From NCBI GenBank assembly GCA_963922205.1, contig CAWUHX010000166.1:738019-802018 (forward strand): a DNA stretch of 64,000 bases, in the 5' to 3' direction. The notes under the pieces were generated by a model, which was not told the origin of the DNA, searched no databases, and worked only from the letters and a program-made list of their open reading frames with translations. Each line of letters opens with the position of its first letter. Within the stretch, counting starts at the first letter, position 1. A program made the position numbers and the translations under genes. The DNA comes from Romanomermis culicivorax (taxonomy: Eukaryota > Nematoda > Enoplea > Mermithida > Mermithidae). Below are positions 1-64,000 of this stretch, one piece after another.

Positions 1-3000
1 TATGACCTCTGGCTGGTCAAGTTTGATAGTTGCTGCGTCGCCAGCTGCTGCTTCTTAGGTGGTGGAAGTCTGGGGACTTTGAACTTACCTGGGCTCTTGG
101 CATTTGTTCGCTGATATTTATCAGCTTGCGCTTTGTCATCGCCTGGTGCCTTCCTTTTTACACCCAACTGGTTTAACCTTTGTGAGGCCATAAAGATATA
201 CTGATTGAAGGCTGCAATGTAGAATTCATCTACCCGGTTTCCCTGAGCTTCGAGGACTAGTTGTCTGTTCCCAAACGAACACCTCTGGGCATACCACCCA
301 CCAATTGCTGTTGGCGTGATCAGAGGGAAATCCAACTGTAGGAAAATCATTAAGGTCACGTACCTAATGGCCGCAAAGACATCTGAAGCATCGTAATCCT
401 GGAGCCATCTGGGAATAAGAGCTAAAATTATCCATTCCCAAATTTCCTCAGGGACACGTTCTCCCTCAAACATAAACCCACCTTGCATTTGAAATTGCTG
501 GCGGTAATTGTCACGGATTTCAGCTATGGCATCATTGACCATTCTATAAATTATTGGCCGTTCTTGGTGATCAAAAGTGAAATAATTGGCAACCTCTGGA
601 TTTTCAAATGAGATCGGTCCAATCATGTGCCTTTGTTCTCTTTGCCACTCCCAATAATCAATCAGAATTTCTGCTAATTGACCAGGAGTGACAAATTGCC
701 CTGGTTTCCTTGTGGGTCTACTACTAACCACATTCAATTTGACCTTCTTGATCAACTTTTCCTCTGATTCAAAATCAGGCTTTACCAACACACTTCCCGC
801 CAGTTTCTTACTTTTGGCAGTATAGCTTGTGGGAATGGACCTAGTTTTGCAAGAAGATGTACTAACCTCTCCGCCAGTTTTCGATACCATTTGCATCTGA
901 GTGTACGAGGCAGTGGACATTGTCGTTCTATCCGATTTCATTTGACCCTGGGAGCTCTCCATTTTCATTTGACTCTTTGAAGTCTCCGTCTTCGTTTGAC
1001 TCTTTGAAGTCTCCATTTTCGACTTTGGCATTGTCCATATTTCTGGGGTGGTCGTCTCCTCGGCCGTGTTGTAGGCATCGTTTTCCCAGCTGGTTACGGG
1101 CATTCCTTGCTGTTCCTGTTCCTGGGCTGCAAGTCTATGTGCTCTGGCTTTACTTAATTGCTGTCGGGGTCTTACCTTTTCTCTGCCTAAGTGGTGGATA
1201 GATTTCTCCGACATACCTTCAGCCAACATCTGCTGAACCTTCTCAGGAGAATACATTCCCCGGATTCCTTCCTGAGAAATTTTCCCCCATTTCATCTGCT
1301 CTGTCGCTGCTATGACTGAATCTGAGCTATCATCGGCATATGCCTGCTCCTTCAACCTCTTTTGCATTGCCCTCTGGCACAGGAATTCCTGCTGGGCCAG
1401 TCTTTTCTGTTCTTGAATTTTGGCCTGAAGGGCCTCTGGCCTGGCTTGCAAGTCAAAATCTTGAGCATCCTTAGCTTGGACAGGTATCTCCTGGGATGCT
1501 TGCATCTTATCCAGTCTGACATCAATTCCGGACATTTTAGTCCCGGCTTCGTCTATTTGAGTTTGGATTTTTTCCTCCTCAATCTCTTGTTGCTGAGTTT
1601 TAGCCTCCATGGAGTCTTTTTCCTCCACTGTTCTCTCTCAGATTCCAGAATTTCACCCTCTTCTTCCTCCTCCGAGCTGGACTCGGAGTCTGTATTCGGT
1701 ATCTTGGGCAACAGTTGTTTTATTTTAGCTGGTAAAACAGCTGGTGCCAGAGGCATGGTTTGCATGATGGTTACTACTTCCAGTTCAACTTCTGCTGGTT
1801 GTTGCACTTGAGGTACTGGAGTCGGCTGTGCCACCGCTGATGGCATTGGTGGCCGCACCACGACTACTACTGCAGCTGCCTGCGCAGCTCCAGTGTCCAA
1901 AGCTGGTTGTTGTGTTTTGACCACCGGTGCCGGTGCTTGCGGCTGTGTCTTAACTTGTCCTGACCCTCCAGCTTGCACTGTTTGGGATACTGAAGGACGA
2001 TTTAAAGGTACTTTGGAGACCAACTAACTGGCTGGGGTATATGTTAGCAATTACCCAGGCATATCTGAAACCAATGTTCTCTCCAATAAACTATTGCTGA
2101 CAAATTCCGGTCTGATCTCGAGCAAATTTTGCGGTGCGTATGCCATTGGATAATCGGTCGGATGTGCATCTTCCCTCATGGGATACCGCAGTCCCGGTGT
2201 CAAAGTCTCCAAGCCTATATAGTAAAAGGCTACATAATAGTAATAATTTACCTTATAAGCTTCGTCCTTTAATAACGATTTATAGTTGCCAATTTGTAAA
2301 GTCTCTTCCGCTTCTCTAAATCGTAGCGGGACAAACCCAAACCGATTCTGCCACGTGTATACGTCTTTCTTGGTTAGAGTTCGGGGTTCTGACAGCGCCA
2401 ACGTAGCTGCTAATTCTAAATAGTGAGCCAGGCGGTCAGTCACCTGACTTCCAGGACATGCGCTTAATCGCTTCCTGGCCCTCCTTACTATAACTGTTTA
2501 GAAACTTAAAATTTAGCAATGCGGATGTTTCGAAGGCGCACTCTGCTCTAGAATAAGGCCATGCCAAATGATAGGCCAATGGCATGGATCTGCAGACCTG
2601 CTCTAACTTCATGAAGTTTCCCTGGTCTAACATACTCGATATTTTGGCCAAGTTTGGCATATAAAAGTTTGTCTTATAGACTCCTTTATGACCTTCTATA
2701 TACCCACTGGGCAGTGATTGTACCGGGACCACGACTGGGACCCTGACCCTGAGAAACCCTGGGTAAAACCCCGACCCAGAACCCTGAACAGGGGCTAAAT
2801 TTTAGGAGTCGGGGTTGGGCGTTTTTTTGGGGGTAGAACAGATTATTGCCTGATAATGATCGCGCAACAGATTATTGCCTGATAATGCCGAAAAGCTCAT
2901 TTGATTGTTTTATAACCAACGTGCTGTGGGGTACAGTTTGGAAAAAACGATTGAAGAATACGAGAAGGCTCAATCGATTGCCCCACAGCAAAACACTGAT

Positions 3001-4651
3001 GACAACAATTAGTATTGATTGAGTCGAGGAATACTTTTGAATTGAATGAAAATGAATAAATTTTTGATGAAACTCCCAAGTTATTTTTGAAACAATTGAA
3101 TCATTATTCATGATTATTTTCATCTCTAAATACCTAATTTCAGGTTTTTTCAACTGGGACTCCGACCCCGAAAACCGGCGTTTGTCAACCCCGACCTCGA
3201 CCCCGACTGGGGGCAAAATTCTGCCCCTGTACGATCACTACCACTGGGTAATGGTTGTTACGCAGAAACGCTTCTTCTGAGATCTCATCAGGCTTCCCGG
3301 CTTGTTGCCAGTATAGCTTAGCATTTTTGTACAACGTCAACAATATTTTACCATCTAAATCCCGATAAGACTTACCACTTTTGAGATTTTCCAGTATATC
3401 TCAGCCGATATTACTCCAGTCTGGCATTCCAACATCCTGGATGTCATCGGGATCACTGTCCTCACTGTACCCATCATCTTTGAGTGGCTTGCTATCCCTT
3501 GGGAGTAGCGGGTAAAAACCACTCAGTAATGGGACCTGTCATCCATGGGCCTGATTGCATTCCATAGGTGTGGTATAATAACCCGTGTTATTTCCCTGCA
3601 TTTGTACTGCACAACGGTTGTACATCTCACATTTCATCATATGGTACACATACACCATATTAGGCTGTACCTGATCAGTTTCCATTGCTGGGGAACCTAG
3701 TCCCATTTCTCGATTCATGTGCCCTGGAATTGCTGAATACTGGTGGTAAAAATGAAGGGCGATTATGTTGATCTGTTTGGGCTCCATCCTGTCATGATAA
3801 AAAACCTGCATCTGCATCAGCAAGTAATCGGCCATGCCATAATGGATAGGGGCAAACATGATCAATAAGGAATAATATGCATCTAGAGCTGCATATCTGA
3901 GCTCTTCCAGCAAAATACCTCTTTTGGCAAACGGATCACGGTTCGCCTTCAGTGAGAAGTCATACTGGTAGGGACCAATGTCTATTAAGTAAAATTTCGT
4001 GAATAATCCCTTTAACGGGAAGGTTTCAGGACAGAAACCCATTTGAAAACATTTTTTGTCCAGGTTCGGTTCAACCATGGTCAAGGGGAAACAATCTATA
4101 TCAAAGTAATGGCCTTTGGTCTTCCTAAGATGTTCCCCTAAGGGGACAGTTTTGTCCCTATCCTTATTGTCTCACCCTAATCCGCATACGTTATATATGC
4201 TGACAAGATCTTCCAATACCGAATATCCCGCAAGTAACTTGTCTGAGTTGAGAAAATCATGAATACTTACTCATTCCTTCTCCATAAGGCGGGTGGTATC
4301 GATAACGTACGTTTGACCATTGGTTAGTGCGAAGCTTTGGTATCGGGCAAATTGTTTTCCCATGGGATTATCGACCTCTCTCGTTTTAAACAAGGCGGGG
4401 ACTTTTTCCTGATGGACTTTTTCTACATCAAATCCACAAACTGGGTATCCTCTGAAGATTGACACTTCTCAGACATAGTGGAGTATCTGGCTAGCTTTAC
4501 CCATGTCTACCAGGATTGGTTCCTTGGGATTAGCTGGCCAGTATCCAAAAGTGGCTTTGAACCACTGCTCCAGTTCATGGATCCTGACGACCCTCTTGAT
4601 GTTGTAATCTAAATATTTAAAGATACTATAAGTTTGGTTATTTATTCCCAT
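1..4651 (-). pseudogene. Broken second ORF of the retrotransposon (exonuclease-domain accessory protein)
   Basis: Minus-strand fragments in changing frames (4469..4651, 4271..4465, 3539..4084, 2436..2732, 2051..2443, 1553..2023 and diverged remains to 1) follow the 1477-aa ORF of the intact copy in order. The N-terminal part keeps the exonuclease motif I (GFDVE, near 4440) and motif III ([10 protein letters not shown], near 3880). The acidic stretch near 1650 is also recognisable. The first fragment starts with an ATG at 4651 and includes [15 protein letters not shown], conserved upstream of the point where the intact copy has its first in-frame ATG. Several frameshifts, stops and a roughly 515-bp insertion make it non-coding as a whole. 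Confidence 0.9.
2722..3238. mobile_element. Insertion of about 515 bp inside the broken second ORF
   Basis: The ORF homology stops near 2721 and resumes near 3239. A stretch related to CCACTGGG.A.TG.TTGT occurs on both sides (about 2703-2720 and 3243-3260), as if duplicated on insertion. Inside, CAGGGGCTAAATTTT (near 2789) and its approximate reverse complement near 3229 (AAATTCTGCCCCTG) suggest terminal inverted repeats of a DNA element. The edges are rich in GGGACCCTGACCC-like runs. The class is not clear: the CAGGGGC end is hAT-like, but no 8-bp duplication was found and the flanking duplication is longer than hAT makes. Confidence 0.5.
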
Positions 4652-5834
4652 TTTTTCAGCATCTATTTAAGGTCTATAGTACACCAACACCACTACACCA
4701 AGTGGGTTAAGTTTCGCAGAAAAATAAATTAGTGCAGGCTTGTGTTAGGTGAGCCACTGATATACAAACATTGAGCTGGTAGGCAACTAACGCCTTACCA
4801 AATCTTACCCTTGCTACCTCTATATGTTGGGGAGGGTAGACCTGATCCAATTGTCCACCACTTGATTGGACACCAATCTCTGACCAGCTGCTTGAGCGAC
4901 CAACTACCCTCCATTTGTGGCCCTCAGTATTTACAATTTTTATAGCACTCGAGATTGATAATTTTTTATAATATTGATATCGAAAAAGTGATATAATTTG
5001 ATTTGAAAATAATATATTTTTTGTTGAAATTTGATGATAAAAATTGAACGGGCTGAACCCAAGGTTCTAGGTTCCCCTTGAAAGGTCTAACTCTCGCCGA
5101 TATCAGGTTTATTTCCATGTTTGAAAATTCCTTGATTGGCTATGAGTTTCTGATTCTCCGTACTCCCGTTTTTTGTTCCCTCTAAGTCCTAATCTCATCT
5201 GCCCTTTGGGGCGCCGAGTTGGTCTTCCAGTGACTTCTGGGCATTTCCTGCGGTTTCCAAAAATGTTTGATAAAATTAAGTTCGAAACTTACTGTCAATA
5301 AAGAAAAACCGGTTGTCCTGCCAGTGTTGGGGCCTTCCGTACTCTACATGGCGCCTCTGTGTGCAACCACTCATGCATCGGAGCTTTTCCGCAGTTCTGT
5401 GGGCCTTTTCCCATTTTTGTTTTCCAAAATTTCTTTCATTTGAATAATAAAATTTAAAATTTTCTAAATTTTCTGAACGCTGAAAAAGTATAATCTAGCA
5501 ATTCTGGTAATTTCCATTTTATGTTCGAATTGGGGAACGTTTTACTTCTTCCTTCCGATGGGAGTATAGAATTCAGATAAGCGGGGCAGCTATAATATGT
5601 TTTTGAAAAAAAAAAAAACTTGAAAATTATTATTTTTTGAAAATAATCCAAAATATTTTGGGTTGTCACTTTGTCTAAAATTCCCAAGAATTTTTCCCAA
5701 AGTCTGATAAATATGAAAAAAATTACAAAATTGTTATGAATAATATAGAAACGTGATAAATATTACAATATATTATCAAATAAATTTTAAAATGTACTTA
5801 CAGGTGCAAGAAAACATAAAAATAAAAAAAAATC
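4652..5834 (-). other. Spacer between gag-pol and the second ORF in the degenerate retrotransposon
   Basis: This stretch aligns with 36915..38145 of the intact copy. It holds the small ORF relic described separately, an acceptor-like sequence (ACTTTTTCAG read on the minus strand, near 5480) shared with the intact copy, and a conserved tail near 4700-4960. The conservation of the spacer in both copies argues that it is part of the element, not later inserted DNA. Confidence 0.7.
5293..5414 (-). pseudogene. Relic of the small conserved ORF/exon upstream of the second ORF
   Basis: Minus-strand ATG at 5414 followed by MGKG...APMHEW and, after a one-base insertion, RHVEYGRPQHWQDNR and FFFID, then a GTAAGT donor (5292-5287). 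The intact copy has the matching ORF at 37341..37461. Most codon differences between the two copies in the aligned core are at third positions. The extra base breaks the frame in this copy, consistent with its general decay. Confidence 0.7.
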
Positions 5835-8800
5835 TGTGCGAGATTCCGCATAGATTCACTTTGAGTGAATTTCAAAATGAAAACACTTAGTTTGGTGCTC
5901 CAGTCATAACTGTTTGCACCATATTGGAAAATGATGTATTTTTTTCATGTGGCGCGTCCTCATTGGCTGGGGCTATTTCCGGCAAGACCCTAGTGGTCTC
6001 CTAACAAAAATGTTTCAACCAGCTGATTGAAACAATTTGGCAATTTAGTAGGTTGTCCCAATGTACAATGGTGACAACATTCTCCACTGCTCACAAAATG
6101 TCCGTAATTATAAATGAACCGGACCATGGAAGTCCTAATTTTTTCTCCTTGTCTACTTTGAGCAGAAACCAGTCCTTTTCTTTGAACCTATGTTCCTTGG
6201 ACTTTTTATTGAAGTATTTCTTCAATTTTTCGGCAGCACTCTGGATATTTTTGGCAATATCCTCATACAAGTTGACTAAATGATTCATCAACACAAATTT
6301 GTAAGCCTCTGCATTAATGTCCGGCATTACAATATCATATGCTTTCGACAAGTTTAACCTGAAGGTTGCCTCGTGACCTCTAAGCAATGAAAAAGGGGAT
6401 TGCCCTGTTGCTGCGTGTGGCGTAGTTTTATAGGCAAAGACCACAGCTCTAAAATATCTTGGCCAGTTTTCTTTTTCTTCAATCACCACTTTTCTGAGCT
6501 GTTTTATGAGTGTCTGATTGAATCTCTCCACCATACCATTTCCTTGAGGGTGGTAGGCTGTTGTATAAATTTTCTGACACTCTAATAACTTGCAGATTTC
6601 TTTAAAAGATCTGAGGTAAAACAATCTCCTCTATCACCGAGTAATCTCTGTGGAGTCCCATGTCTAAATACAATAGCTTGTAGAAAAGTATCTACAACAG
6701 TGCTAGCTGACTGATTAGGGATCAGCTCAGCTTCAACTTATTTTGTAAAATAGTCCTGAAAGACTATGACATATGGTCTCTTCTCACTGAGTGGAGAAAT
6801 ACCCACAATATCCACTGATACGATGTTGAAAGGTCCTTCTGGGATTATTGGTATCAGGGTTGGAACTTCAGCATTTCCACGGTTAGCCATTTGACAAACT
6901 GGACAAAACTTGATCCAGTGATTGTCAGCTCCCTGTCCGGCTTCCCAGTATAACACTTCATTCAGGATGTAAAATCCACTGTGATACTTGGTTGTCCCAT
7001 TTGGACCCAATCTATCAAAATAAGCTTTCAATACGTCATCTTTTCTCTCCAAGAGGGCCATGAGATCGTCTCTAATTAACCATTTTGGCAACTCATTTTC
7101 TTTGGGATCTGCCAAACTGAATTCTTGTTCCTTTTCCAGATATAACCAAGTAACTCTTCTTTCCTTACCTTTTTTCGTGGTTACCTTCTTTTTCCTTTAC
7201 CTGCCCTTGATTGCCATCAGGCTGAGCTTGAGCCTGATTATTCTTTTCGACTTCTCTCACCATGCTCCTTGTAGTGACAGCATTTACCAAGTTTGCTGGT
7301 GAAATAGATTCTGGCTCACCCTGAGAATCTTCAGGATATATTTGGGTGAACCTTGGAGTTGTGTCAACTCTTTGACTTTCCCAGATTTTATCCTTGCTTT
7401 TCAGCTCTGGATATAATGGAGTACTGCTTCAGGATTCTGAATTGTCATAATTCTGAATCTCTTCACCAAATTGAGATGTGTTTCCTCAATTTTTTGTGCT
7501 TCCAGATCTTTCAGATCTGACTCTTTTCTATCTTCTGAGAACATGTGTTTCCAATTTGGCAGTATTTTTTCCATCTGATCATCTGGTTCATTCATTCTAG
7601 AAAAGAAGTCTGCCATGGCATTCTGTTTTCCAGGCACATACTCCAATTTATGGTTGAACTGAGAGATGAATGAGTACCATCTCTTCAACATACCATTGGT
7701 CATAGCTTTCACCTTCATGGAGAGCAAAGGCTTGTGATCTGTTTTTATTATCTCCCTATGACCTACCAGATAGTGCTTGTATAACTTTAAACCATAGACT
7801 ATGGCCAGACATTCTCTCTCCGTGGCTGACCACTTTTTCTTGTCCGCTTTCAAGATTCTGCTATTATAAGCTAATACTCAGCAGTCGGACTTGGTCTCCT
7901 GGTAGCAAACTGCTCCCAGTGCTGTTCTGCTGGTGTCCCTCTGAAGGACAAAGTCTACAGACCCGTCCAAAACCAAGTACCTCAGAAAAGGCACTGACAA
8001 CAATGTATCCTTTAGGCTTTGCAAAGCCTGATGATGAACCTCCGATACTTCATAGACACTATTTTTTCCAGTTAGTTTGTACAAAGGTTCTGTGAATTTA
8101 GCCAGACCTGGTATGAATTTTGTACACCACTGTAGCATTCCGAAAAACCTTTGGAGTTTTTTCTTTGACTCCAGGAATAGAAACTCTTTTATTGCTTTGA
8201 CCTCCTTCAAATCTGGGGAAACTCCATCTGAATTTAAGATATGTCCTAAAAAATGGACTCTCTCTGGGAGAAATTCACACTTCTCCGGCTTCAAGGTCAA
8301 CTGAGCCTTTCTTAGAGCTTGCAGGACTAGCTCTAAATTAACTAGATGTTCCTCAAATGTGTATGAGAATACAATTATATCATCTATGTAGACTAGACAG
8401 ATTTTCCATACATATGGGTGCAAAACTCTTTCCATCATACACTGGAACTCTGCTGGTGCATTCTTTAAACCAAAGGGCATAACCTTGAACTGATACAGCT
8501 GTTCCTGATATATGAAAGCGGTTTTTCCCTGCTGTCTTCATCAATTGGCACTTGTCAATTACCTGATTTGAGATCCAGGGTGGTATAAAACTTTGCCCTT
8601 CCTAAACAGTCTAGGTAGTCATCCATTCTGGGAATGGGATACTTGTCATCCTTTCTGACATCATTTATACCCCTAAAATTCACTACTGGTCGCTTGGTAC
8701 CATCCTTTTTACCTACTAAAAATAAAGGAGCTGCCCAAGGCAACCATGACAGTTTTATGACACCCTTTTTGAGCATATCTTGGAAATGCTCACTAACATG

Positions 8801-11800
8801 TGGCCTCAAATTGATAGCAGTCCTATGATACTGTTTAGCCACAGGTGCTGCATGGCCTGTATTCATGTTACACATCAAATAGGGTGTAGTAGTTAGTGGA
8901 TCATTAGGCAAGCTAAATACGTCTCTATATTTGGAGAGACACTTTAAAGCTTGTTCTAACTGACCAGAAGGTATATTGGATTTAGCTAGCATACTGTACA
9001 AAGCTTCCCTGATCTCTTTCTCATCGCTTTGAGTTGAATCAGGTTTAGCTTGGACTACACAAGTTTGCAGCTTCTCCTCTTCTTCAACTATCTTTCCCTC
9101 TAGTTTATTTCGATTAGAGGAATCACAATACACAGAATTATTATAGCCAATTATTTGATTTTGTTTCAAATGGCATCCTGATCCTGTGTTATCAGATACC
9201 ATCACTACAAAATCACTTTTAGTACCATCTACTATAGTACTATCTATGTGGAACCTTTTTTTGTTTTCTTTGGACTCTACTATGATCCTATTCAGGCAAT
9301 TTTTGCCTACCTTGTCCCAAAGTTTTGCTTTTACAAGTATCTCAATACCACTATGCAAGTAGATTTGATTCAAACTTACTACTGGCACGGAAACCTTCAA
9401 GAAGCAGATCTTTGGTTGGCATTGATTGGCAGCACAAGTTGTGAATTCTGCGGCACTTGTGGTCATGACCTCTCTGTAGTTCATTTGAGACTGCTCTGGT
9501 GTCACATATCTCCATTCTTGCCAGTTGTTGAGGGTCATCGTCCTATTTCTGAAATCTATTATGGCTCCTACCTGAGGATGAGCCAAAAAATCTGTCACCA
9601 CAATGACATTTTCACCTGCTTCAGGGATAACAATTGCTTTTACGGGGAACTGTCCACACAGGGTATCCATCCTAAATTGGATGTACCCATGGGCTTGGAC
9701 TGTCTTACCATTGGCTACAGTAACATTTAATATCCTCAGATATTCAGTGTAGTCTGGACCCAAAGTTTCTTTCAGAAACTTAGCTGACATTACAGTACAC
9801 TGAGCTCCTGTGTCAATGAGAGCCAATGTTTTAGGACCTCCTATAACAACGTCAATATGGAATGGGGCTGTTCTGGGATACGTATCCAGCAAATGTTGTT
9901 CCTGAGGGCTAGCTGGTGTGTGTCTCTTCACTACTTGTACTGCTGGTACTACAGTTTGTGGTGCAATAGCATTCATTTGGAAAATACTGCCCAATACCAC
10001 ATTAGGGCAACTGACTCTCTGATCTACTTCGCCCAAAGGATTCATTTGTGATTGCCTTGCAACCATTACACTAGAATAATCCTTCTGGGGCTGCTGATTT
10101 GGGAATTGACCCTGTTGCAGAGTCTGAGTTGGTCCCGTAATAGCCTGAGGTGGCTGAGGTGACTGCAGTGCAGCTTGCTATTAGTATTGCTGCATTTGTT
10201 GATATTGTTTTTGCAGTTCTTTCTGCTTTTTGAATTCCAGAAATTCGTTGTAATCAGAATTCTGTTGAAAATTTTCATGGTTATCCTGATAACCGGAGTA
10301 ACCAACATTATAGGCACATCTGCCTCTGCTATTAAAATTAGCATTTGGGTAACCTTCTCTACCTCTGTAATTACCTCTAGCAAAACTGTTGAAGCCTCCC
10401 CTATTGAAGCTAGGGAAGCTGGCTCTGCCTCCGCTCCTGCATTCGGACAAAACTCCCAATGTCCTGCAGTCTGCAGTATTATGTGTTATGTTCTTGTGGA
10501 ACTCACACCATGGCTTTGTCAGATCTCGGGAGACTTGACCTCCCTGGCTTGTCCCGGATATGGCCACATCAGACCCATTTTCCATTTGCCTATTATCAAC
10601 TTTCTGCTGAAGCTAATCGGATCTTTCGACCAGTTGTACCATCTCCTTAGAAATCTTTAATAGAAGGGACTCTTTCTTACCTTTTTCAGTCTGAGCCCTA
10701 GGGGCTTCCCGAACTAGAATCTCCTCTATTTCAGGTGAGTCACTTCTTGGCCTTTGGGTCTGGGCCAGTATGTGATTACCTAAAGTTTGATATGGTTGCC
10801 AGAACCTTTGTGTCTGACCCTGTTGAAATCCTTCTGACTGATTTCTAGCAACTACCCCAATTTCAGGATCATGCCCACTCTGATTGGCTACCTCATTGAT
10901 AACAAAGGGATCCTGCTGTGTACCCTTTGGTCCATGTCTTTGAAAGGCATTTCTATATCTTCCTTTAATATCATGAACTTCTACTGCCAAGTCATACCAA
11001 GTTCTGAAGGTATGCTTGGAATTTTTCAGTTCAGACTGAAATGTGGGATCACTCTTATACACAAAGGTGTCAGTAATCAGCCTCTGTTTTGACTGATACT
11101 CTAAATCACCCTTAACAAGTTCCACCCATATACTGACTCTTTTTAAGGAGTCAACGTCCTGTTCATTAAGCCTTTGTTGGATCTCAAATAATTCCCTGGT
11201 TAACATTTCCAGGTTACACTCTGGTGCAAAGACATTTATTATGGCTCTCCTGGCGTCCCTATAGGTCATGTTGTCACTTGCTACAGCCTTCAGTCTGCCC
11301 TTAGAAAGCCTCAGCAGTGCTTCATACTTAGCTGATTCGGGTGTATCCCTACGGAATTCCCCTTCTAGTGCTGTCAAGAAGCTAAGCACTTGCTGATTTA
11401 CCATACCTTCTTCCAAAGTTTGAGTAACACACCTTTAACGATATTCCTGATGACAATCTCTTGTGCCAAATTATTTGTTGGCATTTCTGTCTGATCATAC
11501 GATGCTGTTAAAACTGGATCCATATCAGAGTTTAGAGATTGCAACATGACTCGATTTGGATCTCGTTGCAGTGGTACACCTCCTTGATTTGATGGTAGAT
11601 TGTCTCTATCAAATCTATAATCCCTATATGGGAAACATGCCAGTTGATCTGGCCTAAGGGTATTTGGATCAACTACATTTCCTCTACCATCATAGACCAC
11701 TCTTTTCAAAGTTGGATGCTGCTGAGCTATCTGATTTTGATTTCTAAGGTCTGCCGATTGCTCAGCTCCCTCGAATCCAAGATCTCTAGCTGGACATTTC

Positions 11801-12538
11801 AAACTTTTGGGCCCAAAATTGAGTCTCTGCCCTTCATCAACTTCAGGCCTATTACTAGGCCCTCTGCGCCTGCATATGTATCAGCTAAGAGATGGTTGTC
11901 TCTTTCTGCACCCCTATTACATGGTCTAACCTGTCTATCTGGCTCCTGCCGGCGACTGTCGGCTTCCCTCTTATTGTCTTCAATGGCAGCATTCGCGATT
12001 ATGTCGAATAAGACTTCGAGGGTCCCTTTCAATGCGTGTAACTGTGTTGCCAATTCTTGGTTGGACATTTCGGGAGCTCTTTCCAGTTGGCTGAATCGCT
12101 CTTGATCTTGTGGAATCCTCTCTAATTGTTGTTCGATTTCGGGATCCACTTCATCCAAATTTGGTCAAATTTCCGGTGTAACAACATCCCTTTTGGGTCC
12201 TGCTAATTCGACCCTTGGTCGACCAATTCGACTTCTTTTAATATTTCACGGCAGCCGTCCATCCACGTCTGGTTTGGATTCGCCGGGCCTGCCTCTTGCG
12301 GTTCGAGGGCAATTGCTGGTGGGTGGTCTATTGGTACACCCGCATCCTGGGGCGTAAACTGCATTGCTTGTTGTTGCAATGGCTGGACCCTCACCGGAGT
12401 CTGCTCTGGAATCACTGGGTCCAGGGCAGCATGCTGTTGCTGCTCTTTGCCTCCCAAATTTAGAAGATTCCCAGCACTCGCCACTCTGGGTGGTGATGTG
12501 TGTAAAGTATTACCTCTCAGTATCCTTTCATTTGGCAT
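5835..12538 (-). pseudogene. Broken gag-pol of the Ty3/gypsy-type retrotransposon
   Basis: Minus-strand ORF pieces (12203..12538, 11799..12158, 11398..11802, 10613..11416, 10181..10585, 8555..10066, 7878..8480, 7401..7853, 6738..7115, 6091..6624) follow the intact Gag-Pol in order. Visible pieces are the Gag zinc-knuckle region (CEFHKNITH near 10490), an aspartic protease with [10 protein letters not shown] (near 9800), reverse transcriptase with YIDDIIVFS (near 8380), an RNase H relic in which the TDASG motif reads RDTSR, and integrase pieces (VSVDIVG and [12 protein letters not shown]). Frameshifts and stops occur between pieces, and part of integrase, including the zinc-binding start, is lost or altered. 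It cannot make a full polyprotein. Confidence 0.92.
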
Positions 12539-12615
12539 TTTGAATCCTGCTAACTTTCTATAGAAGCCTGGAGGATAGTCCTTTCTCCTAGTTTGACTAC
12601 CAAGTTCTGTTATGA

Positions 12616-12632
12616 GGAGTCAAAAGCCACCA
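12616..12632 (-). other. Primer binding site of the degenerate retrotransposon
   Basis: Read on the minus strand, two bases after the LTR end, TGGTGGCTTTTGACTCC differs by one base from the site at 29984 in the intact copy. It starts with TGG, as expected for pairing with the CCA end of a tRNA. I cannot assign the tRNA from memory. Confidence 0.6.
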
Positions 12633-12634
12633 CT

Positions 12635-13701
12635 TGTTGTGCAGGTCTCTTCTTAGGGTGTAAGAAAAGATAGAGGCTTCTGGTCTGAACTGACCTGTTA
12701 GAGCTAATTCCTTGGCTAAGCCTCGGAGATTGCGCAACAGTCCAGTTCCCCAGACCTGACCACAACAAAGATAAACTTCTTTGAAATATGGGGCCTCACA
12801 CGGACCCTCGAAGTCTCCTAGAAGAGACAAGGATTCCCCTCAGGGATAAACTTACTTTCTGGATCCCCGGGTGGGTCTTCCAGAGCTTGCAGTCAGCAAG
12901 CTGGCGCCTGGGCCTCTGGCCCTTCACTCCAATTGCTCGATTGAATCTAAATAACAAATGAATAAATATAGCAATAATTCGGACGAATAATAAAAAGAAA
13001 GTGGAATGACCACTAATAAAATTATGCAAATATACACTACCAGGCGAAACTAACCGTCCATGCCGGTCGCGTCCAGGACGCGTCCGGAATGCGTCCAGAA
13101 CGCGTCTCGGACGCACCCAGGATGCGAAAAGCACACTATACCGACAATAAAATTGACAGGCCATGTGCTTGTGTCACACAAAGCCAAAGAATTTTGCTGA
13201 GGCTTCCTTCTTACCTCCCTATAGAAAGCACACATTATTTACCAGATATAAACGAAAGGTCAATTGTTGTCATACTGTAGGTCAAAACAAAGTGCATATC
13301 CACTACACATTAAGAAAGAACTATGATTGACAGTCATTGCATGAATGTCAATTACTAAGAAAGATGAAAGTTTTCTTTGTGCTGCCGAAAAAGACGCGTT
13401 CCGGACGCGACCTGGACGCGACCCGGACGCGTCCAGAACGCGTTCCGGACGCGAATTTTTGAGGGTTAGTTTCGCCTGGTAGTGTAAGACAAAATTGCTG
13501 GGAATATTTTTACTGGACGCCAGCTATTATATCAAGAATATAATAAAAAACGATTATAGTGAATGAATGAATTTCACTATCACTTTTTGGTCTTTCTATG
13601 GCCCTCCATTTCTATGCAAATGTTTGCGCTGCTGGTCGTCCGATTCGTCGATTTGCATGGCAATTTCTTGATGCAACTTGCCATCAACAGGGTGCCCAAC
13701 A
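12635..13701 (-). repeat. 5' LTR of the degenerate retrotransposon, split by a MITE
   Basis: Minus-strand sequence begins TGTTGGGCACCCTGTTGATG at 13701 and ends GCACAACA at 12635, the same termini as the LTRs at 29364 and 43426. Without the 450-bp MITE (13035..13484) and its 2-bp duplication the LTR would be about 615 bp, the same as its relatives (618 and 620 bp). The partner 3' LTR lies beyond position 1. Confidence 0.92.
13035..13484. mobile_element. 450-bp MITE with 21-bp TIRs and TA target duplication
   Basis: CACTACCAGGCGAAACTAAC starts at 13035, and its reverse complement ends at 13484. TA flanks both ends (13033-13034 and 13485-13486), and the surrounding LTR sequence rejoins cleanly when the element is removed. 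The TA duplication fits a Tc1/mariner-type mover. Just inside both TIRs are GC-rich arrays of imperfect GGACGCGTCC-like palindromic units, while the middle is AT-rich. No transposase ORF is visible, so it is non-autonomous. Confidence 0.9.
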
Positions 13702-14157
13702 CTTGAAGCTCTGCAACACATGAAAAGAATCTCAAGAGCAAATCACTAATCTAAATCAGCACTAACGATTTTTTTCTACTCATACAGCAAATCTTGGAAA
13801 AATTTTTGTTATGAGGCTTATTTGGAAAGAAAAGGCTACTTGGTATTTTTTATCTACCAAAATTTGAAGATGGGAATATTGTAATTATCAAAAGCATTGC
13901 ACAGCTAACATAAGCAGCAAATTGTTCACAGAAAAATAATACATTTTCTTATAGCCGTTGGTAATTTCTTTTTAGTCGGACTGTCATACATACCTATAAG
14001 AATCGATACAAATTAATTTGAAGTAACAACCTTTTGTTTTCTTTACATTTAGGGATTCACTGTATTTGCTGACACAATCGATTGACATCTATCTTAATAC
14101 AAAGTAAAAAATAGTTAGTCAAGTTGATATGTCATAAAGTTACCTGGTCCACTAACA

Positions 14158-14397
14158 CACTCCATTCATTTAGAAATGATCGAAGCAGTGGTCACAGTTT
14201 GGGCAAACAGAACCTTACTAGAGATTATGAAATCAATTTCGAAAATTTTTGAAATTTTTAGAATAGAAAAAGTGATCATCAAGAAGTCTGTATCATGAAG
14301 GAATAATTTATTCAATAGACTTAACGAGTCTTCCATAATTTTCAACAAAATTTTGGCTCCAACCCTGCTCCAATCATTTCAAAAAGAATGCAGTACA
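14158..14397. repeat. MITE family A, copy 1
   Basis: Starts CACTCCATTCATTTAGAAAT and ends with an approximate inverted version (ATCATTTCAAAAAGAATGC then AGTACA). The inside matches copies at 28630 and 45404, sharing a segment like TTATTCAATAGACTTAACGA. About 240 bp, no coding capacity. Confidence 0.6.
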
Positions 14398-16392
14398 CTG
14401 ACACTTTGTCGGATACGTTTTTTTCATTTTTTGTCATTGATATTTTTTTATCAAACAACTTGAGGAATGTATTCGGCTCAATTCTGATCAAAAATTCACA
14501 GCAATATTAACTGCAGGAGACCACTTCTCAACTTCAACGACTTTCAATTGATTGTTGGTGGCATGTTGACATCATACAAATACATAGGGGTACCATCATT
14601 TAAGAAAAATTAATTATGATCCTACAATAAACTGCACTATATCAAAGATGTAGGGTACCCTAAAAGGAGATTATAAGTATACAAAGTGGGGCCTTAAAAT
14701 CAACAGTTTCCGCAAATTTGGAAAAATATGTAAAATAGGCAATGACATCAACCTGAATCCTGAGGACTGTTGAGCTTAAAATCTAAATATTTTTTAAGTG
14801 TGCATGGCCGAATTTTGTCAGTGAATTCCCAATGAAATGAGGGTGTCATTGCATAAAACCTTTGCCTTAGGATTTTGAAAACCAAGCTGTTGCCACCAAA
14901 TCGGCATCAAAAGTAGAATATACACTATTTCACTGATATAATGTTGATGTTATTTTAAAATTTTGAAAACACAGGACATATGGTTCGGATAACCTGAATG
15001 AGAGGACTTGAGTGGTAGAAAAAATTTCGTCTGTTTGAAGGTGCTGTATTTCTGGTTTTCTGCACCGTCTTTTCATTCTGCACCATCTTTTCAACATATG
15101 GGCAGCACTCATAGTCAACAATATTTTGTATATTTTCATTTTAAAATTAGGCTAATTATGAGTGCAGTACGTAGGAAAGTTTTTACTCGAATTTTGGATT
15201 ATTATCATCTCATGCAGAGTAACCTGTTGAAAATTTCCTCATAAATTTACTGATGAAACTCAGCCCCAATCACACCTACAAATTATCTAGATTTTGGGCC
15301 TAACAGTTTTTGAGATTCCAGGGGGGTTTTTGCCTTTTTGCATGTTTTTCCGAATTTGCAGAGACCCTGTTGATTTTAAGGCTGGAGTTCCTATACTTAT
15401 GTTGCTCCTTCCAGGGTATGCTACATCTTTGGTACAGTGCACATTGCTGTAAGATTGAAGTGAATGATGATGAAGTGTGTGAAGATGAAGATGCATTAGA
15501 AGACCCTGCATTCTATAATTCTCATTTGGAGTTTGAAAGTGGTTTGCTGGCTAGTGACTGTTCTGATAAGTAATCACACATTGGCAAGAAATATGAACAG
15601 GTTTTCCTTGAAACTGTTGGTCTTAAGGGGAACTAGTTGATAATCTCAGAATAATGGCTCACGGTTTTCTCTGTCAATAAGTGGCACAGATCACATGTTC
15701 TATAGTGCAGGATCACATGGTCTATAGTAATGACATATAAATCTGGAACATTCTTATGATGCCAATGTGTGTCAAAATGCTTACACTTCCGGGATGCTTA
15801 TAATTAATCAGCATTTCAAAAAATACTACAATTCAAGATTTTATTTATTATGTATACTATTTATGTGATGCTTTGTCAATCATACTTTGATTATTTATGA
15901 AATTATATGATGCTTTTTTTTGTAGAAAGATTTGAACATTTCCAAAATCTTTTCCATTCTTCTAGTGCAACCATTGATATCTATTGATTCATCTTCCTAT
16001 GGAAGGTGAAATCCTTAGAGAAAAAGAGTAAAAGCTGGTACAACTTTTGACCAATCCAGCTAGAAAATTTCGAGACAAAATATTTTTCAATAGTCCAATT
16101 TTTTGCTTAGGATAGATTGTTTATAGTTAATAAACAGAACAATAAAAAACTGTTCCCCCAGAATATAAATTTTGACGTCACTTTCAGCAAATCTTCTCCC
16201 CATGCTTCTTACTTTCTGGTTCTAATATCGAGATGCTGAACCAACTTTGTTAACAAATGCAAAATGCAAAATGCAAAAAATTGCAAACAAAATTATGGAT
16301 TTTTGGGCGATTTTCAGGGTTTTGCTTTCTTTGGATCTCTGTAGCTTCTCAAAGGGTATTCAAATCGCGATGCTGCTTTAACAGCTATTGTA

Positions 16393-16636
16393 TAGTCTGT
16401 TTTTTATAAAATGCTTCCAGATACAAAAGTGACACAAATCAATACTGTTGTCGAAATCGTTTACATAAAGTTCTTACTGTAAAATTTTTTACTCGAAATA
16501 TCGCTAAAGGTTAGGTCAGTATGCTCACAAATTTCCAGCCCTACATGATATTTTTTTTATCAGAAAACCGCAAAAATCTGAAATACTACTTGCTTTCCAT
16601 TTCATTATTTGGAAGCATTTCAAGAAAAACAGACTA
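16393..16636. repeat. MITE family B, copy 1
   Basis: TAGTCTGTTTTTTATAAAAT at the left end is mirrored at the right end (AGAAAAACAGACTA). TA flanks both sides. Related copies lie at 53600, 54237, 55551 and 60190. It has a shared inner segment (TCGTTTACATAAAG) and no ORF. Confidence 0.65.
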
Positions 16637-18844
16637 TAAACCTGCAAAAGCTGATACAAGTTATGTCAAAAATCGAAAAAATTGAAAAGTGTCAACTTTT
16701 GTCTTATTGTAGCTATGCGAGTTTTGATTTTCTGACAAAATAAATATCACTTTCGTACCTAGCGCATCAACTTACACCTAATATGTGAATTTCGGGTATA
16801 AAGTTAATTTTTTACTCATTACAATTCTTTGTACGAGAAGCTGAATTTTCTCAGACATTGTCTCTTACTGCTGTTCCGCATCATTCGCTCTATTTTGTCT
16901 GGCTAAACATCAATAGATGTCAAGCAGGGTGCCTTCAACTGTAGAGCTGCAGTCAGAGAGCCAACATTTATCGTATAACATTTAACTTGCAGTCTTGATT
17001 TTTTCCGGTCGAATCACTGGAGAGAGAAATTTTTGTTGCATCTCTTCTGAGGCATTCTGTTGCGCAACCATTGTGAATTGTTTGTTGAAATGCTACCAGC
17101 GATTCGACTCACAACTTTTCTTTTTAATGGTCTAATCTGAACGTTTTGAATTTTTCCTGGATCTCGATGATGGCATATTTAGTTTTTTTTATATTGAATT
17201 TTATAGTGAAATTAACCAGCATTTTTTGAATCAACTCTCACAATGTGCAATGCACCTAAAACGGTGCATTAATCTGATTTAAATTTTAACAAAATATGTC
17301 ATCAGGCATTGGATGGCCACAGAAATCATTAACAAAATTCTGCGGCATCTTATGGGAAGGTCCCCAAAAATGGCCCTAAAGGTGTTCGCTTTATTTTCAC
17401 TTCCGCTTTGACGCTTTGAAATGTAATAAAAAGTGTAAAGTAAAGGATATGAAAATGTTTTTCGTATGCATATAGAGCCTGGTCTTCTGCATGCAATGAA
17501 CATTTGGCTTCATTCACAATTTTTCTGGGCTGATATTTCGATACATATGTACAGACCGAAAAGTGGCAAAAAACGTAAAAATTCAAAACTTTGGAGTACT
17601 GTAGATATGTGGGGATTTTGATTTTTATGTTGATTATGTATGCTTTGTTTATAATATCCGTTAAACTGAGTCATTTGCATTCGTATGACGTCTTTCGCAT
17701 TTTCCTACATCTTTTTGATAAATGCTGGGGATCCAGACCTCCCATGTGTATGTGTGGTTATAACAATGATGTCATTGATATGATTGAATTATATTGATCC
17801 TGGTCTTATTCCGATTATCCGAATTTTTACATAAGATATCTGATAGGGGACGTGCCCCCAATACAGCGAAACTAAAAAAAGCAAAACTCAAAACATTCCA
17901 AAAAAAGCGAATCTCAATATAGTGAGTAGTAAAAAGTTTTCATTAGAGTAAACGCACACGTCATTCTTATAATAAATATGCAAATTTGGTATATTAAAAC
18001 CGTTTTGCTAGTTGAGATAGTCCATTTGGTCCAAGTTTTACATGCTTTTGTTCTTCAGTTGCGGTAGGCATGCACGAACGGATCATTCCGAAATCACAAA
18101 ATATTTTTCAGAAAAACATATTTGCAAAACGTTTGAAAGAAAACAAAAACAAAAAATTATCATAAGGATTTTCAATTAAAATAGTTTTGTATGGAGCTTC
18201 ATTGCAAAAAAAATAAAATAAAAAAAATAATTAAGCGGTAAAAAACAAATAATAAAGAAACGAAAAGTAATATAATGTAATAAAAAGTAGGAAAAGAATA
18301 AAATATATAAGTACACACGACCTGAAAAAATTAAACAAAAAGTGGGTCAAAACATGAGAATATAAAAGGGAATGAGTCAATAAGACAAAAAAGAAACAAA
18401 AAACACGCATGTAGAACGTTAATAATAAACAAAGCAGAATAAGAAGCTGTAATGTCGAGAAAACGCATACTTAGAGCCATCATGTCAGAAATCTGGCGAT
18501 TCGTGCCAAAATGTGACAACAGCATCCACCAGAACTAAATGGAGGACCAGTAGGCCATGCCCCAAAAGTTCTACCCCGCCCAATCTCCATTTTTCCATTC
18601 TAAAGATAACTTTTTTGAAAATTCGTAATTTTGAGAATCTGTTCCGAGACTTCGCTGTATTGAGACATCGCCCGACTAGTCGCACCTCTGAAGCTCCGAG
18701 TCCTCTTTCGCCCAAGAACCTTCGGTAAATTGCCGTAGGTTCGATTCTGTTACTATCGGGAGAACATAAAAAAGTGATGGTTGAAAAAAGGTGCGTACAT
18801 TTTATTAGTAATCAGATAAATCATATTCTATGAGTTCGGTTGAG

Positions 18845-18988
18845 TCAATCGTCGATTCCTTTTTGCTTGACGATGCGCGCATTCTCGGCACACAAAGAAG
18901 TGGGTTCGAATACACCAAATTCGGTTATGAAACCGGTTATAAGATCGGCAGGAGTTACGTCGAATGCAGGATTCCAGCAATGAATATT
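18845..18988 (-). CDS. MRI1: MRI1 last exon
   Basis: Acceptor TGCATTTCAG, then [18 protein letters not shown] and a short variable tail ending in TGA at 18847-18845. Phase 0, 144 nt including the stop. WNPAFDVTP is the C-terminal family signature. Confidence 0.93.
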
Positions 18989-21900
18989 CTGAAATGCAAA
19001 ATGAAGCTTAGACGTCAAATGCTGCAAAAATTATCATGAGCTTCTGCCAAAATGCTATAAAAACGCAAATATTCAGTCAAACATTACTTTTCCCTGAGTT
19101 TAAATAAATTTTTTCTTATCACAAGAGGAAAGGCTCGTCTGCGATGATCGTAATTCATGTATTGCGAATTCATTATATTTCGAAATAGTCGAAAAATGGT
19201 CCCCCCACTACGTTCTTCTATGAGGCACTCGAACATTTTTTTATCAAATTCGAGGTTAAAACTCTGTTTGGTCAAACACGGAAAAATCCTTGCTTCAATT
19301 CGCGTTTAATTGAAGTCTAGCGGAGAAACTGATACATATTCAACTAACGAAATATCAATTATATTTTCTTTTGTGACGAAGGTATGAAGATTTTTTTGAA
19401 CGGCATGTAGACAAAAAATGATCGTCGAGAAAAATTACTTCCGGTGCAATGGGGTCTCCTTTAGCCGAGTGCGTCATTTCGTTAGGAGGCCTTTCTTCAA
19501 TTTTGATTTCATCGCCGCATTTCGTGTTCCGGTCGAATGAGTCGAAAGGCAACGCGACGTAAAGTGGAATTTTGTGATATCTAGCCAGAACGGCCAGAGA
19601 GTAAGTTCCGATTTTATTGGCCGTATCACCGTTTAAAACCACTCGATCCGCACCTAAAAATAAGAAAACATTGAAAATATCGGGAGCCACGGAATTGTTA
19701 CTGTACATGGGTATTATTTTCAAAAAATATCTATCGTTTTGAAATGAGGGTGTCATCATTCGATTGGCAAGAATATTATTTCTTTTAAAAAATAAGATAG
19801 GGATACAAAATTATTGAGTACAACAGATGAAGATAAAATGGCTAATGAGATTGATAGAACCTAGAATTGAGCCTAAGGAACCTACTAAATGACCATCTTA
19901 ACAGCAAGCACTGGATATAAAAATAAATTCTTTCTACTTTCAACAAATAACATTACACATACATGAACACGGTCTTTGGTTCCAGGGTATACAAAATTCC
20001 TAAAATAATAGTCAATTATTTTTTGCAGAAAAATCATTTATGGTAATTTGAAGTCAAGTAATACAATTTCAGCTTAATAAATAAAGTTAAGAAAGACCGA
20101 TTTTTTACATAGATCATGCAATACAAGCTTCTTGAGTACCAGTAGAAAAGATAAGAAACATAATTTAAATTCAAGTGTCCATCACTGCATCACCAATCGA
20201 GTGCATAGTGCGCATTAAGTATTCTGAACAAATCAAGTTTTGTCAAAAATTTGGCTACCCCAGATTTTTAGGGTATAGTAAATGTATACCCTGTGCGCGC
20301 ATATCTGACATTACAGCTAAATCAATGGATGTGATGGCAAAAATAATAAACAATGATATAATCATGTCGATGATATAGAAGTGAAACAGGCTTTTTTAGT
20401 CATTTTAGGGGCCACGGCCCCTAAAAAATTGGAAATGGCTCCTTAAATTTTAGGTCTAGGAGCCATTTTGGCTCCTAAAATTCTGACTTATTTATTTTAG
20501 TGAATTATAGTTATTTTCATTCAATTTTAGATTTAAAGTAAGCGTTTTACAGGCTCTAAAATCATAAAACACCAAAAATTTTCCGGTTCTTCGCGCATGA
20601 TTTCATTCCATAATTTTTTACATTTATCTATTCACTGTTTTTCTACACATCAAACTTTCTAGGGAAAAATTTTTCGAAAAAAGGGAAGAATATGGGGATT
20701 CGACAAGTAAAAGACGAATTTTAGTGCATTTAAGAGGTCAAAATCTTAATTTTTCCAACTTTTTTAAACTAATATTTTAAATATTTTAATATCATAATCA
20801 TAATGGAGGCGATTTTCATAAATTTCAAGTTTAATTTGAATATTTTCATACTCATGAAAGAATGAACATATTTCTTGATTTGTAAAATGATATTTACACA
20901 TTTTTTCGAGCCTTATTTTCATCGAATAAGTTATCCCTAAGTTAATTTTCCAGCATTTCAGAGTGTCAGAATCTTGATAAAATTTTGTTGCGTAGCGCCG
21001 GGAAGATAGAGGAGACAACAGAAGAATAAGAGCAGAAGCTGCATTTTCAAAACCTGATACTTTTGTACAGAAGGAAATGAATTCAATTGCTATCTTGGAA
21101 GAAGATTTGTGCGAAAATAAACGAAATATCGTGTTTTTTGCATTTGAAAATTTTTCTTTGCACAAAGATTATTTGGCCGATCTTCGTACATGTAGAGAAA
21201 AAATTGTAACCGAAAAACGCCGATTAGAAATAAAATTTTGAACAGTAATTTTTTAATTTAATTATATACGTTCTACAGTGTGTTACAAGCCCATTTTTCG
21301 ATATTTTTCAATTAAATATTTTTGGCTCCCAAATTTTCAATTTGACCGAGCCATTTGGCTCCTGGTTTTCAAACCAAAAAAAGCCTGAATTGAAGATATC
21401 AATGAAATACAATGTAGCTTTTTCCTCAGCTGGTTCAAAAAAGAAAGGAGCTACAAAAGCTAGAAGGATCTAAAGAAAGAACAGTGTAAGATAACATGGA
21501 CCGACTATAGCAAAGGAAGACTATAATCAAGAATCATATCTGATACAATCAGAATTGAACCATACAATAAAACAGATAAATAGCAGCAAAATATCTTCTA
21601 AAACAAAACATGTAGGACAAGAAAAATAGCAAGCGAAATTGAAATTAAATTATTACGATTTTACTCCTTGATGTACAATACTATACAAAATAGGGATGAG
21701 TAACAAAGGCCTTGAAAAACAGATGAAGATCAAAAATTCGAGTACTTGCTATGATCTCAATTGAGATGATGTCTCACACACATTGCCCGACTGTCAACAG
21801 ATAACATCTCCAAGAACTTGTATTAAATAAGGTGATTATCAGGCAGAAACAATACATGGATATAAACCAGAGAAAAACTGACCACAATAAGATAATTAAC

Positions 21901-24900
21901 ATAATAATAGCGAAATATTTTATTCATAGAAAAAGAAGAGCAGAGGAAAATCTAAGCTCAACAGCTTTGAATGAAGCTAGCACAAAAGAATGGAGAATGT
22001 GTGAAAATTATCAACACAAACTTTCAATTATTGGAAAAAAGAAGACAAGTTTTGATTAAAAGCACGATCTCAAAAACCAGGGGAATCATTATATATATAA
22101 GCGAAACAATATGGTGTAACTTCGAAAGAACTCCTCGAAAGAAGAAAAAAATAAAATGATTCTTTCTGTTTTTACTTTTATGCGTGTTTTGTCTTTTAAT
22201 CAAATAAATATATTCGGAAAGATAATTATAAAAAATGAGCTTCTGAAGAAAATAAGGTTCTCTCCTAGTTTTATTCACATATTTTCATTTTTCTATTGCT
22301 AAAAATCTAACAATATTCGTTGTTTTTTACCGACTACAATGGCATCGATATTCTTGGTTTTCATCAGCCAACCAGCCATATTATCGCAAATAAGCGTTTC
22401 AGGAATTTTTTCGTATATCAATTCGAATCCGGTCAATCGTGAACCTTGATTGAACGGTCTCGTTTCCGTAAAATATACCATGTTGATGAGACCTTGTTTG
22501 TGCAGTTCTCTGACGACACCTTAAAGAACAATGAATTTGAATTGATAGCATTTAAAATTTTTTTTCGATTTCTCTTTTCAGAAAAATTATAGCCGTAACT
22601 TGTTAGGTTACGCAGGGTTTTCTAATATAGTGTATTGCAGAAACCAGGATATATCTAATGCTCTGTTGGATTTACATTCAATGTCAACATTATTTTAGTT
22701 CAATATGTCACAATTTCAACGTCAGCTATGCTAGATATCCACAGAATAATCAAAGTAGTTCAAATAAAATCATTGATTTTGAGGTTTTTTATTCGTCATT
22801 CATAATAAATTTAAGGAAAATCTTAAATTGGGGAGCGTAAATTGAAACCAAAAGGACTGAATAAGAACTTCGTATTTCATTCAAACATACATGTGCTCGG
22901 AAAAATCGTCGAGCACCGCTGAACTTTTTCCTAGACAGTTTTTTCGATGATTTTTTTGTATGTAAGAACATGCCCATGGAACTTTCTTGTTTTCTTGCTC
23001 ACCCATCCCCACTCCCATCGATAAAAAGTCCTACGGCTCTAACACCTGTAAAATTCTTGGTTCTAGGACAATTCGCCCCCAGCAATTCGTCCCCCACAAT
23101 TCGCCCCTGGTAATTCGCCCCCACTGCAGTTCGCCCCCGGACAATTCGCCCCTGAGCAATTCGCCCCCAGTAATTCGTCCCCAGTAATTCGCCCCTGGTA
23201 CTATACTTACCTGGTTTTAGATTTAAAAGCAACTCCATGATATGTTATGTAATATATCTCCAGATTTTCTTTTTCCAGCTTTATTTCTTGTAACTTTTTA
23301 TCGGGATCTATTGAGAGCAATTAAGATTATGAAAAAGTATCACAATTATTCTACGTGTGACTCTATCGTGTTCTTCACTATCTTTTTCGTGACAACTTTT
23401 GGGTGTACCAAAAACACAAAAGAATAAAAGTATAAAAACAGAAGAAAAATATAAAGGAAAAAATCAGAAAAGGAGAATGAGTAAAAAGTAATCAAAAAAA
23501 TATAGAAGAAACTAAACAAGAAAGATGAAGGACGAAAAAAAGGAATACAAGAAAAAATTAAACGAAAAAAAGGAACAAAAAACATAAAAAACAAATGCAG
23601 ATCGAAGAACATAAATGACTCGCAATTCTGCCTATGATATCCGTGTTACAAATTACAGTTCTGCGTAAATTCTCCCAGGTATTCACGCCATTAGACTAAA
23701 GTTTGGCATGGTTTCTGGGGATTAGGACACCATCATTACAAATTTGAAATAATATAAATTTGCGAATTGCCAGTGTTGAGATTTTTCACAAATTTTTGGT
23801 CGAGATTGATTATTTTCAGTCCGATAAACTTTAGCTGCAAGCTTTCATTTTGAATTCGGCCACACATTTTGTTTCAAGTGGAAAAGCAACCGGCCACTTC
23901 AATTATAGGGAACTACTGCTCAAACGATGTATTGCTGACTGTACGAGTAAAAAATGCTTATACTGACTTAGTACTAACCACATCAGTAAAAAATCTTACA
24001 TTCAAATAAAATTTTAAAAAATTATTCGTGGACATTTATTTCGAACATTGCTGTAGATGAGACTACCCCATAGGGAGGGGTATGAGGGGGGTATTACCCC
24101 TGCCTAATGTCCTGAAAATTGATCACTAGTTGCCTAATTTTAAGACAAAATGACGTGTTTAGTGGACATTTAGCTATTCTACCCCGCAAATTTTCAACTT
24201 TACCCCTACCTAAAAAATCTGACCTTGGGGACCTCTACTGTAGATCTTTTTCTTCTTGTACATAATACTTGCACTCTGCATGCAGAATTCATAAATAAAC
24301 ATGCTATTTCGGCTGGGAAAAATCTATAGGTATTGTGTATAGATGTGTAGAAATGCTATTACATAACTGCTAACAACCTAGTGGAATTATTTTTAAATCG
24401 GAATTTTTTAAATTAAAAAACAGTGAATTGGGGGTCAATTACTGGGGGAGAATTGTGGGGGGGGGGCGATTTGCTCAGGGGCGAATTGTGTTGGGGGCGA
24501 ATTGCTCAGGGGCGAATTGTGTTGCGGGCGAATTGTCCGGGGGCGAATTGTGTTGGGGGCGAATTGTGGGGGACAAATTGTTGGGGGCGAATTACTGGGG
24601 GCGAATTGTCCGTATCCCAAAATTCTTGCCATGCATGTTTGCGCTCAACCTCAGGAAAATTTCTGAATAACCTGCTGCTTACAAACCAATGAAAATATTC
24701 AATTTATTTCAAACCTTTTTCAAAGACTTTTTATTTATTTAGATGCTATTTATTATTCTTTTTAGCATTGTAAAAATGACAAGCAGCGGTTTAGTACTGT
24801 TAGTTATGGCCTTATGGTCATCGTAGCTATACGTATAGAATTTCTGCACTGAAAACTACAGAAGACAGGCTAGATACCTGAAGAACAAATTTCAGGCCTT

Positions 24901-27900
24901 TTAGATATATAAACAAGCTTTGTAGACCCATGTTGGACCACCTTGAAATCTTACCCAATGCAGTACCGTAACCAGTAGTTGCCAAAGACCCGGTGTTACA
25001 ATGCGTTAGAATATTCAGCCGTTTCTTTTTGTCCAAACCGATCCTCTTTGCGCCATTTATAGATATCAGTTTATTGATTTTTTTATCTTTTTCGTAAATC
25101 TCTTCAATTTTTTCGATAATCCTACAAAAAACGACGACCAAATATCATGAATGTGAGCGGATCATAGCGTCCAGCAGTTTCCCAAACCGAAATTCCTTGA
25201 CTTTTTCAGCCTTCATAACCCTTTCGAGAAAATTTTCGAGGTTTTTTAAACGTTATTTGGTTCCTCGACAATGTAGAATAGTGTAAGAATGTTCCCATGT
25301 AAACAAAAATCGAATATTTTTACTCTAAAATGCTGGGCTGGTATTGCCGAAAGAGGAGTAGACTAAACTCGAAGCAGTATTAAACAGCAGAGCAAACTAG
25401 GACTATCAAGTCCAGGATTATGTCGACTTTGCTCCACTCCTAGTTTGCTCCTCATTTGCTACATGGTTCGTATTGCCGAAGAAAGAGCAATCCTGGACTA
25501 GGCACTCCTGGACTAAACTATACGTATTTCTATTTATAGTACACTCGCTGACGTGCGTGGCGTGAAATATCGTGGGAACTAGCATGAGTACTATACATAC
25601 AATAATTATGGATACAAACATACAAAACGAAGGTAGTGTAGTTGTAGTAGTGTCAGTGTGTTATATTTTGAAATTTGAGTAATGTCTGCCGATAAACGAT
25701 CGTCAAATTTTTCTACTGAAGAAACGTTTTTACTCGTTGAATGTATCGCCCAAAATTTTGAAATTCTGGAAAATAAGAAAACTGATGCAGTTTCAAATGG
25801 ATCAAAAAAGAGAGTTCGGCAAAGAATTGAAAAAGTTTTTGAGAAGGATCCTAATTGTCAAGATAGGAATATTCATCAGTTGGAAGTGAAGTGGAAAGGC
25901 CTCAAAGCGGTAAGTTTATTGTAATAGCCATGAATTCTCAAAAAATTGGCAACGTCAATTTCATGCACCACATCTTCCAAATCTTCCATTAACTCAACAG
26001 CCTCCATTATTACACACACTAAATAGGACTTATTACTGATTTAATACTACCCCTATCAGGATTAAAAGAGTGGACTAAATCGGCAATATTTGCACCTCGT
26101 TTGATCCGCTTTTAGTCCACTCCTCTTTCGGCAATACCGACAAGGAGGAAATTTTAATACTGCTCCACTCTTGCGCTAGGTTTGCTACAGGTTTAGTTCG
26201 ACTTTACTCCTGGACTGCTTTAATACTGGTTTACTCCTCTTTCGGCAATACCAGCCCTAGGTTTTTGTACTTTCAAAATGTGGGGGTACAAACGGGTACT
26301 CAAGGACGAGGGCCAATATGAGATTAAAATTTTGTAGATTTGTGATAAAACAGTCTACTTCCGCGGTAGTTGACAGGGAGGGGTTAGAGAAGAACATAGG
26401 GCGAAATTTTCATAAGCCGAAGTCGAAATTTTCCGAGCCAGGAGTTTAAAATGCAAAACTTGCATATAAAAATTACGCTACATTTATGGGGTTTTATGGT
26501 TCTGGAGCAGAGGTCCCCAAGGTCGAAAATTTAGGTAGGGGTAAAATCGTAAATTTTAAGGGTAGTATACTTGAAATATGCCGTGACCTTTTTTTTTTTT
26601 TTTTTTTTTTTTGCTCCCAACTTTTTGCCAAGGAGGGGGGGTTGTAGTACTCTAACCACATAGAACTTACATAAATAAATAATGCCCCTACTTTATGCTT
26701 TTTACAGTCAAACTACTATTTCAACTCCAAATCATGCAACTTTAATGCAGTAATTATATGTACAGAATATTCACACTTTGAAGACTGCTATGCCAACTTA
26801 TTCCTGCACATTTCAAGAATCGGGCACAACATACATCTGGAAACATTGTTTCAACCAGCATCTTCAGCAGTATGGGCTTATCCCATCGCTGATTAGGCTT
26901 GGAACAGTGCTTCCAATTGAAAGTCCTGATGCTGAATGTGACTTTAGTATTATTAATCCCATTAGACTATGAACTACAAGTTTGAAACCAAATACCTCTC
27001 GTGATCCACATCAACAGACCTCACATGTCTCAACTCATAGCAGGAAAGTATGCCACAGCTTGGGTAACCATTTGCACACAGAAGACCCAACGCAGAAGTG
27101 GGGAAAAGGAAAGGAGAGCATGAAGAGGCAGAATTTTAAGAACATAATGTTTTACTTCCCAAGAGGCGATTTTTTGATAAATCACATATACATAAGTCAT
27201 TATTTCATCTCCCAATTATATTTATAATGATTTCCTACAAGTAGTGTATATTAATGTGCTGATATCCTTTCCTGAAAATCGCTATATGATACGGAAGTTG
27301 CATACTTTCCCATTATGATTTGCTCAGTAAATGTGTCAAAAAGAGCAATGAGTAATTCCTCAGAATCACACATTCTGCAATTTTTCTCGAATTAGTATAA
27401 CCTACTGGGGAGAGGATGAAGTCTACCAAAATTTTTTGGTATAGTGAGCTGTTTTTATGGGGGTAGTAAATGAATTTTCAAATCTAAGACGGGGGTAATA
27501 CCCCCCCCCCCCATACCCCCCCCCCCCATGGGGTGCTCTGTTCTGGAGCCACAAAAATTGTTTTCAAGACAGTCTAATTCACGTAGGAAAGTAAATCTTA
27601 ATCGGATAGGATACTACTACTGAACATAAAAACAGTGACATGACACTTCAGCTTGTCGGGAATGCCCGCGTCTCAGAATAAATATTAAAATCTGAGTTTG
27701 GAAAAAGTTTTCTGATCACAGAACTAGTGAACTTGCTAGAATGGACATTAATTGACTCTAAAACGTGTATAATTTAATGCATATTCTGAAATGAATAAAG
27801 ACGACAACCAGCAAGGTAATTTCAGATGTCTGAAACCGATATAAGAATGGTACGTGATGAAGTGAAGCTATGACTCGAAAGATGGTATCAGTCATGACTA

Positions 27901-28312
27901 ATGTTCATTCGACGCGTTGTGCCGGAAAATTTAGTTATTGTTCTAAAAAGCCCCAGACTTCTGTATGGTCTCCAACTTTCCCGAATCCTTTCCAATTTCT
28001 CTAAATTCTCTAGGTTTTTGAAAGTTTGCTGGACACTCTTGTGTATATGTAATTGAACATGCTTCTTTACTTCATTCGCATGTCTGCACCGTTACACTTG
28101 CCAGAGTCGACGAGATGAGAAGCGTATTTTTTAATTTGTTCGCCAACATTTTTTAGATTAACAGCAGTTGGTCGACTAGTGTATAGGTAGTCGACTTTTT
28201 GACGAATTTTGATCAATATATCGCTAGGCGTACAGTATTTTTCCGGATTCCGTATAATTTCGATGACCAATGATAAACAGCCTACAATTGCTATAGCAGG
28301 GGCACCTCTCAC
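18845..28312 (-). CDS. MRI1: Methylthioribose-1-phosphate isomerase, exons 2 to last
   Basis: MRI1 converts 5-methylthioribose-1-phosphate to the ribulose form in the cytosolic methionine salvage pathway. Five minus-strand exons join with matching phases: 28071..28312, 24955..25121, 22331..22519, 19439..19653 and 18845..18988, giving 318 codons plus stop. Signatures in order are [22 protein letters not shown], the catalytic-Cys motif [55 protein letters not shown] with the catalytic Asp, and [14 protein letters not shown]. Length from VRGAP to the end is close to that of the human protein. The first exon (about 45 residues with the family's GSLxILDQLLLP motif) was not found in 28313..29363. 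It may lie upstream of the retrotransposon at 29364..44045 or be too diverged to see. No frameshift or missing catalytic residue was found. Confidence 0.95.
19439..19653 (-). CDS. MRI1: MRI1 exon with the catalytic aspartate
   Basis: Acceptor TATTTTTAG; donor GTAATT. Phase 1 in, phase 0 out (215 nt). It contains [20 protein letters not shown], with the general-acid Asp of the family, and the later KIEERPPNE motif. Confidence 0.94.
20387..21386. mobile_element. 1-kb CAGGC-ended TIR element in an MRI1 intron, hAT-like
   Basis: CAGGCTTTTTTAG at the left and its inverse (AAAAAAAGCCTG) at the right. Both ends carry subterminal TGGCTCC/GGAGCCA motifs. The flanking 8-mers AAGTGAAA and AATTGAAG agree at six of eight positions, which would fit an old hAT-type duplication. 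Inside, minus ORF 20764..21165 (133 aa) has no domain I recognise. The class call is tentative. Confidence 0.6.
22331..22519 (-). CDS. MRI1: MRI1 exon with [17 protein letters not shown]
   Basis: Acceptor TTCTTTAAG; donor GTAAAA. Phase 1 in and out (189 nt). It carries the substrate-binding TRP.NQG.RLT motif and ends in IVVG, which continues as ADRV in the next exon. Confidence 0.94.
23066..23200. repeat. Array of CAATTCGCCCCC-like units (C-rich strand)
   Basis: About nine imperfect units of (A/C)AATTCG(C/T)CCCC separated by a few variable bases. The inverted partner array is at 24425..24611. Confidence 0.85.
24059..24237. mobile_element. 179-bp hAT-type MITE with 8-bp target duplication
   Basis: CTGTAGAT occurs on both sides (24051-24058 and 24238-24245). 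The ends, GAGACTACCCC and GGGGACCTCTA, and the adjoining sequence match the two ends of the larger element at 26508..27540, in reversed orientation. It is an internally deleted relative. Confidence 0.8.
24425..24611. repeat. Inverted array of GGGGGCGAATTG units
   Basis: About a dozen imperfect units of GGGGGCGAATTG, opposite in orientation to the array at 23066..23200. The G runs of four or more are spaced closely enough that G-quadruplex formation is conceivable. Confidence 0.85.
24955..25121 (-). CDS. MRI1: MRI1 exon with the catalytic cysteine
   Basis: Acceptor TTTTTGTAG; donor GTAAGA at 24954-24949. It enters in phase 2 and leaves in phase 1 (167 nt). It encodes [20 protein letters not shown]; the Cys is the family's catalytic residue. 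Confidence 0.94.
25335..26257. mobile_element. Harbinger-like TIR element in an MRI1 intron
   Basis: GGGCTGGTATTGCCGAAAGA at the left end, with the exact inverse of its first 14 bases (GGCAATACCAGCCC) at the right; the similarity continues through GAGGAGTA.AC. Further inward copies of the GTATTGCCGA and GGACTAAAC motifs occur near 25470 and 26090-26140. It carries a Myb/SANT-type exon (25682..25909), typical of PIF/Harbinger elements, but no transposase. The flanks show no clean 3-bp duplication. Confidence 0.72.
25682..25909 (+). CDS. Myb/SANT-like DNA-binding exon of the Harbinger-like element
   Basis: The ORF from the ATG at 25682 encodes [20 protein letters not shown], then a basic stretch ([13 protein letters not shown]) and [11 protein letters not shown]. 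This pattern of Trp and hydrophobic helices matches Myb/SANT-like domains (Myb_DNA-bind_5 type) found in Harbinger accessory proteins and domesticated relatives. It ends at a good donor (GCG then GTAAGTT) in phase 0, so it was probably a first exon. No following exon or DDE transposase is visible before the right TIR. Function inferred: binding to the element's ends. Confidence 0.65.
26508..27540. mobile_element. hAT-type element with perfect 8-bp target duplication and transposase relic
   Basis: TTCTGGAG stands on both sides (26500-26507 and 27541-27548). The ends CAGAGGTCCCC and GGGGTGCTCTG are imperfect inverted repeats of the hAT type. Inside are a 22-base T run near 26590, a degenerate hAT C-terminal region (26778..27110), and C-rich runs near the right end. 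It is internally deleted and non-autonomous. Confidence 0.85.
26778..27110 (+). pseudogene. Relic of a hAT transposase C-terminal dimerisation region
   Basis: [20 protein letters not shown] resembles the hAT C-terminal motif of the form LP.SS.D.ER.FS..N.IK. After a stop the homology continues as LKPNT and, in a shifted frame, as [16 protein letters not shown], like the family's LM.ISI.GP...F. It has a stop and a frameshift, so it is not functional. Confidence 0.6.
28071..28312 (-). CDS. MRI1: MRI1 exon with VRGAPAIA and SRPTAVNL motifs
   Basis: Acceptor TTCTTTAG precedes GTGAGAGGTGCC; donor GTAAAG follows at 28070. It enters in phase 0 and leaves in phase 2 (242 nt), coding for the N-terminal helical part of the isomerase. 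Confidence 0.93.
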
Positions 28313-28629
28313 CTAAAGAATTAATAATGGTTACAGGTTGAGAATTCACCACAAAAATTGAATGGGTATTTTCTTACGAATGCTCCGAAAGCGAGAGACT
28401 CATCTAAAATTGTTATATTACGGTAACTGAAACAAACGATTCGATTTTTCAGATTCAACATCAAAATTATTCAATATATGCCAGTGTGCTCGAACTTTAC
28501 GTATGACTTGACGAGTCGTGACATGGGATTGACTATCTTTTTGTTCACGAGTACTTTTGAAAGACATTAAAAAATATGAGTGAATGATAATCAGGAAATA
28601 TAATTTGAAATAAGAATATTGAACCAATT

Positions 28630-28861
28630 GTATTCCATTCATTTTGAAATGATAGATGCAGCGAGGTCGCAACCATACTTGTATTTGAAATTATGGAATG
28701 CTCGTTGACTCTATACAATAAATATTTCCTTCATTTTTCCTTAGTGATCTCTCTTTTTCTAATATTTGGAGATTATCGAGGTTGACTTTCTAATCTCAAG
28801 TAACGCTGCGTCTGCCGAAACTCCGACCGCTGCATCGATCATTTCGAACAGAATGGAGTAC
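28630..28861. repeat. MITE family A, copy 2
   Basis: The best-preserved copy. Left end GTATTCCATTCATTTTGAAA then TGATAGATGCAGCG; the right end is its near-perfect inverse, CGCTGCATCGATCATTTCG then AACAGAATGGAGTAC. About 230 bp, without coding capacity. Confidence 0.75.
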
Positions 28862-29046
28862 AGTATTCATAAATACACACAGTAATTATTTTATTCGAAT
28901 AGCGTACGAAATTTTAACACATACATAGAGCTGTGTTGGGCAGAAGACCTACAAACAAGCAAAGCATTCTACCCTGAATAGTTAGATACTACGAGCCTTC
29001 TGAGCATATTTCTTGACACACCCTGTACAAGAAACAGATTTATAAA

Positions 29047-29213
29047 ACTGGGGCCGTATTCATAAAGGAGGCTAAAGTCTACAGTCTATAGACTGAGCTA
29101 AAGTCTATAGACCAGTCTACATATAGACCGGGCTAAAGTCTGTATTCATAAAAAAAATTTTTGGCTGTCTAAATGTAGACCGGTCTATAGACTTTAGCCC
29201 GCTAGAAAAAGAC
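29047..29213. repeat. Self-complementary repeat cluster GCTAAAGTCTATAGAC
   Basis: At least three direct copies and one inverted copy of GCTAAAGTCTATAGAC-like sequence, plus two copies of GTATTCATAAA, within about 165 bp. This could fold into long hairpins. It is probably a small MITE. Confidence 0.6.
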
Positions 29214-29363
29214 TTGTAGAAATTCCGATATTACTAATATAATCAAATATTAGTAGCCTTAACTCTATAAATAATTAAGATATAAGTTTTTGAAAGACGT
29301 TTTTGGGTTGGTCTCAAGGAGATCCACAGATCAATGCCCAGTTTGCCGCATTCTGGAACAAAA

Positions 29364-29981
29364 TGTTGGGCACCCTGTTGATGCCAATTTCGTGTGGGGA
29401 AATCGACATGCAAATCGACGACAGGGACGACCAGCGGCGCAGACATTTGCATAGAATGGAGCGCCACCAAAAGACCAAAAAGATAGTGAAAAATCATTGT
29501 TCACTATATTTCGATTTTTATTATATTTTCGTTACTTTGCTGGCGTCCCTAAATAAAGTTCCCAGCAATTCGTCTTTATTTTGCATATATTTCTTCTGTG
29601 GTCAATCCACATTTTTTATTATTGCGTCGGAAATATTGATTTACATATTTGTTGTTTATTATTTAGGATTTGTTATCGAACGTCGAAGGCGGAGGGCCAG
29701 AGGCCCAGGCGCCGGCTTACATCAAGTAAGTTCTGGGAAACCCCTTTCGGGTTATACCCAAGTAAGTTTATCCCTGAGGGGATTCCTTGTCTCATCTAGG
29801 AGACTGCGGAGGACCTTGGTAAGGCCCCCGTATTTAGAACAAAGTTTATCTTTGTTGTGGTAGGTCTGGGGACAAACGGACTGTTGCACAGATCACCGAG
29901 GCTTAGCCAAGGTGTCAGTTCTAACAGGTCAGTTCAGACCCAATCTTTTCTTACGCCTCTTAAGGAAAGACCTGCACAACA
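29364..29981 (+). repeat. 5' LTR, 618 bp
   Basis: Starts TGTTGGGCACC and ends GCACAACA (TG...CA). It contains an AATAAA signal at 29552 and two GTAAGT donor-like sites at 29726 and 29762. It aligns end to end with 43426..44045. Confidence 0.95.
29552..29557 (+). promoter_or_regulatory. AATAAA polyadenylation signal in the 5' LTR
   Basis: AATAAA in the context CCTAAATAAAGTTCC, present at the same LTR position at 43615 in the 3' LTR, where it would act. Confidence 0.55.
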
Positions 29982-29983
29982 AG

Positions 29984-30000
29984 TGGTGGCTTTTAACTCC
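29984..30000 (+). other. Primer binding site
   Basis: TGGTGGCTTTTAACTCC starts two bases after the LTR. The TGG start fits pairing to a tRNA CCA end. One base differs in the degenerate copy. The tRNA is not identified. Confidence 0.7.
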
Positions 30001-30077
30001 TTACCACGGAACTTCGTAGTCAGACTAGGAGAAAAGAAAATCCTCCAGGTTTCTACAGAAGGTTAGCAGGATTTAAA

Positions 30078-33000
30078 ATGCCTAACGAAAGGATACCGAG
30101 AGGTAATACTTTACGCAGATCACCACCCAGAGTGGCGAGTGCTGGGAATCTAGTCAATTTGGGAGACGGAGATCAGCAACGGCATGCTGCTCCGGACCCA
30201 GTGATCCCAGATCAAACTCCCGCGAGGGTTCAACCATTGCAACAAAATGCAATGCATTTTACGCCTCAAGATGCAGGCGTACCAATTGACCGACCGCCAG
30301 CGATTGCCATCGATCCGCAGGAGGCAGGCCCGGCGAATCCGAACCCAGACGCCGATGGACCGCCGCAGCCAAATTTCAAAAGGTCACCGCCGCCAAAGGT
30401 CGAATTAGCAGGACCAAAGAGGGACGTCGTTACGCCCGAAATTCGACCAAATTTCGAAGAAAGGGACCCCGAAATCGATCAAAGATTAGAGAGGATTCCC
30501 CAGGAACAAGAGCGATTCCAACCGCAGGAAAGAGCTCCCGAGATGTCCAATCAGGAGTTGGCGACGCAGCTACGCGAGTTGAAAGGGACCGTCGAAGCCT
30601 TGTTCGACATAATCGCAAATGCCGCCACAGAGGACAACAAAAGGGAAGCCGACAGGCGCCGACAGGAGCCGGATAGACAGGTTAGACCATGTAATAGGGG
30701 TGCAGAAAGAGACAACCGTCTCGCCGCTGAAATAAATGCAGGCGCAGGGCCTAGTAATAGGCCTGATATTGATGAAGGGCAAAGGCTTAATTTTGAGCCC
30801 AAAAGTTGGAGAGGTCCAGCTAGAGATCTTCGATTCGAAGGAGCTGAGCAATCGGCAGACTTCAGGAATCAAAGTCAGATAGCTCCGCAGCATCCAACTT
30901 TAACTAGAGTGGTCTATGATGGTAGAGGAAATATAGTTGATCCAAATACCCTTAGACCAGATCAATTGGCATGTTTCCCATACAGGGATTACAGGTTTGA
31001 CAAAGACAATATGCCATCATATCAAGGAGGTGTACCACCTCAACGAGATCCAAATAGGGTTATGCTGCAATCCTTGAACTCTGATCTTGATCCAGTATTA
31101 ACAGCAGCTTATGATCAGAGGGAAGTGCCATCAAATAATTTGGCACAAGAGATTGTAGTCAGGAATATCGTTAAAGGTGTGTTACCCAAACTTTTAGATG
31201 AGGGTATGGTAAATCAGCAGGTGCTTAGCTTTTTAACAGCACTTGAAGGGGAATTCCGTAGGGATACACCCGAATCAGCTAAGTATGAAGCACTGCTGAG
31301 GCTTTCTAAAGGTAGACCGAAGGCTGTTGCAGGAGACAACATGACCTATAGGGAGGCCAGGAGAGCCATTATTAATGTCTTTGCACCTGAGTGCAACCTG
31401 GAAATGTTAACCAGGGAGTTGTTTGAGATCCAACAAAGACCCAATGAACAGGCCGTAGAGTTTTTAAAACGGGTCAGTATATTAGTGGAACTAGTTAAAG
31501 GTGATTTAGACTATCAGTCTAAACAGAGACTGATTATTGATACCTTTATTTACAAGAGTGATCCTACATTTCAGTCTGAACTGAAAAATTCAAAGCATAC
31601 CTTTAGAACCTGGTATGATCTTGCAGTAGAGGTTCATGATATTGAACGTAGGTACAAAAATGCCTTCCAGAGATATGGACCCAAGGGTACACAACAGGAT
31701 CCTATAGTAATTAATGAAGTAGGTATGCCTAGTGGGCATGATCCTGAAATTGCCGTAGTTGCTAGGAACCAGTCAGAAGGATATCAACAAGGCCAGAGGC
31801 AAAGGTTTCGGCAACCATATCAAACCGTAGGTAATCAGGTACAGGCCCAAACCCAAAGGTCAAGGAGTGATTCTCCTGAGATAGAGGAGATTCCAGTTCG
31901 GGAAGCCCCTAGGGCTCAGACCGAAAAAGGTAAGAAAGAATCTCTTCTATTGAAAATCTCAAAAGAGATGGTACAACTGGTCGAAAGGTTCGACCAACTC
32001 CAGCAAAAGGTTGATAACAGGCAAATGGAAAATCGGTCTGATGTGGCCATACCTAGTACCAGTCAGGGAGGTCAAGTTTCCCGAGATCCGACTAAGCCAT
32101 GGTGTGAGTTCCACAAGAACATAACACATAATACTGCAGACTGCAGGACATTGAGAGTATTGTCCGAGCGCAGGAGCAGAGGTAGAGCCAGCTTCCCTAC
32201 CTATAATAGGGGAGGCTTCAACACTTTTGCTAGAGGTAACTACAGAGGTAGAGGAGGTTACCCAAATGCCAACTTTAATAGCAGAGGTAGAGGTGCTTAT
32301 AATGTAGGCTATTCAGGTTATCAGGATAGCCACGAGAGTTACCAACAGAATTCAGATTATAATGAATTTCTGGAGTTTAAAAAGCAGAAGGAGCTGCAGA
32401 AGCAGTTCCAACAGATGCAGCAGTACCAACAGCAAGCTGCATTACAGCATCCTCAGCCTCCACAGGCTATTATGGGTCCGACTCAGACTCTTCAACAAGG
32501 TCAATTCACAAATCAGCCACCTCAGAAGGATTATTCGAGTGTTATGGTTGCAAGGCAATCTCAAATGAGTCCTTTAGGTGAAGTAAACCAGAGAGTGAGT
32601 TGCCCAAATGTTGTATTAGGTAGTATTGTGCAAATGAATGCAATTGCACCACAACCTGTAGTACCATCAGTACAAGTAATAAGGAGAGGCACACCAGCTA
32701 GTCCCCAGGAACAACATTTGCTGGATACGTACCCCAGAACAGCCCCATTCCACATTGAGGTTGTTATAGGAGGTCGTAAGACAATGGCTTTAATTGACAC
32801 AGGAGCTCAGTGCACTGTCATGTCGGCTAAGTTTTTGAAAGAAACTTTGGGCCCCGATTACACTGAATATCCCAGGATATTAAATGTTACTGTAGCCAAC
32901 GGTAAGACAGTCCAAGCCCATGGGTATATCCAATTTAGGATGGATACGTTGTGTGGACAGTTCCCCGTAAAAGCAATTGTAATTCCTGAAGCAGGTGAAA

Positions 33001-36000
33001 ATGTCATTGTAGGAACAGACTTTTTGGCTCATCCTCAGGTAGGAGCCATAATAGATTTCAGGAATAGGACGATGACGCTCAACAACCGTCAACAACGGAT
33101 ATACGTGACGCCCGACCAGCCCCAATCCAATTGTGGAGAGGTCATGACCACGAGCGCCGCGGAATCCATGATGAGCGCCGCCGACCAATACCAGCCAAAG
33201 ATTTGCCTGCTAAAGGTTTCGGTGCCAGTGGTGAGTGTGAATCCCATATACTTACCTAGTGGTACTGATATACTTCTGAGAGCAAAGCTTTGGGATAAGG
33301 TAGGCGAAAATCGCCTCAATGGAATCATAATAGAGTCTGAAGACAATGAAGAAAGGTTCCACATTGATAGTACCATAGTAGATGGTACAAAAGATGATTT
33401 TGTTGTTATGGTATCCAACAACACAGGATCAGGATGCCATCTGAAAAGAAATCAAATAATTGGCCATACTAATTCAGTGTTGTGTGATACTGATAACCAA
33501 GATCAACTTAAGGGGAAGATAGTTGAGGATTTGGAGAAGCTGCAAACTTGTGCAGTCCAGGCTAGACCTGATTCGACTCAAGTGGATGAGAAAGAGTTCA
33601 AGGAAGCCTTGTACAATATGCTAGCTAAATCCAACATACCATCAGAACAATTGGAACAAGCTTTACGGTGTCTCGCAAAATATAGAGACGTGTTCAGCTT
33701 GCCCAGTGATCCTCCAACTACTAGACCCTATTTGACCTGTAAAATAAATACAGGGGATGCAGCACCTGTGGCAAAAAGGTACCACAGGACTGCCATTAAT
33801 TTACGGCCGCATGTTCGTGAGCATGTGCAAGATATGCTCAAGAAGGGTGTAATTGAGCCATCAAAGTCGCCTTGGGCAGCTCCGTTATTTCTAGTAAGTA
33901 AAAAGGATGGTACCAAGCGACCAGTAGTGGACTTTAGGGGTATAAATGATGTTACCAAGGATGATAAGTATCCCATTCCTAGAATGGATGACTATCTAGA
34001 CTGTTTAGGTAAAGCCAAATTTTATACTACCCTAGATCTCAAATCAGGATATTGGCAAGTGCCAATGGATGAAGAAAGCAAGGAAAAAACTGCTTTCATA
34101 TGCCAAGAAGGGCTTTATCAATTTAAAGTCATGCCCTTTGGCCTAAAAAATGCGCCAGCCGAGTTCCAGCGTATGATGGAAAGAGTTTTGCATCCATATG
34201 TTTGGAAAATCTGTCTAGTCTATATAGACGATATAATTGTGTTCTCAAATACGTTTGAGGAACACTTAGTTAATTTAGAGCTAGTCCTGCAAGCTCTAAG
34301 AAAGGCTCACTTGACCTTGAAGCCAGAGAAGTGTGAATTCCTGCCTGAGAGAGTTCATTTTTTAGGACATATCTTAAATTCGGATGGAGTTTCCCCAGAT
34401 CCGAAAAAGGTCAAAGCTATAAATGATTTCCCATTCCCAGAATCTAAACGTAAACTGCAAAGGTTTCTAGGTATGTTGCAGTGGTGTAAAAAGTTCATAC
34501 CGGGTTTGGCTAAGCACGCCGAACCGTTGTACAAACTAACTGGGAAGAACTGTGTTTGGGAAGTCACGGAGGTTCACCATCAGGCTTTTAGGAGCCTGAA
34601 AGAAGCACTATTGTCAGTGCCATTCCTTAGGTATCCGGTTTTGGACGGGTCTGCGGACTTTGTCCTTCAGACAGATGCCAGCGGAACGGCACTAGGAGCA
34701 GTCCTTTACCAGGAGACCAAGTCAGACTGCTGGGTAATTGCTTATAATAGCAGAATTTTAAAGGCGGATGAGAAAAAGTGGTCAGCCACGGAAAGGGAGT
34801 GCTTGGCAATTGTGTATGGCTTGAAGTTATACAAGCACTACTTAGTAGGTCATAAAGTGATCATAAGAACTGATCACAAACCTTTATTATCTATGAAGGT
34901 TAACGCCATGACCAATGGTAAGTTGAAGAGATGGTACTCATTCATCTCTCAGTTCAACCATAAACTAGAGTATGTGCCTGGAAAACAAAATGCCATGGCA
35001 GACTTTTTGTCCAGGATGGATGAACCAGACGATCAAGCGGAGAAAATACCGCCAAAATGGGAACACATGTTCTCAGAGGGTAAACGAGAGTCTGAAAATC
35101 TGAAAGATCTTGAGGCACAGCTAATTGAGAAAAAACATCTCAATTTGGTAAAGAGATTCAGAATTCTGACAGATCGGAATCCTGAAGACGGTACTCCGTT
35201 ACATCTGGAGCCAAAAGGTAAGAAGAATCAGAGGACTGATATAAGTCCGAGATTCACCCAGATTTATCCAGAAGATTCTGAGGGTGATCCAGAATCAAAC
35301 TCGCCTGCAGACTTGGTAAATGCCGTAACTACAAGGAGCATGGCGAAAGAAGCGGACAAGAATAATCAGGCTCAGACCGAGCCTGACGGCAATCAGGTCA
35401 AAGATAAGGTAAGTAGGGGAAACCAGGACAAAGGTAAGGAAAAAAGAGTAACCTGGTTATACCCAGAAAAGGAACAAGAGTTTACTTTGGCAGACCCAAA
35501 GGAGAATGAATTACCAAAAGGGCTAATTAGAGATGATCTCATGGCCCTCTTGCAGAGAAAAGATCAGGTATTACAGCCATACTTTGATAGATTGGGTCCA
35601 AATGGGACAACCAAGTATCATAGTGGATTTTATATCCAAAATGAAGTGTTATACCGCGAAGCCGGACAGGGGTCGGACGATCAAGTGGTCGTCCCATCCT
35701 GCCTTAGGGACAATACTTTGCACCAGTACCACGGTGCCGTAATGATGACTCATCAGGGGTTCAAAAGGACCCTTGCTATGATCAAAAAACGGTTCTGGTG
35801 GCCTGGAATTGAAAAGGATGTCAGGCACTGGATCAAGTTTTGTCCAGTTTGTCAAATGGCTAATCAGGGAAACACAGAAATTCCACCACTGATACCAATT
35901 ATTCCACAAGGTCCTTTTGACATTGTATCAGTGGATATCGTGGGTATTTCTCCACTCAGTGAGAAGAGACCGTATGTCATAGTCTTTCAAGACTATTTTA

Positions 36001-36914
36001 CAAAGTGGGTTGAAGCTGAACTGATCCCGGATCAGTCAGCTAGCACCGTTGTAGACACCTTTCTACAAGCTATTGTATTTAGGCACGGGACTCCACGGAG
36101 ACTACTCAGCGATAGAGGAGGTTGTTTTACCTCAGATCTGATGAAGGAAATCTGCAAGTTGTTAGAGTGTCAAAAAATATTTACAACAGCCTACCATCCA
36201 CAAGGTAATGGCATGGTAGAGAGATTTAATCAGACACTGATTAAACAGCTCAGAAAGGTGGCCATAGAGGAAAAAGATAACTGGCCAAGATACTTGAGAG
36301 CTGTGGTGTTTGCATATAATGCCACACCGCATGCAGCCACGGGGCAATCCCCATTTTCGTTGCTTAGAGGTCACGAGGCAACCTTCGGGTTAAACTTATC
36401 GAAAGCATACGATATTGTAATGCCGGACAGCAATGCTGAGGCATACAAATTTGTGTTGACCAATCATTTAGTCAACCTTTACGAGGATATTGCCAAAAAT
36501 ATCCAGAGTGCTGCCGAAAAATCGAAGAAATACTTCGATAAAAAGTCCAAACAAAATGGATTTAAAGAAAAGGACTGGGTTCTGCTCAAAGTAGATAAGC
36601 AGAAAAAACTAGGACTACCATGGTCCGGTCCGTTCATAGTTACGGACATTTCGCGAGAAGCAGAGAACGTTGTCACCATTGTACATTGGGACAACCCGCT
36701 AAATCGCCAAACTGTTTCAATCAGCAGGTTGAAACATTTTCGTTACGAGACCACTAGGGTCTTGCCGCGAATAGCGCGAGCCAATCAGGACGCGCCACGT
36801 GACGAAAACACGTCACTTTCCAATATGGCACAAACAGTTACGACTGGAGCGCCGATTCAAATGAAATCATTTGAAAATTCGCTCAAGGCGAATCTATGCG
36901 CGATCTCGCGCTGA
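30078..36914 (+). CDS. Gag-Pol polyprotein of the Ty3/gypsy-type retrotransposon, 2278 aa, intact
   Basis: One open frame from ATG 30078 to TGA 36914. Gag: Pro/Gln-rich N-terminus, helical capsid-like region (about 330-560), a CX2HX4HX4C zinc knuckle ([15 protein letters not shown], near 675), then RGG/Gln-rich RNA-binding sequence. Pol: aspartic protease [12 protein letters not shown] (D907), reverse transcriptase with [11 protein letters not shown] and YIDD (Y1382-D1385), RNase [13 protein letters not shown] (D1533), integrase with an H..H..CPVC zinc region (about 1880-1930) and the D1953-D2012-E2048 triad with 35 residues between the last two. No frameshift separates Gag and Pol, so Pol level must be set otherwise, for example by proteolysis. 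All catalytic residues seen are present. Together with the LTRs it could drive retrotransposition; this is inferred. Confidence 0.97.
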
Positions 36915-37340
36915 TTTTTTTTTCTATTTTGTGTACATATCTCGTGCGTGTAAGTACTAATTTTAATTAAAATTGTATTAATTTGTAATATTTATCGCGT
37001 TTATGTAATATTTGTGTTAATTTTGTAAATTTTTCATATTTATCTCAGACTTTGGGAAAAATTCTTCGGAATTTTAGACCAAAGTGACAACCCAAAACAT
37101 TTTTGATATTTTTCCAAAAAATTTAACTTTCAAAATTTTTCATTTTTTCTAAAATCAAATTATAGCTGCCCCGCTTATCTGAATTCTAAACTTCCATCGG
37201 AAGGAAGAAGTAAAATATTCCCCGAACCGCGATAAAAAGGAAATTAGCAGAACTGCTAAATTAAACTTTTTCAGCGTTCAAAATTTTAAATAAATTTATC
37301 AATTTATTATTCGAAAACAAAAATTTCGAAAAGAAAAGAG

Positions 37341-37461
37341 ATGGGAAAGGGCGCGCGGAACCGCCAACAAGCTCCGACGCGCGAGTGGTCGCACACAGAG
37401 CGCCACGTTGAATACGGCAGGGCCCAGCACCGCCAAGACAACCGTTTTTTCTTTATCGACG
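37341..37461 (+). CDS. Small conserved ORF, probable first coding exon of the second ORF
   Basis: ATG at 37341 starts MGKGARNRQQAPTREW; the exon continues through RHVEYGRAQHRQDNR and FFFID to a GTAAGT donor at 37462. The degenerate copy keeps the ATG, the protein sequence and the donor. In a 27-codon core I counted 8 synonymous and 4 amino-acid-changing codon differences, as expected for coding sequence under constraint. The exon ends in phase 1, and the acceptor at 38144-38145 needs exactly one preceding base to continue into the second ORF. In this copy the frame also reads through to 37565 (74 aa), so a separate small protein is the alternative. No known domain. Confidence 0.6.
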
Positions 37462-38145
37462 GTAAGTTTCGAACTTATTTTTATCAAACATTCTTGGAAA
37501 CCGCAGGTAATGCCCAGAAGTCACTGGAAGACCAGCTCGGCGCCCCAAAGGGCAGACGAGGTTAGAACTTAGAGGGAACGAAAAATGGGAGTACTGAGAA
37601 ACGGAAGCTCGAAGCCAAGCAGGGAATTTCCAATTTGGAAATATACCTGATACCACCGAGAGCTATACGATTCAAGGGAAACCTAGAACCTTGGGTTCAG
37701 CCCGTTTTAAAGTTTTATCATTCAAAAATTTATCAAAAATTATTTATTTTCAAATCAAATCAAATCATATCACTTTTTCGATATAAAATTCATTAAAAAT
37801 TATCAATTTCGAGCGCTATAAAAATTGTAAATACAGCGCCATAAATGGAGCGTAGTTGGTCGCTCAAGCAGCTGGTCAGAGATTGGTGTCCGATCAAGTG
37901 GTGGACAATCGGATCAGGTCTACCCTCCCCAACATATAGAGGTAGCAAGGGTAAGATTTGGTAAGGTGTTAGTTGCCTACCAGCTCAATGTTTGTATATC
38001 AGTGGCTCACCTAACAACCTGCACTAAACTTAATTTTCTGCGAAACTTAACCCGCTTGGTGTTGTGGTGCTGGTGTAGTATAGACCCGAAAATGCGCTGA
38101 AAAAAGGGGAATAAAACACTAAAATTAATAGTACTTTATGTTTAG
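37462..38145 (+). other. Predicted intron upstream of the second ORF
   Basis: GTAAGT donor at 37462 and TATGTTTAG acceptor ending at 38145. Both are conserved in the degenerate copy and are phase-compatible. A smaller alternative intron (37462..37506, ending ACCGCAG) is also possible. Prediction only; RNA evidence is needed. Confidence 0.5.
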
Positions 38146-41100
38146 ATTATAACGTCAAACGGGCCGTACGAATCCACGAACTGGATCAGTGGTTCAAAGC
38201 CACATTTGGGTACTGGCCGGCCAATCCCAAGGAACCTCGAATGGTAGACATCGGGAAGGTCAGCCAGGTACTCCATTTTATCCGAGAAGTGTCAATCTTC
38301 AGAGGACAACCAGTTTGTGGTTTCGACGTTGAAAAAGTCAACCAGGATAAGGTCGCCGCCTTGTTCAAAACAAGGGAGGTCGACAATCCAATGGGAAAAC
38401 AGTTTGCCCGATATATCAGCTTCGCGCTAACGAACGGTCAAACTTACGTTATTGATACAACGTCGATGATGATCAAAGAGTGGACCAGCCTCCACGACTT
38501 CTTGAACTCCGACATGCTGTTCGCCGGATATGCCGTACTGGAAGATCTGGTGAGTATCTATAACGTTTGTGGCGCAGGGCGAGATAATAAGGATAGGGAC
38601 AAAACTGTCCCCTTACGGGAATTTCTAAGGAAGACCAAAGGTCGATACTTTGACTTAGACCGTTTCGCCCTCACCATGGTAGGAGTGAACCTGGAGAAAA
38701 AATGCTTTCAGACAGGTATATGTCCCGAAACTTTTCGGTTAAAGGGACTGTTCACGGAATTTTATTTGGTAGACGTGGGCCCCTACCAATATGACTTTTC
38801 GTTAAAAGCGAACCGTGATCGGTTTGCCAAAAGGGGTATATTGCCGGAAGAGCTCAGATACGCCGCTCTAGACGCATACTACTCCTTATTGGTCATGTTT
38901 GCCGCCATTCACTATGGCATGGCCGATCAACTGCTTATGCAAATGCAGATTTTCGACCATGACAAGGTGGATCCCAAACAGATCAACACCATTGCCCTCC
39001 ATTTTTATCAACAATATCTAATGATTCCGGGCAATGTGAATCGAGAAATGGGGCTAGGTACCCCAGTTATGGAAACCGATCAGGTTCAACCAAACATGGT
39101 CTATCACATGATGAAGTGTGAGATGTATAACCATTGGGCGGTACAGATGCAGGGAAATAACACAGGTTATTATACCGCGCCCACGGAATGTAATCCAGTC
39201 CGTCCGCAGGGAGTTCAGTTGCCAAGTGGTTTTTACCCACTACTTCCAAGAGATAACAAACCATTGAAGGACGACGGATACACCACAGATAGCGATCCCG
39301 ACGAAATCCAGGACGTCCAGATACCAGACTGGGTAAATATTTCAAAGGATATCCTGGAAAATCTCAAGTCAGGCGGAGCCTACTGGGATTTAGACGGGAA
39401 AATTTCTTTAACGTTGTACGAAAACGCCAAGCTATACTGGCAACAAGCCGGGAAGCCCGATACCATTCCACAAGAGGTGTTTTCCTCTAATAACCACTAC
39501 CCAGTGGGTATCGAGGGCCATAGACAGGCCTATAAGACCAATTTTTACACGCCAAACTTGGCGAAAATTTCAGGTATGCTGGATGAGCGAAACTTCCCAG
39601 AGTTAGAGGTCATCTGCAAATTTATGCCATTGGCTTATCATTTGGCATGGCCTCATTCCAGAGCGGAGTGCGACTATGAAACTAGCGCTCTGCTAAACTA
39701 TAACTTTCTAAATAGTTATACTAAAGAAGGCCAGGAAATGATAAAGAAAATGTCCTGGAAGTCAGGCGACCGCCTGGCTTACTATTTAGAATTAGCAGCG
39801 ACGCTACCGCCGTCGGAACCCCGCTTTCCATCTAAAAAAGGGGTATACGCATGGCAGAATCGGTTCGGTTTTGTCCCGCTACGATTTCGAGAAGCTGAGG
39901 AGATTCTACAAATTGGCGACGACAAATCGTTATTGAAGGACGGAGCCTACAAGGTAAATCCTTATTTCTATGTAACTTTTTACTATGTAGGCTTCGAGAC
40001 TTTAACGCCGGGACTGCGGTATCCCATGACGGAAGACGCATCGCCAACCGACTACCCGATTACCTACGCACCGAGAAATCCGCTCGAGCTCAGACCGGAG
40101 TTTGTCACTAAAAGCTTCCGGGAGAGAACAATCGCTTCCGAAATGCCCGGGTATACACTTACATATACCCCAGCCGGTGAGTTAATTTCTAAGGTACCGC
40201 TAAATCGTCCCTCAACTTCCCAAACGGCGCAAGCCGGAGGGACGGGACAGGTCAAAGCGCAGCCGCAGGCGCTAGCGCCAGTGGCCAAAGCTACACCAGC
40301 TTTGGACACTGCTGCTATGCAGGCAGCTGCAGTAGTTGTCGTGGTGCCGCCGCCAATCCAACCAGCGGTGGCACAGCCGACTCAAGTACCTCAAGTACAA
40401 CAACCGGCCGAGCCTGAGCCAGAGGTTGTCACCATAATGCAATCAGTACCTCCAGCACCAGCTGTTTTGCCAGCTAAAGTAAAACAGCTCTTGCCGAAGA
40501 TACGAAATTCAGACTCTGAGTCCAGTTCAGAGGAGGATGTAGAAGAAGAAGAAGAGGGTGAAATCCTCGAATCTGAGGGCCAGACATCAGAGAATAAGGA
40601 TGCGATGGAGGCCAAAACTCAGAAAGAGGCTCTTGAGGAGGAGAAAATCCAGACTCAAATTGACGAAGCAGTCACCAAAATGTCAGGGATCGATGTCAGA
40701 CTGGAGAAGATGCAGGAAGCATCCCAGGAGATACCTGTGAAGGCCAAAGATCCTAAGGATCATGACCGACAAGCGAAGCAAGAGGCCCTACAGGCCAAAA
40801 TTCAAGAACAAAGGAGGCTGACGCAGCAGGAATTCCTGCGTCAGAGGGCAATCCAGAGAAAGCTGAAGGAGCAGGCACTAGCCGACGATAGCTCAGATTC
40901 AGCCATTGCAGCGACAGAGCTGATGCGGAGGGGAAGAATTGCCGAGGAAGGTATTCCTGGAATTTATTCCCCAGACAAAGTTCAGCAGATGTTAGCTGAA
41001 GGGATGTCGGAAAAATTTATCCGACACCTAGCCAAAGAAAAGGTAAGGCGCAGGAAGAGGATAAGTAAGGCCAAGCGACGCAGACTTGCAGCTCAGGGAC

Positions 41101-42674
41101 AGCAGCAACAAGGAGCGGCCGCCACCGGATCCGAAAACGACGCCTACGATACGGCCGAAGAAACGACGACCCCACAATACTCGACGAGCCAAAAGTCGAG
41201 ATCGGAGACTTCAAAGAGTCAGACAAGAACGGAGACTTCAAAAAGTCAGACGAGAACGGAGACCTCCATAGGCCAGACAAAATCGGATAGGACAACAGGG
41301 TCCACTGCGACAACATCGTACACTCAGACGCGAACGGTATCGAAAACCGGCGGAGAGGTTAGTACTTATTCTGGCAAAAGTAAATCCGTGCCCTCCAGCT
41401 ATACCGCAAGAAGTAGCAAACCTGCGGGAAGCGTATTGGTGAAGCCCGATCTTGAATCGGAGGAGAAATTGATCAAGAAGGTCAAGCTGAATGTGGTAGC
41501 TACTAGACCCGAAAGGGAACCACAGCAGTTTGTCACTCCTGGTCAATTGGCCGAAACTCTGATTGATTATTGGGAGTGGCAAAGGGAACAAAGGCGCTTA
41601 ATTGGGCCGATCTCATTTGAAAATCCAGAGGTCGCCAATTATTTCGCCTTTGATCGGCAAGAACGGCCGATAATTTACAGAATGGTCAATGATGCCATGG
41701 CCGAAATTCACGAAAATTACCGCCAGCAATTCGAAATGCAAGGCGGATTTATGTTCGACGGAGAGCGCATCCCTGAGGAGATCTGGGAATGGATAATTTT
41801 AATTCTCATCCCCAGATGGCTTCAGGACTACGATGCCTCAGACGTCTTTACGGCCATTAGGTATGTGACCCTAATGATTTTTCTTCAGTTGGACTTCGCT
41901 CCGATCACGCCAACGGCAATTGGTAGGTGGTATGCCCAGGCGTGTTCGTTTGCGAACAGACAACTAGTCGTTGAGGCCCAGGGAAACCGCGTAGACGATG
42001 TCTACATTGCAGCCTTTAATCAGTATATTTTTATGGGCTCGCAAAGGTTAAACCAGATGGGTGTTAAGAGGAAGGCACCAGGCGATGACAGGTCGCAAGC
42101 TGATAAATTTCAGCGAACGGCTGCCAAGAGCCCAAGTAAGTTCAAGGTGCCTAGACTCCCTCCGGCTAAGAAACAACCACCGATGATACAACAATCATCG
42201 GCTACGACCAGCCAGAGGTCATACAGTGAAGCTGCTAGCACCTCTTACAAAAGTCCGCTTTCTCGATCAAAATCAATATCATCAAAATCTCTTAATTCAA
42301 CTTATCGGACACAAAAACCTCAGCGCAGCAGCTCCACTAGCAGTGGTCAAAGGCAGCAGGGGAGAGACGATATGTTCTCAAACCCGGCCCCGTACAGGGC
42401 TAGACCGGGGTATGACCAAGGTCAACCCAGGGGAGGCTTCAGAGGGCGCCCTCAGCGACCTTACAGAGGCCGAGGAACCTGGCAACACCAAGGTCAAGAC
42501 CCGGATGCTGAATTTCATAATCCGAATTTTATGCCGCTAGGTAGACGCGGCGGAAGCCAACAAGGCCAAAATAGAGGCCAGGATGGAGGTCAAACCCGAG
42601 GCCAACCAGGTCAGAGGGGGTACTATCAAGGTAGACCTCGAGGAGGCTACCGAGGCGGCGGGCAGCAGCAGTAA
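38146..42674 (+). CDS. Second large ORF: DEDDy 3'-5' exonuclease domain plus coiled-coil and RGG-box protein
   Basis: The frame from ATG 38241 codes for 1477 aa, but conserved sequence ([19 protein letters not shown]) starts at 38146, so the start is probably in the upstream exon at 37341. Numbered from 38241, the N-terminal domain has the RNase D/WRN-exo/EXD-type motifs: CGFDVEKV (D29, E31), [10 protein letters not shown] (D102) and [10 protein letters not shown] (Y207, D211), with strand YVIDTT before motif II. Then come a helical middle region (about 400-640), a Pro/Ala/Gln-rich linker, an acidic run (about 757-785), a charged coiled coil (about 790-900), a basic patch [14 protein letters not shown] (about 935-949), Ser/Thr repeats of SQTRTET, a Trp-rich helical domain (about 1098-1270) and an RGG box to the end. 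No signal peptide or membrane segment, so it is not an envelope protein. Likely role, inferred: RNA binding and 3' trimming. Confidence 0.82.
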
Positions 42675-43425
42675 ATAGCCGCATAATTTTGGCCCAAAAA
42701 TTTCTTTTTCGTACATATATTTTCTACTTATTTCATAAAACATAAAACCCAAAAACACTAATAAAATCACAAAAAATCCAAAAAAAAAAAATCAAAAAAC
42801 AAAAAAATCCAAAAACATTTATTTTCGGTGCTGCTGGCCATCAAAAATTTCTTTTTTGACAAAACCGGTGCAAAAACGCAACCGTAAAAAATATTTTAAC
42901 TTTTGGCCACATTCTTGCTCAAATTTTTTAGCGCATTTTAAATTTTGTGATATCCGTACAACCCCGCGTCGTCTTTTTGTATCGTAATATAATCTCGTAT
43001 TTTAGTTTAATTTAGAAAAAATAGAGACGCGGGAAGTCGATTTGCATGCGGTTAGACCCACGGCCAACGAATTGACACAGCATGCAGACCGAGCGGCCGA
43101 GCCCGAAGCCGACCACACATCCGGCACCGACGTTTACGTCATACTCCTTAGGGCAGGAGGTTATTCCATCAATGCCGAGGTCAAAATGGACGTCACTTGC
43201 CAGCCATTGCGGCGAAGCCCTTGGTATTCGTTGTGTCCAACGACCAGCACAGGAGTTCTAGTAGGACAGACTGTGAAACGGGAGTCCGGTGAGACAAACT
43301 GTTTATCAGGAGTCAGCCGGAGTTGTAGATTTTTTCTTTTTTGATTAATTCTTTTTAATGCCGGGGTAACCCGGCCAAAAGTTTTTTTTTCTACCTCCCG
43401 TAGGTCGGTTTCGACGCGCGAGGGA
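42675..43425 (+). other. 3' untranslated part of the retrotransposon
   Basis: AT-rich sequence with AATAAA-like runs near 42760, then a GC-richer stretch containing ORF 43042..43344 (100 aa, starting MHAVRPTANELT), which has no known domain and no second copy in the window to test conservation. It ends in a short purine run GCGAGGGA just before the LTR, the likely polypurine tract. Confidence 0.5.
43416..43425 (+). other. Probable polypurine tract
   Basis: CGCGAGGGA directly abuts the 3' LTR start (TGTTGGG), where plus-strand DNA synthesis is primed in LTR elements. It is short and impure. Confidence 0.4.
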
Positions 43426-44045
43426 TGTTGGGCACCCTGTTGATGCCAATTTCGTGTGGGGAAATCGACATGCAAATCGACGAACAGGGACGACCAGCGG
43501 CGCAGACATTTGCATAGAATGGAGCGCCACCAAAAGACCAAAAAAGATAGTGAAAATCATTGTTCACTATATTTCGATTTTTATTATATTTTCGTTACTT
43601 TGCTGGCGTCCCTAAATAAAGTTCCCAGCAATTCGTCTTTACTTTGCATATATTTCTACTGTGGTCAATCCACATTTTTTATTATTGCATCGGAAATATT
43701 GATTTACATATTTGTTATTTATTGTTTAGGATTTATTACCGAACGTCGAAGGCGGAGGGCCAAAGGCCCAGGCGCCAGCTTACATCAAGTAAGTTTTGGG
43801 AAACCCCTTCCGGGTTATACCCAAGTAAGTTTATCCCTGAGGGGATTCCTTGTCTCATCTAGGAGACTGCGGAGGACCTTGGTAAGGCCCCCGTATTTAG
43901 AGTTAAGTTTATCTTTGTTGTTGTAGGTCTGGGGAACCGGACTGTTGCACTATCACCGAGGCTTAGCCAAGGGATCAGTTCTAACAGGTCAGTTCAGACC
44001 AGAGTTATCTTTTCTTACGCCTCTTAAGGAAAGACCTGCACAACA
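43426..44045 (+). repeat. 3' LTR, 620 bp
   Basis: TGTTGGGCACC...GCACAACA, about 96% identical to 29364..29981, with a few single-base indels. AATAAA is at 43615-43620. Confidence 0.95.
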
Positions 44046-46338
44046 CTCTCGTATCCGTATGATACCGTTAGCTTTTTAGTTACTAGTTGTTGCAGAAAAA
44101 TTCTAAGAAACCGAATGTGACTTTCCTGTGAAGTGATAAAAAATTCTTAATCCGTACGTAACATTAAAAGTTTCTTCCTTTGAATAACACATTTTGACAA
44201 AAGATCATAGTCACAGATTTGTAAGAGTGAGAATCATGAATTTATCTTTCTGTGAAAAGAACGCTACCTTTGAGAAAAAACTCCCTTTCTCAAGACGACA
44301 AATTTCGGATCAAGAGTGGAACAATTACAACAGCCTTTCTGAAAAACCAAGTGCCCTAAAGCCCAAATAAGTTTCTTAAAGGCAGAAATTCATGATTTTT
44401 TTGCATGGAAATGGAAACAGTTCGATAAATGTATGAATAAAGTTACCGTATGCCGGAATTTCGCCGAATTCTGCATCACTGCACGAAGAGAGATTTGACT
44501 CGAGCGATGATGATTCAATAGATGGCATAATTTTGATCTATATGATTGTTCAAAATTTTTATATTCGAAACTTTGCTGCAGTCTTCCCACATATAAAGAT
44601 AAATTATGCTAAAACGACAAAATTTGTGCCCAGGCTGTGATGTGCTCGGCGTAGTGGTGTTTATTTGCAAGTTTTTTGTTTGCTTGTCTTATCATTGTCG
44701 TCAGATCGCCACGACGTTTTTTTGTTTTTTGGATGGTTTGTGTACGTGCATGTATTTTGCCCTGTCATCCATCAGTAAGCATGTTCTAAGATCAAAAGGC
44801 CGAGTTATTTTTTGCACGGAAAACTGTGGAGCTTTCGGGCTGTTGCTACGAAAACAGAATTGATTTGTATATTCATAACTCAGACCAATATCGAGATACA
44901 AGATCAAAAATATACCTTCAAATACAGCCTGTTGAGATATGCAGATTAATTCAGATTCTGACTCTTTGATTCGAAAGTCTCCTTAGGAAAATCTGATATG
45001 GATCCTGTCCTGACTTGTGCAGCCTTAAACCTCAGTAGAATCACGGCAGACTTCCAGAGAAAAACGCAAAAATCTATTGATTTGGAGTTTACAGGAAATA
45101 GTCTCTAAGAGAAAAGGGAATAAGCAAAATATGGCGACGACTCAAACTCCGATATCGTGCCTTACCACTTTTTCTATCATTTGACGGTGAACAAATTTAC
45201 TTTTTGAAACCAAGAACAACATTTGGGATAATTATTGACACCCACCCACACACACAATAAAGGAAATTGAGAATTTTCAAGCACAATAGTTGATACAACT
45301 AAACAAGAGACATTTGACAGCTAATTTTCCAGAAGTTCGAATCCAGGTATCCAAAAACATCACAACTTATTGTAGCCATATTTCACAACAAAGTTGGGAA
45401 ACTATACTCCATTCGTTTTGAAATCATCGAAACAACTATCAAAGTTTTGGTCAACGCAAGAGATCGGTTAATCAATTTCGATAATCTTGAAGTGGTTGAA
45501 AAGATCTGTACCATGTAAGAAAAATTTATTGAATAGGATCAACGAGCCCTCCTAAATTTTGTATAAAAGTTTGACTGGAAAATCGCTGCCTCCATCACTG
45601 CAAACTGAATGAAGTGTAGGTAAGGTAAGACTTGCCACCATAAAAACAATAAAATTCATAGAATTGTAGGTCGACAGAGTAATCATAATTTTTAAACAAT
45701 GTGAGGACCGTGGCAATAATTTTGGCCTCACAGAAAGAGTTTACATCACCCAGAAAGGTTGCTGACCATACGTACAAAGGTTAACAATTTCTTTTGGAAA
45801 ACAGCTGTAAAATCGGTGCATAACTTTATTTACGGTATATCAGAACACATTCTTCCAAGCATTCGTGGTTCAACAGTATTTTCGACAAACTAATTTTTCT
45901 CTTATTTGACCTCGGATACACTTTTCACCTCCGTCATTTCGGTTCATGAAAAATATAAAACAAAAATTAGCTTTCCTGGATCTACAGGTAAATAAATAAT
46001 TTTGACTTAATTTTGACGTAATGAAAAACTTCACACTGTAGAAAAGCGTCGAATTCCTTCCTTGATAAATGGAGCCAAAATTATGAAAAAACATTTGTCC
46101 ATTTTTGATTTGAATAGAATCATTTCGGTACCTGGGTGCTACTCGAGAAATTTAGAAAACTTGACCGAATTATTGAAAGAAATTTCATGTTGTTTGCCGC
46201 TATGGACGAGAAAATTTTTTCCATTGATTACAATAATAAGCTTAATGGTTTTTCCGTATTCAAATTACATTCATGAGATCGCTGCATCTATCATATCAAA
46301 ATAAATAGACTAAATGCTTGCTGTTTTAATATATTTAC
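44046..46338. other. Stretch between the retrotransposon and the last ESRP exon in the window
   Basis: If ESRP continues to lower coordinates this is intron. It contains MITE family A copy 3 (45404..45617). A short minus Ser/Glu-rich reading frame at about 44450-44530 could be an exon but matches nothing I know. No ESRP RRM2 or RRM3 motif was found. Confidence 0.45.
45404..45617. repeat. MITE family A, copy 3
   Basis: ATACTCCATTCGTTTTGAAA at the left and an inverted version ending in AACTGAATGAAGTG at the right. It shares the internal TTATTGAATAGGATCAACGA segment with copy 1. Confidence 0.6.
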
Positions 46339-46514
46339 CTGCAGCAATTTTCAAAAAATCGTCGCCATTGGCTCGATAAACTTCGATATAACGATCGCCC
46401 ATGAAATGTCTGTGACGCCTCAACGCCATATCCCGTTGCTCTTGTGTTTCAAAGCGTACCAAAGCTTCGCCGTTTCGTCGCCCCAATTGACTTAAAACCA
46501 GAGCTACCCCGCCC
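46339..46514 (-). CDS. ESRP (fusilli): ESRP exon, end of RRM1
   Basis: Acceptor CTTTTTTAG, donor GTAAAT; 176 nt, phase 2 to 1. [11 protein letters not shown] is RNP1; it ends at FLKIAAG, where vertebrate ESRP goes on to RRM2. Confidence 0.93.
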
Positions 46515-49500
46515 CTAAAAAAGCATTTATAAAACAATCGATTGAAAAAATACGGTAAGTTTGAAGTCAGCAAAACTCAAGAGATAAGGAAGAAAGACGC
46601 AACGTTTTCTGGTGCTGCTTTCTTCCACTGGGCCAATCTATTGATCGTGGAATTTTGTGAATCCTTTTTCATCTGCAAAAAATAACTTCAAAAGATATCT
46701 TTTTGAGCGTCTCGGAACCCAGAGATTAGTTTGCAAGTCCGACAAAAAATGGCTTTTCATTAAGCTGTTACATAGTGTACTATCAATGCACTCTGATTAC
46801 TGACCAATCAATATCTGGCCACTCAAATTTCGTTTACACACAAACTTGATTGGGACATGGAATAACTTGACACTTTTGCTCCAACAACAATGATTACTCG
46901 ACAAATTTTTTACTTTGGAGGTGAAAGTTCGATATAGTGAACGCACATTTTAATAGCCAACAAAATACTGCATTGGTATATTTACAGATACATAAACGAC
47001 GGGGTTCCTCGTCTACTCACCTCGCTATATTAAGCCCGATGAAAAATTTAGCCACATCGTCGTCGGAAGACTGCCAAGGCAAACCTCTAGCCCTGATCAC
47101 AGTGTTATTGTCTATCACATCATCTTTTGTGCTGAAACGAATTTTTGACTATATTATACAAAAAATTGGAATATTCATCATTTTATTCCTACATGATGAT
47201 TGACACACATATACATTTTCGATCTTTTTATTTTTCTGATAGCACATATTGCTCAGAACACAAGCCATTTGCGTTGTTGACTTTGCCAGAAAGTGGACAG
47301 TTTTTGATGCGAGCGTTCCAGTATTTGTTCAGATGTTTAAGGAAATATGCCCGTTGCAGTCCTTGCTTACTGTAGAGACGTTTTCAGAAACCCTGTCATC
47401 ATGTCAAAACTACAGTACGCATTGTTGCAGTGAGTAAAGAACAGTAAAACTTTTTTGGTTACTGCACTTTTTTCTAAACTACAGAAACCCAGTCCGTTAC
47501 ACCATATTATAATTAATTTTCCGGACTTTTCAATTCTCACGACTTTAATTGGCAATAGAATAAATTTTGAAAGGTGAAATAACCGGATTTCTCGGTCTCA
47601 AAAATCGATAAATTGTGCCGTGCTGGATCATACGCTGTGGCTGAGAACAGGCTTTTATGGCGGAGGAGGAAAATATTCTAGATTTTCAAATCACGGAAAA
47701 ACTAAAAATTCGAAGGACGAAAATGTATATACGCATTTCTATTGGGTGGCCGGAAAAATCAACTTTTCGTCGAGGTCGTTTTCCCACAGGAGCAGGTCCG
47801 CTCGGCATTGATTTATAGCGCAATTTGAATTTTGAAAAGTTATGGAGCCTTTGATTGGACAAAAATAATTTTGAAATGTAAGGAAAAGAAAGAAGGAAAT
47901 AAGCAATGAAAAAATGATCCTCGAGATCTTCTTAAGTCCAATTCTTCCGAAAAATATCACTCTGGCAAAACGAATCTTTGCGTCAGCAAGGTCATAAAAA
48001 TTATAATAGTAACGAAACTAGAAAATAAGGATCTCCACACCCTACTGATTTGTTGTTCTTATGATGGAATATATAAAAACCTGAAACGCAAATGTTTTTC
48101 TGTTTTTTGCTATTTCTTTTACTCATCTTTCTTTTTGTTGCTTTCCCACTCAACTTAATTAATTTTTCTTATTTCACACTTCTCCGTATTTTATTCTTCT
48201 CAATATTTCATTTTTTAACGTTTTGTTGTTTCTTTTTTCATTAGTTATTTTCCTAATATATATTCATTCATATTTATTTTGATCTCATTTTTTTGTATCA
48301 TAGGTGGCGCGATAGCGCCAACCTATAATATACTTGGCCCCCAAATTTCATGCCCCCCTCCCTAGAGCCAAAACGGTAAGAGCTAGAACCTTCGGGTTTT
48401 TTTCATAATTTCGGGCATAGGGGCAAACTATGGGGTGCCTTTTGTCATTTCGCCCCTATCTGCAAGTGGTGCTCGGTAGGGCCCCAAAAACGCAAAAAAC
48501 GCACTTTTTAAGGGCCCTCAGTTCCACAACGTCCAGCAATGGGTGTGCCATATCCAAGCTCCATAGTTCGGCCAAAGTATCTTGGGGTGCAATCTCAAAT
48601 ACGATTATTCATTTTTTTAAAATATGGCGTCAATTCAATTATATGGTGGTCCAAAGTCACGGAAACCTCGAAATTTGACAATTTTGTTATATAAACTTAC
48701 GGCTTCAACAAAATAATTTTTTTGCAGCATAATGCGCTACGGTGCCGGAATTTTTTGCAGTTTCAATTGAACCGGTAGCCTTATTGGGATTTTTGGAGTG
48801 TAAGGGTTTTCAACCATTCGGAAGTCGATGGACGCGGTCACTTTACAAGAAAAATTATCGCGGGTGTAAACAAGCGTACTTGCGTGATTATTTGGTCCAA
48901 GGGGTTTTCGACCACGGGGAAGTTAATGAATGTGATCACTTTACACAAAAAATTATCTCGCGCGTAAACAAGCACATTTTCGTGATTTTTTGTGGAAGGG
49001 GTTTTTGACCACGGGGAATTTAATGAATGCGATCACTTTATACACATCATTAAATTGAGTGTAAACAAATGTATTTCTGCGATTCTGGGGGTAAGAGGTT
49101 TCTAACCATGGTTAATTCAATGGATGCGTCACTTTACACAAAAAAATTATCTCCGGTGTAACAAGCGTGTTTTCGTGATTTCTTTGAAGAAGGGGTTTTC
49201 GACCACGGCGAATTTAATGAATGCGATCACTTTACACACAAAATTATGTTGAGTTCAAAAAATGTATTTCTGCGATTTTTGGAGGAAAAGGTTTCTGGCC
49301 ATGGGGAATTGAATGGACACTGTCACTTCACACAAAAAATTGTTCTGTGTGTAAACAACGGTTTTTCTGCGGTTTTTTGTGTTAAGCGGTTCTTGATCAT
49401 GGGGAATTCAATGGAAATGGTCACTTTACACTCTGTTTACAACTTGTTTCCAGTTTTATGCGGTTTACGCATCTTTTCCTATTACCGAAAGTGAGAATTC

Positions 49501-52500
49501 GTAGCTTTAAGATTGTTTTTTATTTCTTTGATGTGAAGATGACCAAACTTAAAACTTCAATGTGCTTCTACGAAGGTTTTCATGCATGACTGGAGCCTAC
49601 TAAAAAGAGGTGGACCAGTTTATTAGAAAATGCCCCGATGGGGCAGAAAAAATAAGAATATACTTGCTTGGATAGTTGCCAAGGTAGAAAAAGAAGTGGA
49701 CTAGATTTTTGAGAATTTTAGTGAAACTTGGAAAAAATTCACTTTCGTTATATTGGATTTTCATTCTTTCTCAAAAAAAATTTTCCATGTCTGTGAAAAA
49801 GTATATTATGCAGGTGAGTGCATCAAAACACTGTCCAACCAAGGGCCAGTTGCACTAAAGGTGTCTACGCTCGAGCTCAAGATAATCTCGAACAAAAAGG
49901 CGACTCGGTTTGATCTCAAGTTTGGTATAAATTGAATGTCATCAGGATTATAACGAGCTCAATTTCGAGATTATTCCCAACTCGAGCTGTCGGGCTGCAC
50001 TAACATTTTCGTATAATTTTCTTATCTCTAAAGCAAATAAATATGAAAATGTCTACCATTCCCAAACTCGAACTTAAACCTCAATAATCCTGAAGTGAGT
50101 ATTGTTTGTGCACTGGAAGAAAATAATTTGGACATTGCGATTAGCTCAAACTCAGGATCATATTTAATCCCGATGTTGAGATTATCCTCATGTTGGGTTA
50201 GTGCAACCAATCTCAGGTTTCTTTATAGTTCTGAAAATGACTATAATATGCCTCCCTCACTATTTTCCAGCTAGTATGACAGGCAAGAGTTTTGAATCGA
50301 TCGGGAGTTAGAATCCTATTGGTTTACCATTTCTTTACATTTGAAGTCATGTGCATATAATTTTCATATAGAGAAATTTTACTGTAGTTAATGAAAGGAG
50401 AGAGACAAAATGCACGATACTACAGAATATACTTTTTCACAGACATGGAAATTTTTTTTGAGAAAGAATGAAAATCCAACATAACGAAAGTGATTTTTTC
50501 CAACTTTTACCAAAATCCTTAAAAATCTAGTCCACTTCTTTTTCCACCTTGGCAACTATCCAAGCAAGTATATTCTTCTTTTTTCTGCCCCATCGGAGCA
50601 TTTTCTAATAAACTAGTGTAGGATATTATTAAACTGATTTCAGGAGCATGTGCCACAAATTATGTATCGGAAAATCTATGTTGAAAGGATACAGTCGGAT
50701 ATATGGGACTGATTCTTGTCTGCATAGACCACGTACCCAAACTGGAACGTTGCTTAGGTCATATATTTTTTCAAAACTCTGTTTTTCGACTGACTTCGTC
50801 ATCTTTGGGAATTTGATTTTAGTTTTTACATGCCTTTGATTACATTATTTTCTTTTTTTCTCTTCCTGAAACTTATTTTTGTTTTTTTCTACTTTTTGTT
50901 TTTATCTTTACTACTGTAGGCTGTTGTTTTTTTTGTAGTAAAAGTACATAATGGAAAGTGGATAGAAAAGCGTTCATGATCGGCATCTTCCACGTTTCTT
51001 AGAATGTAACGTGTATCAAAGAAAGAGAGAATTAGGACGTCCGCAAGCGCAATAATTGTGTCGTTATGATGAGGACAAACTTCTATAGTAATCCCAAAAA
51101 GTTTGAAAGCAAACCTTCTTCATCAAAACTATTTTCAAGCCACCCTGCGTACTGAAACCCAAAAAAACACGACACCGAAAAAATAGAAGGAACAAAGTAA
51201 GGCTCGCACTCACCAAATTCCATGCTCCAAACCAGGCTTCACCACCTCCGGCTTCGCGAAGCACTCCAAATACCCTGGATTGAACAATGAATGAGAAAAT
51301 AGGCAGGCCGCTAGTGACGCCGAAAAAGCATGCAGTGTTAGTATGAGTGTTTGTTGAACTATTTTGCATCTTTTTCCACAAAGAAACAAAAAAACCGTTA
51401 AAAAATAAAAATCCAAGCGAAAATGCACCTCGTAGCGAATTTTGATTACATTTCTGTTTCTGTCTCTTTAGTATCAAACTTACCCTTGTTATTGTCCTTG
51501 GTTTTACAAATTAATTCGGATATCATTTTCGCTACGTGTCGGCAGTTTTGTATGCCTTCAATTTTGGGATCGGCGGCCGATTTAGAATGAGTATCACCGT
51601 TTGCGAGGACACCTGTGGAGGAAGCGAAAATTTTCCGAAATGTGCTTGCGCTGTGCAAATAAGCACTAAAAACGGCAAATTGAGAACAAGGAAGCAGTGG
51701 GACGTACAGTAATCATTATTGGACAGTTTTTAGTAGTTTACTGTAACATGTGACGGCTTTTTTATTACGGTTTCAGATCTCCGTTGTTTTATTTCTGGAT
51801 TTGATTGTTCGGATACTTTCCCAGTTTTGTCAATATTCAAAAATCCTCAAGGAATACATCAGTCTGACTCTAGCACAATATTTCGGAAAGTCTGAAACAC
51901 TGCTCACGATCTTCAGAGATCAATTTGATCTGGCATTTCAAGAAACCAATCCACAAAAAAGAAGTTTCACATAAACATTTTCTAGGCCTGCGTAAGCATC
52001 CGTGAAAATAACGACTATATTCAAATGTATATTGTTGGAAAATTAATCATCACGGGTACAGACACAAAATTTGAAGATTTTTGAAGACTGCTCGACATGA
52101 AGAAAATGTTGAATAGCATATGGCCGCACGAAAACATTCTTATCTTTATTAGAGCAACAAACTTTGGCTAATGAAGAAAGTTCTCCACAAGGATCTGATG
52201 TGGAAGGGTCTCCAAGACTCTGAAAACATTATAAATTTATCTGATAACCCACGTCAATTTGAGTGATTTGAGCCTTCTTTGCATTGAAAATTTGCATAAA
52301 TGTGTTTAATAATCAAAGGGTTTCCTACCTATGGTTCAGCGTTGCCAACCTTGTCCTATGAAAACCCCCGAAAAAACCCGATTTCGGAAAAAACCGAAAT
52401 TTTTGGGCCACAAAATATACATGGAATACTGATTAAAAATGCACACACGTGCTTAATTTATGTTTTTTGAGCCTATTGGACGCTTCTGCAGTCATTAATT

Positions 52501-55500
52501 TACCAAAAAAGAAGACGAAACAAATTTTTGAGTGTGATGTCAGATCATAATAACAATATAGCAAAATTAATAGTAAGGCAGTAAAAAAGCTGGAGCAAAA
52601 AATCCAGAATTGCTTAAAAATTCCACCGCTGGCGTCTTTGTGATCAGCCAAAGTAAAGAATTACAGACTGCATTGGATGTATCCTTGATTCCAGCGCGAT
52701 GCGCCGGAAAATTTTTAAGAGTTTTACACCCTCGAACGCTGGAAAATGAATCTTCTTAAGACTTATTACAAATTTAAAAATTAATTTTTCCGTTCAGAAT
52801 GATGTTCAGACTAGAGAAATGAGATTATGTTTTCAATCAGCTGACAAGGTACAAAATCAGCTTGAAGTCAACGATATTTAATCAATTCGGGGGAAACATC
52901 AAAAATGATTTAAAAAATTTCGGCACGAGGCCCTAAAATTTTTTATAGATTTTGATATTTGAATGCTGGAAAGTGAATCCAGTCAACATTTGTTTCCTGG
53001 ATAAGCAGTCTAATTTTGCAGTCAATTTAATCATCTTACACACCAGGACAAAATGTAAAGATCATATTGGAAGAGTGTAACTAAGATTGAAAAATCAGAC
53101 TATCAACCTAAAATTTGGAAAATTTGGATTTGGATTTGGAACCAGCAAGAACTTCTATCAGTGTTACAACCTATTTTAATCATTTGCCAAATGCACGAAG
53201 ATTAGGTTCACAAAATTCGAAAACTTTTGAAGATAATAGAAAGATTTTGTGAAAATCTTTCGAAAAAATCTTGATTTTCACCAAATACTAAGACTTAATA
53301 CGAAATATCATAGATGAAACAAAGAGATGAAACATTCTAGGAAGGTGGTGGCAATGTTAATTAGCAAGTGAAGTAAACATGTCGCGCCTGAACTGGATGG
53401 CAGTAAACAATCATTATTATAATACTGAAAATTTTGAGGTTCTTCAACATCAATAATCGATTCTAAACAAAACCCCAAGAAAACCTCAGAGTAGAATAAA
53501 AACCCCGACAAAAACCTAGCACCATACCTCACCCCGAAAAAACCCCAAACTAAAAAAACCGCATGTCGGAGAAAAACCCCGCTATTGGCAACATTGCTGT
53601 AGTCTGTTTTTATAAAATTCTTGTTAAGCGGAAAGGAACAAAAAAGTATCGCCCTCTAAGTCGTTTACACGAAGCCTTTACTCTAGGTTTTTTACTCAAA
53701 AAATGGTAAGTGTTTGTAGTTGAATGGACACACAAATTTCCAGTCCTATTTGCGACACGTCAGGAAATTTTGAAAATATGAAAAAGTACTTCCTTTTCAC
53801 TGTTAATAATTACGGGCGTTTCAAGAAAGACAGACTAATGTACCTGCAAACATACTTTTTACCATAATTTATCTTAGGAACAACAAGTGAACACATGCAA
53901 AAGATCGTATTTGATATTTCGAGAAATTCCCTACGCTCGGCGTTGATCTTACACTGCTCTCGAGTCGTGAACTCCCGAATTTCATGAGCATTAGGAAAAA
54001 TAATTTGAGGATGAATTTAAGATCATACCATTAAATGATAAAATGATAAAAATGTGAGCAAAGTCGTTTACACAAAAGTCTTTACTGTAGAATTTTGTTA
54101 CACACAAATTGCCGAGGTTTAATTCAGTTACCTGGAAGATTTACTGCTCAATTTAATTTTCAGCAGAAAATTATAAAAACGTGAAATAGTACTTGCTTTC
54201 CAGCCTTTGGAACTACTTCAAGAAAAATGGACAATATAGTCTGTTTTTATTTAAATGATTTTAAATAATAAAAGTGGAATTATTTCATATTTTAAGAAGT
54301 TTCAGCTAAACCATAGATCACATGAACTGGAGATTTGTGACAATGTTCAAACAACGTTTAACAATTTTTAAATCGAAAAACCTCAACGTAAAAGGTTTGT
54401 CTTGACAATTCTGAAGACAGCGCTGATTTTGTTCATTTTCCATTTGGAAGCATTTTGTAAAAAACAAACTATAGGTGGATGATCGATGGCCACACTTAGG
54501 CAAAAAATTTGACACAATGGCACAAATTTAGTTTAAGAAACATTATTCACATTACAATGTTCTATCAAATGAATCGTTTTAGAGTTCACCAATGGAATTC
54601 CCTTTTAATGAGTCACAACAATGAAAATTACTGTTTTCAGCTAAACTGATTAATTTCTTTCCGCTGATACCCATTTTTGCATTGCTTCGAATCCGAATAC
54701 ACTACTTTTTTAAAATTTTCTTCCGTATCACGTGACTTTGCTCACCGTTCACTCCGCGACCTTCTTCCAGCTCTTCATTGTCGTTACAGGCATCTTCCGA
54801 CTCACCGTTCTGACCATCCCACCGTTTCAAATTCAAAAACGACCAATAATAGTCGGGCAAACGGAGCCCTTTGCGAGCCGCTTCGGGGTGCAAAACTTGC
54901 CGGACGGTCAACGGGTTGTCGACCACTAAAACGACGCGACGTCGCTGATGCCCGTTGAAAAGTCCGTCAGCCTGCCGCCCGTAAATTAAAGCGTTGACGT
55001 GCGAATCGAACTTGAAAAAGAGTCGAACCAAGGAAATTATGATTAAAAAGTTGGTCTAAGAATTTTTTCGTTGAATTCCTGTCTCACCTGTAGGATAACT
55101 TGACCTAAATCGGCTGCGTTCCTTACGTCCGATTCGCAAATATGATGTTTTTCGACGTTTTCCCAGGTAATTTTGGAAAAATCGTCGGGTTTGATGAATG
55201 ATCCATGTGTTGAATGAACCTGGAATTATTTTAAAATTTAACAATCCGGAGACGCCGTTGTAACAGATTTTTCTATGAGTTGCAGTAGAAATGGAGAGTT
55301 GAAAATCTCAAAAGTGAAGATTTTCTAGGCTGACTCTGTAGGAAGATCATTAGCACTGACGGCTGATCTCGATGTTGAATAACCTGAAATTCTATGAAAA
55401 TGTCACAAGAATACGGAAACACTGTTACAAACAGCTTTTTCAAAAGCTAGAACGGATTTTCAGACTTTGTTGTCGTGAATTTGCTGCATATTTTGTGGAT

Positions 55501-56471
55501 TGAGCGCACAAGAAGCTGTTACTGCAAAAACAAGGACGCAGGAGATTATACAATCTGTTTCTTTCTCTTGAACTGCTCATAAATTCTAAAACTAGACATC
55601 AAGTACTATCTCTTATTTTTAAGAGTTTCTGCTGACCCATGCGTCACATACGAGTAAACATTTTTTGTCAAAAGCTTTGTGCATACGATTTTGAGGATAG
55701 CAACAATTTTTGTCGTTTTTTAATTTACAAGCATTTTATAAAAAAGCAGACTATAGTATCCCTGAACATCAGGAAGTCTCACAGTTCCCGATGCTGCATA
55801 CTAGTACCTCTGATTAAACGAGTGTACTTCGGGGCGTTATTTTGGCATTTTATGAAGATTGACAGGAAATTCTAGACGTTTGTTGCAAACTTTGACAACA
55901 AAAGTTAACAAAAGTGACTACAAGAAAGTTCGTGATTTACAGACTATTTTAGAACCTGAGTTCTGCATATGAGTAAAATAATTTGGTCAATGATATCATA
56001 ATCTTCTCGGCGAATAACTGCTCCTACAGAAGCATATCAAATTCAAGGTTCACGACGTTTTCTCTAGACCGTGTAACTTCACGAATAGCCTAATTTTGTG
56101 TAGATAAAAAGAGCTCGTTGAGCTTAATCCAACGTACAGATTTCTTTAACTACCGAATAGGTAAAGGGCGTAAAAGTTTTCGGGAAAACCTGCCAAAAAT
56201 CACTCGGATCAATCCTTCTCACCATCCCCGTTTTTCCGTCGACTATGGCCCAAGCCGTGTGAACGATTTCGGCCTCGTCGTTGCCCAAATTTTCGCCGCC
56301 GGCTCCCCAAGTAGTCAAACTAAAAGCTACGTAAAATTCCGCACCACTGTCGCGAAAAAAATCGCTGCTACTGGCGCTGCTACTACTACTGTCCATGAAA
56401 TTGTCGTCCGAAGAAATTTCGTTGTTGTTGTTGCTGTTGATCGTGTTATCATTGACATTTTTGAGTAACAT
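46339..56471 (-). CDS. ESRP (fusilli): ESRP/fusilli-type splicing regulator, N-terminal exonuclease-like domain and RRM1 (partial)
   Basis: ESRP proteins bind GU-rich motifs in pre-mRNA through RRMs and control epithelial alternative splicing. Seven minus-strand exons join in phase: 56154..56471, 55088..55219, 54746..55010, 51484..51612, 51214..51274, 47021..47131 and 46339..46514, giving 397 codons plus one base. The N-terminus is Asn/Ser-rich, then [19 protein letters not shown] begins the DnaQ-like domain, continued by [23 protein letters not shown]1 has [20 protein letters not shown] and [19 protein letters not shown], then [20 protein letters not shown]. Vertebrate ESRP has these motifs in the same order. 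An in-frame stop lies upstream of the ATG at 56471. RRM2, RRM3 and the 3' end are absent from the window. Confidence 0.93.
47021..47131 (-). CDS. ESRP (fusilli): ESRP exon, start of RRM1
   Basis: Acceptor TCGTTTCAG, donor GTGAGT; 111 nt, phase 2 in and out. [20 protein letters not shown] carries RNP2 of RRM1. Confidence 0.92.
48301..48326. repeat. Short perfect-looking hairpin
   Basis: TAGGTGGCGC, a short GATA loop, then GCGCCAACCTA nearby form a stem. It may be an element end; no partner found. Confidence 0.4.
48797..49436. repeat. Tandem array of about seven 97-bp units in an ESRP intron
   Basis: The core GACCACGGGGAATTTAATGA...CACTTTACACAAAAAATTAT recurs at about 48800, 48904, 49000, 49098, 49193, 49289 and 49385 (spacing 95-98 bp). 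The period is not a multiple of three and frames are broken, so it is not coding. Units differ by 15-30% by eye. Confidence 0.85.
49617..50614. mobile_element. 1-kb fold-back element with about 190-bp inverted arms
   Basis: Left arm 49617..49808 begins AGTTTATTAGAAAATGCCCC; right arm 50424..50614 is its reverse complement with few differences. The roughly 615-bp middle contains a second, shorter inverted pair (GTTGCACTAA near 49849, TTAGTGCAAC near 50200) that may be a nested element. No ORF of note. Non-autonomous; superfamily unknown. Confidence 0.85.
51214..51274 (-). CDS. ESRP (fusilli): ESRP short exon
   Basis: Acceptor TTCAATCCAG, donor GTGAGT; 61 nt, phase 1 to 2. [19 protein letters not shown] fits the fusilli linker before RRM1. 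Confidence 0.8.
51484..51612 (-). CDS. ESRP (fusilli): ESRP exon, linker between domains
   Basis: Acceptor TCCTCCACAG, donor GTAAGT; 129 nt, phase 1 in and out. [16 protein letters not shown] corresponds to the MISE segment of ESRPs. Confidence 0.83.
52337..53599. mobile_element. Possible hAT-like element with CAGCGTTGCCAA ends
   Basis: CAGCGTTGCCAACC at the left and GGCAACATTGCTG at the right are imperfect inverted ends. Both sides carry runs of AACCCC(C/G)AAAAAA. No matching 8-bp flank was found; the right side abuts a family B MITE. No transposase. Confidence 0.4.
53600..53837. repeat. MITE family B, copy 2
   Basis: TAGTCTGTTTTTATAAAATT at the left, AAGAAAGACAGACTA at the right, with the family's inner GTCGTTTACACGAAG segment. 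Confidence 0.65.
54237..54471. repeat. MITE family B, copy 3
   Basis: TAGTCTGTTTTTATTTAAAT at the left and GTAAAAAACAAACTA at the right. A further degraded family B right half abuts it on the left (about 54040-54236). Confidence 0.6.
54746..55010 (-). CDS. ESRP (fusilli): ESRP exon, exonuclease-like domain with VRQVLHPEA motif
   Basis: Acceptor TTTTTCAAG, donor GTGAGC; 265 nt, phase 0 to 1. [20 protein letters not shown] and YYWSFLNLK match the conserved ESRP segment. An acidic tail with [13 protein letters not shown] follows. Confidence 0.9.
55088..55219 (-). CDS. ESRP (fusilli): ESRP exon, exonuclease-like domain (continued)
   Basis: Acceptor AATTCCAG, donor GTGAGA; 132 nt, phase 0 in and out. 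It codes for [20 protein letters not shown] through DLGQVILQ. Confidence 0.85.
55220..56153. other. ESRP (fusilli): ESRP intron containing a family B MITE
   Basis: About 930 bp, no coding signal; contains the inverted family B copy at 55551..55755. Confidence 0.55.
55551..55755. repeat. MITE family B, copy 4 (inverted)
   Basis: Right end ACAAGCATTTTATAAAAAAG then CAGACTATAG; the inside, read on the minus strand, matches copy 1 (TCGTATGCACAAAGC for TCGTTTACATAAAG). The left end is worn. Confidence 0.55.
56154..56471 (-). CDS. ESRP (fusilli): ESRP exon with start codon and first part of the exonuclease-like domain
   Basis: ATG at 56471, preceded in frame by TAA. It codes for an Asn/Ser-rich leader and [15 protein letters not shown] and following residues. 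Donor GTAGTT was chosen because it keeps phase 0 with the next exon; GTACGT at 56137 is a better site but breaks the frame. Confidence 0.85.
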
Positions 56472-59372
56472 GTTTATGAATAAATATTATGCAAATGAAG
56501 CGACACAAGCCCCGGATAGCAAAATGAAGCGCCCGTGCGTTATTTATATAATTTATACCACCGCCCGGAAAAATTTTTGTAGAAAGTACAGCGGAGGCCA
56601 GGTACGTACAGCCTATATACAGAGAAAACTATAGTATTCGTTTTAATTTACAGGGCTGCAGTACAGTAGTGTGCTACAGGCATGTGGTCTGTGCACACAC
56701 ACAAATTTCGGTGGTTTAGGAAAAAGTACACAGACTTTTGTACAGTAAATGGGGAAGTATACAATGCAATATATAATGGATGGACTCTTGTATGAAACCT
56801 CCAGACTTTTGTACACACGTTATGCACAATCCAAGGGAAAAACCGGATCACACATCTGCGTGTGTGTAGAATGGCATGAAAAATTTCAAAAACAAAAATA
56901 ATGACCTAAAAGTTTGTCCAAAGGAGAAAATTTTCAGAAGGTTACACATTTTGAACTATTTCTCGTTGAAAAAAGTAAAGTATGACATAGCAAAGTTTTG
57001 ACCAAGATTTTCAAGATGACCAATTATTTCCTGTATACCTCGAGAAGTTGCACGAAACAGTATCATAGCCTACACGTGCATTATGTAAAAACATACACAT
57101 TGTGAAACTGTACTCTCATCGGGTATGCACGCTATACCGTAGACTAACTGTGCACAAAAACACGAAACCGAGGAGAAACGAGCTTCTATACAGAAACTAG
57201 TTTTGTGTAATCAGTGGGTTGATTATATGCTGACGAGGTGATGATGACGATGTTGATAGTGCAGAGCGCACTGCATGCAGAATACGATGCGGAGAAGTTT
57301 TTCGGCGCATGAAGTGTTTGAAGCACACTACTCTAGTGCCCACTCATGATAGAAAAACAATTATAAACCAGAGCTTTAGTTACAGTACATACTGGTAATT
57401 TATATTTACAGAACAAGTAGGTCATACGTCACAAAAAGTTACACCTTCACGAATGCAGCATTTTTCATTAACACTTCTTTATAATTCAAAAAGACTTTGG
57501 TTGTAGCAACAACCGTAACAGTGGAAGTTTTAATAGTTGAAACAGTAGTGTTTAGGTGATGTCTCTCCTTTACCCAATGTCAGGAAGAATAGAACCTATA
57601 GACTTTACGGTTAATGTCCTAACTCGCTGACCAACTGAACTTAACGGGCAAAGCGAAGGGCACTCTCAATCAATATTTGTGCAGCGGAGAGCAATTTGGG
57701 TGGCTGCTTTGACCATTCTCAATGGTCCGGCTTCATCAAAGAGTTGCAGCTATAGCTTATTTCTATATGTTATACTATTGCCGTTAAGGTGCAGCTTAAT
57801 TTTGTCGATATGTTTTGTGTGTATGAGTTAAGTACCTTAACGGCAAGACTTTCTGATGAAACCGGCCCAACAGCAGTCGTAATAGTCGTAGTATTAATAA
57901 TTAGGAGTATTAGTACTACTAGTGTAGCACTACTTCTAGTAGCAAGTAGTAGTAGTAGTGGTAGTATTACTAGCAGTTTAGCAGCTACTATTTGTATCTC
58001 AGGAAATACTCGTGGTATGCTCTGTATGTTCCCCATTAGTTGACTTATGCAGATATTCTTACTCGCGAAATTACTGCGCCATTGGTATGTACTTCTTTTC
58101 GTGGAATATGGCCTGTGAGGAATGGGTGGAGTAGTCTTCATATATTACTAAAAGAATGATGGACATTTTGATGCATTTACAATCGGTTTGTTTTCTCATA
58201 GATTGCTGAGTTGATTCTGGCTGGCGACATTGCATCGTCTGCAGCGTGCTCAAAATTTTACTGTAACGATATTTCTCTAACGTAAGTCAACAATTTCATG
58301 ATAATTTTCTTTCTATCACATCACTTTAACACCAGAAAACAAAAGTATAGAATTTCACAGGCAGCGTCTTCTCCCATCGCATCGAGCCATTGATTCGCTG
58401 GTTCGTTCAGCACCATTTTCTCTGTTCGTCTGACCTTTTGACGGAAACAGTTCATAAATTAGTTTTTTTCAACTCTCATCCAACGACGGATTTTCATGAT
58501 TATACTATTTTTTGTCGTCGTTCGAATTTTTAGAATAAGTGAGCAATTGGCAAAATATGATCGAGAGACAAACGTTGAATAAGACCATAAGCAAGGGTAA
58601 CTTCCAGCGCCAAATCCAGGTCTGAAAAAAAACGATAGATTTCCTGGATTTTAAGGTAATCACGTGAGAGAAGGGCCATTTTTTAGCACGAGCCCCTTAG
58701 CACAACCACTAATTTTCCTTCATTTATATTAATTTTTCTTAGCAAGACTAAAATTTTCATTAGCGCAGGCCTAATTTTATTAGCATCGAGCTGAAGAAAA
58801 CCCACATGACAATTGATGAGTTTCATAATACAGTAAACTACAAAAGGCTGCATCTTTTGGTCAACTTAACCGAGCAAGCGAACAATCTGCATACTTCATA
58901 AGTTGAACTACAACCTATGTCAAAAGTTGGCTTATACCACAAAATGTCATTGCATAAAACTTTCGAAGATCCCTCACTGTCTCATGTGTATCTATACCAA
59001 GAATATTAACACATAAGTTCAAAAAAGACTTTAGTGAAAGTGTCAGTTCACTGACATGTGGAAACTCCACATCACTCTGATTCTCCACGCCAAAAACAAT
59101 ATTTTGCAAAATTGGTCGAAATACTAATTCGCTTACTTCACATTACCAACCTGTGAAAATTTTACCAATATTAGTTCGCTCAATATTAAAACATTGTACT
59201 GTAAAACATTTGGGGATATCTCACCTCAATCGCTTCGATCTAGGGAAAAATAAACTTTTGAGATAACCTCGAATATATTAAAGAGCAAAAAGATAGTGTG
59301 CGAAACGTTACAAAACATTATATTGTACAACTTTGAAAAATTCAACTTCACCGACTCCTACTTATACCTTAC
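56472..59372. other. Intergenic or intronic stretch upstream of ESRP
   Basis: About 2.9 kb with no exon I can support. It should contain the ESRP promoter if the ATG at 56471 is in the first exon, and perhaps the 3' end of the upstream gene. A (GTA/CTA)n-like low-complexity tract lies at about 57890-57980. Confidence 0.45.
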
Positions 59373-59669
59373 CCTAATCCGCGGATCGGCTAATTGCCTC
59401 CGCAGCCAAAATAAAGCGTCATGTTGCATAAGCTCTTGCTCCTCGCGCATCCGCTGCAATTCTTGCCGCCTTTGCGAACTGAGCCGCGAAATTTCTTCCC
59501 GGCTCATCACAGCGCCACTGCCCCGTTGATCGCGGAAAATTTCCGCCAAATCGGGTTCGCTGCCGCGGCCCCTGGTCGGTGATGGGGGACTGCTGCTGCT
59601 GCTGAAATTGATGGCGGCTGATTTTTTAGCGTAACTGACGTCATTCGTGAACGACGGAGGTCTGGTTGT
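59373..59669 (-). CDS. Unidentified gene, exon 3 in window
   Basis: Acceptor TTTTCTTAG, donor GTAAGG; 297 nt, phase 0 in and out. Ser-rich start, then a charged helix rich in Arg, Glu and Gln. Confidence 0.72.
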
Positions 59670-62600
59670 CTAAGAAAAACAATCAGGTTTAACATTTTTC
59701 CATTTTCCTGCGAAAGCTAATCGTCAGGCACAATGTGGAGAATTTTGTGTTTTACTATGGTTTCTTAAGAGTGTGCAACTGGAAAAATGCAGTAAGCCAA
59801 TGAGTTAAAATTCTTGCTCTTGCTCATCACTTATATTAGTTATAGTCAGTATATACGCAAACGGTACTGCTTCATTGCCTGTAGAAAATAAAGGCTGCCG
59901 TCGACGGCGGTAGGACAGTAGCCGTAGATAAATTACAGTAATAAGAATCGCAATTGGTTTCTCGTGATTATTTTTAATCTGAATAGCCTCATCATTTGTT
60001 GTTGTCAAACTTCGTAAACTAAACAATGCGGAGATATAGAGCCAAGCTAGAATGTCAAGCTATTACTCGAGTGGTATACTGCAGAGTTATACTCGTACCA
60101 CACTGCGTATTCACAATGAATTACTGCTTTTGGATACTACTCTAAGTCCTGATTTGCACAATTGAAAAATGCAAAAATTAGTACTGACGTCAAAATCGTT
60201 TGCACGAAGCTTTTACACTCCATAATTTTCTATTCATAAAATTATTACATCACCTAACACTACTCAGAAATTTCAAGTTTTGCTTCATATTGTTCAGCAG
60301 AAGTTCGTGACAATATAAAATGGTACTTGATTTCCACCTTTATTATTTAGAAGAATTCCAGGAAAACAGACTGTAGAATCATCCGCTACAGATTATAATA
60401 GGTGATTAGTGAAATCGGGTTAATTTTACGAGCTGTTGACTTTAGAATTGTCTGTTGATCAATGCTTCTCTAGCGTTCTGAAAGAGTTTCCGAAAAGATG
60501 ACAAAATTAAATTTCAGTTTTTATAAATTTTTCGTCTTCTGCCAATATTTTTCTACATACAGAATAAGTGTTACACAACAAAGAAGTCACGAATTTCACT
60601 GCAGTTCCCAGGGAAGCTTTTCCTATATTACAGTAATTCAATTTTCAATGACCATGAAGTATCTCTTTCTGACGTCAAAGTTTTTTTCCCTTATCACTAC
60701 GATTACTAGTGTTTAGCATGGAATATAGATTAGTCATGAATACTACGTACAGGATGGGTAAAAAAACACTCACGCACTGTTTCAGGAATGAAACTGTGAA
60801 AAATATGAATATTGTGACGTGGCAAATTGGTCGGTCAAGATGCATGTTTCAATTGAGCAAAGTGAAATTGTTTAGTATTTGAGATGAAAACGGGTTTAAC
60901 TTGTTTGAAGCATGGAAAATATTTCTCTAGCGCTTGGGAAAAATATAAGTTTTTCAAAACGTTCCGCTCAATCAAAATGTTCTGCTCAATGATTTCTGTT
61001 CTACTGTACCTGTTGTATGGCAACATACAACATTCCACCCGTAGGATTGATGTTGTAGCCAATCCACGGGTCCCGAACCCGGCCATTTTTGTTGAGCCCT
61101 GGTCGGGATGGTTACACCTACCCCGACATTGGCCAATGGTGGGACAGCTACGGCGCCACCCAGGAAGCCCTTCAACACTGGTGACCGTACCAGGGGGCCC
61201 CCCTGTTGCTCCAAGGGGGGAGGGATGTTGTATGGCAACATACAACATTCCACCCGTAGGATTGATGTTGTAGCCAATCCACGGGTCCCGAACCCGGCCA
61301 TTTTTGTTGAGCCCTGGTCGGGATGGTTACACCTACCCCGACATTGGCCAATGGTGGGACAGCTACGGCGCCACCCAGGAAGCCCTTCAACATACCTATT
61401 TTAATGTCATTTTTTGCATCTTATCTGTCATAAAATTCAGTACCGCATCAATATTTTCTAGACTAAAAGCATAGAGAACAGAACGAAACGGAGAAACAAC
61501 TACGGATTTATACAATAATAGCAAGAAAAAAACGATGACTTCAAAAAATGACACCGAAAGTCACATCAAAACTTCTGAAATTCTACAAAATATCATTCGA
61601 TAGAAAATGTTTGACTATTCAGATGAAACACTTCTACCTAAACCAATGCACTATAATTATAGAGTAATCGAGTAAAAAGCGGAGGAGTCTATTTCTTGGT
61701 CTATATCATGTATCATATTCTCACCCCATTTTTTATCATAGCCATCGCCCGCATATGAGCGTCGGGACCTGCCGTCGATCTCCTAGCGTTATTTGCTACG
61801 GCCGGTACCGTCATCGAAGTAGAGGGAAGAAATTCGTCGCCATCGGCTACGGCGTCCGGCGTAGTCGACGGACCCAAAACTGATTGGTCGAAACTTTTAC
61901 TGAAAGCGCCGCCGCAGCGCCGCCTGCCGCCGTAGAAATCATATAAATCGTACGGTTGAGCGTTTACAGAATAATGAGAATTGCTGGCCGTCCGTAAAAC
62001 GTTGGGTCGAGATGGCGTCGGCGCCTGCTGCTGCGGTTGATTACGCGCCTTGACGGCTTGTGACAACGGCGGCGGTGCTTTAGAACCGGAGACACCAGCT
62101 GACGACGCCTGCTGACGACGTTTTTCGTCGAGCGTAAACGAATTTACGTCGTCCATATTTTTGTCTAGTGTCATCACGGACGACGTTTTCCTCACTTCTT
62201 CGGGTCTACAGAAAGTTTTCAGTAGTTTACTGTAATTTGAACAGTATAGGAGTATTTTGGATATCAAAAACTTTCATGTAAAGAATAATTGTAACTATTG
62301 CCGCAAAAAAATGTAAATAATTGTTTTCGTATAACTTTTTGTATCATGTATCATTTTGTATAGGAACCATCATTTGAATGTAGGTAAAGTCATACCACTC
62401 AATGCCGCGATACCACGTGTATGAGGATGGCTATTAAATTAATTACGATTTCATTTCAATAGAAGCTTACGCCGTGCTGAGCTCGATTTATGAAACTACG
62501 GGCGACATCAAACTGTATTTTTTATGAAAGTACTGTAGTGAGATTTTCCCCAGTAATTGAGTTGATTTTACATTGCGCAACCGTTGCAGCTGTAAGATGA

Positions 62601-64000
62601 AAGATCTACTTGAATGAAAAAAAACTACATTTTCTTGTTAAGGATTCACTGGAACTCCTCAAACACAGTATGGGAGACTTTGGATCACAATTCCATTTCA
62701 TCTTATAACATATTGTCTTACAATTGTGTAAAAACTGAGTGCGCCGATCGAGAATGAGGTATCCTTGATATGATCAACCGTTGCATAGCAAGGAGAAATG
62801 ATGCAAAGAGATCTGACTAAGGGGGAACAAACTCTATCGACAAAACCCTCTTCCAATTCAGTGAATTTTATTCGAAATTCGAAAATGAGTGGTGAAAAAG
62901 CAAACATTCAGAATGTCGCATTAAGCTTTCTTAAATCAGTATTGGAACATATTGAAAAGACAAAACATTTCACATGAAGCAGAAATACTTTTGAGACTGA
63001 ATAGCGAAGAAGATAATATAACATAGCATGCTTTATTGTAAATGTAGTACTACGATAAATTAATATAGATAGGAGTATATCATAATAGGCACCAAAAGGT
63101 GGATCTCCTCAAGTTCCAAATAAAAAAGACCGGTTTTTGTCGTTGCATCAATTTTACACAAAGATATGAAGGTGAAAGCCAATAACCTTGAACATTCCTT
63201 TATTCAAATGCAACTTACGCTACAGTTCCAGCTAACGACTCCGATGACTGTAGTTGGTGTAAAAAGCAGAACTTGAAGTTTATGTATTTCGAATCTATAT
63301 CCAGGAAAAGAGACCTGCTGAACATCTACGTAACTCAAGCTTGGAAATGAGATAGAAACCATCCCTCAGACGTAGTAGACCACAGTGTAGCCATATTAAC
63401 ATCTCTCCCTCAGATTTTTCCTCAGATTTATCCTAGCCATGCTTTTCGACCATTGGATTAGCAAATACTAATTTTTTTGGAGTTTTCAAATACAATCGTT
63501 AATTTTTGGACATTTTTCTCGACTTTATAGAGTAAACATTCCAGTTTTTATTCTCAGAGACCCAACCCTGGAATACAGCTGCAATAACTCAGACCTCAAA
63601 AATCTATTATAGGCATGGTATTAAAATGTATATCACAGTCTCACATTATAAGCCTCGATTCATCCGTAGGAGTGCTCTGTTGTGGAATGCCTAAATTCTG
63701 GTCCATCACCATCATTTGATGCTGGAACTGTTGTTGCTGCTGTTGCTGTGCAAAGCCCGTTTGTCCGTAAAGTTGCGCCCGGCTCATCGATCCGGGGTCG
63801 TAGCCGACGGACGATAGAGTCCCTCCAGTGGCCATCGGCTGCCTTTGTTGCGCCATTTTGAGCAAAAGGTTTTCGTAAGCTTGCGACGTGTTCAAAGCAG
63901 ATGGGGGGCGGTGGCGGATGCTGGTGCTGTTGTTGGGACAATGCGTTGAGGTTCACTGGATGTTGCAGGAGGCCGGGCATTTGAGTCAGGAGATCGGCAC
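59373..64000 (-). CDS. Unidentified Gln/Ser-rich host protein, three exons, 5' end beyond the window
   Basis: Three minus-strand exons join in phase: 63645..64000 (continues beyond the window), 61725..62205 and 59373..59669. Exon 1 codes for a Gln/Pro-rich part (SQQQHQHPPPPP, AYENLLLKMAQQRQ, a run of seven Gln). Exon 2 has VMTLDKNMDDVNSFTLDEKR and Ser/Pro-rich sequence; exon 3 has SEPDLAEIFRDQRG and a charged helix SREEISRLSSQRRQELQRM ending FWLRRQLADPRIR. This looks like a low-complexity scaffold or adaptor protein, but I do not recognise the family. In exon 1 the frame shifts by one base at a C6 run (63903-63908), probably a sequencing or assembly error. The 3' exons are not found before ESRP. 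Confidence 0.7.
60190..60376. repeat. MITE family B, copy 5 (left end worn)
   Basis: TCGTTTGCACGAAGC inside and AGGAAAACAGACTGTAG at the right match the family; no clear left end. Confidence 0.5.
61011..61177. repeat. Left LTR of the TRIM
   Basis: 167 bp, TG...CA ends, with a short internal palindrome TGTTGTATG/CATACAACA at its start. Appears identical to 61226..61392. Confidence 0.85.
61226..61392. repeat. Right LTR of the TRIM
   Basis: 167 bp, preceded by the purine run, followed by the TACC duplication. Confidence 0.85.
61725..62205 (-). CDS. Unidentified gene, exon 2 in window
   Basis: Acceptor TTTCTGTAG, donor GTGAGA; 481 nt, phase 2 to 0. Codes for PEEVRKTSSVMTLDKN through AHMRAMAMIKNG. 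Confidence 0.72.
62206..63644. other. Intron of the unidentified gene
   Basis: About 1.4 kb of AT-rich sequence. I see no gene or clear repeat in it. Confidence 0.5.
63645..64000 (-). CDS. Unidentified gene, exon 1 in window
   Basis: Open at the window edge; donor GTGAGA, ends in phase 2. Good protein-like sequence in one frame above 63908 and in the next frame below it, with the switch at six C on the minus strand. Confidence 0.7.

What the first reader, a model, noticed from the sequence alone, without database searches (positions are those of the whole stretch)
38146..42674. LTR retrotransposon encoding a DEDDy exonuclease/RGG-box accessory protein
A second ORF larger than 4.4 kb follows pol. 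Its start carries all five DEDDy motif residues in order (D29, E31, D102, Y207, D211), and its end is an RGG box. Motifs I and III are also kept in the diverged, broken copy at 1..4651, which suggests they were under selection while the family was active. Most gypsy-like elements have at most an env in this place. I recall reports of exonuclease ORFs in some rotifer LTR elements, but have not checked; the coiled-coil, Trp-rich and RGG parts look new to me. Possible roles: trimming of the element's own RNA/DNA ends or interference with small-RNA silencing. The role is inference.
Basis: partly seen in the sequence, partly recalled or inferred. Interest (0 to 1): 0.87.

Follow-up and report, generated by a model that had tools for sequence, protein, structure and literature searches.

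The report
Nematode retrotransposon carrying its own exonuclease
A jumping gene that looks recently active in a mosquito-parasitic nematode carries, besides its usual genes, a large extra protein that appears to start with an RNA- or DNA-trimming enzyme and end in an RNA-binding tail, a combination related to, but larger than, one described from rotifers.

Summary
Window 29364-44045 is a 14.7-kb Ty3/gypsy-type LTR element in Romanomermis culicivorax. After gag-pol it carries a second protein. Its main exon starts exactly at 38146, a splice acceptor; two short upstream exons (37341-37461, 37507-37560) join it in frame. All five DEDDy residues are present; the broken copy keeps all five, not only motifs I and III. 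The genome holds at least 31 uninterrupted ORF2 copies. In the 30 I read, chosen by protein score, the five residues are invariant and dN/dS is far below 1. Three of five measurable copies have identical LTRs, so insertion was recent. This ORF itself has no significant Pfam or PDB match, and my AlphaFold models failed. The exonuclease assignment rests on motifs, a 35%-identical sister ORF2 whose best Pfam match is PF01612, and profile matches to two further exonuclease types (B, C) of the same genome with members over the PF01612 cut-off. The kind is known: bdelloid rotifer LTR elements carry DEDDy ORF3s (Rodriguez 2017). Apparently new: a nematode host, a giant spliced multidomain protein, several lineages, strong selection, recent activity. 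Best guess: an RNA 3'-end nuclease working on the element's own RNP. The role is inferred.

The parts
29364..29981 (+). 5' LTR (TG...CA)
   Evidence: 95% identical to the 3' LTR over 625 columns
29997..36914 (+). gag-pol ORF, 2305 codons: protease, RT, RNase H, integrase (Ty3/gypsy order)
   Evidence: Pfam RVT_1 4.3e-39, RT_RNaseH, Integrase_H2C2, rve, gag-asp_proteas
37341..37461 (+). ORF2 exon 1 (ATG; ends in a GT donor, phase 1)
   Evidence: ATG and donor found in 29 of 30 copies; a similar 19-residue peptide lies upstream of the sister ORF2, E 3.7e-5
37507..37560 (+). ORF2 exon 2 (AG acceptor, GT donor, phase 1)
   Evidence: found by exact string in 28 of 30 copies; spliced frame open in 27 of these 28, L026 has a stop in exon 2
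37845..37950 (+). possible alternative first exon (35 codons plus one base, donor G|GTAAG, same phase as exon 2)
   Evidence: starts with ATG in 29 of 30 copies, 5 distinct sequences among 30; no transcript evidence
37877..38040 (+). strongly constrained block inside intron 2
   Evidence: 37900-38049 is 96% identical to the diverged copy, the only 150-nt window of the element above 93%; the 12 other windows printed between 36700 and 38649 are at 73-92%; pi among 29 copies 0.0009-0.0018 over 37889-38038
38146..42674 (+). ORF2 exon 3, main exon (stop included)
38145..39104 (+). DEDDy 3'-5' exonuclease-like domain (P0001 residues 11-330)
   Evidence: motifs, dN/dS 0.086, profile match to types B and C
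38325..38333 (+). motif I, D71-V-E73
   Evidence: invariant in 30 of 30 copies read
38544..38546 (+). motif II, D144
   Evidence: invariant in 30 of 30 copies read
38859..38873 (+). motif III, Y249-x3-D253
   Evidence: invariant in 30 of 30 copies read; aligns with YAALDA of a solved MUT-7 homologue, first PDB row but E 1.1
39105..40184 (+). conserved middle region of unknown fold (residues 331-690)
   Evidence: 34% identity to the sister ORF2, dN/dS 0.151; no Pfam match for 39144-40100
41034..41090 (+). basic, NLS-like patch (residues 974-992)
   Evidence: 9 or more K/R in 14 residues; a similar patch in the sister ORF2. The NLS reading is inference
41535..42224 (+). conserved C-terminal domain, helical in a low-confidence model (residues 1141-1370)
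   Evidence: 37% identity to the sister ORF2; pLDDT 49
42312..42671 (+). RGG-box tail (last 120 residues)
   Evidence: 4 RGG, 10 RG; the sister ORF2 has 3 and 9
43426..44045 (+). 3' LTR
1..13704 (-). diverged, broken relative of the same family; its ORF2 part is at 3-4612
   Evidence: 75.9-79.1% aa identity in ORF2 pieces, about 80-84% nt; stops; shifts of reading frame

Best explanation
The element makes an extra protein from a spliced mRNA. Its N-terminus is a DEDDy-type (RNase D/WRN/MUT-7-like) 3'-5' exonuclease. Its C-terminus is an RGG RNA-binding tail, with a conserved middle region, a charged linker with an NLS-like patch, and a conserved helical domain between. I think it binds the element's own RNA in its ribonucleoprotein and trims or degrades RNA 3' ends there, as a service to the element's replication. 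Shown: exon structure in DNA, motif residues, strong purifying selection, uninterrupted recent copies, sister family with the same layout. Inferred: splicing in vivo, catalytic activity, substrate, location and role. My belief in the parts: DEDDy fold 0.93, catalytically active 0.8, this particular role 0.4.
For: Five motif residues in canonical context, FDVE / LED / YAALD, invariant in 30 of 30 copies read, kept in the diverged copy and in a sister ORF2 that aligns along the whole length (31% in BLAST; 35% in MAFFT; residues). The sister's best Pfam match of 24,736 families is PF01612, E 0.0079, below the curated cut-off. Profile-profile comparison of this ORF2 type with two other exonuclease types of the genome: probability 94.8 (type B) and 97.7 (type C), scores 61.6 and 89.9; the highest among 40 column-shuffled controls each was 22.6 and 22.0. 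Type B members pass the PF01612 cut-off (41.7 and 51.2 bits against 23.6); so does a type C place (32.1 bits). Window copy against diverged copy: exonuclease dN/dS 0.086 (0.044-0.130), RT-RNase H 0.082 (0.059-0.121), gag 0.186. An enzyme domain constrained like RT suggests a replication function rather than an arms race. RGG tail and basic patch recur in the sister ORF2. Rodriguez 2017 also suggests 3'-end processing.
Against: No significant direct sequence match for this ORF2: Pfam nothing relevant, NCBIfam none, PDB best E 0.82 for the single sequence, to an unrelated protein; for the profile, a MUT-7 homologue at E 1.1 with unrelated chains at 1.2-1.3 right behind; profile comparison with RNase D no better than shuffles (19.2 against a maximum of 24.4). 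Types B and C do not match each other (probability 1.5), nor this ORF2 type a fourth type D (0.6), nor C RNase D (0.3). PF01612 at E up to 10 listed none of the 31 places. AlphaFold models are poor and fold searches gave nothing. In gene-model fragments D71 is D in only 6 of 13 and D253 in 3 of 6, the other three being E. The 30 copies were ranked by protein score, which favours conserved proteins. No transcript, protein or activity data.
Confidence: 0.4

Rival explanations
1. Silencing counter-defence: the protein destroys or shortens siRNAs (or their double-stranded precursors) that the host aims at the element. The host would use RdRP/Dicer siRNAs and DNA methylation, since its clade lacks piRNAs.
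For: Clade I nematodes have RRF-3-type RdRP and no PRG-1 (PMC4323106 passages); R. culicivorax has DNMT1 and DNMT3 and the highest methylation reported in nematodes (PMC8821070 passages). Small-RNA trimmers such as MUT-7 and Nibbler are DEDDy enzymes (recalled). An invariable substrate needs no arms race (inference).
Against: No sign of fast evolution: dN/dS 0.086 in the exonuclease domain. Bdelloid elements with DEDDy ORFs still show small-RNA coverage of every ORF type (PMC5408684).
Confidence: 0.25
2. RNA-export and RNP regulator like CERV of C. elegans Cer1: the spliced ORF2 protein binds unspliced genomic RNA and takes it out of the nucleus; the exonuclease-like domain is an RNA-binding or quality-control module.
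For: Same position between pol and 3' LTR in a nematode Ty3/gypsy element, spliced mRNA (predicted here), basic NLS-like patch. CERV is required for gRNA export (PMC10309623 abstract and passages). Introns kept in genomic RNA call for such a factor. A constrained block lies inside intron 2.
Against: CERV is 517 aa with H, M and G domains; the word exonuclease does not occur in the paper. Homology was not tested. All five catalytic residues are conserved, which RNA binding alone does not require.
Confidence: 0.15
3. Proofreading or cDNA processing: the exonuclease edits the 3' ends of growing cDNA or removes mismatches, helping a 14.7-kb element stay intact, as nidovirus ExoN does for long RNA genomes.
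For: Element is long, 14,682 nt; exonuclease as constrained as RT; the DEDD superfamily includes polymerase proofreading domains (PMC5408684).
Against: Separate protein from a spliced mRNA, not fused to RT; its presence in virus-like particles is unknown; the element's mutation rate was not measured.
Confidence: 0.1
4. Catalytically dead RNA-binding derivative (as EXD1 and Maelstrom are) or a mere passenger.
For: Some fragments have E at 253 or N/Y/V at 71; EXD1 and Maelstrom are described as inactive DEDD derivatives that keep RNA binding (PMC5408684).
Against: The five residues are invariant in 30 of 30 copies read and kept in the sister ORF2; dN/dS far below 1.
Confidence: 0.1

Closest known systems
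DEDDy ORF3 of bdelloid rotifer LTR retrotransposons (Juno1/2, Vesta2/5; Rodriguez, Kenefick and Arkhipova 2017, PMC5408684, parts 1-3 of 5 read)
   Same: LTR element with an exonuclease ORF between pol and 3' LTR; ORF3s expressed from spliced messages; several lineages of one host share the ORF type.
   Different: Rotifer, not nematode; all Juno/Vesta/TelKA carry a dUTPase (none found here); rotifer DEDDy ORFs lack coiled-coil and TM parts, and DEDD is changed to DEED there; no RGG-tailed 1500-residue protein is described in the parts I read. Their sequenced env and GDSL ORF3 variation looked neutral; here constraint is strong.
PF01612 family: RNase D, WRN exonuclease, MUT-7/EXD3, Rrp6
   Same: D-x-E, D, Y-x3-D motifs in order and context; LRYAALDA also in a solved MUT-7 homologue.
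   Different: No direct match above a curated cut-off for this ORF2; an insertion of some 20-35 residues before motif III against types B and RNase D.
CERV of Cer1 (C. elegans Ty3/gypsy element, PMC10309623, abstract and passages)
   Same: Nematode gypsy-like element; extra protein after pol, from a spliced mRNA.
   Different: 517 aa, no exonuclease mentioned; different domains described.
Terminons (bdelloid giant Penelope-like elements, PMC6431247, passages)
   Same: Carry DEDDy exonucleases among accessory ORFs.
   Different: Not LTR elements.

Membership tests
DEDDy exonuclease (PF01612 / RNase D-like) | Five residues D-x-E, D, Y-x3-D in order and in family context | tested here: met
DEDDy exonuclease (PF01612 / RNase D-like) | Match to the curated PF01612 model above its cut-off | tested here: not met
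   This ORF2: no PF01612 match and none of its 31 genomic places listed. Sister ORF2: 16.5 bits against 23.6, best Pfam family. Types B and C have members that pass
DEDDy exonuclease (PF01612 / RNase D-like) | Profile similarity to accepted members beyond controls | tested here: met
   ORF2 type against B and C well above 40 shuffled and 1 reversed control each; directly against RNase D not above controls
DEDDy exonuclease (PF01612 / RNase D-like) | RNase H-like exonuclease fold | tested here: inconclusive
   AlphaFold pLDDT 42 for residues 11-690; Foldseek and VIA rows not credible
DEDDy exonuclease (PF01612 / RNase D-like) | Metal-dependent 3'-5' exonuclease activity | not testable with these tools
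   needs purified protein
Ty3/gypsy LTR retrotransposon | LTRs with TG...CA; protease-RT-RNase H-integrase order | tested here: met
Ty3/gypsy LTR retrotransposon | Target-site duplication | tested here: met
   4-bp duplication in 3 relatives (L003, L006, L008) of 6 looked at; none at L014 or at the window copy; L007 runs on into element-like sequence; L010 not readable (masked)
DEDDy-ORF3 LTR elements (bdelloid type) | DEDDy exonuclease ORF between pol and 3' LTR | tested here: met
   exonuclease ORF after pol also in the sister element (its LTRs were not looked for)
DEDDy-ORF3 LTR elements (bdelloid type) | Common descent of the exonuclease with the bdelloid ORFs | not tested
   bdelloid sequences were not fetched
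Retroviral/errantiviral env | Membrane anchor, fusion peptide or env homology | tested here: not met
   No Pfam env match. Highest 19-residue hydropathy 1.54 here, 1.79 in the sister. No signal-peptide or membrane program was run
CERV-like export factor | Homology or shared H/M/G domains | not tested
   CERV sequence not held; only the paper's description was read

The most novel reading that the evidence does not exclude
A retroelement lineage has built a dedicated RNA-handling factor, exonuclease plus nuclear RNA-binding tail made from a spliced message, that edits or polices its own genomic RNA or cDNA: a retrotransposon counterpart of nidovirus ExoN or of a Rev/CERV-type regulator with nuclease activity. 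It would be kept for long times because it allows a 15-kb element to replicate in a host that silences by siRNA and DNA methylation instead of piRNA.
Probability: 0.12. Interest if true: 0.88.

Novelty: new variant of a known kind. Interest (0 to 1): 0.6.

Why it matters
Exonuclease ORFs in LTR retrotransposons are described from bdelloid rotifers, with unclear selective value. Here they recur in an unrelated phylum, in several element lineages of one genome, with strong purifying selection and with copies young enough to have identical LTRs. That makes the question of what a retrotransposon does with its own 3'-5' exonuclease testable: end processing, proofreading or resistance to silencing. 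The host's clade is reported to lack piRNAs, which already makes one favourite answer unlikely.
Full report
WHAT IS THERE. The window lies in a 359-Mb genome (G000, contig C166). Every relative that the protein searches returned for its ORF2 is from the mermithid nematode Romanomermis culicivorax (24 of 24, 10 of 10), and 533 of the 606 residues of one of them (P0032) are found letter for letter, in stretches of 19 or more, in the diverged window copy. I take the host to be that species; the genome itself is unnamed. [quoted passage not shown]

THE SECOND PROTEIN. After pol comes an open stretch of 1519 codons (38115-42674). Upstream, ATG exon 37341-37461 and exon 37507-37560 join it through two GT-AG introns, both in phase 1, into one 1567-residue protein. 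In 30 copies read, the exon-1 ATG and donor were found in 29 and exon 2, by exact string, in 28; L025 lacks this upstream stretch and in L022 exon 2 was not found. In those 28 all splice sites are GT or AG, and the spliced frame is open in 27; L026 has a stop in exon 2. Gene models of this species also carry the exon-1 or exon-2 peptide joined to the main exon (P0004, P0014). A similar 19-residue peptide lies upstream of the sister ORF2 (E 3.7e-5). In the diverged copy exon 1 has a one-base insertion in the alignment, exon 2 reads TGA near its end and its donor is AT, not GT, which fits its being dead. No transcripts were available, so splicing is predicted, not shown.

THE EXONUCLEASE DOMAIN. 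D71-V-E73, D144 and Y249-x3-D253 stand in the usual sequence context. Direct database evidence is weak. This ORF has no significant match in Pfam, NCBIfam or PDB. A profile of its domain puts a MUT-7-homologue exonuclease first in PDB, aligned on LRYAALDA, but at E 1.1, with unrelated chains at 1.2-1.3. The indirect evidence is strong. PF01612 finds 119 places in the genome; by my count 95 carry the tool's over-cut-off flag, 6 of these only with neighbours in frame. None is among the 31 places listed for P0001. Seven of the 119 lie in open frames of 1232-1398 codons. Two of those seven were fetched (L112, L113). They are a sister family: the ORF2 of L112 aligns with ours along its whole length (31% in BLAST; 35% in MAFFT), with 45% identity in the exonuclease domain, 34% in the middle region, 24% in the linker (831-1140), 37% in the C-terminal domain, an RGG tail and all five residues. 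Its best Pfam match is PF01612, E 0.0079, 16.5 bits against a cut-off of 23.6. Its pol is related to the window's (49% and 73% identity in two pieces). Two further types were sampled. Type B: 608-codon ORFs and relatives; context was read at one place, L114, where an integrase-bearing ORF lies just upstream. Type C: L129 and others; context was read at L129, behind broken pieces of a related pol. Profile comparison of our type with B and C gives probabilities 94.8 and 97.7 and scores 61.6 and 89.9, against at most 22.6 and 22.0 in 40 column shuffles each. B and C do not match each other directly (1.5). Types B and C have members over the PF01612 cut-off. Against bacterial RNase D directly, the score (19.2) is inside the control range (maximum 24.4), though the motifs line up. 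Of the 20 type B, C and D pieces fetched, motif III was recognisable as Y-x3-D in 18; L134 has H in place of Y and the type-D piece L132 has S. Motif I D-x-E was seen in 13 (10 B, 2 C, 1 D), E-x-E in one, and six did not show motif I in the piece cut out. Structure prediction failed (pLDDT 49 and 42), so the fold is untested.

SELECTION AND ACTIVITY. Between the window copy and the diverged copy, dN/dS is 0.144 (0.122-0.173) for ORF2, 0.086 (0.044-0.130) for the exonuclease domain, 0.151 for the middle region, 0.183 for the linker, 0.151 for the C-terminal domain; RT-RNase H 0.082, integrase 0.104, gag 0.186. In the genome 31 places, the window's included, encode the whole 1519 residues without a stop, at 99-100% identity; only 31 of 6604 candidates were scored. 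In the 30 copies read, pairwise DNA identity is 98.0-99.9%, all five residues are present in 30 of 30, and 253 synonymous against 49 non-synonymous variants were counted. Mean dN is 0.0018 against mean dS 0.049. These copies were ranked by protein score, so the low dN is partly chosen. But under neutrality a dS of 5% would come with a similar dN, and a tail of at least 31 copies like these would not be expected. Of six copies whose 5' LTR was fetched, five could be dated: three have LTRs identical over 615, 619 and 615 nt, each with a 4-bp target-site duplication; two are 99.5% identical, one (L014) without a duplication and one (L007) running on into element-like sequence; in the sixth (L010) the 3' LTR is masked after 112 nt. 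The family has therefore moved recently, although the window copy itself, with 95% LTR identity and no duplication, looks older or recombinant.

EVIDENCE THE OTHER WAY. In 24 gene-model fragments of this species, where the site is covered, D71 is D in 6 of 13 (N 2, Y 2, V 1, S 1, gap 1), E73 is E in 13 of 13, D144 is D in 4 of 5, Y249 is Y in 6 of 7 and D253 is D in 3 of 6, the other three being E. These look like pieces of mostly broken copies stitched by gene predictors, but the shared E253 may mark a subfamily. I could not sample it, because the genome search did not complete. The first base of the D71 codon here sits in a CpG (TTCGAC) in a species with DNA methylation (PMC8821070), which may explain D71N but not Y or V.

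HOW IT MIGHT WORK. Most likely, in my view, the protein accompanies the element's RNA (RGG tail) and uses its exonuclease on RNA 3' ends in the element's RNP (0.4). Attack on siRNAs is next (0.25): the host's clade is reported to lack piRNAs and PRG-1 and to have RRF-3-type RdRP (PMC4323106 passages), and R. culicivorax has DNMT1 and DNMT3. A CERV-like role in export of unspliced RNA (0.15) is suggested by position, spliced mRNA and basic patch; CERV of Cer1 is required for gRNA export (PMC10309623, abstract and passages). Proofreading (0.1) and a dead nuclease (0.1) remain. The slow evolution of the exonuclease domain argues against an arms race with a host protein.

WHAT IS KNOWN. Rodriguez, Kenefick and Arkhipova 2017 (PMC5408684; parts 1-3 of 5 of the text read) described DEDDy ORF3s in bdelloid Juno and Vesta LTR elements, gained at least twice; ORF3s there are expressed from spliced messages; 3'-end processing was proposed and activity undemonstrated. 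Terminons carry DEDDy ORFs too (PMC6431247 passages). A 2019 paper cites DnaQ-like exonucleases as known accessory domains of LTR elements (PMC6338049 passage), and a 2017 review names the rotifer case (PMC5718144 passages). My searches listed no report of one in a nematode; the library holds only openly licensed PMC papers, and of most I saw titles and abstract starts only. So this is a new variant of a known kind, with a much larger, RGG-tailed protein.

VERDICT. Observation confirmed, with the start explained as a splice acceptor and the motif record strengthened. Exonuclease identity is very likely (0.93), activity likely (0.8), role open.

Noticed in passing
window 37877-38040 (+): Block inside intron 2 that is more conserved than the coding sequence: 96% to the diverged copy over 37900-38049, pi among 29 copies about 0.001-0.002 over 37889-38038. 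It overlaps a possible alternative first exon (37845-37950) and about 90 nt of near-invariant intron after it (28 of 30 identical). Not unusually stable as RNA.
   Followed up: partly
L114:1-3510 (G000:C74) and other PF01612 places: The genome has many dispersed PF01612 exonuclease ORFs, often in 608-610-codon or 305-codon frames; at L114 an integrase-bearing ORF lies just upstream. It looks like a reservoir of such ORFs, as bdelloid genomes are.
   Followed up: partly
L129, L131, L133, L134, L135: Third exonuclease type (C); at L129 it lies behind a broken pol whose RT piece is 65% identical to the window's. Suggests that the exonuclease has travelled with this pol lineage for long.
   Followed up: partly
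P0005, P0006, P0010: Gene models that share E instead of D at the last motif position: a possible subfamily with a changed active site.
   Followed up: no
L007 (downstream of its 3' LTR): The 3' LTR is followed by sequence that looks like the start of the element's internal region, as in a tandem with a shared LTR.
   Followed up: no
window 2719-3241 (-): The diverged copy carries about 0.5 kb inside ORF2 that does not match the window element (gap between matched pieces).
   Followed up: no
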